NCBI RefSeq assembly: GCF_043290135.1
Contig: NC_134710.1
Location: 3,874,821 to 3,938,820 of the forward strand
DNA: 64,000 nucleotides
DNA from: Rhipicephalus microplus
Taxonomy: Eukaryota; Arthropoda; Arachnida; Ixodida; Ixodidae
Reading direction: 5' to 3'
Position numbers and translations under genes: made by a program
The notes under the pieces: model-generated
The model's input: the letters and a program-made list of their open reading frames with translations, nothing else
Told to the model about the DNA's origin: nothing
Database searches by the model: none
In this document: positions 1-64,000 of the stretch, one piece after another
How positions within the stretch are numbered: the stretch's first letter is position 1
How the letters are laid out: each line of letters begins with the position of its first letter

Positions 1-1544
1 TTGCTATAAAGTTTTACTTATATATTCAATGAGCCAACTCTTCGAAGCTCACTATATACTGCCCTCCACACAGTGTTCGTGAGCTAAACCCAATGATGGT
101 TCATCAAACTAGTGAGCAGATTAAGCGCGCATTGCTTGTTTGCCTCAAGCTTGCAGCCAATGTTTCTATGCCCGCTGATTGCTGGGAATAAAAGAAAGAA
201 AAATGCCGGCGCTGGGCGTCGCATTCTGCCTGCGATCTCACATCACATTCGAACATGGCGGACACTTTTCCGTCAATGTTTTTTTTTCTTTTTTATATCG
301 AAACAATTATTCATTCGCTTAACGTCCCTATTAGCCAGCGATAGCCTGTTCAAGCGAAGTTCTTTCGTGAACAGTCTTTGATCATGCCTTGAACCTACAT
401 TGATGGGATGAATTTTTAATTTCGCGAACTTTCAACCGAGGCTGCCGAAAATTAGGCAGTGTAGTTGCCTTACTGTAGAATGAAAATTTTATTATTTCTG
501 TTTACCGCCACAAATTTAGGATTGCAGATTTTTCTCTAGAGTTACTATTATGATGTTCATTAGGCATTTTTTAAATTGCGTAAATTGGCGGACTGCAAAA
601 ATATTCTGACATTCTCTATATGGCTCAGAAGTATACTGCGCTAATTGGAGACGTGTATTGCTCATGTATAATTTTTTTCATTATTTAGTGATTTCAGCTA
701 AAGTACCCTGCATGTAGATGTGGGAAGATGCAAACGATAGGGCGCAGTGCACTGCTATCATACCCTATGCGCATCGAAAAAAAGTTACAGACACGTGGTG
801 GACACAAAGAAACGGCGTAGCTGGGCAATGAGATACTTCGAATTATCAGTGTTATTGGCGCCGTGCCAACGTATGTACATAGCAAAGAGCTGCACTCTGC
901 GAACGAATGAGACAAAAAACGACAACAAAAAGAACACTTTTGTGAGGTAATCTATAGGAATGGCTGCTATAATCTGCAAGCATGCTGGACAACTAACCAG
1001 AGTTTTCGTTTAGGTTCCTAGAATCAGCTTTCCACTCGTGAAATAAAAATTACTCGCGCAGTTCGTGCTTATATTGTGAAGTGAATCCCACTTTAAATAT
1101 CGTCGCCCTAAATTATTCGAAAGTATGCCCGATGGTGGGAACGTGTATAGATATCGGCTAATGAAGCATATAGTGCGCACGTGCGCGTTGTGATTATTGA
1201 ACCAGCATCAAAACGCATTGTTAGTTTGAACAATATACAGCAACTTGCAAATGGAGCACTCAAGCATAGAAAATACATGATCTGTCTCACAAGAAAACTC
1301 ACTACGAATTTTCAAGCTGAAATCGTTGGCGGTGCTTTTAGCAGCAGTGGTATTCATCTGATTACATGCCTTGCGTTAAAGATTGAAACATTAATCGCAA
1401 CCAGCTGATGAAATATAAATAATGTTACGAATTTCGAGGAAGTAAGGATGTCCTGCCAATTCCTAGAACGCCCATACATGGCACGAAGTGGGTCTGGAAA
1501 AACTTTTTTGGGCACTCGCTTTGCGTCCACATGTTGTAATGTTT
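1..1544. other. AT-rich non-coding DNA
   Basis: Only short open frames with no recognisable domain occur here on either strand. Composition is AT-rich with several T-runs. I see no repeat, RNA gene or transposon signature that I can name. Confidence 0.5.
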
Positions 1545-1977
1545 CTGGGTAAACTGGTGTGCGCACAAAAAAACAGACAAACGACAGCAGAGAAGAGACA
1601 GGGACAAGCGCAGACTTTCAACTAAATTTAATTCTTCGTCAACCTTCAATTTACAGTCGCACAGAACATAGTCAAGTGGTCACGAGGACAGAACCTAATA
1701 CCACAGCCCGGGAACTGATGGAAGCGTTTTATATTTCTGCTAGAGGCAATACCTGTGTTAGTGATACATCCATTTCGCTTTTTGATAGTGAGCGTCATTT
1801 TTTGCGTGGCCTGTTGTAAACTATTAGGTTCTGTCCTCGTGACCACTTGACTATGTTCTGTGCGACTGTAAATTGAAGGTTGACGAAGAATTAAATTTAG
1901 TTGAAAGTCTGCGCTTGTCCCTGTCTCTTCTCTGCTGTCGTTTGTCTGTTTTTTTGTGCGCACACCAGTTTACCCAG
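1545..1977. repeat. Foldback element with perfect 156-bp inverted repeats
   Basis: Bases 1545-1700 reappear as their reverse complement at 1822-1977 without a mismatch that I can find, around a 121-bp unrelated spacer. The outer end of each arm reads CTGGGTAAACTGGTGTGCGC (on the plus strand for the left arm). Because the arms are identical, both strands show the same apparent peptide; it is an artefact of the palindrome, not a gene. Just outside the right arm, on the minus strand, is AGCTGGGCGAGTTGGTTCAT, a motif also found beside the foldbacks at 2717 and 3158. No transposase is present. It could be a MITE, or an inverted terminal fragment of a retroelement. Confidence 0.85.
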
Positions 1978-2200
1978 TATTATGAACCAACTCGCCCAGC
2001 TACAAGTTTTATTGTAATGTTTCTCCAGAATTGCTGACATTCGGCGCGAACGCCTTATGCACGAGTACTAGGTTTCTTGTCTAATGCTATATACTTATTA
2101 TTGCTGTTGTGATTTACCATGGAGTGTTGTGTGCACCATGACCCGCTAATTTGTTCTTGATGCGCATATATTCTGATTGTGGTGCAGTGCGCTTAGCGTA
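1978..2200. other. No gene seen; shared head motif near 1983-2012
   Basis: The minus-strand motif GCTGGGCGAGTTGGTTCAT sits at the left edge of this interval. The remainder shows no coding or RNA signature. Confidence 0.4.
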
Positions 2201-2420
2201 TACTGCCGCGGCCACGCCTGTGTAGAGCGCTCAAGCAGCCGGTTTTTCCTCTGCGGGTGAAACCTTGAGGCAGTTTCGGGCTCTGAAGGGGTGTATCAGG
2301 AGCATGCACGACCTAGTTGCCAGGCTGACCATGTCAGAGCCTGATACTGCCCCAAGGTTTCACCCCGCAGAGCAAAAACCGGCTGTCCACGTGCTCTACA
2401 TAGACGTGGCCGCGGCTGTA
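2201..2420. repeat. Imperfect inverted repeat (foldback)
   Basis: The left arm, about 2201-2278, begins around GCCGCGGCCACG, contains AGCCGGTTTTT and runs into GGGTGAAACCTTGAGGCAG. It pairs imperfectly with about 2345-2420, which holds CCAAGGTTTCACCCCGCAGAG, AAAACCGGCT and CGTGGCCGCGGC. About 65 bp of spacer separates the arms. It is GC-rich compared with its flanks. Probably a MITE-like repeat; no coding capacity. Confidence 0.7.
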
Positions 2421-2716
2421 CATCTACTTAACCATATATAGAGGCGGTAACATGTGGTACATCTATGCTGACGAAGGCTTTCCCCCCAGCCTAAACGTTA
2501 TTAAAACGTCGATTTCACTCTCACGGGACAGTGTCGATTGACACTGTTACGTCCTTACAGTAATAATAACACTTGGGGTGTAACGCGTCGAAATAACGGC
2601 ATGCGTATTACGGATTCTATATACGCAGGGCTCCGAAAACTTTCAACCACCGGGGGTTTTTTTTTTTAACGTGTACATAAATGCGGCGTTAACAGTGTGT
2701 CTTTTAATAGCGTGGA

Positions 2717-2808
2717 AAGCTGGGCGAGTTGGTTTGACATCCTCCTAACATTTCGGCGTGCACACAGTGAACTGTGTACACACCGAAATGTTATTAAGAA
2801 AGGAGTGT
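2717..2808 (+). repeat. Small foldback with shared head motif
   Basis: The head AGCTGGGCGAGTTGGTTTGA at about 2717 is followed directly by a hairpin. CCTCCTAACATTTCGG near 2741 pairs with the CCGAAATGTTATTAAGAAAGG segment near 2786, and the apex holds GTGCACACAG/CTGTGTACAC. This repeats the head-plus-palindrome architecture of the next foldback at 3158. Confidence 0.65.
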
Positions 2809-3157
2809 CTAGCCTCGATGGTACCAGCCTTGATCGCGAGCAAAAATATCCGTGCGACACCGAGATCATGACGCCGTGTGAAAGCAAGCCTGACTGCGTT
2901 CATAAGTTTGAGCCACAGCCACTTCGACGGCGCCAAGCTATTGGTGGCAGCCACATTGCACAACTAAAGGAAAACAAAAAATACATATCCTTACATTACA
3001 TTTCATACATTTTTAGCGTTGTCAAAGTTATCCAATTTTAATTTGACGTAATGCAAGGAGCAAGCGAGCTTCACCTAAGTAGCGTAAACACACAAAAATA
3101 GTTATTTTACAACCGCAATATCCTGTTCGTACCTAATCATAATTTAGAAGTGTGGCA

Positions 3158-3312
3158 GCTTGGGCTAGTTGGTATGACATGACGATAGTTATAGAGCGAG
3201 AGCAGAACGACAACAAAGAGACAAGAAGGTCACGATGGACACGAGCGCTCGTGTACTTCGTGTCCATCTTGTCTCTTTGTCGTTGTTCTGTTCTCGCGCT
3301 ATAACTATCGTC
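3158..3312 (+). repeat. Foldback with shared head motif
   Basis: The head AGCTTGGGCTAGTTGGTATG is followed at 3181 by a long palindrome running to 3312. GACGATAGTTATAGAGCGAG pairs with CTCGCGCTATAACTATCGTC, and the inner arms ACAAAGAGACAAGA and TCTTGTCTCTTTGT pair around GAGCGCTCG. This architecture resembles the 5' terminal regions of some tick Penelope-like repeats, but that assignment is from memory and not certain. Confidence 0.7.
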
Positions 3313-4685
3313 CAATTATAATGCTTGACGCTCGGTGAACACGAAACCCTAAAGCAGCATGCTTCTCTAATATCCACACCGATACGGCAGCGCAGAAACT
3401 AAAAACAAACAAAAACAAATGTGCTTCTTTTGATACACTGAGGGTAATGTCTACGACGGCCACATATTTCGTGCGAAATGTGGTGAGCTGTCTGGCACTG
3501 GTATGTCTAAAAAAACTGTCAATCCAATGCCATGCGTCGCTGTCGAGAAAAAGAGAACACACCGCGCTCTTATCTGCACACTGAGGTGAAGCCAACATTT
3601 CATAGTTTCTTTTGACTATATTTTATTTACTGCTACGTCACTGCACATGTCATAGCGGGACTTTTGAATTCTTTAATATTGATACGCCACGTGGTGTCGT
3701 TCAGGCGAACTAAACCACTCGTGTTCCTAAAAGCTGGATCTGGTAGGCCTTGATGTGGTGGTCTGTCGACTCGCGCTCTTCGGGTTGATGCGAGACACGT
3801 AGTCGAGGAGCTGAGCTTGACTCCATTGTGGCCAATGATGAAGTGAACTTCTCCAGAATGAAGGTAGTCAGCTCCTATAGGATCACGCCAGCGGGCAGGT
3901 CCCCGAGTACAAGACACTGGCAAGCAACATACTCCCGGCTTTCGTTTCAAGGTGCAAGTCAAGCGCACTGACATGCAACATGGAGCCACCGAGGACACGC
4001 AGAGGCACCTCACGCCATGGTTGGAGGTTGGCTGGGGCATGGCGGCGGTTCCTCACCATGCGTGGAGCTCCAGTTTGCACAAGAGCCGGAAGCTCCCCGA
4101 TGTCGACGATGTGGACCTGCAGCGTTAGACGCGACGACGTGTGGTGTAACGCTCAACTGGCCACCGAAACTGGGCGGCAGGTTCTCCCTCTGTAACACCG
4201 AAGAGGACAAGTCGGCATCGGTGTTAGGTAGAAGGCAGGCTGTCAAGCTGCCTGTCAATGAGCTGCACTTCTCAGTTGCAGCTTCGAGAAGGTTCTCCAG
4301 AATTCCTTATTCGTTAGGTGTTTTCTCCAACATGTGGGTGTCGTGGACAATTCAGCCAAGAGCAGCAATGAGCCGGCCACTTCATTCCGCGTACGTAGTG
4401 TCGGGAGTTTGAGAGGCGACGTGGAGGCATAGACGCCTTCCCCGGACGGTTCTCGTAGCGCCAGCAGGTGAGCGGCTGACGATGAGGCTTGGATGCCGTC
4501 CCTGCCGTAATGTAATTCTTGCGGCGGCAGACTTACGGTTTTCATACAAGGAAGCGAAGAATGCCACTCCGCAAAGCTGAAGGTGGACGAGCACAGGTTC
4601 AGGTGTCGTACTGCGCAATTGAAGAGGAAGCAGACACAGAAACAGCACCCTTACTACGGGCTGGCTGTTCCACTCTCCGCTACAT
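3313..4685. other. Unrecognised block with minus-strand open frames
   Basis: The segment 3633-4648 is richer in GC than its surroundings and holds several overlapping minus-strand open frames (about 3633-4040, 4010-4258, 4255-4545 and 4382-4648) that could be pieces of one frame-broken coding region. I recognise no domain: no zinc knuckle, aspartic protease, DDE or reverse transcriptase motif is apparent. It lies just downstream, on the minus strand, of the RTE-like LINE fragment that follows. It may be a decayed transposon polyprotein or chance open frames. Confidence 0.3.
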
Positions 4686-5469
4686 CTACATTACACTTCT
4701 TACATCGGATACCTTACGCTTATTAATCAACTTTGAAAGCTCTGTCAGTTCTGTTTTGTCTGTTGAAATTGAGGCTTTCATGCTTCGACGTTTTGTAATG
4801 AGGTTCTTTGTCTCCTCGGACAGCTTGGCAGTGTCCTGTCTAACTATCGTACCTGTAACTTGCACTCTACAGTCCGTGATGATGCTCGTCAGATTACCAT
4901 TCATCACGTCAAGGTTTACGCTGGTTTCTTCGATAGGAGTCGAGTACCTGTTCTTAAGCGAGACTTTGAATTGATGTGATTTCTCTTTCAGTGCTAGCTG
5001 ATTGATTGGCTTCTTGCGTATCACTTTCTGTCGTGTCTTCTTCAATTCTAGTCGAGTTTCAACCGTACCATTCTATGGTCACTGCATCATACCTTGTGAA
5101 GCATTTTCACACCCTGCAGGATGCGTGGGTGTGCACTCAGCATAAAGTCGATTTTGTTCTTGCTTTCACCATCAGGGCTCCTCCATGTCCACTTTCGTTT
5201 CCCTTGTTTTCGGTACAAGGTATTCAAGATCCACTAAATATTGCGTTTTGCAAATTCTACTAATAACTCTGCTCTGGCCATTCTAGTACTGATGATGCCA
5301 TAATATCTTACTGCCTGGTCTCCAGCCTGCTTCTTCCCTACCTTGGTTTTGAAGTCGCCCATCAATATAGTATACTGTGTTTTTACCTTACTCATTGCCA
5401 ATTCCACGTCTTCGTAGAAGCTTTCAACTAACGCTGCATCATGACTTGATGTAAGTGCGTAAGCATGTA
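4686..5469 (-). pseudogene. RTE/BovB-like LINE, end of endonuclease and linker
   Basis: Two minus-strand coding blocks belong to a non-LTR retrotransposon. Codons at 5473-5234 carry the middle of an APE-like endonuclease (HAYALTSSHDAA, then YTILMGDFKTKVGKK, which includes the GDFN-type motif). Codons at 5045-4686 carry the linker between endonuclease and reverse transcriptase. The linker is closely similar to the block at 53810-54034 (NLISIITE against NLTSIITD, then LSKLINRRK against LSKLINKRK), so both belong to one family. The reading frame is broken between the blocks. The upstream half of the endonuclease continues at 7773-8075, beyond an inserted LTR element. No RT domain remains on this side. 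Confidence 0.8.
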
Positions 5470-5474
5470 CCACC

Positions 5475-5594
5475 TATAAAAGACAGGGACGGATGGCATG
5501 CCTGCCTTCTTCCTCTACGTTTATTCCCACCCTCAATTCTAATGATGATAGTAGGCGCGCAGTGCAAAGCGATCTTCGTCTTTCTTTTTCAACA
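5475..5594 (-). repeat. 3' LTR of the BEL/Pao element
   Basis: It is a diverged direct copy of 7651-7767, starting TGTTGAAAAAG on the minus strand and ending TTTTATA. The shared core is CACTGCGCGCCTACTATCAT. Confidence 0.75.
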
Positions 5595-6096
5595 TCTTCC
5601 CACCCACAAGAAAGAAGCAAAAACTATAGTATGACGCACAAGCGAAAAGAATGGGGTGGCACAATACAACACAACACTGCCGAGCCACCGCACTGGCTGG
5701 GCGGTAGATCAGATTCACGTCCCTTGTACGATGCAGTCCCATTCCCTTCGTTCGCTGGCTGCAGAATAGTCAATGTGTGATGCACTAAATGCCTGGCACT
5801 ATCTCCCACATGACGTTCACAAGTAAGTTTCGCACGCACTTTAGGGATTGGTTCGGTAGAGTCAATCAACCCCAGTTTGCAATATGCGAAATTCGAGTGG
5901 TTTCAATAAAAGTCGCTCTTCCTGCATGTGGTCGGTACTTGCATGTGGTTAGGTCACTCGATGCCTAATGTTTTCCTGGTATGAAGGGGTGTGTTTGGAT
6001 GTCTTTGTGTGCTCTTACTTTTCTTGCTTACAGGCCTTCTTTGGTTCTCGCATGAGTTGATTGCCATTTCATGCTTTTCCTGAATTCCTCTCCTTT

Positions 6097-7188
6097 TCAT
6101 GCAGCTGATTTCTCCTTCAAAGGTATCAGGTGCTTTCGTGTGATTTTTCTGTCCTGTATGCTTTTAGCATGATGGCTGCGTCTCTTCCATCGCACACTGT
6201 GGAAGTGCAGACTCTCCATCAGACTTGTCATGTTGATGGCTGAGATGACGATTTGATTGGTTCGTATTGATTTTATTTCTTGGGATCTCGGACGGTATTT
6301 GCGTGTTCGCTCTCCCGTGAACTTCGAATTTTCCGACGTTTTGTCCTCTTTCATTGACACACTTTGGGGCTTTTATAGCAATGGAGTCGGATCTGTCGAG
6401 AGCTTCAATAACAGAACAGCTGGAATATCTTCAACGCTACATATAGCGCAACAAACTACGAGACACAACTTTTGGCCGAACATTTAAAGCTGGTTTCAAA
6501 GCACTTCTGTTCAATCGAAGCGGATCCTGCCTCTTTCTCATCTTCACCACCACTTACTCTGAGCATAACATTGCTTGAGCCATGTTGCGAATCACCCATG
6601 TAACTCTTACACTGACCGTTTCCTCTCTCTTGCCGTCTTCGGGCATTCTTTCACCGTGCAGAGAAGTCAAACTCGGCTTAGACCTAGTAACTGAACTTTC
6701 CGTAAGTTGTGCAAGCGCACACAGCGGCCTCCTTTCCAGTTCCTCTGATCGAAGCTGCAGATCCGATAAGGTTTTTAAGGTGTAAAAATCAAAGCGTTCA
6801 CAATTTTCAACGTAGCTTTTTAGTTCTTCAATAGGTATAACGTCATAAATATGACGGTCAAATTTCAGCAACTCCTGCCTCATTGATTCAAGATATGAGC
6901 AACATTCCTTAAGCTTGCCGTTTTTGGGATGCTGCAGACAAAAAATACTACGTCAATTTCTTTCAAGGCTTCTGTAATAGCTGCGCGCAATGAAATTCTG
7001 GTATTCTGGAGTCGCATCAGGTCATCGTCAATCGTTATGTCTGTCTTATTTGCACTCCTCGGTACACCTGACTTATTCGTCAAAGTCAACATTGTTGACG
7101 CGGCGCATTTTAATCCAAAGGTAGGGCCTTGAAAACTACTCTCACTGAAAGGGTTCAGCGTTTCGACTTCAAGACTGTCATCGCGCAA
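6097..7188 (-). pseudogene. Gag-like region of the BEL/Pao element, frame-broken
   Basis: Three successive minus-strand frames (7188-6880, 6883-6554 and 6360-6097) overlap or follow closely and look like one gag reading frame with frameshifts. The first holds RLQNTRISLRAAITEALKEID, like the helical N-terminal segment of BEL/Pao Gag. The second continues with IPIEELKSYVENCERFDFY. No zinc knuckle or protease could be confirmed, and the last block is the least certain. Assignment rests mainly on position between a BEL/Pao-type primer site and the polypurine tract. Confidence 0.5.
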
Positions 7189-7216
7189 ACACGGTGGGTC
7201 TAGCAGGGAATAGCAG

Positions 7217-7380
7217 GCTTAGAGGACTAGGCGTGCAGGTTAGGTGTCATCGTCGTAAAATTTCATTGTCCAGGCCTCGCAAGCTTCGTAGCTGTCGCTT
7301 AGAGGACTAGGCCTGCAGGATGGGTGTCATCGTCGTAAAATTTCATTTTCCTGGCCTCGCGAGCTTCGTAGCTGTCGCCG
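7217..7380. repeat. Tandem duplication of about 82 bp
   Basis: The segment from GCTTAGAGGACTAGGC at 7217 is repeated from about 7299, with both copies containing GTGTCATCGTCGTAAAATTT and AGCTTCGTAGCTGTCG. They differ at a handful of positions. It lies in the upstream part of the gag-like region. Confidence 0.8.
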
Positions 7381-7627
7381 AAACGAAAATTAAGTGAATG
7401 GGCAGACATGCCATGAGAATCTCCGAGGGCTGGGCTGACAGGACCCAAATTTCCTCTCTTCATGGACATCGTAGCCTTGCGAACCTCGGGTCGCCATTTT
7501 GAAGGACAAGGGCACACCAGACCCAAGGTAATCATGATGGGCGCCCGCCCGGAGAACCTCCAGGTGACGGACGTGCTTCCTCGGTCCATGAGTGGTCGTC
7601 TAGTTCTCAGTTCAAGCTGCGGTAGTA

Positions 7628-7650
7628 TTCCTGGGTTTCACGGCACCAAA
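7628..7650 (-). other. Primer-binding site of the BEL/Pao element
   Basis: On the minus strand, immediately after the 5' LTR, the sequence reads TTTGGTGCCGTGAAACCCAG, the usual form of a BEL/Pao tRNA primer site. The second BEL/Pao element of this window has the related TTGGTGCCGAAACCCG at 46740-46760. Confidence 0.75.
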
Positions 7651-7767
7651 TATAAAAGACAGAGACGGACGGCATGCCTGCCTTCTTCTACGTTTAATCT
7701 CATCCTCAATACTAATGATGATAGTAGGCGCGCAGTGCGAGGCTATATTCGTCTTCCATTTGCAACA
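7651..7767 (-). repeat. 5' LTR of the BEL/Pao element
   Basis: It begins TGTTGCAAATGG on the minus strand and ends TTTTATA directly before the primer-binding site. Diverged from the partner LTR by many substitutions, so this is an old insertion. Confidence 0.75.
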
Positions 7768-7772
7768 CCATC

Positions 7773-8075
7773 TCATATCTCTTATTGAGTTTAGTTACAA
7801 TACCTACTCCCCTTCCAATAATACTATAGTATTCCTCTATGTTACCAGCTACACTTCTGTGGATAAAGAACCCCACGCCCAGTTCTATTCCGTCAGCCAA
7901 ACCACGATAGCGAAGGACGTGCCAATTCTGTAGCACTGTATAGAACTCATCTGTCCTAACCTCACTGAGCCCTATTACATTCCATTTCACACCTTCTAGC
8001 TCCTGGAATATTACAGCTAGGCTTGCCTCACTAGATAAGCTTCTAGCGTTACACGTTGCCAAGTTTAACGTATAT
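7773..8075 (-). pseudogene. RTE/BovB-like LINE, start of endonuclease
   Basis: The minus-strand frame encodes the start of an APE-type endonuclease: LATCNARSL (with the conserved N), WNVIGLSEVR (catalytic E context), then GVGFFIHRSVAGNIEEYYSI and RGVGIVTKLNKRYEM. The frame stops at the inserted LTR element and resumes as VHAYALTSSHD at about 5470. An equivalent start is seen at 54600-54660 (LATFNARTLS, WDVIGLSYVR). The fragment is 5'-limited by a MITE at 8078. Confidence 0.8.
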
Positions 8076-8077
8076 AT

Positions 8078-8232
8078 GTGCATTAAACGTGAGGGCGTCA
8101 GTCGGTGCCGTCTGTAGTCATGACTGCGAGATGCACGTTAAAAAGCTCCACTTATGCTCGTCATAGCTAGAGTCTAGAACTCGCTCTCATGGCTACAGAC
8201 GACGCTGACAAACGCTCCTACGTTTAATGCAC
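8078..8232. mobile_element. MITE-like foldback, about 155 bp
   Basis: Terminal inverted repeats GTGCATTAAACGTGAGGGCG (8078) and CGCTCCTACGTTTAATGCAC (ending 8232) enclose arms that pair through GTCGTCTGTAG-type sequence to about 50 bp each side. No coding capacity. Confidence 0.7.
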
Positions 8233-8246
8233 GCTTATATCCACGA

Positions 8247-8345
8247 AAGTGGACGGGGGTAGCTCAGGGGGTAAAGCATTGGACACGATGTTCGAAGGTC
8301 GCAGGTTCAATTCCTGTTCACGGCAAGTTACCTTTTCGTCCACTT
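8247..8345 (+). repeat. tRNA-like SINE head
   Basis: The RNA polymerase III boxes are recognisable: an A-box-like TAGCTCAGGGGGTAAAGC at 8260 and a B-box GGTTCAATTCC near 8303. An outer stem AAGTGGACG/CGTCCACTT closes the structure (8248 and 8338). The cloverleaf is imperfect and the 3' sequence runs into a SINE-type tail, so this is a repeat and not a functional tRNA gene. Confidence 0.65.
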
Positions 8346-9148
8346 TTTTCTTCACATTTCTATTGCAATTACATCTAAATGATATTGTGCCTTGCAAAGG
8401 AAGCGAGCTCTTAAAAGTACACCTTTCGTTTTTTGGTTAAAAATTAGTTACTTGAAAACGCTGAAGTTGCATTAAAGGTATCCAATGTGGCATATAGAAA
8501 ATACAACAGTAGCGAAAGGTTTCACATGCCAATTGTTCCTTACAATGATCCTGGTTTTCAGATCAGCAGGGAACTTCATTTTTTTAAGCATCTGCAGTGA
8601 TTGCGTAGGTTTGAGCTTGCAAAGTCAGCAATTGTGAGGGCTGCTTGCTTCCTCTTTTCTGTACGTACTTCAATCTGAAAATATTTCCTTGTAACTATGA
8701 AGTTTTCAAATATTACTGCGCAACAGGAGTGGGTCATTTCACTGGCCTTCTGGTGAATTATTATCAGCCACAAAAAGCAGCCTTCGTACAACTTTTCGCC
8801 CTTTGTTTAAAACACGTTAAAGATAATCAGACTCGTACATAATTATAGCATTTTACTTTCGAGCAGCGTAATGCTGTACATGCTTGCTTAAGGTGGTTTA
8901 ACATCATCTTGGCTTAAAGGCCCGTGTGAGCAAATACTTTTGCAACATATGTGTATTGAACATCTTCCTGTTTGTGGGATATATATCACATCTCACTGCC
9001 AGCAAGAGGGACCGCAATTGACCAAGTGCCATCGGCCACTTGTAGCTTCTAGTCCCTTGACACGTGAATAATGCAAGCTAAAAAGCTTCGTAGCTTTTTT
9101 GAGTACCAGTTATTCTCTAGGTTTTTGCCGCACACATGTGAAGTGGCG
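8346..9148. other. No gene recognised
   Basis: AT-rich DNA with only short open frames. The first part may be the tail of the tRNA-like SINE. Confidence 0.4.
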
Positions 9149-9387
9149 CCCCGCCGCGGTGGTCTAGTGGCTAAGGTACTCGGCTGCTGACCCGCAGGGC
9201 GCGGGTTTGAATCCCGGCTGCGGCGCATGCATTTCCGACGGAGGCAGAAATGTTGTAGGCCCGTGTGCTCAGATTTGGGTGCACGTTAAAGAACCCCAGG
9301 TGGTCTAAATTTCCGGAGCCCTCCACTACGGCGTCTCTCATAATCATAGAGTGGTTTTGGGACGTTAAACCCCTCATATCAATCAAC
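9149..9387 (+). mobile_element. Ruka SINE, near full length
   Basis: A tRNA-derived head has an A-box region GGTGGTCTAGTGGCTAAGG and B-box GGTTTGAATCCC. It is followed by the characteristic body (TTGTAGGCCCGTGTGCTCAG, ACGTTAAAGAACCCCAGGTG, TTTCCGGAGCCCTCCACTAC, TTTTGGGACGTTAAACCCC) and the tail ATATCAATCAACTAA. This is the most complete copy in the window and supports an ixodid tick source. SINEs are moved by LINE machinery in trans. Confidence 0.9.
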
Positions 9388-10022
9388 TAACGTGTGAAGT
9401 GGCAATTCGCAATGGTTGTATACACTTAACGCTGTATCAATAGGAGTGAAGGCCCTTCCACACGCTATGAACACAGCCCCGCCGCACGTGGCGGGACACC
9501 TGCCGCACGCAAGCGGACAGCGGAAGAGCAGATCGGCGCCAAAATCTAACACAGGAGCAAAGTAGCGGCTATTAAGCGTACTCTGGTTGGCGCGACGCGA
9601 CTGTTGTTAGGCAGGCAGTCGTTCCTCGAGCAATCACAGCTACTGTTTTCGAGGTCACCAATCGCCAGCAACAGCAGACGACGACGCTGACATGTTCTTG
9701 AACATGCGGGCTAAAGCCTGCGTTTTTATAATAAAATCAAGGTTTTTGCAAATTTCGCCCTATGTGTTGCGTAGCTGTGGTCATCTGTATTTCAGGGATA
9801 CTACGCGCACCCCTTTTGTTGTTGTTACTACATACAACTCGTATCGCTTGGTTGCATTCGGCCAATGCCTTGGTTCGGCTAGACGGTGATATATGATTTA
9901 CTCCATTGAAAGCTTGCTGCAGTGGGCGAAAACGCTCACAAGTACTTTTTGTGACAATAAGAAGTGCGCAATGACACGGCAGCGGCAATGCACGTTCTGC
10001 TGCCGCGAAGTTATCTACAGGG
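9388..10022. other. No gene recognised
   Basis: A GC-rich stretch at about 9470-9540 is followed by ordinary sequence with short open frames that carry no domain. Confidence 0.4.
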
Positions 10023-10191
10023 TGATTGATGATTGATATGGGAGTTTTAGCTACCCAAAACCACCATATGATTATGAGAGACGCCGTAGTGTAGGGCTCC
10101 GGAAATATTCACCACCTGGGGTTCTTTATCGTGCACCCAAATCTGAGGACACGTGCCTACAACATGTCCGCCTCCATCGGAAATCAGCCGC
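10023..10191 (-). mobile_element. Ruka SINE, truncated
   Basis: The reverse complement of the Ruka body and tail is present from the TGATTGATGATTGATATGGG end through CCACCTGGGGTTCTTTA to the TCCGCCTCCATCGGAAAT region. The tRNA head is missing. Confidence 0.85.
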
Positions 10192-10717
10192 CCTTACAGG
10201 ATGATTCCAAGTAATATTGAACAAAGCATGGCTAGTGGGCCTCTTCAATTTCTTTAAAATTTTGTATATTGTCGTCTTATAAGTGGAAAGATGAAGTCTA
10301 CATTAGGTTTTGCTGTAAAATTTTTTTTCGAAGCCCAGTCAATCTATAATCACGAAGAGGTACAAGGTCACGCTTACCTGCTCCGCTGTTTTTTTTTATT
10401 TCATGATGAATTACACAAAATATAATAAACCTACCTAACTCAATTTTTATCCAAATATAGGCGTAGTTGTGCCTACGCTCAAGTATATTTTGATTCGTTG
10501 AGTGTACATTTTTTATCAAAATTTTCTAATGTGACATAAAAACATATTTTTATTGCCTAGCTTGCAGGACTTTATTTCTAAAAGGGCCTATGACAGAGCG
10601 GTAAAAATTCATCATTACGTCGTCAACGTGCTTATTTATAAAACTGCCAAAGCCTATATTTTAATAAAACTTCTGAAAACTTCAAGAAAAGAGCATGCAC
10701 AGAAAATTTCTGACGAA
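10192..10717. other. No gene recognised
   Basis: AT-rich DNA with no signature on either strand. Confidence 0.4.
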
Positions 10718-10814
10718 CCAGGTGGTCTAAATTTCCGGAGCCCTCCACTACGGCTTCTCTCATAATCATATAGTGATTTTGGGACGTTAAACCCCACATA
10801 TCAATCAATCAATC
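10718..10814 (+). mobile_element. Ruka SINE, 5'-truncated, with 14-bp target duplication
   Basis: Only the last 97 bp of the SINE are present, beginning CCAGGTGGTCTAAATTTCC and ending ATCAATCAATCA. The flanks AAATTTCTGACGAA at 10704-10717 and 10815-10828 are identical, so the truncated copy was inserted as such by target-primed reverse transcription. Confidence 0.9.
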
Positions 10815-10828
10815 AAATTTCTGACGAA

Positions 10829-12317
10829 GAATAAAGCAAAATGCCATTTTTGACATTTTTTGTACTTTCCCAACTTATTCTCCCCCCCATCAGCTTTCAC
10901 AATCAATTGAAACAGGTTGCATAATATGGTTTGATTCGCAGTTACGGCTAGTCAAATAATGCGCTTGCGCAAAGATGGGCAATTGTATATCGGACTTCCT
11001 GTCCCATAGGTGGGAACTGCAGGCCTACACTTCCGTTTCTTAAAAGGCAAGCAGCACTCAAATAGCTGCCGACTGCATTGAGGACGCCAATTTTGAAATG
11101 GTTTGATAACAGGAGTGGCCATGAGTGCGCGAATCATTTTCTTCAAGACTCATTGAGTCCTAAAATTCCCTAAAATGTGATACTTTTAACACTGAACGCC
11201 ACCTAACTTTATACTAACACACCGCATGCCAATGGAATTGCTGCAATGCTTAAGGCATACGATGATTCATTCTTCGAGAGACCTATCGATAAAAATCCAT
11301 GCAATTGCTATTGAAGCTTATCCTTGAACTCAATAACATTCGATATAACAATTGTCATTACGTTCTGATCAGCTGCACATTATTGTGGCCGGGGGTTGAC
11401 CAGAATCCCACCGCTGCCACCAGTTGTTGAGGCCGGAGGTAGACCAGAATTCTACAGCTGCTATTTGTTGTTGAGGTCTTGGGACTTCGCCGTTACCGGC
11501 ATCAAGGGACTCGGGAGAAAGACGCCGAGCATGAATAGACTTATGAGGAAAACTGTACAGAGGTTTATTCTAGATATTTACAAGTAAGCATTTCTCGCCA
11601 CACGGTGAACATCTATACAAAGATGTCGTCCTACATCATGACGATCTTGTCGAAGCGCTTTCTCAGGAGCACGCTGCCGCTTTTTGTCCCTTCGCAGTCT
11701 TTAGACGCCAGGCCTAGGGAAACGAGGAAATAAGTTTTCACCCAAGCAAGTCACCACTGTTGAAGGTCATTTTGCCGGTACCCCCCTCCCCCCCCCCCCC
11801 ACACACACACACAACCCAAAAATGTAGTGTTCTGGCCACGCGGTCGCATCAGGGGAATCATGCAGCCAGCAAACGGGATGTAACGAATCCGTCGTGTCGC
11901 TGCTCTGGCCGACCACCCACACTGTCGAACGGTGGTGGCAGGCCAGGCAACTTCAACGACACGTGCTGGGTCATCTGGCGTTGATTTGAGTGTCAGTGAC
12001 CTCTCAGCCAGAGACACACAGCATGGTGGTCCGAGGTCCGTCTTCAGCGGAAACTCGGCGTCACGGCCTCAGTGTACGAAGACGCCACGTGTCGAATTTT
12101 CGCGCCGGCACAAGCGACAGCAGTGCTGCGTGGAGTAATTACAACCACACAGCTCCCAATAGATGAAAAACGGCCGGTAGTCTTCGCGTTCCTCCTTATC
12201 GGCGGCTGCCTTTCTTCCGCCTCGGTGCCCGCGGCAAAGGCAGGCTTTCCGATCACAACAACGTCAACGGGAATATGAATGGTCCCTACTTATACTAACA
12301 TTTTCATTGACATTCTG
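10829..12317. other. No gene recognised; contains a C-run
   Basis: The stretch holds a run of C with an AC tail at 11775-11815 and a duplicated GAGGCCGG(A/G)G(G/T)T(A/T)GACCAGAAT motif at 11388-11450. GAGGTTTATT near 11560 resembles the terminal region of reverse-oriented LTR elements seen elsewhere in the window, but no partner LTR or coding region could be found. Confidence 0.35.
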
Positions 12318-13335
12318 AAGAATGATTACCTGTCCAGCAATTACCTGCAGATTTTGTTTTATAGGCAGTTTATAGATGGTATATTGCTAATTTGAACGTA
12401 TCCGGAGGACACGCTCTTAAAGTTTATGGATGGATTCCATAATTTCCATTCGTCAATCAAGCTTTTCCTCAAATATTTGACAAGTTCGCTTAACTTTCTG
12501 GATGTCACTGTCACGCTTTTCGAAAGAAAAATGCTCACAAAATTATACCGCAAACCTACTGATACAAACCGGCTTCTACACTGACAGAGCAGCCATGCGC
12601 GACATTGCAATCAGGTATACTTTATAGTCAGGCTCATTGTTTTAAGCGATTGTGTTCCGACCGCGAAGATTTCTTAGCTAATGGCGAGCAACTTGAAAGC
12701 GCTTTCATTAAACGGTGGTATCCACTTGACTGGGCCGATGACGCTATATCGAGCAGACCAACTGAGTAGAGCCAATATTCTTAGCGGAAAACAACATGCT
12801 GGCAGTAATCTCGTATTAATTTAGTCGGCATAAGTGCCAAAGGTTTATTTTATACTCAAACGCCACCACAACATCCTTGCCCAAAGTGAGCATCTGAAAA
12901 ATATCTTTCCTGGACCACCTCGCATAGTTAACGGGCGCTCGAAGATCTCCGCGATATGTTAACACCGTCAAAATTTAACGAACGCACAACATTTGGTTGT
13001 GCATCATGCAAGAAACAACGCTGAAAGGCTGGTCTACATATAAAACCACCGAGGAAGTCGTTAGATGCTCGAGTGCGCCGTCTGCCAAAAACAATATATT
13101 GGCTAAACAGAAACGTCGTTCCAAATACGCTTCAACAATCATAGATCGCATACGAATACGCTACCTAACCTCTCGCTCTTAAAACATATTCGCTTACCAA
13201 AGCACTCTTTCGAAAAAAAAAACAGTCACTATACTTGTATCGGGCTTTAATTCCCATAACGGTCGTGAAATCCGCGAATCGTACCTCCACTGTGAATTCA
13301 ACACCGCGCCATCAGGTATAAGCGAAAGAACAGGC
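12318..13335 (+). pseudogene. Decayed Penelope-like element, RT end to GIY-YIG domain
   Basis: In shifting plus-strand frames one can read the RT catalytic region FYRQFIDGILLI (FIDD in intact PLEs, here FIDG), LNFLDVTV, TKLYRKPTDT and SSHARHC. These are followed by HHNILAQSEHL-like and PPRIVNGRS-like segments and finally the end of the GIY-YIG endonuclease, NGREIRESYLHCEFNTAPSGI. These match the order and spacing of the intact PLE at 25476-28148 but the sequence is clearly a different, older family. Many stops and frameshifts; the 5' half is absent. Confidence 0.8.
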
Positions 13336-13539
13336 GCACTTTCTAGCTTGCCCACCAAGCATTGTCAGCCTTAACTCTTCCAAGCAGAGATGCTGGTATT
13401 GCTTTGAATTTGGAATTTTATTGCAAAGGTCATGATAAAAGATCACAAATAACACATTGCGCGCAGGAAAAAAATTACGACTTATAGCAAAGCTCCTAGA
13501 AGTGGTCACCGCTGATGACCACCGTGCCGAAAAAGCCCA

Positions 13540-15262
13540 TGCTTCGCACATAAGTAACAAACAGTCGTAGTCAATGTAGCAGCATAATTTGCGCTTTGCA
13601 TAGAGGCAGTCACTTCTTGTGGAAGGCCGAAGAACAGCTTTTTTCTTTCGGAATTCTGAGTGGCATGTTTGACACATCTAAATTGTTCGAGATGAGTGTG
13701 CATCAGTTTGCGCATCTTCGTGCTTGGCTGATGGGGTGACTCTGTTGTGCGAATGATGATGTCGACAAAGGGTTTGAATTTCTCCAGTTTGGTGCCAAAA
13801 GACGACTTAAGTTTATTTGTAGGGCGTATAAGAGCTTCGGCAGTCATCTGCCGGACTAAATTTCTTCTGAAGTTTTTCAAGGTCATTTTTAAGGCGCAAG
13901 CATGTTCCCTAAAAATAACGAATGCGTTGACAACACTGGAGCCAAGAAAGTGAAAAAACTTGCGTGATTTCTAATCCACCTCATACTGCCCTTTCATCTG
14001 ATCGAACTTATCAATAAAATTCATGTTGTATTCTTGAAGTGCTGCAGGGCAGCTCACCTTGGTGATGGCTCCGTCTGTCTCTTTTCTGTTTACTTCAACT
14101 TCGTTGGCAGGGTCGTGGAAGTTTGACAAGAGGTGAACTGTTCGCTTATCTCGCCACTTGAAACAGCAGAGTTTGTCCTTGCTCACTGAGTAGTCAGTAT
14201 CTCTCCACTTCTCGTCCGGTTTTAGATTAGGCAAGTGCTTCCTGCTGGCATTTACTGTGCCACAAGCATATATCCCGGCTTCTGCGAGATCTCTCAGCAG
14301 GTAACAACTGATGAAAGTGTTGTCGAAGAATACGCGGCGGTGCTTTCCACCCAAATCATCAACAAGCGTTTTTACAACATGTGCACTCTTTCAACAATAC
14401 ATTTACAGTATAAATTTTAAACTTGTGATTGTAGCCTGTTAGCACAGAGTATCCAAACTTCGTAGCCTTTTTTTACCGGAATTTTTTTTTCAGCATATAC
14501 CGCTTTGGAGAACTTCTACCTTTGAATTTTATTACATATTCGTCGATCGCTAAATTTTCTGTCGGCAGGTAGTGCTGACTAAATGTGAAAATTTCCGACA
14601 AAAGCGGACGTACCTTGTACAGCTTGTCAAAAGTTGGACCGTTTTTCTCCAGCTGCAAACAGCCGGAGAGGAATGGAGAGGAGCTTTTAGGTGAAGATGG
14701 GACAGAAGCCACCTAAATCTGTTCACAGTCACGACTTTTGAAATGAGTGGGTCATTTAAACCAGATGCGCTGCTCCAGCAGTCATGATAACTTGGACTCT
14801 TTTTAAATCCAAAATAAGGCCCAAGAACGCACGCATTTATTCCTCCGTTGTGGGAACGTTGCGCTTTAATATTCGTCTCAAAACACTCTTGTCAATCTAC
14901 TAAAGCGTCCAAAAAAGACTAAAAACACTAAATGAGGTGATATTATTGGTGGCGGGTATGTTAAGAGAAAGTCCGCAGTCACGTGAAAACATCAGCGGTG
15001 GAGACATCCGATACTAAGTCTTCCACACGGGACCTTTTTTGTAGTGTGAGCACTGCGAGGGTAGTTTCTTGACCTGCTTCGGTGTCCGATGAGTCACTGA
15101 CACATTCAGTTGCTTGTGGAGCCACGGATTCTTTTTCGGGAGAGTGATTGTAGTTATCCTCTTCCGGGCCGAATTCGCCGTCACTTGAGCTGTCACTTCC
15201 AGCATAGCTGTGATTGTCGGACAGAATATCTTGATATCGAACTGAAAGAATGTCATGAGCAA
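13540..15262 (-). pseudogene. Decayed piggyBac-type transposase
   Basis: Minus-strand fragments in order make a piggyBac (PGBD) transposase. First comes an acidic Ser/Asp-rich N-terminus (15262-14980, with SDSSSDGEFGPEEDN). Next is a segment with LYKVRPLLSEIF and NLAIDEYVIKFKGRSSPKRY (14712-14473, first catalytic Asp in IDE). Then follow RRVFFDNTFISCYLLRDL (second Asp in FDN) and NFIDKFDQMKGQYEVD (third Asp region) at 14354-13971. A C-terminal helical part precedes a Cys-containing tail (13886-13540). The frame is interrupted by stops and frameshifts between the blocks. I did not find the short CCC-type inverted ends or flanking TTAA. A non-functional relic of a cut-and-paste DNA transposon. 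Confidence 0.8.
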
Positions 15263-15443
15263 AAAAAATTATTATATTTTGAATTTTCTTCGTCCAGTCA
15301 GAGAGCTCCCCTCCCGTAGCCCTTGCATGCACGGTGGTCAGCGTCGGTAAACACTCTGAATAAAGTCACTGTACAGAATGAAATTGATCCGCAGCGCATT
15401 TTTACTATAGCACAGCCAGTAAAAAATACTCTTCCGCTGCGGG

Positions 15444-16207
<764 letters not shown>

Positions 16208-16360
16208 TGTGGGCGCTGACTGTGTTGTTCATCATCTTCACCTGCGCATACAAATCATCGTGATCATCATCGTAGTCTCTCGCCGCGTGTTCGGTTGCTG
16301 GCTCTCGCACCTGTGTTGGAAAATACAACGTCGCTCCCTCGTACCTGACGTCGTCTCACA
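16208..16360 (+). repeat. 5' LTR of the Gypsy element
   Basis: It begins TGTGGGCGCTGAC and ends GACGTCGTCTCACA. It matches 19654-19805 over its whole length with scattered substitutions. Confidence 0.85.
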
Positions 16361-16453
16361 AGTGGTGGAGCGTGCTGTGATTCCCACGTCTTCGTGCTCT
16401 ACTGGTCACCCCTGGAGCTCCGGTCTGGTCAATAGCTGTGGTTTCCAACAGTG

Positions 16454-17149
16454 ATGGCGCAAAATGACGCACCACTTCCTGCCGCCTTCGTCCCATCTGC
16501 TCAGTCTGCTGGGCCTCACCACACCGTGAGTACCTCGCAGCGAGACCCTCCAGTGTTTTCTGGCCTTCGCGGTGAGGACATAGATGAAAGGCTGGACAGT
16601 TATGACCACACCAGTGCTTGCAATCATTTGGATGAGGCAAACAAGTTGCGCTATGTTCCATTTTATCTCAACGAGGTCGCTAAGACGTGGTATTACAACC
16701 ACGAACGCGACTTCACTGATTGGTCAGCATTCACGGGTCAGCTGCGTCATATATTCGGCACTTCTGCAGGACACTCTGAGGTAGCGAAACAGAAGCTTGC
16801 TCCCCAGATCCAGGGGCCCCACAAATCGTACACGTCGTACATTGAAGAGGTCCCGGCTCCCTGCCACTGCGCCCAAAGTGACATGTTGGAGGCCGATCGT
16901 ATTCGTCATGTACTGAAACGCACCAAATTCGTTGCCTTAACTGTTCTTGTCATGCAGAGCCCGACAACAGTTAAAAAATCATTACCACCTGTCATCGCCT
17001 GGACACACTCTACTCAATGCGGCTTCCACACGCGTCCTGTGACACTCGTCTTTGGCGAGCAGAAGCTGCAGGCTCTAATTTGCACCATAGTGAGAGAGGA
17101 ACTTCACAGTCTTGCTCAGGCCAGGGCACCTACTTCATCTGTCCGCTAA
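16454..17149 (+). CDS. Gag of the Gypsy element (partial)
   Basis: The first ATG of the frame is at 16454. The protein carries a retrotransposon-gag core: PPVFSGLRGEDIDERLDSYD (residues ~35-55), KLRYVPFYLNEVAKTWYYNH and WSAFTGQLRHIFG. This core is typical of Ty3/Gypsy capsid proteins. The frame ends at 17149 with a stop. The nucleocapsid knuckle lies downstream at about 17382-17435 (CCYCGVRGHISRFC, a CCHC motif) in a continuation separated by stops, so Gag is broken between capsid and nucleocapsid. Confidence 0.75.
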   Translation: MAQNDAPLPAAFVPSAQSAGPHHTVSTSQRDPPVFSGLRGEDIDERLDSYDHTSACNHLDEANKLRYVPFYLNEVAKTWYYNHERDFTDWSAFTGQLRHIFGTSAGHSEVAKQKLAPQIQGPHKSYTSYIEEVPAPCHCAQSDMLEADRIRHVLKRTKFVALTVLVMQSPTTVKKSLPPVIAWTHSTQCGFHTRPVTLVFGEQKLQALICTIVREELHSLAQARAPTSSVR

Positions 17150-17768
17150 CCCCTTCATAACCTGCGGGAAATTATCAAGGATGAATTGGCGTCGATGACG
17201 AGCGTCGCACGGGCCCCGCCACCGGCGCCCCTAAATGTGCCTACGTATGCCGAAGTCGTCTCACGGCCTTCTGCACCAACTCCACCTGTACCTGCGGACG
17301 TCCTATACGGCCATTGGGCCGTGATGGCAGCCAAGGCACCACTATAGTCACACTTACCTGCCTGGTGCTCTACGCGCCCTGTATGCTGCTACTGTGGCGT
17401 ACGAGGACACATCTCCCGCTTTTGCCGCCAGCACCAGCATGAGCGACGAGGTTATTCTTCGTACGAGAGTTACTGTGCTCTAAGGTCCGACCCCTACGTT
17501 CCAGGAACCTACATTCCCTCGTCACGGCGTTCGCCTTCACCTCCTTTGTCCCACGGTGACCCTCGTTCTTCCCACTCACCCCACCGTCGTTCACCGTCGC
17601 CCTTCCGCCGTACTACTTCGCCTTTACGTTCTGCCCTGATCCCCCTCGACAGCCGTAGGAAAACTAGGAGCTGCAGTTTTTGGCGGAGAAACTGCGTGTC
17701 ATCGAGGTGTCACGATTCCTTCTACGCGCCCTGCAAATATACTGACAGTTTGTGTAGAAGGCATTTCG

Positions 17769-18032
17769 GTGGTTACACTAGTGGACACTGAAGCCACCAT
17801 TTCGTTCATTGATTGCGAACTATGTCATCGTCTGCGAAAAGTTCAAACTCCATATGTTGGTCCGGTGTTATGTGGTGCTAATGACAATGGAATTCACCCG
17901 ATTGGACAATGCAGTGGTCGTGTTGTGATCGACGGAATTCGCCACCATATACAACTTGCTGTGCTTTCTTCATGTGCGCATCCGATTATATTGGGCTGGG
18001 ACTTACTGTCAGCTGCTTCCGCTGTCATTTAG
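17769..18032 (+). pseudogene. Retroviral-type aspartic protease of the Gypsy element
   Basis: The frame reads VTLVDTEATISFIDCELCHRL and later SSCAHPIILGWDLLSA. The second corresponds to the C-terminal ILGWDFL-type motif of Gypsy proteases. The active-site triplet normally reads DTGA or DSGA; here it is DTEA, which would abolish normal activity. It lies between the CCHC knuckle and the RT, in the expected order. Confidence 0.75.
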
Positions 18033-18246
18033 TTTGGTCTGCCCGTTATTCGCATTATGGACACAGAACATTCTAGTGCTTACGATTTCTCGTCGCCTCA
18101 CCTCACCTTGTCGCAGCTGCAGATTTTGTTCTGCCCCCGGCAAATGTATCCTCACCGTTAGGTCGAGCGATACCATTGACGATGACGCAGTGGTTGTCCC
18201 TGATCAGCGCTGCATTTTCTGAGGAATCACCATCGCATGTTGTTTA

Positions 18247-19120
18247 GTGTGGTTTTCGCGCGTTCATGCCAATCTCACCGTCTACTACATGACGACAGAG
18301 CCACAATTACAGCAAGAAGGGTATACTGTTGCCAGCCTTATCGACATAGCACTGGTATGTGTCGTCACTGTATTGTCTCCGTCGTCAGACATTAAGCGTA
18401 CGCCACCAGGCTCATCTAATGCGCTTGAAGCCACTTTGAGTCCATATCTTACTCCATTGCAAACTAATGACTTAATGGCCCTTTTAACGAAACACCAGAC
18501 TTGTTTTCACGTTTGTTTGGATGGCTTGAGTCAAACTAGAGCGGCCTCTTATCGCATCGCCATAGGCGGGTCTGGTATCATTCGCCGTCGCCCTTACCGC
18601 GTGTCGCCTTCAGAACGCAAGGTTATCGAGGAACAAGTCAATGACACTGTCGCGTGCAACGTTATCAGGCCTTCAGCAAGCCCTTAGTCTTCTCCTGTTA
18701 TCTAGTTAAGAAAAAGGAGGGATCCGTGCGACATTGCGTTAATTACAGGATACTAAACAAAATTACCAGGAGGGATGTATGTCCTATGCTTCTGATTGAC
18801 GATGCCCTTGACACCTTACAGGGTGCAGAATACTTTTCAAGCCTCGACCTACGAACGGACTATTGGCCGATCCCGATGTATGAGCCTGATAAAGAGAAGA
18901 CAGCATTTGTTACTCCTGATGGTTTTTTCGAATTCAATGTGATGCCTTTTGGGCTCTGCAATGCCCCAGCCACATTTCAGCGAATGATCGATACGCTGCG
19001 GCGGGGCCTAAAATAGAAGGCCTGTCTTAGTTACCTTGACGACATCGTCATCTTTTCATCCAGCTTCTCGCAGCACCTAGAACGTCTAGACGAGGTACTC
19101 ACATGTGTTAGCTAAAGCTG
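18247..19120 (+). pseudogene. Reverse transcriptase of the Gypsy element, frame-broken
   Basis: The N-terminal connection (SYRIAIGGSGIIRRRPYRVSP) ends at 18687. After a frameshift the palm continues at about 18690-19016 with FSSLDLRTDYWPIPM (motif A, here SLDL), [20 protein letters not shown] and NAPATFQRMID. A stop at 19014-19016 is followed by CLSYLDDIVIFSS, the catalytic YLDD motif. Further frame changes follow. Non-functional. Confidence 0.85.
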
Positions 19121-19429
19121 GTCTTGAGCTAAATACCAAGAAGTGTTGGTTTGCGAGCTGGAGCATCAAAGTGCCAGGCCACGTTGTCAGCAAGCTTGGC
19201 ATTGAACCTAATCCCAACAAGGTGGCCGCTGTGCTGCACTTTCCTTAGCCCACCACGCTAAAAGCCCTTCGCTGCTTCCTCAGCTTACCTCTTACTACCA
19301 CCGGTTTGTCCATGATTTCGCCAGTATCACGGCTCCTTTTCACAAACTCGTGACCACAAGTGAATCATTTATTTGGAAAGATGACTGTGAAGCTGCTTTC
19401 CAGAACTGAAGCAATGCCTGATGTCAGGG

Positions 19430-19653
19430 CCTGTTCTTCGCCATTTTGATCCCACAGCCCCTACTATATTACACACTGACGCAAGTGGGCAGGGAATCGG
19501 CGCTGTCCTGCAGCAGCGTGACTAGGCTTCGCAAGAGCAAGTCGTGGCTTACGCGAGCCGTACTCTCTCTCTAGCGGAACGGAATTACAGCTTTGTATGA
19601 CCACCGCTTCACGATCGTCACGAATCATCATGCGCTCTGCATGTTGGAAATGG
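19430..19653 (+). pseudogene. RNase H fragment of the Gypsy element
   Basis: Codons read [17 protein letters not shown], with the first catalytic Asp of Gypsy RNase H, then VVAYASRTLSLAERNYS, interrupted by a stop. The sequence jumps to LTVV-type remnants and then directly into the 3' LTR, so the C-terminal half and the integrase are deleted. Confidence 0.75.
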
Positions 19654-19802
19654 TGTCAGCGCTGACTGCGTAGTTAATCATCTTCACCTGCACATACAAA
19701 GCATCGTGATCATCATCGTAGTCTTTCGCCGCGTGTTTGGTTGGTGGTTCTCGCTTGTGTTGGAAAATACAACGGTCGCTCCTTCGTACCTGACATCGTC
19801 TC

Positions 19803-19805
<3 letters not shown>
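19654..19805 (+). repeat. 3' LTR of the Gypsy element
   Basis: It begins TGTCAGCGCTGACTGCG and ends ACATCGTCTCACA, and is followed at once by the (TA)n tract. Confidence 0.85.

Positions 19806-19864
<59 letters not shown>
19806..19864. repeat. (TA)n microsatellite joining Gypsy LTR and PLE
   Basis: About 58 bp of uninterrupted AT dinucleotides separate the Gypsy 3' LTR from the 3' end of the inverted PLE copy. Confidence 0.95.
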
Positions 19865-19866
<2 letters not shown>

Positions 19867-19899
19867 AAGACGACAAACGTACGAAACGCAGTTTTTACT

Positions 19900-19935
19900 A
19901 ACGTTTCGGCAGGTGGGCCTGCCTTCGTCGGAGTA
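19900..19935 (-). ncRNA. Hammerhead-ribozyme-like core, PLE copy A
   Basis: The minus strand reads CCGACGA, then a GGCAGG/CCTGCC stem with loop CCCA, then GAAAC. This is the hammerhead layout CUGANGA-stem II-GAAA that is known from PLE terminal repeats, with C in place of the usual U of CUGA. The same core is present in copies B, C and D. Confidence 0.6.
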
Positions 19936-20468
19936 AATGATGAGAGGCCGCGCAGGGCCTATTTGGGCGGCTGGCTCCAGTATCACGAGCATGCGTAATT
20001 TTTCGATTTTCATGCTAAGTTGCAGATCAAGAATACAAGTGAATCGATAGATGTGATTGTATGAAATACACGTGACATTTCACAATAGTCATATGGCATA
20101 TCTTACATACATGGTAAATTGTGTGCATCGAAGCAGGTTTATAAGACAGCACTAAAAAATAAAAAATAAAATAAAATTGGATGAATAGAAACACGCGCTG
20201 CGCAGATTCATACAGGGTACCAAAGGACACATAATTCTTGCATGAGAACACAAATCTCTAAGGATAATCTATGAAATGAGCAAAATAAGAAGTGAATAAA
20301 CAGAAAATTGAAAAGGCAAAGTTGATAAAAAATATATATAATAACTCAATACAAGAATTTTCAAAGGTATGCATGACATAGAAAGGAGACAATGTGTACG
20401 CAATAATACGAAAATAGCTGAACAAGCACGGCAGACATCCACCAGTCATTGTTAAGTGTATTAACGAA

Positions 20469-22892
20469 CTAAGGCAACATGCTAGTAAGTGTTCCCGGGC
20501 TTTCGTTCATTCCGTTTGAGAGAGTTTGGAATTTATGGATAAGGAATGACTCTCTAATTTCGCGATCATGGTGTGTCTTGAAACCAGATTCAATTATTGT
20601 GGCTTGGATGTTACTGAAGGAATGACCTGTGTCGGTGACATGTCTTGAAATTGGTAAGTGAGGAAGGGCATGTACATGAGCTCTATGATTGTTGAATCGG
20701 TACCTAAAAGCAGTTTCAGTCTGACCGAGATACTGTAGATGACAAATTGAGCACTCCAGCAGATAAATGGCGTTCTGTGTGTCACAATCGAAATTGCCTC
20801 TGATATTTATTTTGAAATCAGTCGCTGTGCTGGTGACACAGGTTGTCGTAGTCATGTGAGCGCACACTTTGCAGCGAGGTTTTTTACAAGGATGGCAACC
20901 AACCAGTTGAGTGTTGTCATCACATTTGGTTTTAGACGAAGTTAACAAATCGCGTAGATTTTTGCCTCGTCTGTATACAACTCGTGGTGGTTGTGGAAAG
21001 GCTCTTGTAAGGCGTTCACTCTGCTGAAGGATGTTGTGGTGTTTTCGGAGAATACTTGTGACATTAGGCGCCGATGCATTGTGTGTTAAAACTAGGTTTA
21101 CTTCTGAATGACTATTAAGATTTTTCTTGGTTTTGCAGAGCGCTGTGCGTTCTAATGCGTCGGCCCGCCTCACCGCATCATCGATTAACATAGCTGGATA
21201 TTTCTGTTTAAGTAGAGCACTGCGTAGTTCTGTACAGTTGGCGTTAAAGTCGGACTGTTCGGAGCAAATTCGCTTAAAGCGTAACGCCTGGCTATATGGT
21301 ATGCTCAATTTGCAATCCCTCTTGTGGCTACTTTCAAAATGTAAGTACCGGTGCCTGTCAGTGGGCTTGCGGTACAGTTTTGTGGTCAATTGCGTACCAT
21401 GGATACATACTGTAACATCGAGGAAGTCAATGGTGCTTGGTGAGTATGAGTGTGAAAAGGATATGGAGGGATGAACATTGTTAAAAGCGGAAATAAAAGA
21501 CAAAAGTGTCGCTTCTCCGTGTGGCCAAATTATGAAAATGTCGTCAATGAATCTCTTGTAGTAAAAGGGCTTCAACGAACGACTCGACAGGAAGTTGTTC
21601 TCGAGGATTCCCATGAAAATATTTGCGTAATTGGGCCCTATTTTTGTACCCATAGACGTACCGCTGACTTGGACATAATGCACTCCATTAAACTCAAAGT
21701 TATTGTATTGTAAAATCATTTGCAACAGTATAGCCAAAGTGGAGCTATCAATTGGCTTATCAAGAGTGGAGTGATCATAAGCCTCAGTCACGGCGCGTAT
21801 CCCATCCAGGTGAGGTATGTTCGTGTAAAGAGATGCAACATCAAGAGTAACAAGAAGAGCGTTGATAGGTACAGTAAGGTTGTTGATGTCTGACAGAAAG
21901 TGGGTCGTATCACGTAAAAATGACTGGAACGTGGGAGGTATCTGGCTGATCAGGCTATCAACGTAACGCGATAAGCTTTCTGTTACGGTGCCTATGCCGG
22001 AAACAATTGGGCGACCAGGGTTATTTTGTTTATGAATTTTTGGTAACAGGTAGAATCTACCCGCGACTGGATCAAGAGGAATCAGGGAAGTTGCCTTATC
22101 ACTTATTTTTTTATCCTTTATCAGTGCTTTGATTGTGCTACCTAACGTTTCTTTATATTGCGCAGTCGGATCAGCATCGAGTCGTTTGTAAAACGAACTG
22201 TTATTTAACTGGTTGTCAGCTTCAGCGATATATTTAATTGTGTCCATAACCACGACGGCGCCACCCTTGTCCGCAGGTTTGATTGTGATATCAATCCGTT
22301 CGCATAGATCTGCCATAGCTTTCAGTTCTAGATTCGATAGGTTTTTCCGAAAAGAACGTCGCTTGTTATAAGCTTCAATGATATCTCGCGTGACCGCTTT
22401 AATAAATATGTCAAGGTGTTTGTCTCGTTGAGACGCAGGTGTCCAGCGTTTAAGCGACGGTAAAGCTGTTGGATCATCGGCCGGAGTCACTTGATCGAAG
22501 AAGTATTCATGCAATCTCATATTCCGTGCGAAGTTATCTAAATCTTTATACAACTGGAATTCATTGTAGCTGCCACTTGCAGGACAGAAACTTAAACCAC
22601 GAGATAAAAGGCTTACTTGTTCTTTGGATAAAGTGGCGCTTGAAATATTGACAATGTTATCGGGAACAGGGGTGCGCGTGATTTCCCGGATTGGGGGTAG
22701 GGGCGTTGAAATGGGGCGTATTACACCGTCTCTAAGCAACTTCTTGCTTTTATGTGTATCGAGTACGCAGCGTTTCTTTTGTTCATACGTGTTTAAAGAC
22801 GATGATTCCTCGGGAGATAGGCTATACTGATTGAGCAATTGTTGCTCCCTGTTTATCAAGGATTTCAGTGAAGACCGGTAGTGGTTTAGCAC
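20469..22892 (-). CDS. PLE copy A ORF2: RT and GIY-YIG endonuclease, 5'-truncated
   Basis: This inverted copy of the PLE polyprotein lacks the N-terminal ~80 codons of ORF2 and all of ORF1. It retains all catalytic parts: PADKGGAVVVMD, LLVTLDVASLYTNIP (motif A), SGTSMGTKIGPN (motif B), FIDDIFIIW (motif C), IDFLDV, the Cys cluster CHPCKKPRCKVC and the GIY-YIG domain (IYLLECSICHLQYLGQT onward). There are no internal stops. The first codon in the frame is GTG in truncated sequence and not a real start, so this copy has no evident way to be translated from its own promoter. Its FLDV motif matches copy D and not copy C. Confidence 0.85.
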   Translation of the reverse strand: MLNHYRSSLKSLINREQQLLNQYSLSPEESSSLNTYEQKKRCVLDTHKSKKLLRDGVIRPISTPLPPIREITRTPVPDNIVNISSATLSKEQVSLLSRGLSFCPASGSYNEFQLYKDLDNFARNMRLHEYFFDQVTPADDPTALPSLKRWTPASQRDKHLDIFIKAVTRDIIEAYNKRRSFRKNLSNLELKAMADLCERIDITIKPADKGGAVVVMDTIKYIAEADNQLNNSSFYKRLDADPTAQYKETLGSTIKALIKDKKISDKATSLIPLDPVAGRFYLLPKIHKQNNPGRPIVSGIGTVTESLSRYVDSLISQIPPTFQSFLRDTTHFLSDINNLTVPINALLVTLDVASLYTNIPHLDGIRAVTEAYDHSTLDKPIDSSTLAILLQMILQYNNFEFNGVHYVQVSGTSMGTKIGPNYANIFMGILENNFLSSRSLKPFYYKRFIDDIFIIWPHGEATLLSFISAFNNVHPSISFSHSYSPSTIDFLDVTVCIHGTQLTTKLYRKPTDRHRYLHFESSHKRDCKLSIPYSQALRFKRICSEQSDFNANCTELRSALLKQKYPAMLIDDAVRRADALERTALCKTKKNLNSHSEVNLVLTHNASAPNVTSILRKHHNILQQSERLTRAFPQPPRVVYRRGKNLRDLLTSSKTKCDDNTQLVGCHPCKKPRCKVCAHMTTTTCVTSTATDFKINIRGNFDCDTQNAIYLLECSICHLQYLGQTETAFRYRFNNHRAHVHALPHLPISRHVTDTGHSFSNIQATIIESGFKTHHDREIRESFLIHKFQTLSNGMNESPGTLTSMLP

Positions 22893-22900
22893 AATGCCTA

Positions 22901-22990
22901 CTAGCTGAAGTGAAGCATTGCCTACTAGCCTACTAGCTGAAGTGAAGCTGTTCGGAGCAAATTCGCTTTAAGCGAATTTGCTCCGAACAG
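22901..22990. repeat. Head-to-head PLE junction with 21-bp palindrome
   Basis: CTGTTCGGAGCAAATTCGCT at 22948, extended by T to 22968, is the exact inverse of 22970-22990, with one base between. Immediately to the left the segment CCTACTAGCTGAAGTGAAGC occurs twice (about 22905-22924 and 22928-22947). Beyond these lie the two opposed PLE copies. The pattern suggests foldback priming or template slippage during insertion. Confidence 0.9.
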
Positions 22991-23776
22991 TCCGACTTTA
23001 ACGCCAACTGTACAGAACTACGCAGTGCTCTACTTAAACAGAAATATCCAGCTATGTTAATCGATGATGCGGTGAGGCGGGCCGACGCATTAGAACGCAC
23101 AGCGCTCTGCAAAACCAAGAAAAATCTTAATAGTCATTCAGAAGTAAACCTAGTTTTAACACACAATGCATCGGCGCCTAATGTCACAAGTATTCTCCGA
23201 AAACACCACAACATCCTTCAGCAGAGTGAACGCCTTACAAGAGCCTTTCCACAACCACCACGAGTTGTATACAGACGAGGCAAAAATCTACGCGATTTGT
23301 TAACTTCGTCTAAAACCAAATGTGATGACAACACTCAACTGGTTGGTTGCCATCCTTGTAAAAAACCTCGCTGCAAAGTGTGCGCTCACATGACTACGAC
23401 AACCTGTGTCACCAGCACAGCGACTGATTTCAAAATAAATATCAGAGGCAATTTCGATTGTGACACACAGAACGCCATTTATCTGCTGGAGTGCTCAATT
23501 TGTCATCTACAGTATCTCGGTCAGACTGAAACTGCTTTTAGGTACCGATTCAACAATCATAGAGCTCATGTACATGCCCTTCCTCACTTACCAATTTCAA
23601 GACATGTCACCGACACAGGTCATTCCTTCAGTAACATCCAAGCCACAATAATTGAATCTGGTTTCAAGACACACCATGATCGCGAAATTAGAGAGTCATT
23701 CCTTATCCATAAATTCCAAACTCTCTCAAACGGAATGAACGAAAGCCCGGGAACACTTACTAGCATGTTGCCTTAG
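22970..23776 (+). CDS. PLE copy B ORF2, 5'-truncated (end of RT to GIY-YIG)
   Basis: The copy starts within ORF2 at the position equivalent to 27342 of copy C (ALRFKRICSEQ), so the RT catalytic core is lost. The Cys cluster (CHPC..CKVC) and the complete GIY-YIG domain remain open to the shared stop. An ATG at 23054 is the first available but is internal to the original protein. It is a fragment, joined to copy C by its intact 3' region. Confidence 0.85.
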   Translation, partial: KRICSEQSDFNANCTELRSALLKQKYPAMLIDDAVRRADALERTALCKTKKNLNSHSEVNLVLTHNASAPNVTSILRKHHNILQQSERLTRAFPQPPRVVYRRGKNLRDLLTSSKTKCDDNTQLVGCHPCKKPRCKVCAHMTTTTCVTSTATDFKINIRGNFDCDTQNAIYLLECSICHLQYLGQTETAFRYRFNNHRAHVHALPHLPISRHVTDTGHSFSNIQATIIESGFKTHHDREIRESFLIHKFQTLSNGMNESPGTLTSMLP

Positions 23777-24440
23777 TTCGTTAATACACTTAACAATGAC
23801 TGGTGGATGTCTGCCGTGCTTGTTCAGCTATTTTCGTATTATTGCGTACACATTGTCTCCTTTCTATGTCATGCATACCTTTGAAAATTCTTGTATTGAG
23901 TTATTATATATATTTTTTATCAACTTTGCCTTTTCAATTTTCTGTTTATTCACTTCTTATTTTGCTCATTTCATAGATTATCCTTAGAGATTTGTGTTCT
24001 CATGCAAGAATTATGTGTCCTTTGGTACCCTGTATGAATCTGCGCAGCGCGTGTTTCTATTCATCCAATTTTATTTTATTTTTTATTTTTTAGTGCTGTC
24101 TTATAAACCTGCTTCGATGCACACAATTTACCATGTATGTAAGATATGCCATATGACTATTGTGAAATGTCACGTGTATTTCATACAATCACATCTATCG
24201 ATTCACTTGTATTCTTGATCTGCAACTTAGCATGAAAATCGAAAAATTACGCATGCTCGTGATACTGGAGCCAGCCGCCCAAATAGGCCCTGCGCGGCCT
24301 CTCATCATTTACTCCGACGAAGGCAGGCCCACCTGCCGAAACGTTAGTAAAAACTGCGTTTCGTACGTTTGTCGTCTTCCTTTTTTCGACTGCATTTCCT
24401 ACCGGAACCATTGGATTTATCTCTCGCCTATTTCCCTGCT
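23777..24440 (+). repeat. PLE terminal region between copies B and C
   Basis: The 3' untranslated/terminal-repeat region separates the ORF2 stop of copy B from the ORF1 ATG of copy C. It is identical in layout to 28149-28812. T-rich sequence is followed by the hammerhead-like core and then a stretch ending TCTCGCCTAT just before ORF1. Small open frames inside recur in each copy only because the DNA is repeated. Confidence 0.75.
24311..24346 (+). ncRNA. Hammerhead-ribozyme-like core, copy B/C boundary
   Basis: CCGACGA, stem GGCAGG/CCTGCC with loop CCCA, then GAAAC. A downstream GTTTCG could pair with CGAAAC to extend stem III. Shares the C-for-U change with the other copies. Confidence 0.6.
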
Positions 24441-25475
24441 ATGGAAATCCGGCAGACAACGTCGAAACGCACTATCTGGAAATATCCGAAGGTCCCAATA
24501 TCTACAACGGTGTTGGGCGATTCACAGACCAAGTACTTGTTCCAGTACTTCGACCCTCTGCTGCAAGGAACTCCGGCATTCGTAACACAGCCGGGTGCAT
24601 TTATAAGTGATGTTGAGTCTCTGCTCGACCTAGTTCCTTCCTCGACAAGAACTCTGGTTCTTCATGTCGGTAGCAACGACCTGACAAGAAAAAGTGGGCT
24701 AGCAACGTTCCGTTGTTATCGACACCTCCTTGACGTAATTCACGAAGAGCGTCCAGAAATAAGCCATGTATACGCCACGCTTGTCCTGCCACGAGCCACG
24801 AATCGACGTCGAAGAAACAACAACACAGTGTTCGTTCACTGTTTCAACCGAGAGGCAAGCCACTTCAACAGCCTATTGCGGAGTTTCTGCAAAGGCTTTA
24901 GTCATTTGTCTATTTTGGACCACATGTTCGAGTGGCTACCACCCGGGCGTGTACTGGCCGCTGATGGACTGCACGTGAGCTTTGAGGGCGTCGCGTTGAT
25001 GTCAAGTCACATCAGGCAGCTGTGCTTCGACTCCCCGGGTGAGGCGAGCTCAACGAGTTGGAGTGACTGTGTTTCTTCGCCCGAGTGCGTTCATGGGCAG
25101 ACTACGCGAATCAGCCACCAGACCACATCAAAGGCCGTGAATACACGAAAAACGCAACGTGACACAAGGCAATCAAAGAATAACAATCTGAGTACCAATA
25201 CTCGCTCTTCTGGCATCAAGCCGTCTATGGCAGAGTCAAGAACCAGCACCATGCTCGCCGATTTGAAGTCTACAACTTCTACCAAGCAGCAAGCTTCTGG
25301 TCGTGCTTGCGCGTCCCGCAACAAGAAAGACCACTCCTCCGCTGCCCAAAAAAACACGGCGCCAGCTGAGTCTACCCTGCAAGCCCCAGGAAAAGCGGCC
25401 ACTCCTTCTACGGGATTCAGGTACCCTCTTCGAAAGCAATACTCGGACGTTTTAAAGAGAAAACCTAATAATTGA
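24441..25475 (+). CDS. PLE copy C ORF1: SGNH/GDSL-hydrolase-like protein
   Basis: From the first ATG the protein has 344 residues; the frame is open further upstream but only from a TTG. Residues 1-200 have the block layout of an SGNH hydrolase: block I VLGDSQ with candidate nucleophile Ser28, block III HVGSND with Asn79, and block V ADGLHVSFEG with Asp175 and His178. Catalytic residues are thus all present. The C-terminal ~130 residues are Ser/Thr/Lys/Arg-rich and probably disordered, plausibly nucleic-acid-binding. Esterase-like ORF1 proteins are established in some CR1/L2-type LINEs, and GDSL-type genes have been reported in rotifer Terminons, but they are not a usual part of simple PLEs. 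It ends with TGA in the same frame as ORF2. Confidence 0.85.
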   Translation: MEIRQTTSKRTIWKYPKVPISTTVLGDSQTKYLFQYFDPLLQGTPAFVTQPGAFISDVESLLDLVPSSTRTLVLHVGSNDLTRKSGLATFRCYRHLLDVIHEERPEISHVYATLVLPRATNRRRRNNNTVFVHCFNREASHFNSLLRSFCKGFSHLSILDHMFEWLPPGRVLAADGLHVSFEGVALMSSHIRQLCFDSPGEASSTSWSDCVSSPECVHGQTTRISHQTTSKAVNTRKTQRDTRQSKNNNLSTNTRSSGIKPSMAESRTSTMLADLKSTTSTKQQASGRACASRNKKDHSSAAQKNTAPAESTLQAPGKAATPSTGFRYPLRKQYSDVLKRKPNN

Positions 25476-25502
25476 CTACAGCGCTCGTTGTCCAACGATG
25501 CG
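25473..25502 (+). promoter_or_regulatory. Putative stop-codon readthrough signal between ORF1 and ORF2 (copy C)
   Basis: The ORF1 stop is TGA followed by CTA, the best-known leaky context (UGA CUA). Six bases after the stop a stem-loop begins: CGCTCGTT (25482-25489) pairs with AACGA and GCG (25494-25502) around loop GTCC, with one bulged T. ORF1 and ORF2 share the frame, and ORF2 has no in-frame ATG until 26097, after conserved N-terminal sequence. Readthrough is inferred, not shown. Confidence 0.7.
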
Positions 25503-28148
25503 CCTTGGAAGTGTTCTAAAGAATTTCAAAAAATTAGAAAATCTGTAGAAAAACGTATACGTTATGAGCTACATGTGTCCACTCTAGAAGCGTATTTAGC
25601 GGCGTCTATTCCACCTAGGGGTTTAAGTCTCTGTCTGCAGCCTGCCACATCAGAGTTATCTGAGTGCAATGCAAAGAAGTGGCGTGAAACACTAAAGAAT
25701 GCTTCACTTCAGCTAGTAGGCATTGTGCTAAACCACTACCGGTCTTCACTGAAATCCTTGATAAACAGGGAGCAACAATTGCTCAATCAGTATAGCCTAT
25801 CTCCCGAGGAATCATCGTCTTTAAACACGTATGAACAAAAGAAACGCTGCGTACTCGATACACATAAAAGCAAGAAGTTGCTTAGAGACGGTGTAATACG
25901 CCCCATTTCAACGCCCCTACCCCCAATCCGGGAAATCACGCGCACCCCTGTTCCCGATAACATTGTCAATATTTCAAGCGCCACTTTATCCAAAGAACAA
26001 GTAAGCCTTTTATCTCGTGGTTTAAGTTTCTGTCCTGCAAGTGGCAGCTACAATGAATTCCAGTTGTATAAAGATTTAGATAACTTCGCACGGAATATGA
26101 GATTGCATGAATACTTCTTCGATCAAGTGACTCCGGCCGATGATCCAACAGCTTTACCGTCGCTTAAACGCTGGACACCTGCGTCTCAACGAGACAAACA
26201 CCTTGACATATTTATTAAAGCGGTCACGCGAGATATCATTGAAGCTTATAACAAGCGACGTTCTTTTCGGAAAAACCTATCGAATCTAGAACTGAAAGCT
26301 ATGGCAGATCTATGCGAACGGATTGATATCACAATCAAACCTGCGGACAAGGGTGGCGCCGTCGTGGTTATGGACACAATTAAATATATCGCTGAAGCTG
26401 ACAACCAGTTAAATAACAGTTCGTTTTACAAACGACTCGATGCTGATCCGACTGCGCAATATAAAGAAACGTTAGGTAGCACAATCAAAGCACTGATAAA
26501 GGATAAAAAAATAAGTGATAAGGCAACTTCCCTGATTCCTCTTGATCCAGTCGCGGGTAGATTCTACCTGTTACCAAAAATTCATAAACAAAATAACCCT
26601 GGTCGCCCAATTGTTTCCGGCATAGGCACCGTAACAGAAAGCTTATCGCGTTACGTTGATAGCCTGATCAGCCAGATACCTCCCACGTTCCAGTCATTTT
26701 TACGTGATACGACCCACTTTCTGTCAGACATCAACAACCTTACTGTACCTATCAACGCTCTTCTTGTTACTCTTGATGTTGCATCTCTTTACACGAACAT
26801 ACCTCACCTGGATGGGATACGCGCCGTGACTGAGGCTTATGATCACTCCACTCTTGATAAGCCAATTGATAGCTCCACTTTGGCTATACTGTTGCAAATG
26901 ATTTTACAATACAATAACTTTGAGTTTAATGGAGTGCATTATGTCCAAGTCAGCGGTACGTCTATGGGTACAAAAATAGGGCCCAATTACGCAAATATTT
27001 TCATGGGAATCCTCGAGAACAACTTCCTGTCGAGTCGTTCGTTGAAGCCCTTTTACTACAAGAGATTCATTGACGACATTTTCATAATTTGGCCACACGG
27101 AGAAGCGACACTTTTGTCTTTTATTTCCGCTTTTAACAATGTTCATCCCTCCATATCCTTTTCACACTCATACTCACCAAGCACCATTGACTTCCTCGGT
27201 GTTACAGTATGTATCCATGGTACGCAATTGACCACAAAACTGTACCGCAAGCCCACTGACAGGCACCGGTACTTACATTTTGAAAGTAGCCACAAGAGGG
27301 ATTGCAAATTGAGCATACCATATAGCCAGGCGTTACGCTTTAAGCGAATTTGCTCCGAACAGTCCGACTTTAACGCCAACTGTACAGAACTACGCAGTGC
27401 TCTACTTAAACAGAAATATCCAGCTATGTTAATCGATGATGCGGTGAGGCGGGCCGACGCATTAGAACGCACAGCGCTCTGCAAAACCAAGAAAAATCTT
27501 AATAGTCATTCAGAAGTAAACCTAGTTTTAACACACAATGCATCGGCGCCTAATGTCACAAGTATTCTCCGAAAACACCACAACATCCTTCAGCAGAGTG
27601 AACGCCTTACAAGAGCCTTTCCACAACCACCACGAGTTGTATACAGACGAGGCAAAAATCTACGCGATTTGTTAACTTCGTCTAAAACCAAATGTGATGA
27701 CAACACTCAACTGGTTGGTTGCCATCCTTGTAAAAAACCTCGCTGCAAAGTGTGCGCTCACATGACTACGACAACCTGTGTCACCAGCACAGCGACTGAT
27801 TTCAAAATAAATATCAGAGGCAATTTCGATTGTGACACACAGAACGCCATTTATCTGCTGGAGTGCTCAATTTGTCATCTACAGTATCTCGGTCAGACTG
27901 AAACTGCTTTTAGGTACCGATTCAACAATCATAGAGCTCATGTACATGCCCTTCCTCACTTACCAATTTCAAGACATGTCACCGACACAGGTCATTCCTT
28001 CAGTAACATCCAAGCCACAATAATTGAATCTGGTTTCAAGACACACCATGATCGCGAAATTAGAGAGTCATTCCTTATCCATAAATTCCAAACTCTCTCA
28101 AACGGAATGAACGAAAGCCCGGGAACACTTACTAGCATGTTGCCTTAG
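25476..28148 (+). CDS. PLE copy C ORF2: reverse transcriptase with GIY-YIG endonuclease
   Basis: About 890 codons follow the ORF1 TGA without interruption. Numbered from 25488, the N-terminal PLE domain (PRGLSL, KKWRETLKNASLQLV) is at 40-80, then PADKGGAVVVMD (~284), FYLLPKIHKQNNPGRPIVSG (~360), motif A LLVTLDVASLYTNIP (~425), motif B SGTSMGTKIGPN (~488) and motif C FIDDIF (527-532). TKLYRKPTDRHRYL follows. The Cys cluster CHPCKKPRCKVC is near 745-756, and the GIY-YIG nuclease (IYLLEC..YLGQT) is from ~788 to the end. Such enzymes copy RNA at a nicked target. In this copy residue 571 is Gly (codon GGT at 27198) where copies A and D have Asp in the conserved FLDV motif, which may weaken the enzyme. 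No own start codon is evident. Confidence 0.92.
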   Translation, partial: LQRSLSNDAPWKCSKEFQKIRKSVEKRIRYELHVSTLEAYLAASIPPRGLSLCLQPATSELSECNAKKWRETLKNASLQLVGIVLNHYRSSLKSLINREQQLLNQYSLSPEESSSLNTYEQKKRCVLDTHKSKKLLRDGVIRPISTPLPPIREITRTPVPDNIVNISSATLSKEQVSLLSRGLSFCPASGSYNEFQLYKDLDNFARNMRLHEYFFDQVTPADDPTALPSLKRWTPASQRDKHLDIFIKAVTRDIIEAYNKRRSFRKNLSNLELKAMADLCERIDITIKPADKGGAVVVMDTIKYIAEADNQLNNSSFYKRLDADPTAQYKETLGSTIKALIKDKKISDKATSLIPLDPVAGRFYLLPKIHKQNNPGRPIVSGIGTVTESLSRYVDSLISQIPPTFQSFLRDTTHFLSDINNLTVPINALLVTLDVASLYTNIPHLDGIRAVTEAYDHSTLDKPIDSSTLAILLQMILQYNNFEFNGVHYVQVSGTSMGTKIGPNYANIFMGILENNFLSSRSLKPFYYKRFIDDIFIIWPHGEATLLSFISAFNNVHPSISFSHSYSPSTIDFLGVTVCIHGTQLTTKLYRKPTDRHRYLHFESSHKRDCKLSIPYSQALRFKRICSEQSDFNANCTELRSALLKQKYPAMLIDDAVRRADALERTALCKTKKNLNSHSEVNLVLTHNASAPNVTSILRKHHNILQQSERLTRAFPQPPRVVYRRGKNLRDLLTSSKTKCDDNTQLVGCHPCKKPRCKVCAHMTTTTCVTSTATDFKINIRGNFDCDTQNAIYLLECSICHLQYLGQTETAFRYRFNNHRAHVHALPHLPISRHVTDTGHSFSNIQATIIESGFKTHHDREIRESFLIHKFQTLSNGMNESPGTLTSMLP

Positions 28149-28812
28149 TTCGTTAATACACTTAACAATGACTGGTGGATGTCTGCCGTGCTTGTTCAGC
28201 TATTTTCGTATTATTGCGTACACATTGTCTCCTTTCTATGTCATGCATACCTTTGAAAATTCTTGTATTGAGTTATTATATATATTTTTTATCAACTTTG
28301 CCTTTTCAATTTTCTGTTTATTCACTTCTTATTTTGCTCATTTCATAGATTATCCTTAGAGATTTGTGTTCTCATGCAAGAATTATGTGTCCTTTGGTAC
28401 CCTGTATGAATCTGCGCAGCGCGTGTTTCTATTCATCCAATTTTATTTTATTTTTTATTTTTTAGTGCTGTCTTATAAACCTGCTTCGATGCACACAATT
28501 TACCATGTATGTAAGATATGCCATATGACTATTGTGAAATGTCACGTGTATTTCATACAATCACATCTATCGATTCACTTGTATTCTTGATCTGCAACTT
28601 AGCATGAAAATCGAAAAATTACGCATGCTCGTGATACTGGAGCCAGCCGCCCAAATAGGCCCTGCGCGGCCTCTCATCATTTACTCCGACGAAGGCAGGC
28701 CCACCTGCCGAAACGTTAGTAAAAACTGCGTTTCGTACGTTTGTCGTCTTCCTTTTTTCGACTGCATTTCCTACCGGAACCATTGGATTTATCTCTCGCC
28801 TATTTCCCTGCT
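28149..28812 (+). repeat. PLE terminal region between copies C and D
   Basis: A repeat of 23777-24440 at a distance of 4372 bp. It joins the ORF2 stop of copy C to the ORF1 ATG of copy D and carries the ribozyme-like core. Confidence 0.75.
28683..28718 (+). ncRNA. Hammerhead-ribozyme-like core, copy C/D boundary
   Basis: Same core as at 24311: CCGACGA, six-pair stem, loop CCCA, GAAAC. Confidence 0.6.
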
Positions 28813-29847
28813 ATGGAAATCCGGCAGACAACGTCGAAACGCACTATCTGGAAATATCCGAAGGTCCCAATATCTACAACGGTGTTGGGCGATTCACAGA
28901 CCAAGTACTTGTTCCAGTACTTCGACCCTCTGCTGCAAGGAACTCCGGCATTCGTAACACAGCCGGGTGCATTTATAAGTGATGTTGAGTCTCTGCTCGA
29001 CCTAGTTCCTTCCTCGACAAGAACTCTGGTTCTTCATGTCGGTAGCAACGACCTGACAAGAAAAAGTGGGCTAGCAACGTTCCGTTGTTATCGACACCTC
29101 CTTGACGTAATTCACGAAGAGCGTCCAGAAATAAGCCATGTATACGCCACGCTTGTCCTGCCACGAGCCACGAATCGACGTCGAAGAAACAACAACACAG
29201 TGTTCGTTCACTGTTTCAACCGAGAGGCAAGCCACTTCAACAGCCTATTGCGGAGTTTCTGCAAAGGCTTTAGTCATTTGTCTATTTTGGACCACATGTT
29301 CGAGTGGCTACCACCCGGGCGTGTACTGGCCGCTGATGGACTGCACGTGAGCTTTGAGGGCGTCGCGTTGATGTCAAGTCACATCAGGCAGCTGTGCTTC
29401 GACTCCCCGGGTGAGGCGAGCTCAACGAGTTGGAGTGACTGTGTTTCTTCGCCCGAGTGCGTTCATGGGCAGACTACGCGAATCAGCCACCAGACCACAT
29501 CAAAGGCCGTGAATACACGAAAAACGCAACGTGACACAAGGCAATCAAAGAATAACAATCTGAGTACCAATACTCGCTCTTCTGGCATCAAGCCGTCTAT
29601 GGCAGAGTCAAGAACCAGCACCATGCTCGCCGATTTGAAGTCTACAACTTCTACCAAGCAGCAAGCTTCTGGTCGTGCTTGCGCGTCCCGCAACAAGAAA
29701 GACCACTCCTCCGCTGCCCAAAAAAACACGGCGCCAGCTGAGTCTACCCTGCAAGCCCCAGGAAAAGCGGCCACTCCTTCTACGGGATTCAGGTACCCTC
29801 TTCGAAAGCAATACTCGGACGTTTTAAAGAGAAAACCTAATAATTGA
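28813..29847 (+). CDS. PLE copy D ORF1: SGNH/GDSL-hydrolase-like protein
   Basis: The protein is identical to that of copy C: 344 residues from the ATG, with the GDSQ, GSND and DGLH blocks intact (Ser28, Asn79, Asp175, His178) and the basic, Ser/Thr-rich tail. It is preceded by the terminal region of copy C and ends in the same TGA. Conservation of an intact open frame in both full units argues that ORF1 is a functional part of the element and not a passenger. Confidence 0.85.
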   Translation: MEIRQTTSKRTIWKYPKVPISTTVLGDSQTKYLFQYFDPLLQGTPAFVTQPGAFISDVESLLDLVPSSTRTLVLHVGSNDLTRKSGLATFRCYRHLLDVIHEERPEISHVYATLVLPRATNRRRRNNNTVFVHCFNREASHFNSLLRSFCKGFSHLSILDHMFEWLPPGRVLAADGLHVSFEGVALMSSHIRQLCFDSPGEASSTSWSDCVSSPECVHGQTTRISHQTTSKAVNTRKTQRDTRQSKNNNLSTNTRSSGIKPSMAESRTSTMLADLKSTTSTKQQASGRACASRNKKDHSSAAQKNTAPAESTLQAPGKAATPSTGFRYPLRKQYSDVLKRKPNN

Positions 29848-29874
29848 CTACAGCGCTCGTTGTCCAACGATGCG
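29845..29874 (+). promoter_or_regulatory. Putative stop-codon readthrough signal (copy D)
   Basis: TGA CTA CAG and the same stem-loop (29854-29874) as in copy C. ORF1 and ORF2 are in one frame here too. Confidence 0.7.
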
Positions 29875-32520
29875 CCTTGGAAGTGTTCTAAAGAATTTCA
29901 AAAAATTAGAAAATCTGTAGAAAAACGTATACGTTATGAGCTACATGTGTCCACTCTAGAAGCGTATTTAGCGGCGTCTATTCCACCTAGGGGTTTAAGT
30001 CTCTGTCTGCAGCCTGCCACATCAGAGTTATCTGAGTGCAATGCAAAGAAGTGGCGTGAAACACTAAAGAATGCTTCACTTCAGCTAGTAGGCATTGTGC
30101 TAAACCACTACCGGTCTTCACTGAAATCCTTGATAAACAGGGAGCAACAATTGCTCAATCAGTATAGCCTATCTCCCGAGGAATCATCGTCTTTAAACAC
30201 GTATGAACAAAAGAAACGCTGCGTACTCGATACACATAAAAGCAAGAAGTTGCTTAGAGACGGTGTAATACGCCCCATTTCAACGCCCCTACCCCCAATC
30301 CGGGAAATCACGCGCACCCCTGTTCCCGATAACATTGTCAATATTTCAAGCGCCACTTTATCCAAAGAACAAGTAAGCCTTTTATCTCGTGGTTTAAGTT
30401 TCTGTCCTGCAAGTGGCAGCTACAATGAATTCCAGTTGTATAAAGATTTAGATAACTTCGCACGGAATATGAGATTGCATGAATACTTCTTCGATCAAGT
30501 GACTCCGGCCGATGATCCAACAGCTTTACCGTCGCTTAAACGCTGGACACCTGCGTCTCAACGAGACAAACACCTTGACATATTTATTAAAGCGGTCACG
30601 CGAGATATCATTGAAGCTTATAACAAGCGACGTTCTTTTCGGAAAAACCTATCGAATCTAGAACTGAAAGCTATGGCAGATCTATGCGAACGGATTGATA
30701 TCACAATCAAACCTGCGGACAAGGGTGGCGCCGTCGTGGTTATGGACACAATTAAATATATCGCTGAAGCTGACAACCAGTTAAATAACAGTTCGTTTTA
30801 CAAACGACTCGATGCTGATCCGACTGCGCAATATAAAGAAACGTTAGGTAGCACAATCAAAGCACTGATAAAGGATAAAAAAATAAGTGATAAGGCAACT
30901 TCCCTGATTCCTCTTGATCCAGTCGCGGGTAGATTCTACCTGTTACCAAAAATTCATAAACAAAATAACCCTGGTCGCCCAATTGTTTCCGGCATAGGCA
31001 CCGTAACAGAAAGCTTATCGCGTTACGTTGATAGCCTGATCAGCCAGATACCTCCCACGTTCCAGTCATTTTTACGTGATACGACCCACTTTCTGTCAGA
31101 CATCAACAACCTTACTGTACCTATCAACGCTCTTCTTGTTACTCTTGATGTTGCATCTCTTTACACGAACATACCTCACCTGGATGGGATACGCGCCGTG
31201 ACTGAGGCTTATGATCACTCCACTCTTGATAAGCCAATTGATAGCTCCACTTTGGCTATACTGTTGCAAATGATTTTACAATACAATAACTTTGAGTTTA
31301 ATGGAGTGCATTATGTCCAAGTCAGCGGTACGTCTATGGGTACAAAAATAGGGCCCAATTACGCAAATATTTTCATGGGAATCCTCGAGAACAACTTCCT
31401 GTCGAGTCGTTCGTTGAAGCCCTTTTACTACAAGAGATTCATTGACGACATTTTCATAATTTGGCCACACGGAGAAGCGACACTTTTGTCTTTTATTTCC
31501 GCTTTTAACAATGTTCATCCCTCCATATCCTTTTCACACTCATACTCACCAAGCACCATTGACTTCCTCGATGTTACAGTATGTATCCATGGTACGCAAT
31601 TGACCACAAAACTGTACCGCAAGCCCACTGACAGGCACCGGTACTTACATTTTGAAAGTAGCCACAAGAGGGATTGCAAATTGAGCATACCATATAGCCA
31701 GGCGTTACGCTTTAAGCGAATTTGCTCCGAACAGTCCGACTTTAACGCCAACTGTACAGAACTACGCAGTGCTCTACTTAAACAGAAATATCCAGCTATG
31801 TTAATCGATGATGCGGTGAGGCGGGCCGACGCATTAGAACGCACAGCGCTCTGCAAAACCAAGAAAAATCTTAATAGTCATTCAGAAGTAAACCTAGTTT
31901 TAACACACAATGCATCGGCGCCTAATGTCACAAGTATTCTCCGAAAACACCACAACATCCTTCAGCAGAGTGAACGCCTTACAAGAGCCTTTCCACAACC
32001 ACCACGAGTTGTATACAGACGAGGCAAAAATCTACGCGATTTGTTAACTTCGTCTAAAACCAAATGTGATGACAACACTCAACTGGTTGGTTGCCATCCT
32101 TGTAAAAAACCTCGCTGCAAAGTGTGCGCTCACATGACTACGACAACCTGTGTCACCAGCACAGCGACTGATTTCAAAATAAATATCAGAGGCAATTTCG
32201 ATTGTGACACACAGAACGCCATTTATCTGCTGGAGTGCTCAATTTGTCATCTACAGTATCTCGGTCAGACTGAAACTGCTTTTAGGTACCGATTCAACAA
32301 TCATAGAGCTCATGTACATGCCCTTCCTCACTTACCAATTTCAAGACATGTCACCGACACAGGTCATTCCTTCAGTAACATCCAAGCCACAATAATTGAA
32401 TCTGGTTTCAAGACACACCATGATCGCGAAATTAGAGAGTCATTCCTTATCCATAAATTCCAAACTCTCTCAAACGGAATGAACGAAAGCCCGGGAACAC
32501 TTACTAGCATGTTGCCTTAG
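29848..32520 (+). CDS. PLE copy D ORF2: reverse transcriptase with GIY-YIG endonuclease
   Basis: An uninterrupted ORF2 equal to that of copy C except for the FLDV motif, which here keeps the usual Asp (codon at 31570-31572). All RT motifs (LDVASLYTN, GTSMGTKIGPN, FIDD), the Cys cluster and the GIY-YIG domain are present. Of the four copies this is the one whose ORF1 and ORF2 both look fully intact, so it is the best candidate for an active master copy. As in copy C there is no in-frame ATG for about 200 codons after the ORF1 stop. Confidence 0.92.
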   Translation, partial: LQRSLSNDAPWKCSKEFQKIRKSVEKRIRYELHVSTLEAYLAASIPPRGLSLCLQPATSELSECNAKKWRETLKNASLQLVGIVLNHYRSSLKSLINREQQLLNQYSLSPEESSSLNTYEQKKRCVLDTHKSKKLLRDGVIRPISTPLPPIREITRTPVPDNIVNISSATLSKEQVSLLSRGLSFCPASGSYNEFQLYKDLDNFARNMRLHEYFFDQVTPADDPTALPSLKRWTPASQRDKHLDIFIKAVTRDIIEAYNKRRSFRKNLSNLELKAMADLCERIDITIKPADKGGAVVVMDTIKYIAEADNQLNNSSFYKRLDADPTAQYKETLGSTIKALIKDKKISDKATSLIPLDPVAGRFYLLPKIHKQNNPGRPIVSGIGTVTESLSRYVDSLISQIPPTFQSFLRDTTHFLSDINNLTVPINALLVTLDVASLYTNIPHLDGIRAVTEAYDHSTLDKPIDSSTLAILLQMILQYNNFEFNGVHYVQVSGTSMGTKIGPNYANIFMGILENNFLSSRSLKPFYYKRFIDDIFIIWPHGEATLLSFISAFNNVHPSISFSHSYSPSTIDFLDVTVCIHGTQLTTKLYRKPTDRHRYLHFESSHKRDCKLSIPYSQALRFKRICSEQSDFNANCTELRSALLKQKYPAMLIDDAVRRADALERTALCKTKKNLNSHSEVNLVLTHNASAPNVTSILRKHHNILQQSERLTRAFPQPPRVVYRRGKNLRDLLTSSKTKCDDNTQLVGCHPCKKPRCKVCAHMTTTTCVTSTATDFKINIRGNFDCDTQNAIYLLECSICHLQYLGQTETAFRYRFNNHRAHVHALPHLPISRHVTDTGHSFSNIQATIIESGFKTHHDREIRESFLIHKFQTLSNGMNESPGTLTSMLP

Positions 32521-33811
<1,291 letters not shown>

Positions 33812-34190
33812 TTTGCCCCCCCTCCAGAGAGCAGCGTCCCGATGCTCTTCTACAAAAGACGGTGCAGTAGATATATGGTGCAAATCAGTCCGAAAAATAG
33901 GGCTTCATTCGCACAATGTGCACGATTTCTGGTTTTTGCTGGCGAGTTCTCAAGGGGCTGTCAGGAACGACCACGTAGCTAACGTCACTCAGGCGTTGTA
34001 AAGCTGGGTAGGGGCCAAATTACTTCTTCAGCAATTTTTCTGACAGTCCCCGGTGGCGGATAGGACTCCATACTCAGACTTTTTCACCGGGCTGATAGAC
34101 GACATGTCGGTGTCGCAGATCAAAACGTTGGGCGTCGTGACTTTGCTGCTGGTTGATTCGAATGCGTGCAAGTTGCCTCGCTTCTTCTGC

Positions 34191-35171
34191 TCATTCGGTA
34201 AAAGATGCAGCGTCCAAATCGATGTCATTGCAGTCGTGCAGTAACATGGCGTCAAGCATCGTCATCACTTCACGGCCATGAAGGAGACTGAACGGCGTTC
34301 TTCGTGTAGTTTCTTGCTGCGCTGTATTATAGGTGAACGTGATGTATGGTAGAATGTCGTCCCAGTTCTTGTGATCCACGTCAACGTACCTACTAAAAAT
34401 GTCGAAAATAGTCTTGTTGAGGCGTTCTGTTAAGCCGTTGGTATGTGTATGATAGGAAGTGGTTTTCCGATGGGCTGTTCCACTGAGCTCAAGCACTGTC
34501 TTCAGGAGCGTGGCCGTGAAAGCGGTACCTCGATCCATTTTTATGATTGTCGGAGCACCGTGCCTCAGGACGGTATTTTCTATGAAGAATCCTGTGGTTT
34601 CAACGGCGGTGCCACTTGACAAAGCCTTTGTTTCTGCGTAGCCTGTAAGATAATCAGTGGCGACTATTACCCACTTGTTGCCAGCATGGGAAGTCGAATA
34701 TGGTCCGAGTAGATCCATTCCAATTTGGGCAAAAGGTACCGTGGGCACTTGAATGGGTTGTAATAGTCCAGATTGTTTTAACGGTGGTGATTTTCGTCGT
34801 TTGCAATCGAGGCACGTGCGCACGTAATGCTTCACAATAGCTGGAAGTCTTGGCCAGTAATATTTTTGTTGGATTCTGGCCAATGTGCGTGTGTATCCGA
34901 GATGACCGGACTTTCGCTTATCGTGGCAAGCACTAAGTATCTTCTTACGGATTGACGTCGGAACGACAAGTAGGTGGCTGCTTCCTCTGGTAGAAAAGTT
35001 CTTCTTATAGAGAACACCACTACGTAAGCGGAATGACGGCAGGCTCCTTGCAAATATTCTAGAAACGGTTGTTGTCCGGCCATTCAAACATTCAATAAGG
35101 GGAAGCAACTCGCTGTCTTCCTTCTGCTTGCAAGAAATCGTAGTGGTGTCGACGACTCCTACAAATGCCAT
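34191..35171 (-). CDS. Integrase of the truncated Gypsy element
   Basis: A 326-codon open frame encodes most of a Ty3/Gypsy integrase. The zinc-binding domain shows ACHDKRKSGHLGY and TCLDCKRRK (HHCC). The catalytic core keeps its three acidic residues: MDLLGPYS, KMDRGTAF and NGLTERLNKT. The C-terminal part ends TPFSLLHGREVM. The domain is open over its full length although the flanking RT and RNase H are broken, so this is the best-preserved part of the element. Its start is internal to the former polyprotein. Confidence 0.85.
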   Translation of the reverse strand: MAFVGVVDTTTISCKQKEDSELLPLIECLNGRTTTVSRIFARSLPSFRLRSGVLYKKNFSTRGSSHLLVVPTSIRKKILSACHDKRKSGHLGYTRTLARIQQKYYWPRLPAIVKHYVRTCLDCKRRKSPPLKQSGLLQPIQVPTVPFAQIGMDLLGPYSTSHAGNKWVIVATDYLTGYAETKALSSGTAVETTGFFIENTVLRHGAPTIIKMDRGTAFTATLLKTVLELSGTAHRKTTSYHTHTNGLTERLNKTIFDIFSRYVDVDHKNWDDILPYITFTYNTAQQETTRRTPFSLLHGREVMTMLDAMLLHDCNDIDLDAASFTE

Positions 35172-35213
35172 GTTGTCATCTCCTGTGTCATCGTAGCGCT
35201 TTATCTGTGACCT

Positions 35214-36750
35214 TCATAAGCAATCGGTGTCGGCGTGCTGCCATCCGGACTTATACACGACTGTCATATCAAACTCTTGAAGGCGTAAGCTCGACCGTGT
35301 GAGCTGACCAGACGGGTCTTTCAAGTTGGTCAGCCAGCAGAGGGAATGACGGTCGCTGAATACTTGGAAAGAACGCCCGTAGAGGTACGGACGAAACTTC
35401 ATAACCGCCCATGCGACAGCAAGACACTCTGTTTCCGTTGTGGAGTAGTTGGACTCGATCGGCGCGGGAAAGAGCCTTACTAGCATATGCGATCACACGT
35501 TCGGCTGAGTCTAGCCACTGGACGAGTACAGCACCTAAATCCACGTTGCTGGCATCTGTGTGGACCATGGTAGGAGCATCCTCCTCGAAGTCAGCAAGCA
35601 CAGGCGGTGTCTGCAGGCGTTGTCGGAGATCGTCAAATGCCGCTTGTTGATCGTTGCCCCATGTGAACGAAACGTCTTCTCTTGTGAGTGGTGTTAACGG
35701 CGAGGCTATGTGTCAGAAATTGGCAATAAACCTTCGGTAATATGCGCATAAGCCAAGGAAACGCCTGACTGCTTTCTAATCTGTTGGCACCGGAAATTTT
35801 TTGACGGCTGCAATCTTACTGCGATCAGGTCTAACACCTTCATGGCTCACCACATGGCCTAAAAATTGGAGCTCCTTGAAACCGAAATGACACTTCTGCG
35901 GTTTCAGTGTTTGGCCATCAGACCTTATTGCCCTGAATACCGATAGCAGCCTGCTCAGGTGTTCCTCAAATATTTTTGAAAAAAAAATCAATGACGTCGT
36001 CCAGATAGACCAGACATGTCTGCCACTTAAGGCCTGGTAGAACGGTATCCACTAGTCTCTGAAATGTTGCGGGGGCTGAGCACAATCCGATGGGCAAGTT
36101 TTAAATGCATAAAGCCCATCAGGCGTTACAAAAGCCGTTTTTTCTCTATCTCGCTCGTCGACCTCAATTTGCAAATACTCACTTTTGAGGTCCATTGACG
36201 AGAAGTAGCGTGCACACCTCAGCCTGTCGAGTGAATAATCGATGCGCAGTAATGGGTACACGTCTTTCTTTGTCACAAGGTTCAACACAAAATCGGTAGT
36301 CAACACAAAATTGCTAGCTTCCGTCTTCTTTTTAACCAGCACTACCGGCGATGTCCAAGCGTTTCTTGACGGCTGGATGACGTCATCATGGAGCATTTTC
36401 TTTACTTGTTCCTCGATTGCTTCACGCTCTGTCGGTGCTACGTGGCATGGGTTCTGTCGTATTGGCCTTGCAGTCTCCTCCGTTATTATCTGGTGCTTCG
36501 TCAGTGGCGTTTGACTGACCCTCGAGGTGGATGAAAAACAGTCTTTGAACTTATGAAGAAGATCTACTAGCCGCTGTCTCTGCGCTGGTGACATATCTGT
36601 GCTTACGTCAATAGGCGGGGGGGTTGACGTGGCTTGCGGCTCGTCCTGTTGTACTACACAGCACTCGCGGATTTTGGTGATCTCGTCGAAGTAGGCAACT
36701 GTAGTGCCTTGTGTAATGTGTCGTCGCTCGTTGGTAAAATTTGTCAACAA
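35214..36750 (-). pseudogene. Reverse transcriptase and RNase H of the truncated Gypsy element
   Basis: The RT begins near 36600 with HQIITEETARPIRQNPCHVAP, continues through FSSMDLKSEYLQIEV and TAFVTPDGLYAFK, then shifts frame at the MPFGL motif. The VYLDDVI motif is readable at about 36010-35985, followed by FLGHVVSHEGVRPDRSKI. RNase H (ADFEEDAPTMVHTDASNVDLGAVLVQ, then [11 protein letters not shown]) is at 35601-35214 in two frames. Several frameshifts and stops make this region non-functional. Confidence 0.85.
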
Positions 36751-36832
36751 AACCTCCGCTTCACCGCACGCAACATCGACGATACTTCTGGAAATTGCAA
36801 CACCGCGAGAGAGTAGAAGCGTAGAAGAGTAG

Positions 36833-37318
36833 AAGATTTGGTATTATGTGACTTGTATGGATGACGAAAGTAAATGACACGTCCAAACATGATAATCATG
36901 CTATATGTGTCATGTAAAACATGACTGCATGCTACGCTAATAGCGCGCTCGCGGCCGTTTTGCTAGCTCCACATATACCAAATTAGGTATTACGTGACGT
37001 AAATTAACGACGAAGGTAGATGGCACTTCCAAACAGTAATCATGAGATGCGTGTCTTGTAAAAGATGACTACACGCTACGCTCGTAGGGCGCTTGCGGCG
37101 GTTTCACTAGTTCCACATATGTTAAGTTTGGTGTTACGTGAGGTGTAGGGACAACGAAGATGAATGACACGTCCGAACATGACAATAATGATATGCATGT
37201 CATGTAAATTAGGACTACACGCTACGCTCATAGCGCGCTCACGGCTGTTTCACTATCTCCACGTGTACCAAGTTTGGTATTACGTAACGTGAGTAGACAA
37301 AGAAAGTAAAATGACACG
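36833..37318. repeat. Satellite with ~146-bp period, left block
   Basis: The motif (A/G)TGACACGTCCAAACAT and variants recurs at about 36876, 37022, 37166 and 37313. Intervals are 144-147 bp. Other shared marks per unit are CTACGCTCATAGCGCGCTC and CCACATATACCAAGTTTGGT. Copies differ at many positions. The array continues at 46950 on the far side of an inserted element. Confidence 0.85.
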
Positions 37319-37504
37319 TTTAATATCTGAAGACGTCTTACGTTGAAAACCGGGTTCAAAGAACAAATATGCCTGGAGATGACGAGCAGAGCGTCTTCGC
37401 GCTACCGTTTATTGCGGCGCAGATCCAAGAACCACCTCACCAGCCACGCGCTATTTCTCGTCCTTCTGTTCCTCTAGTGCGCGCTATGTCCACTGTTTTT
37501 AACA
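37319..37504 (-). repeat. 3' LTR of the large BEL/Pao element
   Basis: Shares GAAAACCGGGTTCAAA, CCGTTTATTGCGGCG, AGATCCAAGAACCACCTCAC and GTGCGCGCTATGTCCACT with 46761-46949. The outer border is uncertain by a few bases. Confidence 0.8.
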
Positions 37505-38485
37505 CTACCGGCCCACGAGTTGCTGCGGGCGCATTTCTAGGAAACACAAATGTTGAATAGGTCGTGTTACAACTTTGCCGTCTGCTAGCTTTAGGTGACA
37601 TGCACGAACAATACCATCGTGTCTCTTAATGTTCATCAGAACGCGTGCGAGTTGCCAACACAACTTCGGCAGGGCGTCATCGCGCACTATCAATATATTG
37701 GCTTCCGCAATACTATAGTAATGTCCAGCACTGGCCTATTATGAGTGCTTCTAAGGAGTAATTTTTATTTGTTATACCAGCGATTTGAGAAGTCTTTCTG
37801 TAGCTTTTGTCGATGTATGCAAGTTTTAAGAAGCTCCGTATGGGAGCTGGGCACCATGTCTGCTGTTTGCAAGTCGGGAAGCGCCGTCAATCACTTGCCA
37901 TGTAATAAATGGGCAGGTGTTAAAACTTCTTATTGATTACAAGTACGTCAGCGGTCTACTACTTATGATCATTTAAATTTCTGCTAGGACCGTGCTCATT
38001 TGACCGTAATCTATAAGAGACCTTCCTAGAACTTTTCCCAAGTTGTCTTTCACTGACCTCTCCATGCGCTCCCAAAATCCACCCCACCAAGGAGCACGGT
38101 CAGCAGAGAATTTCCACGTGATGCTATGAGCAGACAGATAATCGCCAACCTCACTTTTCCTAATAGTGTCATACACACCATGAAGTTCACGAGAAGCACG
38201 TTTAAAGCACAAAGCATTGTTAGAGTAAATCACTGAAGGGAATCCAAGACGTGCAGTGAAATGCCGAAAGGCTTCCAAGAAACTGTCTGCTGTTGAGCGT
38301 ATAACAAGCTCTAGATGAACAGCGCGTATTACCGCGCAAGTGAATAGCACGATGTAAGATTTCTGTGTTGGCTGACTTTTCAAGTACACTGGCCCAATAA
38401 AAGCTACACCAGCAAAGTCAAACGGTTTTGACACATTCACTCGGTCAGCAGGTAGTGCTTCCATAGGATTTGTCACAGGCTTCAT
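37505..38485 (-). pseudogene. BEL/Pao integrase core and DUF5641-type C-terminus
   Basis: The block 38485-37973 is open and reads FDFAGVAFIGPVYLKS, SYIVLFTCAVIRAVHLELV (catalytic-core context), GFPSVIYSNNALCFKRA (normally SDNGTNF; the Asp is Asn here) and RAPWWGGFWERMERSVKDNLGK. The last motif is a hallmark of BEL/Pao integrase and contains the catalytic Glu. Broken frames continue through LTPAHLL-like and FTALPDL-like sequence to 37693-37505, which reads IVRDDALPKLCWQLARV and RPIQHLCFLE, the usual end of BEL polyproteins. Loss of the second Asp suggests inactivity. Confidence 0.85.
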
Positions 38486-38491
38486 CCTTAA

Positions 38492-38773
38492 TCACGCGCA
38501 CCAGGTACACCGCCCGATCACTCTTTTCACACAGTGCTGCGCCTTGGTCATTGAGAAGCGCTCTCGGAGTTCCGCGATGGTTGTTGCGACTCCTGCTTGC
38601 AGAAGCCTGAGGTGTAGGCCGGTGGCAATGAGCTCAGTTGCGATGTGGTCACTGGGAAGCAGAATCGGGTGTTTGATGCCCTCGTGGTAAACGACATTCC
38701 GAAGCCTTGTTTGAATTCTCAGCAATCCGTCCTCTTCCACAAAAAAAGGGTGCAAATCCCGAATTGTCGACAC
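38492..38773 (-). pseudogene. BEL/Pao integrase zinc-binding domain
   Basis: The frame reads RDLHPFFVEEDGLLRIQTRL and HPILLPSDHIATELIATGLHLRLLQAG, ending RVIGRCTWCA. This is the H-H-C-C region preceding the integrase core; the first His pair is partly altered (LHLRLLQAG where HxxxxH-type spacing is expected). It is separated from the core block by a stop near 38486-38491. Confidence 0.8.
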
Positions 38774-39466
38774 CTTGAGTAGATCTCGCCCAGTCTGGAG
38801 GGCTGCTAATTATTCAGCGCCCAATTGTTTCTTTTGAATGACGGACAGCCAATACCTTTCAGAGGTGACAAGCTTCTCCGTCGTTAGGTGTCATTGAGGG
38901 GTTGGTCGGTCATGGCAGGCTGCGACAAACCTCAGTATCTAAGCCAAGACGCGTATCACCCGCAACCAGGAACTATACTTTGATAGATCCAAAACAATGT
39001 TCACCGATGTCGAGGACGAATAGAGCGTAACAGTGTCTACTTCGGACTCCTCTTTTAAATAATCTTAAGGAGCATTTAGATAAATATTCGCGTGTCTACG
39101 CCATTCTTCGCTTCCGGCCAACTGAACTGGTCCCCTCAACCAAACCTCCGTGTCAAATAGATTTTTCACCGATGTGCCCCAGGAAACTAGGTCTGCTGGG
39201 CTCCCTTTCCAGAACAATACTACTATTAGAGAGAGTTGGAAATATCTTGGTTATCTGTGATTCTGTTTTTTACAAACTGCTGCCATCTTGAAGGGATGCC
39301 TCGGATCCAACCCAAAGCCGCTGTTTAATCAGTCCAGAAATAGAATTTGGTAGAAGTGATTTCCTTTATGTCAGTTATGAACTTTGCTGGTCGGGCACCC
39401 AATAAACCTCCAAGAACCTCGACCGTGGAAGTTAAAGCTGCTTTACGGGAGCAACTCGGCCCTTTG
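38774..39466 (-). pseudogene. Degenerate BEL/Pao RNase H region
   Basis: By position this should be the RNase H part of the polyprotein. Only short minus-strand snatches remain open and I could not identify catalytic residues. Confidence 0.4.
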
Positions 39467-39763
39467 TCATGAAAATCTGACCTGGTGCACCATCGCAGTT
39501 GTGCCGCAGGTAAGCAACAGCCCCGTGAGTGGGTTTGCTTGCATCAGTGAATACATGCACCTCATAATCCAAATCGCTGATTGACAAATAAAACCTGAGC
39601 ACTGAGTCTTGATGTCACGAATTTTTCTGCACCACATATCCCATTCTTGGGCAAGTTGAATTGGAATTTCACAATCCCAATTTATTTGTATTTGCCAAGT
39701 GGGCTGAAAATGTAATTTGGTGCGTATTAGAAATGGTGCTGCAATGCCGACAGGGTCAAACAA
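39467..39763 (-). pseudogene. BEL/Pao RT, C-terminal part
   Basis: FDPVGIAAPFLIRTKLHFQ is the conserved BEL/Pao motif (FDPLGLLAPF) after the RT palm. It is followed by a Trp-rich connection (QEWDMWCRKIRDI) and QANPLTGLLLTCG. Confidence 0.8.
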
Positions 39764-40017
39764 GCGAGCGGAAGTCTGAAGATGAACCGTTTCGTTGGAT
39801 TATTTACTTCTAGACATTCAAGAACAGGATCGATGTTCAAGCTTAGCCTGTCTGACCTTGTCTGTTCGCGTAATACGGCTGTTCTACTTAGTTTTCTAGG
39901 TAAATGCAGTTAGTTTCCCACTTATTCTGTAACTTAATTCCAGCTTTCTCGAAGATTTCTGTACCTTAGTCGTATAGCTCACAGGCGTCCGATGCGGTAA
40001 AAACACTGGTGACCATG

Positions 40018-41235
40018 TGTCACGGGTCCCGTTAATTCGGAAGGCGATCGCCAGGCTAATTCCAAGGGCCGAAGTATCGACCCCCCGAACCGCACCACGA
40101 AAGCGCGGACAATTTAGAAGTGGTCCTTTTTGGAGCTCCAGCGGACGCCAGCTGTGGCCCAAAGAACAAGTCAGAGACGAGAGTTGATGAACAAAACAAA
40201 ATTATAATCTTAATAATGGCAGATCAAAAACAATACACAAGTATGCACACTCCACAATAGTTGAGTACAATATGTCACCAATCCAACAACGTACTACACA
40301 ATACAATCAGCCACACTCGAAACAACGGACACAGACACCAATACGCACTACAATGCAGTCCCATGCATTGAAACACCAAGACACTTAAAAACTAAAGAGT
40401 TAGAAAACTTATTCAGTCCAAAGTTCTTGGAACAAAAGTCTGAATGATACTCTTCCGAGAATCACTCACTCAAAGTCCAGCGTTGTTGTCGTTCCGCTGC
40501 CCCCGAAGTTTCTCTTCCAGGAAACCTCGCGTCTTCAATTGGCCACTCTCCAAGCTTCAAACTTCTTCGCCGGAAACACGTCGGCTTCACACACGCAGCT
40601 GTTGCCACGCGTGTTCACTCGATAGGGGTAGACACACACTCTTGCCTGTAGCTCGAGCCTTCACCCCTCATGGGGAAATCCTCTTCTTCTCCACTTCCTT
40701 CTTCTCCTCCTTTGTCACGGAAGACAAAAGGCTTCGCCCACAAGGCCGTACACCCTACGCACTCTGGCGCATACTTTCTTTTTCTCCTGCTTGGTCCTTA
40801 AGGACAAAACCTTCACCGACAGACGTGGCGGGATACCCTACGCACTCTGGCGTTAACTTCCTTCTTCTGCTGATCTCTCATCTCGGCTGCTCGATTAAAT
40901 ACCTTCCGCGCGAGATTCCAGAAAGTTCTCATCATTTCGTCGGCGCGATGCGCAGCGAAGGCTGAGGAAAAGGGTGAGACGATACGGGGGCCGTCCGCGA
41001 CGGATGACTCAACCCGGCATCACCACGCCCCTTTCCATCGAGAAATTTCGAGGGCTTGCTCGGCCGCCGATGTGGGGTGAGGAGGTTCGTCGACGAACCT
41101 ACGCTTCCGAGGGGAGAAGGACGCGTGCCCGGGGAGTCTTTGGATGCTTCTTTTCTTTTTTTTATCGTTGACCTCGCGGCGCTTCGACGCGAGAATTTGG
41201 CGGCGCACCCTTTTTTGAGTGCTCGTTTTGTGACA
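40018..41235 (-). repeat. 3' LTR of the nested element
   Basis: Aligns over its whole length with 43978-45194. Apparent open frames in it recur in the partner LTR and have no recognised domain. Confidence 0.9.
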
Positions 41236-41994
41236 CTGCCCCCCACTTTAAGAATATTATCTCATATTATTCAAAACCACACAAACGAGCGCGAACAGTC
41301 CCCAAACTCTCAAAAGACTAACATAGTCCGTCGCTCATGACATGTCTCATTCACAATAGATCACTCAGTACAATTGTACATTGTAATTCAATCTCACAAC
41401 ACATGAAATATAACCACGGGTGCATGAGTACAACACTCCATCACATATTCCAAACAATACAAATGTACAAAGTTCTGTCTTTACAACAATTATACAATAC
41501 TATACATCACGTCACAGCACAAACACTTCGACACTTGTGACACAGGATAACACAATAACAACACAGCCAAACGCATTCCGATTTGACCTCAGCACCTATC
41601 CTAAGTACTTCGAGCTGCGCTTGCGCCCTTTCTTGTGGTGCTCTCTCGATCTCTTCTTATTGTTTTTCCTTGGTTTGTTCCGGCGAGTTCTTTCCACCGA
41701 TGGTATCTGAGGCGACGTCTCAGCCATCGTTGTCACTTCCGACATGGTTAGCGGGTCATAACGTTCAACCGATCCTCTCACCCGCTTGTTCATGTCACGA
41801 CATTAGGCCTGGCTGGCCGACTCCGTCACCTTTACACTGTCGGTCGGTTGAGGCCGTGCCGACGTAAGTCCAGCTGCCCAGCACGTGAACTCATTCAACA
41901 CGATCATCTTCTCATTCACTGTCTCTTGCACCGCGACTTCACCTTGGGCTCGAGTGAGATCCGTCACGGCATGCTCCTCCACTGTATCTCGTGG
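41236..41994 (-). other. Non-coding 3' interior of the nested element
   Basis: Where RT, RNase H and integrase would be expected, only about 760 bp of low-coding sequence is found. It includes a short Arg/Lys-rich minus-strand frame at 41793-41596. Confidence 0.6.
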
Positions 41995-43740
41995 TCACTG
42001 GGTTGGCGAGGGCTCCATCTTCGGGTCTTCCCCCAAACATTCTGGATCATTCGGCCCTCGCGCCCCGTCGATGTTTCCGATGACGAGGTCGTACAGGGGG
42101 GTCGTCATGCATAGAGCCGTAACCTTGCCGCTGAAGTACGGGGTTTTGACCTCAATTTCTGCTTCGGGAAGCATCCGAACCGTACTGTATATTAGGCAAA
42201 CTGGTTTCGTTTTGTCTGTTAACTCCCTTTCCCGTACCAAATTTCTCCGCACGATAACAGTGGAGCTGCCGGTATCTCTTAACACCGTAACCTTCTTGCC
42301 CGCAACTTTTCCAGGCAGCGTTGGCATTCCCTTCGTAACACTGGTTGGCTGTTTTGTCATTACAGCACCCACAATAGGAAGTTTCTCCCCATTTTTCAAC
42401 TCTACGAATCCGTTGGTGATGGCATCACCATCGGATCTCGGTGCTGCTAGCACACAGGATACCTGGTGAGTTTGACTCACTCCGTTACGACAAGCATCTG
42501 CTTTGTGCCCAGTCTGACCACATTTGAAACATTTTACAACCGTAGGGCTCGTGAAGTTGGTTCGACGGTTGTTAGCGTGGTGACCCACTCGGTTACACAG
42601 AAAACATCGCGGAACACTGTCCGGTGCACGCTTCTTTTGTTCGGGTGCCGAATTTTTCGAATCTTCGGGACACTCCTTCTTGACCTTGGCCAAATTAGTT
42701 CCACCTTGCGCTTCCAAGAATTGATCAGCCAATTCAAGCATGCCTTCAAGTGACTCAGCCTTCCTCTCTTTCAAGTACAGCGACAGGCTTGAGTGGCAAC
42801 TGGTAAGAAATTGCTCTCTAATGAGGAGCTCTCTAAGCTCATCGTACTCCTGCGCTGTCCCTGAAAGTTAAATCCATCTGTCGAAATAATGGCAAAGTCG
42901 GGCGGCACACTGCGTAGCCGTCTCACCATCAGCTGGCTTTCCTGTCCGAAATCTGTCCCGGAAATCTTCCACAGTAAATCTAAATCAATTCAGTAAAGCA
43001 GTTTTCACCTTTGCATAGTTGGCTGCATCGGTCGGCGTCAGCCTACCGTACACACTGAGCGCTTCACCACTCAAGCAAGTACTCAAAGCAGTTGCCCATT
43101 GATGTTCCGGCCAATTCTGGCTCCTCGCAATCGTCTCAAATCGGTGAAGGTACGCGTCAAGGTCGTCTTTCCTTTCATCAAACGCTACGAGTAGCTTGCT
43201 TGGGTTCAAGCGGAAGCCGTGGTCCTCCCGTTCGCTGCTTTCAACTCTAGCTTGGACCGGAGTTTCACTTCGCTGTTGCAAACGGAGCCGCTCGAGTTCC
43301 ATCTCATGCTGTCACTGTTATTCCATTTCCTCTCTTTCTTCTTTCGCCCTCTCAGCTGCCAGTCTTTCTTTCTCCAGCTCCAACTTCAATTGCTGCTCTC
43401 TTTCTTCTTTCAGCTGTCGCTCCTTTGCCTCTCTTTCTTCTCTCGCCCTTTCGGCTGCGAACTTTTCTCTCTCCAGCTCCAACTTCAAGTGCTGCTCTCT
43501 TTCTTCTTTCGCTCTCTCAGCTGCCAACCTCTCTCGCTCCAACTCAGCTGCTTTTTCTTCCTTGGCCCTCTCAGCTGCCAACCTCTCTCTCTCCAACTCA
43601 GCTTCTTTTTCCGCTTTGGCTCTTTTGACCGCCAACCTTTTTTTTTCCAGCTCAGCTGCCTTTTCTTCTTTGGCCCTTTTTTTTTCTTCTTTTTCCTTCT
43701 GGGTGACCCACTTCCGTAGTTCGGCGCCAGAAAGACCCAT
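41995..43740 (-). pseudogene. Gag-protease of the nested LTR element
   Basis: One minus-strand frame runs from the ATG at 43740 to 41995 with four in-frame stops (43318-43320, 43312-43314, 42985-42987, 42868-42870). Residues ~1-140 form a highly charged coiled coil of Glu/Lys/Arg/Ala repeats (ERERLAAERAKEE type). Next comes a capsid-like helical domain (FRLNPSKLLVAFDERKDDLDAY, RFETIARSQNWPEHQW, LSGEALSVY). Two zinc knuckles follow, CFLCNRVGHHANN (partly degenerate) and CFKCGQTGHKADAC. An aspartic protease begins VTVLRDTGSSTVIV and ends near LYDLVIGNIDG. The layout matches tick Ty3/Gypsy-type Gag proteins. No reverse transcriptase follows. Confidence 0.85.
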
Positions 43741-43977
43741 CTTCTCACCAAGAGCTACTAACTTTCGAGATCCATTGTGTCTCGCAAATAAAACCTTGCC
43801 GCGTGCAAAAAATATCTGCCTAAATCAGTATATCTGAACACTCCCCTGCACTCATTAACGAGAACACTGAACAACACACAAAATCGTTCCGATAGCACTA
43901 TCAATAACTTGAGGCTCTTTCTCACTACTTTGGACACACTGTGCACCAAAGGGTCCTGTCGCGGACGCCAGAATAAT

Positions 43978-45194
43978 TGTCACGGGTCCCGTTAATTGGG
44001 GAGGCGATCGCCGGGCTAATTCCAAGGGCCGAAGTATCGGCCCCCGAACCGCACCACGAAAGGGCGGACAATTTAGAAGTGGTCCTTTTCGGTGCGCCAG
44101 CGGATGCCGGCTGTGGCCCAAAGAACAGGTCAGAGCCGAGAGTTGATAAACCCAACAAAATTATTTTCTCAATAATGGCAGATCAAAAACAATACACAAG
44201 TATGCACACTCCACAATAGTTGAGTACAATATGTCACCAATCAAACAACGTACTACACAGTACAATCAGCCACACTCGAAACAACGGACACAGACAACAA
44301 TACGCACTACAATGCAGTCGCATGCATTGAACAACCAAGACACTTAAAGACTAAAGAGTTAGAAAACTTATTCAGTCCAAAGTTCTTGGAACAAAAGTCT
44401 GAATGATACTCTTCCGAGAATCACTCACTCAAAGTCTAGTGTTGTTGTCGTTCGCCTGCCCCCGAAGTTTCTCTTCCAGGAAACCTCGCGTCTTCAATTG
44501 GCCACTCTCCAAGCTTCAAACTTCTTCGCCGGAAACACGTCGGCTTCACACACGCAGCTGTTGCCACGTGTCTTCGCTCGATAGCGGTAGACACACACTC
44601 TTGCCTGTAGCTCGAGCCTTCACCCCTCAGGTGGAAATCCTCTTCTTCTCCACTTCCTTCTTCTCCGCCTTTGTCACGGAAGACAAAAGGCTTCGCCCAC
44701 AAGGCGGTACACCCTACGTACTCTGGCGCATACTTTCTTCTTCTCCTGCTTTGTCACTAAGGACAAAACTTTCACCGACAGACGCGGCGGGATACCCTAC
44801 GCACTCTGGCGTTAACTTCCTTCTTCTGCTGATCTCTCATCTTGGCTGCTCGATTAAATACCTTCCACGCGAAATTCCAGAAAGTTCTCATCATTTCGTC
44901 GGCGCGATGCGCAGCGAAGGCTGGGGAAAAGGGCGAGACGATACGGGGGCCGTCCGCGACGGATGACTCAACCCGGCATCACCACGCCTCTTTCCATCGA
45001 GAAATTTCGAGGGCTTGCTCGGCCGCCGATGTGGGTTGAGGAGGTTCGTCGGCGAACCTTCGCTTCCGAGGGGAGAGGGACGCGTGCCCGGGGAGTCTTT
45101 GGATGCTTGTTTTCTTTTTTTTATCGTTGACATCGCGGCTCTTCTGCGCGAGAATTAGGCGGCGCGCCCTTTTTTGAGCGCTCGTTTTGTGACA
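43978..45194 (-). repeat. 5' LTR of the nested element
   Basis: Partner of 40018-41235, followed on its outer side by the CCATG duplication. Confidence 0.9.
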
Positions 45195-45486
45195 CCATGT
45201 CATCCACGCAGAAAAAACGCACCATCTTCTCTGCTGTTCGGCGATACTTTCCGGATATGCTCTGCAGATGATACTGCAATGGTGCACTCAGTAAGAAAGG
45301 GCTTGCCGTAGTGCCAAAGGGCACGCGAGTCATGCGCTATTCGCAAACGCGATTCATGTCCTGCACTCCTGAGGGCGTTCTTTCAAACCACCAGAATCTC
45401 AGAGCGTCTCTGTCACTCAGCCTGATTCCAGTCTACAGAAACGCTTTCTGGACGTCAGCAGCGACGCCAAACTGATGCTGACGAAA

Positions 45487-45759
45487 TCACAGCAGCATAC
45501 TCAACATGTCGTAGCTCAGGTTCGGGTCTTTTTCCAAGTGGTCATTCAATGAAGTCACTCCTGAGGCATGGGACGAGGCATCGAAGACAACCCGGAGTTT
45601 CGTGGTGGTGGATGATTCTCTAATTACTTCCCAACGGGGCATGTAATATTTAGTGGTAGCCACATACTCGATGACGGGAACTCGGTCAGCATGACCATCA
45701 GTAAAGTACTCTCTGACTGCTGCGTTGTAATGAACTAGTACTTCTTTGCTCTGAGACAA
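45487..45759 (-). pseudogene. BEL/Pao RT, N-terminal part
   Basis: KYYMPRWEVIRESSTTTKLRVVFDAS followed by SLNDHLEKDPNL is the conserved start of the BEL/Pao RT palm (motif A region VVFDAS). The catalytic YVDD block should lie between here and the nested insertion but I could not read it cleanly. Confidence 0.85.
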
Positions 45760-46388
45760 CCGGTGAAGTAAGCAGCGAAGTCACTTGATTGCTACCGCAC
45801 GATTATCGTGCAGGTCTCATTGCCTGTCTTTCCAAGGCAGATATAATTCGTACCTTTCATCTCGCTGCTCAACACTTTCAATGAAAGCTTTCCGCACCTT
45901 CTCATCGTGGTAAGATGGTTCATCCGCATCTGTGATCCCGAAGCTTTTGAGCTGCCAGAACTATCGTAGTTCTGAGCCTATGCGTTCCTGCATCATGGCG
46001 TTGCTCATGCAACAACTTGCCCGTAGTACACAAACGTTTGCGTTTGTAAGTGGAAGAATGGTTGCATCATTTAAAAGTCCCTGTACTGTCCAACCGAGTA
46101 TAGTCTGAATGAAAGGAAGACTTTTGCGATCTTTATGACGAGTGACTTCGCTCCCAAGATTCTTTCCCTGTTGGTCTGAGCCAATTAATAAGCTAATGCC
46201 TTCTTCCTGGGTGATATGCGGAAAGCAAAGTGCATCAACTAATTGTTGACAATGATTTCACAACTCTTCGATTCGTGGTCTTCGTGGTCTTCGGGTACTC
46301 CAGCGACCACTTCACATGTGCTTGATTTCTATTGCTGCTTCCACGACATGCTAAATATTATCGTATTGGCTTTGTAAAGTAACTTCGA
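45760..46388 (-). pseudogene. Degenerate BEL/Pao region between protease and RT
   Basis: Minus-strand frames are short. Fragments such as ELRQFWELKSFGI-like and LLIGSDQ-like sequence fit the protease-RT linker of BEL/Pao polyproteins but stops are frequent. Confidence 0.5.
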
Positions 46389-46760
46389 CTAGTCTCCGAC
46401 GTGCACTGCGATCATGTTTGTTTCCAAACACGCTGATGGTAATGTCAATTTTTTTAACACTTTCAGGTTCAATTTTCTGGAAAAGTCTTCTTTAATGAAA
46501 GTGCGCTGGATGCCATTATCCATGATGCCTCTTACATCCGTCATGTGGGCGTGCAGTGCTTCGTTAGCCTTGGCAAGCTCGTCGGTGCTTTTCTCCAGAC
46601 GCTGAAGAATGCTGCAAAGCCCCACCAAGTCAAATTCATCGGAGGCTAGGAGCTCATCAACGCAATTGATGAGCGTGGTGCTGTGTTGCCGTCTAGCTGA
46701 TCTCGTGTTTCGCAGGCGTCCCGTGGCCCTCCTCGAAACCGGGTCGGGTTTCGGCACCAA
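46389..46760 (-). pseudogene. BEL/Pao Gag start fused to protease by deletion
   Basis: The open frame overlaps the primer site at its upstream end, so its first codons are not a real start. It contains an N-terminal Gag segment (STTLINCVDELL, LEKSTDELAKANEALHAHMTD) and passes directly into GIMDNGIQRTFIKEDFSRKLNL, the protease active-site region (DTGSQRTFI in relatives). Hundreds of Gag codons and the zinc knuckles between them are absent, indicating an internal deletion that kept the frame. Confidence 0.75.
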
Positions 46761-46949
46761 TGTAAAATCCGAAGACTTCTTTCATGGAAAACCGGGTTCA
46801 AAAGACCAATACGCGAGGAGATGAAGAGCAGAGCGTCTCGACGCTGCCGTTTATTGCGGCGTAGATCCAAGAACCACCTCACCACCCACGCGCTAACCCT
46901 CGTCCTTCTCTTCCTCTAGTGCGCGCTATGTCCACTATTTTTTACAACA
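46761..46949 (-). repeat. 5' LTR of the large BEL/Pao element
   Basis: Partner of 37319-37504, beginning TGTTGTAAAAAATAGTGGAC on the minus strand. Confidence 0.8.
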
Positions 46950-47425
46950 AGTCCAAACATGGTAATCATGATATGCGTGTCGTGTAAAACATGACTACAT
47001 GCTAGGCTCATAGCCCGATCACGGCCGTTTTGCTAGCTCCACATATACCAAGTTTGGTATTCCGCAGCGTGAATGGATGGTGAAGGTAAATGACACGTTC
47101 GAACATAATAATCATGATATGCGTGTCATGTAAAACATGACTACATGCTACGCTCATGGCGTGCTCGCGGCCATTTCACTAGCTTCATATATACCAAGTT
47201 TTGTACCACGTGACGTGAATAGACATTGAGGGTAAATTAAACGTCTAAACACGATAATGATGAAAAGCGCGTCATGTAAAAGATGACTACATGCTATGGT
47301 CATAGCGTGGTCGCAGCCCTTTCGCTAGCTCCACATATACCGTATATGGCATCACGGGACGTCAATGCATGACGACAGTAAATGACACGTCCAGACAAGA
47401 TAATCATGACATGGTAGCCATGTAC
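46950..47425. repeat. Satellite with ~146-bp period, right block
   Basis: The same units as at 36833-37318 continue here, with the GACACGT..AACAT mark at about 47092, 47238 (altered) and 47384. The two blocks were one array before the BEL/Pao insertion. Confidence 0.85.
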
Positions 47426-47502
47426 GGCATATTTCACGTCTGCCTTGCAATGTTGTGCTGATTTTATAGTGTACTAACGACCTTCCCCATTCGTGCCTCG
47501 CA

Positions 47503-47704
47503 CCCGCAGGTCGCGGGTTCGAATCCCGGCTGCGGCGGCTGCATTTCCGATGGAGGCGGAAATGTTGTAGGCCCGTGTGCTCAGATTTGGGTGAACGTTA
47601 AAGAACCCCAGGTGGTCGAAATTTCCGGAGCCCTGCACTACGGCGTCTCTCATAATCATATGATGGTTTTGGGACGTTAAACCCCACATATCAATCAATA
47701 AATC
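47503..47704 (+). mobile_element. Ruka SINE, 5'-truncated, with 14-bp target duplication
   Basis: It starts within the tRNA head at CCCGCAGGTCGCGGGTTCG (B-box retained, A-box lost) and ends ATCAATCAATAAATC. Flanks ATTCGTGCCTCGCA (47489-47502) and ATTCGTGCTTCGCA (47705-47718) are a target duplication with one change. Confidence 0.9.
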
Positions 47705-47718
47705 ATTCGTGCTTCGCA

Positions 47719-50700
47719 TATAATCGATTCCCACTGTACGTGAAATTTGCCTTTTTTGCTGCAGGTTTCCACCGCCCATTATAGAGCCCTTACAGATGCG
47801 ATGCCTCCGCAAGAGAAAACTTACTGTACATTGAAGTTTGCAGGATATCGTATGGAGGAGACTGCCAAAGAAAAAAAATGGCAATCTGATCAACAAGCGA
47901 AGTAAAAAGACTGCCGCGTGCTACGCTCACACGTTACACTTTATGAAAGGAGTTGCTCTTTTTTTCCTTTGATGGAACTAGCGGTGTTTCTTCATTGTAA
48001 CGCCCGTTCAAGAATCTCCCTTCGAGCCGCAGAAGCAGGATACAGGGAGGAGGGTGCATGCGGTCGCCGTGCGTCAAGACTTTATTCAGACTGAACGTCA
48101 CCCGTGCTGCGACGACCACGGGCTACTTACAGGCACGTTTTGGTCACTTATAGTCGACCATTTATCACTGGGAATTTTATGGTGTTCGCTGAATATGTTT
48201 GGCAATGTGAAAACGAACATGGAAATGTTTGGCTTTTTCAAGAACTACATGACACCTGCTCATAGTTTGATGTACCTACTGCCTGGTATGAAGCACTGTG
48301 GTGTAGTATAGCAGTGACCATTTGCACTTTTTCCTTTTTTCAGTAGCCTACCTGGGCGAATATTTAGTTTTCATAAGAAAGACGCCGTTATGCTATATGT
48401 GCGACCTTTTGATTTGGATGCAGTCGAGAGTACAGAGAATAAACACGACACTGATATTGCCACTGTGCTACCACAGCAATCGAAATTCAGATGACAAAAA
48501 AGAAGACGGTGACAACTCGGACACTTTCGCTGTGAAAGACGTGGGGAGGAAATGTAGGTCAGCTAATCGAAGCTTTTATTTCGGCAAAATTGCTTCTCAA
48601 GTACGATAGTCCAATGACATGACAAGGCCACTGAGTTATCTGGGGCATAACTGCGCTTCGGATGACCACCTCATAGATATCCGTACGCGATACGAGATAT
48701 AAGAGTAAAATTATGAGTCAGGATAGGAAATCAATATGAATGAATGACAATAATGAGTCCAGTTTTCCCCCATACAAGTCTCCAGAAAGGATTAATGCTG
48801 TAATGGCTCAATATTTCTGAAATTTAGATATTTAGCACCGAGACAAAACAGACCGCAATGAAAAAAGTAATGCTTTCACAGACGAATTGATTCGTTTTAC
48901 AATTGCCTATTAGGAAAGTGCACCAGCTGCCATGCTTTTCTTTGTAAATTTGACCAAAATAAGTGCAGTAACAGAAAGAAAATATACTTTCCTTAAGTTC
49001 ACCCAGAAGATTCTGGCGGTGATTTTTGCTCGTACGTGAAAAACAATCACAGTATATCCACGAAGTGAATGATGACGAATTGGGCGAAGCTCTCTGCAGC
49101 CTGTCCTCATGGTAATAAGAGTGCGGATGCGTATGACCAATGAGGAATTGGCAAACGTCAGTTCCTCGTTCACCAACGTCTCAATTATGTTCTGAAGTAC
49201 GAGGGCAGACTGCCCGAAATGGGCGCACGAATGCACGGGCAGACGCACTGACGGCCGCACGGAAGCATGGACGGACTGATGGACGCTATGTCCAAGTGAT
49301 CATCGTTCACTTCGTGGGTGTGGTGCAACACCGTTTTTATTGACATGGAATGCAATGCAACTGGCTAGTACGATGGCAGGGGACGTACGACCCACAGCGT
49401 AAGAAGCTCGGCCCCCCCCAAAAAAAAAGAACACGCGCACGCTGGAATCTCGTGTGCTGTCTGCGGCTGTCTTTGCTGCGGGCGGAGTCCACGCCTTCTC
49501 GCGGTAGCCGCGCGCGCCAGGCGACTCTCGTTCATTTTGAAGGGGCCCTACAACGCTTTTTGGGCATGGTCAGAAAACGCTGCCAATCGGTAGTACAGGC
49601 TCCCGACAACACGTGAGCCAAATAATACAGCGCAGCACGTGGTCTGGCATTCACTATAAATTATCAAAGTCAGCTAAAATTGCTTTGTCTTCACTTCACA
49701 AGTCAGAGAATATGCCCAAAATTACACGTAGCAAGCCCATCTATCAGCCACTGGCTGATTTAAGCATGGCGCAATCGGTCGTCACAGAGATTGCCGTGGG
49801 AGGCTGCTACTTGTTCAGCACGCGCGCGCGATCACACTGACAAAGCCGCGCACTTGAAGAAAAAAAAAAGAAAATAGTTTTCAAGGTCAGGAGGCGCACG
49901 TGACGTTTTTCTGTAGCCCTGCCATCTCTCCCTGCTTAGCTTCCAGCGCTTTTGTTGGGACGAGAGAAGAGAGAATGCAATTGCAGCATGTGAGAAACAT
50001 TTGTAACTCCACTCGCACTAAGCAAATTCTTGAAATTCTTGCGGTGTTGAATTCGTGAGGCAATAAGCTCGTCCAGTGAATTCATTCTATAGCTACTTGG
50101 AAAAATATTTTAGGGCCCATTTAGGTTCATTCTGTTGGGGTACGCGGCGATTGGGACAGCCGAAGAGAAACACGCCGTGCGCCCGCCATCTCGGAGGGCA
50201 TTTCTAGCCGCCAGCTGTGTTCGTCTGCTGCAGCACCCTGAACATGGCGGCTTGTAGTAGTTTGCATTGAGGGTGTTTGGGGCGCCCTTTTGTGAAAGGC
50301 ATCAATTACCAAGATACCGCGTGGACCAAGTAGACAAATTAGCGTTTCCATTGATGATGATGGTAGTACTGGCAGCGCCTCTTTCCTAGCGCTCTCGCAG
50401 TTCTCTGCGCCGCTCCTACCTTTGCTGTCGTTCTACAATAAACAGTAAAGTTTAATGCTACTTGTTTCGTCAAAAATGGTTTCTGCCGGATGGTGCCACG
50501 TTAAAGGCAATATAAAGGTAGCACTGGTCCTGCAGTGGTCTTGTTGTACAACATTTTTCGTTCAGTCTTTCGTGCAAAAATATTTCCCAAATTTGAACTT
50601 TCCTATATAAAACTTTAGGCAATATCGCATGCTGCTGTCACACGAAAAGATGCTCACTTGTTCGCATTTGGCGGCTCGATTTCGTAGCGTAGGCAAAATA

Positions 50701-51263
50701 ACCAGGAATGACACTTACAGCCGGAAACAGATGTAGATGTTTTCGAATGTGGCGCGAAATTTCACATCAAAGCTTGGTCAGCTGAGCTGCAAATATGCAA
50801 TGAGGTGGGTAACAAATTAGAACTACTTAGGTTAGCCGAAACACTTATGAATTTGCTTCCTGCTGCGGCCCACTTGCTTTTCGCTTTAATTAATCTCACT
50901 CGACCTTCTTACGACACTGTGCAAATGATGGTGCATTGCCTTTTGTTCTTTGCTGCAGACTGCGCGCTGTTGGCTTGCTCCACTACCAAGGTGAGTGTCG
51001 TCACGACGACGCGCTACAAAAGGCTGCTTACTTGGAAGCAGGGATTGATGTGGACCTTGTCACATAGTTCGCGCACGCAATTCCTATAGTTGTGAAAAAC
51101 TCAGCATGCCAACTAGACCTGCAAAGAGGCCACTGATTAAAAGAGGGGGTGATGTTAAGATCTTTAAAACCAAGTTATCACTTATACAAATAAATAATTG
51201 GGTGAGTTGGTGATCCGTGAAATACGAGCGCATTTTGTCTGCTTAACTGCCCGTTTTGTTTAG
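47719..51263. other. 3.5 kb without a recognisable gene
   Basis: Many short open frames on both strands carry no domain I recognise, including the longer ones at 48910-49260 (minus) and 50805-51089 (plus). A GACGGACG-rich segment at 49225-49275 resembles a degenerate minisatellite. No SINE, LTR or transposase signature was found. Confidence 0.4.
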
Positions 51264-51412
51264 CCGACACGGTGGTCTAGTGGCTAAGGTACTCGGCTGC
51301 TGACTGGCAGTTCGCAGAATAAAATCCCCGCTTGAAACGCCGCCTTCTCAATGGAAGCGAAAATGCTTGACACTTGTTAGGTTAGATTTAGGTACACGTT
51401 AAAGAACTCCAT
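51264..51412 (+). mobile_element. Ruka-like SINE, divergent
   Basis: The head GGTGGTCTAGTGGCTAAGG is exact but the B-box region and body are strongly altered (ACGTTAAAGAACTCC remains). The 3' half is replaced by LINE-derived sequence. Confidence 0.7.
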
Positions 51413-51500
51413 AATCACCAGCCTGGCTACGCCCACTGCTCGGCAAAGGCCTCTACCATGATCCGCCAATCAACCCGGTCATGTGCTTTCCGTTGCCACG
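51413..51500 (-). pseudogene. C-terminal end of an RTE-like LINE
   Basis: The minus strand encodes RKAHDRVDWRIMVEAFAEQWA, like the last residues of RTE-type LINE ORF2 (AQDR..WR...EAF..QWA), followed by a stop. Confidence 0.6.
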
Positions 51501-51745
51501 TTATACTTGCAAACTTATTTGCGATGCGATAGCAAATATATGGAAACCCTCGGCTGGATTTTGCCGCTGGCGTCGGTGTCGACGTGATGCACCGTATATG
51601 TATACGTATCTATATATATGAAAACGCAGGAAAGAAAAAAATCCAGAAAAAGAACCACTCCGGCGCATGGTGTCGAAAGTGGGACCTCTGCTTCGTGACA
51701 GCGAAGCGTTAACCACTGAGCCCCCCCGGAGCGCATCCTTCAGCG
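51501..51745 (-). mobile_element. Second tRNA-derived SINE family
   Basis: The minus strand begins with GGGGGGGCTCAGTGGTTAAC (A-box) and CACGAAGCAGAGGTCCCACT with a weak B-box. It continues to AATCCAGCCGAGGGTTTCCA and ends TTGCTATCGCATCGCAAATA. The tRNA-like head and this tail are unrelated to Ruka. Confidence 0.65.
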
Positions 51746-52269
51746 TTCAAACGGCGAGCTACTTATATCTACCATTTACCGCTGCTCACGAGCATCCAGG
51801 AGGGAATTGGGATTTCAGCATTGCCAGCAAAATGGCGCAACGAGCACGCGTCGCGACATCGCTCTGCGGCGCCCGCTCTAATCTCATACGCGTACTTTGC
51901 CCGGCTTAGCGAAGGGGAGCGACGCTTCCTCACGCGCCCTTAACCCGATGCGGCGAGGAGATGGTCGTACGCCTTGTCTGGCCTCGGACTTTACCTGGAA
52001 CACTTTTGCTGTAGTTACCGGGTTCATGAAATCACTGCAATTATCGCAGTCTCCGTTAGCGAAAAGCGCGCGCTTTTCAGATACAGCAAAGCAACAAATG
52101 AGATGCTTATTCGCGTGCATCCGTACCTGTGAGTACATTTTGTGTGTCATTTGTGTGTGAGGAACGCGGGGCATATTTAAATCTGCTTTCTACTCTGCGC
52201 GTGGCCTTTGAATTCGTCGCTATGTCGTTCATTGTTTCGCCTTTTCGGCAACGCTGTGACTTTTTTAGT
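51746..52269. other. No gene recognised
   Basis: GC-moderate sequence with short open frames only. Confidence 0.4.
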
Positions 52270-52532
52270 CTCGTCGGCCCACCTAACTTTCTGTCTCCCC
52301 TTCGCGTGTTTGCCTTCTCCCGGACTCCAGTGACTTACCCTTAATTACCAGCGGATACCCTGCCTACGTGCCCGGCCCATGTCCCTTCCATCTTGTTGAT
52401 TTCAAATATATATGATATCTTTAACCTCGGTTTGTTCTCTGACCCACTCTGCTTTCTTCCAGTCACTTAAGGTTGTACCTATCAATTTCCTTTTCATCGC
52501 TCGATTTAAGCTGAACCCTCTTTGTAATACAC

Positions 52533-52889
52533 CTATTTTCTGCTCCGTAGGTAATTACTGGCAAGATGCAGCTGTTTTATACCTTCCTTGAGGGTTAGTG
52601 GCAGATTACCAATAATGCTTTGAGAATGCTTGCCCATTGTGATCCACTCCATTTTTATTCCTTTGGTTATTTCACTATCACGGTTTGGCTCCGCGGTTAC
52701 TACCTGTCCTAAGTGGACATATTCCTTTACAACTTCCAGCGTCTCTCCACCTATCGCAAAGTGCTGTTTTCTGCCGAGACTGTAGCACATTACTTTAGTT
52801 TTGTGCACATTCATTTTCAGACCTACTTTTCTGCTTTCCACGTTCAGTTCTGTAATCATGAGCTGTAATTCGTCCCCTGAGTTACTCAT
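52533..52889 (-). pseudogene. LINE RT thumb and C-terminal part
   Basis: Contains ELNVESRKVGLKMNVHKTKV, then EVVKEYVHLGQVVTAEPN and ITKGIKMEWITMGKHSQSI. These are the conserved segments following the YADD box in RTE-type LINEs. The YADD region itself, expected near 52900-52920, reads AFMDDI-like sequence in a broken frame. Confidence 0.8.
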
Positions 52890-53029
52890 AAAGGCAATGT
52901 CATCAGTGAATCGCAGGTTACTAAGATACTCTCCCTTAACTCTTATCCCTAACTCTTCCTAATTTAGGGCTTTGAAAACCTCCTGTAAACATGGGGTGAA
53001 TGGCATTGAAGAGATTGTGTCTCCGTGCC

Positions 53030-53755
53030 TTACACAAATTCTTCATTGGGATTTAGTCGTTTTCCTAACAGAGAACTAAGGCAGCTGTGAATCCACTGCA
53101 GATTTGTTCCACTTACTGCTGATGTCTCGACTGAGTCAAATGCCTTCTCGTAATCTACGAAGGCTATGTATTGGGATTGATTGTATTCCACGCATTTCTC
53201 TATCACCTGATGCAATGTATAAATATGGTCATTGTGGAGTAGCCTGTACGAAATCCTGCTTAGTCCTTCGGTTGACCTCTCTAATGTCACCTTAATTTTA
53301 TTAGCTAGTATTTTTGGAAATATTTTGTATAGAACAAGCAGTAAGCTGAGCGGCCTGTAAATTTTCCAGCCGTTGGCGTCTCTTTTCTTGGTGATGTTGG
53401 CGTTCTTCCAAGATTCTTGTACCGTTCTCGTCAAAAGACACTTTGTATATAAGGTAGCCAGTTTTTCTAACACAACTTTTCCGCCATCTTTCAGGAGGTT
53501 TGATGTTACCTTATCCTCACAAGCGGCTTTGCCTCTTTGTATTCCTTTTGGAGTTTTTCTTACTACACCGGTCGTTACTGGTAGAATGTCAAGTTCCTTT
53601 GGACTATTATTGTTTCTTACGATATCAACCTGGTTGTTCTCGCTTCTGCATAGCTCTCTGTAGAACTCCTCCATCTTCTCGACTATCCTATTCATATACG
53701 TTTTGACATTGACTTCCTTGTTCCGTATGCATGCATTCAATTTTTGCTTGTGCAC
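53030..53755 (-). pseudogene. LINE reverse transcriptase, fingers and palm
   Basis: A 241-codon open frame carries KMEEFYRELCRSE, then WKNANITKKRDANGWKIYRPLSLL (RT motif 2 region), FPKILANKI and QYIAFVDYEKAFDSVE (motif A with catalytic Asp). It ends WIHSCLSSLL. Normal members have YRPISLL and MPFVDYEKAFDSV. The downstream catalytic motif falls past a frameshift at about 53030. The start shown is the first Met of the fragment and not the original initiator. Confidence 0.85.
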
Positions 53756-55085
53756 AAGTTTGTCTTTGCAGCTTTTAGGCTTCTGCCGCTTTTTTACAGC
53801 CTGCTCAATTCATCCCATGTTATACCTTCTGAGGTCGGCTTCCTTACGTCTATTTATTAACTTCGAAAGCTCCACTAGCTCTATTTTGTCGGTTGCATTT
53901 GAGGCTTTCATGGTTTGTCGTCTCTTGATAATATCTTGCGTCTCCTGAGATAGTTTGCCAGTGCCCCGTCTAGTGACTGTACCTCCAACTTCCAGTGCAC
54001 GCTCTGTGATGATACTAATAAGATTATCGTTCATTGTGTCAAAGCTAACGTCCGTTACCTCGTTAAGTGCCTCGAATTTATTCTAAAGTGAAACTCTGAA
54101 GCTTTTTTGTTTTGCTCTCGTGGTTAGTTAATTAATTGGCTTCTTTCGTATCAGCTCCTGTCTTTGCTTTTCTTTAAATATAGGTGAATACGAGCTCTTA
54201 CCATTCTATGGTCACTGCATCTGATTTTACCAACTACTTCTACATCCTGTACAATGCCTGGGTGTGCACAGAGAACAAATTCGATTCCATTTTTAGTTTC
54301 GCCATTACGACTTCACCACGTCCAGCTATTGTTAGCCCGTTTTCTGGAGAAGGTATATAAGATATGTAAATTAAAACGTTCTGCGAACTCTACTAATAAC
54401 TCTAGTCTGGTGTATTCCTCTATGTTGCCAGCAATTCTCTTGTGTAAAAGAACCCCGCCTCTAGTTTTCTTCAGCAACTAATACACGGTAGCATAGCACG
54501 TGTCCGTTCTTCAGCCCTTTATAGGCCGCACGTGTCCTCCTAACATAGCTGAGCCCTATTACATCCCATTGAACACCCTTTATTTCCTCGAATACGACAG
54601 CTAGACTAGCCTCACTGATAGCGTTCTAGCGTTGAAGGTAGCCAAGTTAAGATTCCAATGGCGGCCTATCCGGACCCCGGTATCCTTAGTACCCTCCGCT
54701 GCGTCGTAGGTCTGACCGCCGTTTGCACGTTGCTTCGCAGCCGCTGGGGACTGAGGCCGAAGGGTTCATTGCTGTAGTCAAGAAAGGTAGTGGCCAAGTA
54801 CTTCACCAGGGTGGCCAGTACTGCTCTGGTGAGGAATGGCATTACTGGCGGGTGTTCGCCAGTGAAGCCGCTCCCGAGACCTCTTGCTCTCCTAAACAAT
54901 TCCTTTATCAGGCGTTTTAGGAAAAGATACGATTGGGAATGGCTCGTAATCTGCATTCGAACCAAATTTTGTGATTTTATGCTAGGCTGCTGCGCAGTCC
55001 TTAAGTGGAGGGTTCTGTTGCACTCTTTTAGCACTGTAGAATACCGCCTGACCACCTTTCAGCTCTCAAGGCCACCTTACACGTA

Positions 55086-56307
55086 GCTCACCTTTTCTAA
55101 ACTGCTGGAAAGTTCATTAAAACACTCGGCGTGGTTTCGAACCTCTGCCTTTACGAGCTTGGCTCGGCTTAGTGCCTTGGATGACCCTCCTTCTTCCTCG
55201 TTTATTCTCTCTTAACTTATTCCTGTCTCGATGAAATTTCACATTGTTGGCTTCGAAGTGTATGCAATGTCAGAGTTTTGCTGATTTCAAGTGGTCGCAC
55301 ACTATTTTGGCGTTTCTTCTCAACTGATGAGTTGCGCGTACCTGTTTTCCAAACTACTCGCTACATCTAGTGATTGTTAGCTTGAGCGTATACGTTGCGG
55401 ATGGTTGGATTGCATGCAAATGAAACGCGGAAAGTTTCTAACTCCTAAAGAACAGACAGTCGATGCCTTTAGGGCTGTATCCTATTTGTTGGTGTTTGTA
55501 GTAGTACACAAAACTGTGGTAATTAGATATAGAGGTAGACAGTGGCCCTTAGTAAGGAGTCAGATATACGTACTAGTAATTACATCTACGGTTGGCCTAA
55601 TAAAGTGAAATAGTGGATGAAAAGGTAACGATCGAGGGAATTATTTCTAGTTCTGGAAAGCGGAAAAGGGCAAGAAACTTCGTACAAAATTAATGACGTT
55701 TTTGCATCACTCACCACAAACTTGAACCGCTAGACCTCGACGACTCTCGGCACCACGCTCATACACAATGATAAGTCTACGCGACACATTTAGTTCATAA
55801 GTGCTTCTATGTATTGTTCTAAGTTTGGGCAACGCAACTGGTGTTGGTGGGTGCGTGTGATTTAAAATAAACACTTTAAATTTGCTTGTTTGTTTAGACA
55901 GTGTACAATTACAATAGATGTTTTATATGACGTAGCATAGAACTTTTATTCAAATATCAATACAAAGATTATGTTATGTTTGCTTAGCATATTACCCTTC
56001 GGAAAAAAGATTCCTGGCAAAGGGTCATGAACAGCGCGAAAAAGAACCATCGCAACATTTAGGTGTCTCAAAACTTATGTAGTAAAAAATATCATACATG
56101 GTTATGTTCGAATGCAGTTCAAGTTAAACTAACGCATCAAATTGCAGGAGTGTGGACCGCATCATTCAACCTATGTTGCGGGTGAATTAAAAATGCCAGC
56201 TCAAATTACATGCAGCAGGCTACATGAATTCGACGTAAATTCAAGCTTTGCGAGCGTTGCGTAAGATAATGCAACATACTCTAGCACGCAACAACTCGAG
56301 TAAAAGA
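55086..56307. other. No gene recognised
   Basis: AT-rich sequence without domain-bearing frames or repeats. Confidence 0.45.
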
Positions 56308-56395
56308 ATCCCAGGTGGTCTAAATTTCCGGAGCCCTCCACTACGGCGTCTCTCATAATCATATCGCAGTTTTGAGACGTTAGACGCCAAAAATT
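56308..56395 (+). mobile_element. Ruka SINE, 3' fragment
   Basis: CCCAGGTGGTCTAAATTTCC through CACTACGGCGTCTCTCATAA to a degraded GACGTTAGACGCC end. Confidence 0.85.
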
Positions 56396-56501
56396 AGATG
56401 CGAAGCACCTTATGGTTGTGCTAAATCCGGTGTGCGACGTGATCACTCTCACAATGGGCGCCCCTGCCCTTTTCTTCTCTTCTGAGTTTCCACCCATTCT
56501 C

Positions 56502-56835
56502 GTCTCGCAACGGCAACGCAGGCAGCGTCTGGTAGCCTCCGCTCGCTCCCCCCTCTATCTTCTAGGCATCTCACTAGCGGCATTTACACCCTCATTTCGC
56601 ATGCGCGTCCCTTCCTCTTTCTCTCCTTTTTATGCTCTCCCCTCTCGCCTCGCGACGCCGACGCAGGCAGCGTCTGCTAGTCTACGCTCACTCCCCCTTC
56701 TCTTTCTCCTCTAGGCATCCCTCCCAGTAGCGTTTACACCTTCATTTCGTATGCGCGTTCCCTTTTCTCTCCTCTACTTTACTCCCCTTTTCTTCCCTCA
56801 CAACGCAGGCAAGGCAGTGTCTACTAGCGAGTTTC
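56502..56835. repeat. Short tandem repeat array, period about 146 bp
   Basis: The mark GACGCAGGCAGCGTCTGCTAG recurs at about 56514, 56661 and, altered, 56801. Each unit also has TCTAGGCATC and TTTACACC(C/T)TCATTTCG. About 2.3 pyrimidine-rich units. Confidence 0.75.
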
Positions 56836-57956
56836 TTGTCTGAAACAGACTGCTCGCACTGCACAACCGTTCACTAGCCATTCCGTTTATACAGGCACAG
56901 GATCTTCATCTCAAAGGTAGTGCTGGTGGGAGGTTTCTCCTGTGCGCTATTGAACAATAAAAATTTGATGCGGGCACGTTAACTATGACATAAAACGGAC
57001 AGCGGGTCTCTGTGTTCAGTTGAAGTCTTCTGTCTTTCATTGACCATTAGCGGCGATTGCTATGTTCCAGTAGGAAACACTTGCCCTTATCACTGACTGC
57101 TTTGCGCCTCCCAAGGTTTCTCTACTGTGCAACGTCACCAAAAGCGCCAACGCCAACGCCTCCACCAGTTTAAGCGTTCGCGCCCACTTCTGCGTCACAT
57201 GTATACATGGTACTCTTTATCGGGAGGTGGGATAATTTTTTAATGTACTATAACACCGTTGTTTGTTACGCGCTCATATGCCAAGTATCGAGCTATACCG
57301 TGTGAAACCAGTGTTGCTTTCTTTCGGTGCATCAAGTCAACTATGCCTTTGTTTGAGATTGCTACGCCTGCTGTCTATCTACGGAATCACTAAATTCAGC
57401 CTGCTGATTGTGCAGAAACGCGCCCACTGACCTTCGCGCAATCCATAACATGAATGAGTTACCAACAACCGGCGAGGTAGGCAATAAAGATCCTCAAGAG
57501 GTCCAGATTTCGTTGAGGCGTGAGTGTCAGTGCAGTCAGTCATTTCACTCGCTACTCTCTGATTCGTGCTACGAAAGGCATAGCCGTGTGTAGCATAGTA
57601 TTGTTGGCTCCTCACTAGTGCTGCTATCGCTATGGCGTGTTAAATCACATCACTTATTTTTGCCACTGAAGCCACGCCAACGCTGCATCTCGATGATCCC
57701 CAAAGCTTCAGCAATAATTTTTTCCTTCAGTATGGCTTCGTGCCGCAGTGCCGAACGTATTCGATCGAACCTGGTGTGAGTCTCCGTGCATAACCCGAAA
57801 TCAAAATGCGGTGAGATGCATGGTTGAATTGCTGAGAATGGGAAAGTATTCCAGCATAGTCATCACCATGTTTGCAGCAAGCCCTTTCACGAAGATTTTG
57901 TGTACCGCGTTGCAGCTAAAATGTTTAGTGAGCACGGCGTGGAACTTTCTAAGACG
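56836..57956. other. No gene recognised
   Basis: Short frames only; no transposon signature identified. Confidence 0.4.
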
Positions 57957-58078
57957 ATGTGGGGTTTAATGTCCCAAAACCACCATACGATTATTAGAGA
58001 CGCCGTAGTGGAGGGCTACGGAAATTTCGACCACCTGGGGTTCTCTAACGTGCACCCGAATTTGAGCGCACGGGCCTA
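57957..58078 (-). mobile_element. Ruka SINE fragment
   Basis: The reverse complement of the Ruka body runs from GATGTGGGGTTTAATGTCCC through CCACCTGGGGTTCTCTAACG to GCGCACGGGCCTAAC. Both ends of the SINE are missing. Confidence 0.85.
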
Positions 58079-58164
58079 ACTTTCTAGGGCAGCACACACA
58101 GAATTCACGATGCTCATTGACACCCGGCTTATTCCGTTTGTTTGCAAGCGGTGAAAGTGTCCTG

Positions 58165-58440
58165 CAGGGGTGGATCCAGCCACTCATTTTAGGGGGGGGG
58201 GGCAGCGAAAGTAACACTGGAAAAGTGGGCGTGGTCATTACTTTTTTGTTTTTACTAGCAGAAAAAAACCTTCATAGCACAAATACTGTCAATCTGTGCT
58301 CACAGTGGTTTCGCTCATTTGTCATGATTGGTGTTGGGAGGGGGACTACGAGCACTGAATCAAGGGGGAGGGGCACTGACAGAGTTTTTTTTGGGGGGGG
58401 GGGGGGGGGCGACCGCCCCTATGCTCTGGGTGCGCCAATG
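58165..58440. mobile_element. hAT-like MITE
   Basis: The ends CAGGGGTGGATCCAGC and GGGTGCGCCAATG (inverse CATTGGCGCACCC) are imperfect inverted repeats of the CAGNGGCG-type seen in hAT elements. Flanks GTGTCCTG (58157-58164) and GTGACCTG (58441-58448) form an 8-bp duplication with one change. The interior has G-runs (58190-58201 and 58393-58409) and no transposase. Confidence 0.65.
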
Positions 58441-58719
58441 GTGACCTGATGCTGCGCTTTCTTGATTGGAGTATTCGAACCTGGTCGGCCTCATATACTA
58501 CGCCTCGTAACATCGCTGCTTGATACGAGATACCGGCAAAACCATTGAAAACGAGAAATGGTACGCATAATTGGCAGTCAAGGAATCGACGGATTGAAAT
58601 GTGCTCGAACATCAACACCAGTCAATACACCCCGCGCGCAGAAGCACGTGTAGCGTGGATCAAAGAAACAAAAATATGCGTGGTTGAAAAGGAGGAGAAA
58701 GATTTATTAGGCGCTGTGT

Positions 58720-59440
58720 ACATGAAGTTGGTGTTCACCATGCGAGAGTCCACTGTTGGTCAAAAGAGGGCCCTGGTGGCCGCCTCGCCGTTGACCCACA
58801 CTTGTGTGTCCGGGTCGGAGCTGAGCATGCAGCGTGGCTGGCCTCCAGTACTCCTATTCTCGTTCGATGAGTGACCTTCGGCTCGGAGAATGATTGCTCA
58901 AGCCTTGTGGAGGGCAGCCTCGTTGCTGCGAAGCGATGCATGAGTTGGAGCCCAGATTATTTGTATGGTGTGGTGCTTACGACTGAGGTTGAACGTGGAA
59001 TTAGCAGTATAGGAGATACTTGGTTCCAGGAAAAAATTTCTGATGGCAAAATTGGAGGCACTTATAACTATGGCAATTATGTCGGAAGAGGCGGCGTCAG
59101 CCAAAGCAATGTCTTCCTCTTCCGCTACCTCTGAAATAGTGGTCATTATTGATCCTCTCGATATGAGTCGTCTTTCGGGAGTGGCTACGGTCGATGAAGA
59201 GGGCGGTAGATTTGGTATTTATGTCACATCTACGCATGATTTGGTCTATTTGCTTAATACACTTAAAAATAAGGAATTGTCCTATGTGCTCTTTTGTTTG
59301 CGTTGTAAACAGGGTGCATATTGCGAGGTATGTGCGTGATCGCAAGGTGTTGCCGCTGTTCCAAAGCAATATCTACTTTGGGATTTATTGTTGGTGTGTA
59401 CCTGATCCCCGTTTCTGCTAGTGCGTCTGCTGGTGTCTAC
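58720..59440 (-). pseudogene. LINE ORF2 RNase H domain and C-terminal tail
   Basis: The minus strand encodes an RNase H-like domain of a non-LTR element. ALFIDRSHSRKTTHIERINN is the first Asp region, VAEEEDIALADAASS the Glu-containing helix, and NLSRKHHTIQIIWAPTHASLRSNEAA the last conserved block (IxWxPxHxGxxGNE in relatives). After it comes ALHRFAATRLP and a tail. Such RNase H domains occur in the I, R1 and Loa-like LINE groups. Frames are broken and the RT is absent. Confidence 0.7.
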
Positions 59441-59734
59441 AAGAGTATTTCGTATTGGCCGTAAGGTGTGCTTCTGTTATCTCATAAAGGGTATTGGGTA
59501 AACCTAGGGCGAACAATTTAGCCATTGAAGTGTGCACTGGTAGTACTTTGTATGCTTCTAAGAGCAAACTAGTGTCGACTATGGGTTCCGTGGACGGTGT
59601 TAATCAGAGGTAAGAACTGCATCAAGAACTGAACCAATCGGTGTAGGTTCACTTTCTTCATAGCCACGTGTTTGTCACTGATTATTATTATCATTGTCGT
59701 AAAAACAAATTGCTGATAAACCCAGAAAAAATAT

Positions 59735-59890
59735 GTGTGAAGAGGTTTATTAGTCGGTAAAGACACCGGCGAGACAGCGGCGAGACAGCGTGAAGAACCG
59801 TTCAGAGATCGGCACATCAACGAACCGCAACACGAGCCGAGAGAGCCGGGCGTTGGCGATGCTGCTCGCTGCATGCACATCTTCTTCACA
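59735..59890 (-). repeat. 3' LTR of the gag-less Gypsy element
   Basis: Matches 62935-63081 with a short tandem expansion of GGCGAGACAGC in this copy (59769-59791), which accounts for its greater length. Confidence 0.88.
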
Positions 59891-60178
59891 ATCGCCCCCG
59901 CTGAAGAAGGAGCCATCCTGGCGACCTAAGAAGTTTCAGTGAGAGGCTGATAATACGGTTTCAGGCGGGAAACATGGATGATATCACGTGCACGACAGCG
60001 CATGTCGTCCAATCGGGAAACTAGCCTAATCAGGTAATTAACCGGAGAAATTTTTTCTGAAACGGTCTAAGGCCACTCGTACCAAGGGACAAGTTTTGAT
60101 GAGAGTCTCGGAGTTTGGTATGGGATGGCAAGCCACACAAGAGACCCTGGGGCATAGCTGGGATTCGGAAGGGAGGTG

Positions 60179-61232
60179 CTAAGGTTTTTTATTTTTTTTT
60201 TTGGCGTTGCTGCTCGTCCGAGGTGAACGTACGGGCGAGCTGGCGGCACTCTTCGGATTGTCGAGCAGCATCGAAGACAGGTGGACACTCGGAAGCATCA
60301 GGACAGTAGGGAAGTAGCGTATCGATTTTATGGGAAGGCTCACGTCCGTAAAGAAGAAATGTGAATATCCCGTGGTTGTTTGTATTGCAGTGTTATATGC
60401 GAATGTGACGTATGGGAGAACACGGTCCCAGTTGCTATGATCAGATGCCACGTACATTGAGAGCATATCACCCAGAGTGTGGTTAAACCGTTCCGTTAGC
60501 CCGTTAGTCTGCGGGTGGTATGATGTCGTTTTCTGATGAATGACGTGGCATTCCGTAAGCAGAGCCTCGATGACCTCGGAGAGGAAAGCACGGCCTCTAT
60601 CACTAAGAAGCTCTCGAGGTGCGCCACGTCGAAGGATAAAGCGAGGTAAAATGAAAGAGGCGACATCCTGAGCGGTAGTGCTCGGCAAAGCGGCTGTTTC
60701 GGCGTAGCGTGTTAAGGGGGTCGACCGCCATTATATTCCACCGATTGCCATCTGGTGTCAATGAAAGGGGGCCGTAGAGGTCAACGCCAACGCGATCAAA
60801 TGGCTTGGCAGGGCACGGAAGTGGCTGAAATTCGCCAGTCACACGTAGCGGTGTCGATTTGCGTCGCTGGCAGTCAGGACAGCACTGCACGAATTTGCGT
60901 ACAAAATTGTACATGCCGCACCAGTAATAGCGAAGGCGAAAGCGTTCATATGTTTTGAACACCCCGGCGTGGCCACATTGTGGATCGTCGTGAAGACAGG
61001 CGCATACATGCGATCGTAAATTGCGTGGAATGACCAGTAGCCACCGGCGGCCATCAGGAGCGTAGTTGCGTCGATGAAGAAGGTGATCGCGGATGGCAAC
61101 ATGGAAAGCTTGACGTCGGAGGGATCGAGATACCGGAAGTTTGGGCGTACCGGATAGATATTCGAGAAGAGATGCGATCCACGGGTCACGACGTTGTTCG
61201 GTGGCAATCGAGTCAAGATTTAGCGATGACAA
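60179..61232 (-). pseudogene. Integrase of the gag-less Gypsy element, one frameshift
   Basis: The first frame (61232-60700) holds the zinc-binding domain, CLHDDPQCGHAGVFKTY and CCPDCQRRKS (HHCC), then FDRVGVDLYGPLSLTPDG with the first catalytic Asp. A frameshift near 60700 moves to the second frame (60688-60179), which holds ELLSDRGRAFLSEV (second Asp) and NGLTERFNHTLGD (Glu), ending VTFAYNTAIQTTTGYS. The tail is rich in Lys and Asn and probably out of frame. Confidence 0.85.
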
Positions 61233-61249
61233 GGTCTTGAGGCAAGTGT

Positions 61250-61620
61250 TTCCGCACGTCAGATCTGGTGGTAAAGGTGAGCAGGACAGGACATCAGCGT
61301 CAGAATGTTTGCGTCCGCAGTGGTATACGACGAGAATGTCGTACTTCTAGATGCGGAGTGCCAATCGCACAAGGCGGCCAGAAGGGTCTTTCAGCGTGGA
61401 GAGCCAGCAAAGCGCGTGGTGATCAGTTACTAGATCGAACGGGCGGCCGTATAAGTACGGCCGGAACTTTCCAAGTGCCTACCCCAGAGCCAAACACTCT
61501 TTTTCTGTCACGCTGTAATTAGTTTCGGCTTTCGTCAGAGTGCGCCTAGCGTAGGCTACAACGTAGTCTGAACAGTCGGGCTTTCGTTAAGCGAGGACAG
61601 CGCCTACGCCGACGCCACTG
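61250..61620 (-). pseudogene. RNase H region of the gag-less Gypsy element
   Basis: Between RT and integrase the minus strand reads [20 protein letters not shown] and [23 protein letters not shown] sequence in broken frames, typical for Ty3/Gypsy RNase H. A stop occurs near 61587. Confidence 0.7.
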
Positions 61621-62904
61621 GCGTCAGTGTGCACTTTGGTGGGAGCCGTTGGGTCGAAGTGGCGAAGAATAGGTGAGCAGATGGCACAGAGTAGTGAAGG
61701 CAACGTCACATGCAGGAGACCAAGATGAGAGGTTCAGGTCCCCGCGAAGAAGCTGGGTTAATGGTGACATGATGGATGCAAAATCGCGAACAATGCGCTG
61801 AAAATATGAGCATAGGCACAAAAAACTGCGAAGTTCCATCATGGTCGTCGGCTTGGGAAATTCTGCGACTGCTCGAAGTTTTGCTGGGTCAGGTAAATCG
61901 CCGTGCTTGGACACAATGTGGCCTAAGATTAGGAGCTCGCGTGCAGTGAAACGGCCCTTTTTCAGGTTAAGCTGTAGGCCAGCGTTAATCAGACAAGGGC
62001 GAAGGAGGTGCGTAGGAAAGTCATGCGAGAAAACCACGACATCGTCGAGGTAGCAGAGGCACATATTCTACTTGAGGGCATGTAGCGTATTATCCATAAG
62101 TCGTTCAAACGTGGCAGGCGCGTTACAAAGCCCAAAGGGCATGACGTTAAACTCGTATAGTCCATCAGGTGTAATAAATGCAGTTTTTTTGACGATCGGC
62201 TTCATCCATTGGAACTTGCCAGTAGCCAGACCACAAATCTAGCGACGAGAAGAATTCCGCTCCGTGAAGGGGGTCAATGGCGTCATCAATGCGCGGCAAA
62301 GGATATACGTCCTTGTGGGTTATCTTATTCAAACGACGATAGTCCTCGCAAAATTGAATAGATTCGTCTTTCTTACGAACCAGGGCGGCCGGAGACGCCC
62401 AGGGACTGTGAGATGGTCAAATGACGTCTCTAGGAAGCATATCTTCGACTTGATCGTTGATGACGCGGCGCTCTTCAGTGGAGACACCGTATGGTTTTTG
62501 ACGCAGTGGCTGGTGTAGGCCGGTGTCAACATGATGTTTGACTAGCGACGAGTGGCCTAGTTGAGGTTTCGACACATCTAAACAATTCCGGAACTCCTGC
62601 AGAAGATCAAGCAGGTGGGCATGTTTGGTGGGAGTGAGGGTGTCGGCGATGGTGCTGAAAAACGTATCCTTGGATGACTCTTCGAGTGCCGACAGTGCTT
62701 TTGGGTGGTCGCAGTAGTCATCCGGGACATCAACCAAAGACAAAGGGTCGAGATCCTGTACGCAGCCGAGACACTCTCCCGCAAGCAAAGTGACAGGTGT
62801 GGAAAGCTGATTGAGTATGAACACGTTGCTTCTCCGGCGGAAAGGTCAATCGTTGCGAAAGGCAGCGGCAGAGCTCGACGGCTCGTGAAGATATCGGAAG
62901 GCAT
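61621..62904 (-). pseudogene. Reverse transcriptase of the gag-less Gypsy element
   Basis: The upstream part (62904-62417, two frames) includes LPFATIDLSAGEAT, TPTKHAHLLDLLQEF and VKHHVDTGLHQPLRQKPY leading to VINDQVEDMLPRDVI. A stretch at 62410-62070 in changing frames includes the LPRIDD and [18 protein letters not shown] motifs. The frame 62064-61624 then begins CLCYLDDVVVFSHDF (catalytic YLDD) and continues LILGHIVSKHGDLPDPAKL. Several stops and shifts. Confidence 0.85.
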
Positions 62905-62934
62905 AAAAAAGTCAGTGTAGGCACCTCCACCAAA

Positions 62935-63081
62935 TGTGAAGAGGTTTATTATTCGTTAAAGACAGCGGCTAGACAGCGAGAAGAACCGTACAGAGATCGG
63001 CACAGCAACGAACCGAAACACGAGCCGAGAGAGCCGGGCGTTGGCGATGGTGCTCGCTGCAGGCACATCTTCTTTTTCACA
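62935..63081 (-). repeat. 5' LTR of the gag-less Gypsy element
   Basis: Partner of 59735-59890, adjoining the primer-site candidate at 62921-62934. Confidence 0.88.
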
Positions 63082-63189
63082 TATGGTTTTAGTTCACACA
63101 GCTAACTTCGATCAGATATCGTTTCACTATACATACGATCCCACCCCGTACCAGCATTTAATGTATGTTCATATTGAGGTACTCAACTT

Positions 63190-63860
63190 GATTCATTTTT
63201 GAAATTTAATATTTGCACCAACTTCTTAACGAAGAAAACTGCTTACGGCATCAGGGTCCCCTTAAAGGCGAGACACTACTGTCAAAGGCACACTCTTTTG
63301 ACATTATACTATGCCTTTATCTTCAGTCATGTAAATTATTGTATAGCATCATGGGGCATCACATATCACTGTCATACAGCCCCTTTACAACACATCCAAT
63401 ATAAGGCTTTTTGCATTTTCACTTCGACTCCTTAAAATGCTCATGTTACCTCCATTTTCACCGAGTTAAATATGCTCACATTTCATAAGCTTATTTGCTA
63501 GAATCACGGCGTTGTCTTTACCGCTTGCTGAAGAATCAACAATTACTTTATGTGACTGGTCGAAACAGTCTTGCTAATCTAAACAATACTAGGTTTTTTC
63601 AAAAAATTACATTTTACTTCCAAAATCACGAAGTAACTACCGGAAAATAACTCTCGCTTTTGCAAGCGTCGAACTATAGAATGATCTACCAGTTCTGTTA
63701 ACATCTTCACTATCACAGTCATCATACCAACGTTCAATAAAAACTTACTTGGTTTCTTCGTAAATAGTACAGATTTTTTATTCTCAGTCAACTTGAACTT
63801 TTTTATTTGTCTTTTCATTCATTCTTTGTAATCGCTATCCTTTCAGTGTGTTTTTGTCCT
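63190..63860 (+). pseudogene. CR1-like LINE, C-terminal end of ORF2
   Basis: The plus strand reads NEENCLRHQGPL-like and KARHYCQRHTLLTLYYAFIFSHVNYCIASWG, the TLYYAFIHSHINYCI(T/A)SWG motif of CR1/Jockey-type reverse transcriptases. After it come TAPLQHIQYKAFCIFTSTP and SIFTELNMLTFHKL. Stops and frameshifts are present. Downstream, GCAATAAAATTTTG near 63874 resembles a polyadenylation signal. The N-terminal RT and endonuclease are absent. Confidence 0.7.
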
Positions 63861-64000
63861 CGTTCGTGTTATGCAATAAAATTTTGTGCTGCCGCGTGTA
63901 TCTTTACCATTTCAAGAACTATGCAAGTTTTGTATATATTTATGTTTTCTACCGTTGCATATTTAGGCTTATTCTGTAATTGATAACAAAAGGTCCCGCT
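63861..64000. other. No gene recognised
   Basis: AT-rich end of the window, possibly the 3' untranslated part of the CR1-like LINE. Confidence 0.4.

Follow-up and report, generated by a model that had tools for sequence, protein, structure and literature searches.

Readthrough of the UGA stop codon at position 25473 is the best explanation for how the second open reading frame (ORF2) of a tandemly repeated Penelope-like element (PLE) is expressed, and, judged from its sequence, we place this reading just on the probable side. The element lies in the 64-kb stretch of DNA analysed here (the window); its first frame (ORF1) encodes an esterase-like protein and ORF2 a reverse transcriptase (RT). 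Readthrough needs the fewest extra assumptions, because the two frames are the same, a single stop in a leaky context lies between them, no in-frame AUG is available to the start of ORF2, and the relatives of ORF1 share the end of its tail. The features of the element that concern the boundary are the following.

24441 to 25475, + strand: ORF1, 344 aa, with an SGNH/GDSL esterase-like domain (residues about 10–200; Pfam, profile and fold comparisons) and a probably disordered tail with a YxLR motif and a final Asn, followed by TGA
25473 to 25478, + strand: TGA-CTA, the ORF1 stop and first ORF2 codon, candidate readthrough hexamer
25476 to 28148, + strand: ORF2, 890 codons, first in-frame ATG at 26097, with an N-terminal domain, RT and GIY-YIG-like nuclease region by alignment to relatives
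25481 to 25503, + strand: hairpin of 9 bp, loop GTCC, one bulged T, 5-nt spacer after the stop
25515 to 26096, + strand: N-terminal part of ORF2 from codon 14, upstream of any in-frame ATG, with Ser14, Phe17 and Arg21 invariant in the rows that reach them
26742 to 27104, + strand: RVT_1 match (Pfam) in ORF2, residues 423–543

The element forms a tandem array with a period of 4372 bp and a repeated pseudo-LTR region, and its membership of the PLEs is seen in the tandem copies, the repeated region and a truncated inverted copy, all of them present in the window. The array is made up as follows.

20472 to 22925, − strand: inverted 5′-truncated ORF2 copy that begins at residue 73, without the ORF1–ORF2 boundary
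22952 to 23773, + strand: 3′ fragment of ORF2 (residues 617–890, by sequence comparison) that starts the tandem array
24314 to 24343, + strand: core resembling a hammerhead, upstream of ORF1 within the repeated (pseudo-LTR) region, without an Rfam match
24441 to 28148, + strand: full copy C (ORF1 24441 to 25475, ORF2 25476 to 28148)
28813 to 29847, + strand: copy D ORF1, protein identical to that of copy C
29848 to 32520, + strand: copy D ORF2, one residue different from copy C

Copies C and D have one mismatch (27199) over 4372 aligned bases. A preliminary description of this DNA had pointed to the same boundary layout in copy D; the layout is indeed present there from 29845 onward, but since only 1 of 4372 positions differs from copy C this is duplicated DNA, and copy D was rejected as independent support. 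For the type of stop, the CTA and the hairpin the evidence thus comes from one near-identical copy pair, and the case for conservation rests on proteins. The mismatch (27199 in copy C, 31571 in copy D) gives Gly at ORF2 position 575 in copy C, where the relatives have a nearly invariant Asp that is also found in copy D and in the inverted copy, and copy C may be defective through this replacement. The hammerhead-like core recurs at 24314, 28686 and 33058 (+) and at 19931 (−); it has a C instead of what we take to be U4 of the consensus, and Rfam gave no match for these cores of the repeated region. Minimal type I hammerhead motifs occur in PLE pseudo-LTRs (excerpts of PMC7761336). Fragments of other, more distant PLE ORF2s lie at 978–1506 (−) and 11132–13353 (+), are 34–52 % identical in pieces and have no adjoining ORF1 match. 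The window also carries ORF fragments that by eye are Ty3/gypsy-, BEL- and LINE-like, at 16436–18687 (+), 34191–35213 (−), 36052–36843 (−), 37973–38491 (−), 53030–53809 (−) and 60179–61346 (−), and two mutually related tandem arrays with a unit of ~146 bp (36837–37325 and 46907–47397).

ORF1 starts with the ATG at 24441. Its similarity to the Pfam GDSL family PF13472 (E-value 0.0024) is below the curated cut-off; this family is matched at an E-value of 0.001 or less by 38 of the 45 members of the ORF1 alignment, the window's own ORF1 not being among them. The best solved relative of the ORF1 profile (E-value 4.6×10−11) is PDB 4c1b, an 'ORF1-encoded protein' that we take to be the esterase of the LINE ZfL2-1. 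The predicted ORF1 structure has block means above 90 pLDDT for residues 11–110 and matches SGNH/GDSL hydrolase folds, so that by profile and predicted fold ORF1 belongs with the SGNH proteins and is related to the LINE ORF1 esterase. Beyond residue ~200 the structure is poorly predicted and the tail is probably disordered. There are 53 ORF1 relatives besides the window's own, ranging from 191 to 556 aa, and the named ones all come from ticks (Hyalomma, Rhipicephalus, Dermacentor, Haemaphysalis and Ixodes); ORF1 stands apart from ORF2 in the protein databases. Esterases have already been recorded in CR1, RTEX and Penelope-like elements (excerpts of PMC3905857).

The RT of ORF2 is related to those of telomerase and PLEs. 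The RVT_1 match (E-value 9.8×10−7, 29.1 bits) falls just under the cut-off of 29.6 bits, and the best fold match of the predicted structure (mean pLDDT 87.3) is the telomerase TERT; the ORF2 profile had no matches among PDB sequences. Pfam gave no GIY-YIG match in the window's own ORF2, and GIY-YIG is above the cut-off in the C-terminal region of two relatives, P0024 (48 % identical) and P0039 (47 %). Homologous proteins of ORF2 number 1177, and among the best 120 of these the closer named ones are from Ixodes and Ornithodoros; one named turtle protein (P0107, 40 % identical) is also among those 120. On the strength of the named relatives of both ORFs we take the host to be a tick. A profile search of genome contigs found five remote loci, one of which (L001, on a mussel-symbiont contig) breaks off within ORF2-like sequence, with a Met near the start of its domain; viral contigs searched with the ORF2 and ORF1 alignments yielded no relatives.

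At the boundary ORF1 ends with AAT TGA (the stop at 25473–25475), the next codons are CTA CAG, and the same frame stays open from 25476 to 28145 (890 codons), as originally described. The absence of an in-frame ATG until 26097 also holds: this is codon 208, and 207 codons precede it. The claim that a conserved N-terminal domain lies upstream of that ATG is borne out by an alignment of the window's ORF2 with 38 relatives drawn from the best 120 of the 1177 matches, in which conservation begins at codon 14, and by the AlphaFold model, in which residues 1–11 have pLDDT below 50 and helix 1 starts at residue 15. Ser14 and Phe17 are identical in all seven rows that reach them, Arg21 in 10 of 10, Lys26 and Arg27 in 12 of 12, and further in the same is true of His33 (16 of 16) and of Pro47 and Gly49 (22 of 22). 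The complete enzyme needs translation from codon 14 or earlier, because conservation and fold begin there, and the product must therefore contain a stretch that, in the unspliced RNA, lies out of reach of any in-frame AUG. Seven ATGs lie between the stop and 26097, all in frame +1, where they open 4–21 codons. Avoidance of Met in the ORF2 N-terminus was considered as a signal and rejected, since relatives carry Met there.

If the UGA is an ordinary stop, ORF2 would have to be started on its own, whether by non-AUG initiation, by reinitiation after ORF1, by internal entry of ribosomes or from a separate, shorter RNA, and the starts of the relatives bear directly on this possibility. Only 6 of the 38 begin at or before codon 15, 23 begin between codons 16 and 60, and nine later; because 32 of the 38 begin after codon 15, most have no shared start codon. 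These figures are to be read with the reservations that rows may be cut by contig ends and that three with odd or Met-less starts (P0014, P0027 and P0041) were counted as late. Five of the six early ones have a called start, and the sixth (P0024, from Ixodes persulcatus and labelled partial) lacks a Met. The first Met in gene calls may stand for GTG or TTG, and P0001, which is nearly identical to the window element, has Met where the window has GTG; equally, the five early called starts could be real AUGs. Three of them (P0004, P0007 and P0012) are called at position 13, directly before the invariant Ser14, and might be a shared, real start. In the window itself codon 5 of ORF2 is the near-cognate TTG and codon 12 is AAG. 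There are precedents too, in that LINEs such as SART1 and L1 couple to or reinitiate at ORF2 (excerpts of PMC5972666) and the Tca2 gag–pol junction has promoter activity (excerpts of PMC2194720). However, a start of its own would require neither the shared frame with a single intervening stop nor the UGA-CUA, and the starts of the relatives are scattered rather than at one common site. Reinitiation at the first AUG after the stop (25498) was rejected, because this AUG is not in the ORF2 frame and the frame it opens runs for 16 codons. We consider an independent start of ORF2 unlikely.

The stop itself lies in a context that favours readthrough, the reading we prefer. UGA-CUA is a high-readthrough context in mammals (PMC4132726, PMC4359377, both in excerpt), where by itself it gives 1.5 % readthrough (excerpts of PMC4132726), and it is uncommon at stops, with 144 candidates in the human genome (excerpts of PMC4359377). 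Position +7 counts against readthrough, being C where the efficient CUAG contexts have G (excerpts of PMC4132726). Selenocysteine insertion at the UGA was considered and rejected, as Rfam, used with its gathering thresholds, matched nothing between 19500 and 33500.

The end of ORF1 carries a further sign of constraint. Only two features of the ORF1 tails are not variable among the relatives, a YxLR-type motif and the final residue. The motif, which lies near the end of the poorly predicted tail (25422–25475 in the window), is kept in 33 of the 53 relatives, and the last residue of these 33 tails is Asn in 20, Asp in five, Lys in four, and Glu, Cys, Val and Phe in one each; Asn, Asp, Lys or Glu thus comes last in 30 of the 33, against a share of 5.9 % for Asn elsewhere in those tails. 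The 20 relatives left out of this count, which lack YxLR or YPxR within 35 residues of the end (gene models that are truncated or fused, and divergent tails), end with Asn (2), Asp (5), Glu (1), Tyr (1) and others (11), which brings the final Asn to 22 over all 53. Since the ORF1 relatives share kinship, the bias was judged by cluster counts, and clusters with a majority of Asn are 19 of 30 at 80 % identity (the window element included) and eight of 15 at 60 % identity. As a control, among ORF2 relatives, whose stop is an ordinary terminator, final Asn was found in none of 42 and a final residue with a NAN codon in 10 of the 42, some of these rows possibly being cut at the 3′ end. Because the last codon is constrained across the ORF1 relatives and not in the ORF2 control, the codon adjoining the ORF1 stop suggests a signal at the nucleotide level there; adjacency to a PLE ORF2 is seen for one ORF1 relative (P0175, below) and is assumed for the others. 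Most readthrough in mammalian cells occurs with A or G at −1 (excerpts of PMC12233894), and the constraint misfits the simplest expectation for readthrough, because in the conserved Asn codon, AAY, that position is occupied by a pyrimidine. Whether the signal serves readthrough, splicing or something else, the constrained Asn codon provides a new handle on it.

The AAY codon also has a place in the case for partial splicing, by which a leader exon with its own AUG, or part of ORF1, would be joined to ORF2 in frame past the TGA. The AAYTGAC at the end of ORF1 resembles a branch-point motif, and the AG at 25511, a weak acceptor, lies 36 nt farther on. Several in-frame pairs can be drawn, namely a leader ATG at 24117 with a donor at 24135, an ATG at 24133 with a donor at 24139, and an ORF1 donor at 24975, each to an acceptor at 25481 or 25511. 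The in-frame donors, however, score 1.8–2.6 bits with rough consensus matrices that are not trained on ticks; the acceptors at 25481 and 25511 are at the 53rd and 62nd percentiles of all AGs in both ORFs, and since these two acceptors have the same phase, chance alone would bring roughly one donor in three into frame. The donor with the best score (25039, the only one in ORF1 that scores at least 2) cannot be joined in frame to either of the acceptors that precede codon 15, and the better acceptors at 25640 and 25719 would delete the conserved residues 14–55 or 14–81. PLEs themselves provide support of another kind, since they are known for retaining introns in genomic copies, a transcribed copy in A. 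vaga has an intron inside its ORF, and PLE machinery has copied intron-containing host genes (excerpts of PMC3846280).

A search for ORF1 in proteins of fusion length (about 680–2160 aa) found one among 2339 candidates, the Hyalomma protein P0175, whose gene model is spliced across the boundary. In it an ORF1 part, 86 % identical to P0122 over 287 residues, runs directly into residues 54–105 of ORF2, skipping the ORF1 tail, the stop and the start of ORF2, and the splice, if real, removes the conserved residues 14–53. As annotated, this protein shows that the order ORF1–ORF2 exists in another tick genome, Hyalomma; its value as evidence for splicing is lessened by the fact that this sole fused protein is a gene model and that the search yielded no fused protein from nameless assembled contigs. 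Splicing is less favoured than readthrough, and we regard it as distinctly improbable.

The preliminary description had placed a hairpin of eight pairs shortly after the stop; the GTCC loop and the single bulge are as it stated, but there are nine pairs, between 25481 and 25503. The segment 25473–25512 folds with a z-score of −1.92 (10 of 200 shuffles are as good), and longer stretches fold less unusually (25473–25530, z −1.13, 24 of 200; 25430–25560, z −1.23, 18 of 200). The 40-nt window at the TGA ranks 69th in stability among 3667 such windows of both ORFs, an equally stable fold follows 48 of 2399 TGAs (both strands of the window, both copies included), and eight of 499 GC-matched windows fold as well. 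The hairpin is thus unusual at about the 2 % level, which is weak evidence and supportive of readthrough at best. It might instead be an RNA element for the element's own RT, or a chance fold, unrelated to termination, a reading compatible with any of the other explanations and favoured by this modest stability. Readthrough structures act a few nucleotides after the stop, as this one would, and when the folds that follow the window's 38 TGACTA sites are compared, with both strands and the copies counted, the hairpin ranks first in stability; both points count against an unrelated role. For reverse transcription, a purified PLE protein from Anolis depends on RNA in which the first 172 nt of its ORF are present (excerpts of PMC11167929), and because of this need for RNA from the start of the ORF a structure at the boundary could equally serve reverse transcription. 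An unrelated role is a real possibility that falls somewhat short of being probable.

It is very improbable that the stop is a disabling mutation of a once-fused ORF in a dead family. Copy C is already changed at the nearly invariant Asp (27199), as a decaying family might be, but both ORFs are otherwise open, in several tick genera the relatives of ORF1 likewise terminate behind the YxLR tail, and the single fusion-length protein with ORF1 among the 2339 candidates skips the boundary.

Readthrough would yield two products from one RNA. Most ribosomes would stop at the UGA at 25473 and release the esterase-like ORF1 protein, and a small fraction would misread the UGA, whose UGA-CUA context is leaky, perhaps with the help of the hairpin that begins 5 nt farther on, and would carry on in frame into ORF2. 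The product of misreading would be a fusion of esterase, RT and nuclease of 1235 residues, in which the first 11–13 residues of ORF2 may act as a flexible linker. By analogy with Gag-Pol, the stop may fix the ratio of enzyme to ORF1 protein. We infer the occurrence of readthrough, its rate, the role of the hairpin and the presence of the same signal in other species. The points that weigh against readthrough, besides the C at +7, are the called starts at or before codon 15 in five of the 38 relatives (three of them at position 13), a hairpin that is only ~2 % unusual, the pyrimidine that AAY puts at −1, and the presence of weak in-frame splice sites. The Candida element Tca2 offers a caution: its gag and pol are separated by a UGA that has a pseudoknot on its 3′ side and gave no readthrough in Saccharomyces cerevisiae, with pol made from the full RNA (excerpts of PMC2194720). 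A broader reading is that the whole tick PLE clade makes its RT-nuclease only as a C-terminal extension of the esterase, through a leaky UGA after the clade-constant Asn codon; this we put forward tentatively, as conceivable and a little less than likely.

PLE biology is little known, and a leaky stop, if true, would mean that a PLE carries within itself the means to set the ratio of esterase-like protein to enzyme, and that stop-codon readthrough has been adopted by a class of retroelements outside the retroviruses and LTR elements. The clade-wide reading, if true, would extend expression of the gag-pol type to a third class of retroelement, one in which an esterase stands where gag is otherwise found. 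Readthrough in retroelements is already known, as are esterases in PLEs. The earlier remark that no described PLE uses readthrough agrees with our search of the open literature, in the excerpts of which no translational readthrough is reported in a PLE ('readthrough' in these passages refers to transcripts or transcription) and no report combines an esterase ORF1 with stop readthrough in a PLE.

Among known systems, the endonuclease-containing PLEs (PMC11167929, PMC3846280, in excerpt) are alike in their telomerase-like RT, in a GIY-YIG-type nuclease (seen here in the relatives) and in tandem copies with a pseudo-LTR; canonical PLEs, however, encode RT and nuclease in a single ORF (excerpts of PMC11167929), whereas in the tick PLE an esterase-like ORF1 precedes an ORF2 without an AUG of its own. 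The esterase ORF1 of CR1/L2 LINEs (ZfL2-1; PMC3905857) and the GDSL ORFs of rotifer Terminons (PMC5408684, PMC6431247) are similarly SGNH/GDSL esterases borne by retroelements, although the excerpted descriptions of ZfL2-1 and the Terminons include no in-frame stop joining esterase to RT, unlike the tick PLE. Vertebrate genes with UGA-CUA(G) readthrough (OPRL1, AQP4, MDH1 and LDHB; excerpts of PMC4132726, PMC4359377 and PMC12233894) share the UGA-CUA and in-frame conserved coding sequence downstream, but their extensions are short and +7 is G, whereas in the tick PLE the candidate readthrough would add a whole RT-nuclease ORF and +7 is C. The gag-stop-pol arrangements of MuLV (PMC4178896) and Tca2 (PMC2194720), again from excerpts, are alike in having two in-frame ORFs, one stop, the enzyme second and an RNA structure on the 3′ side; there gag comes first (followed in Tca2 by a potential pseudoknot), and in the tick PLE the first ORF is esterase-like and the structure a simple hairpin.
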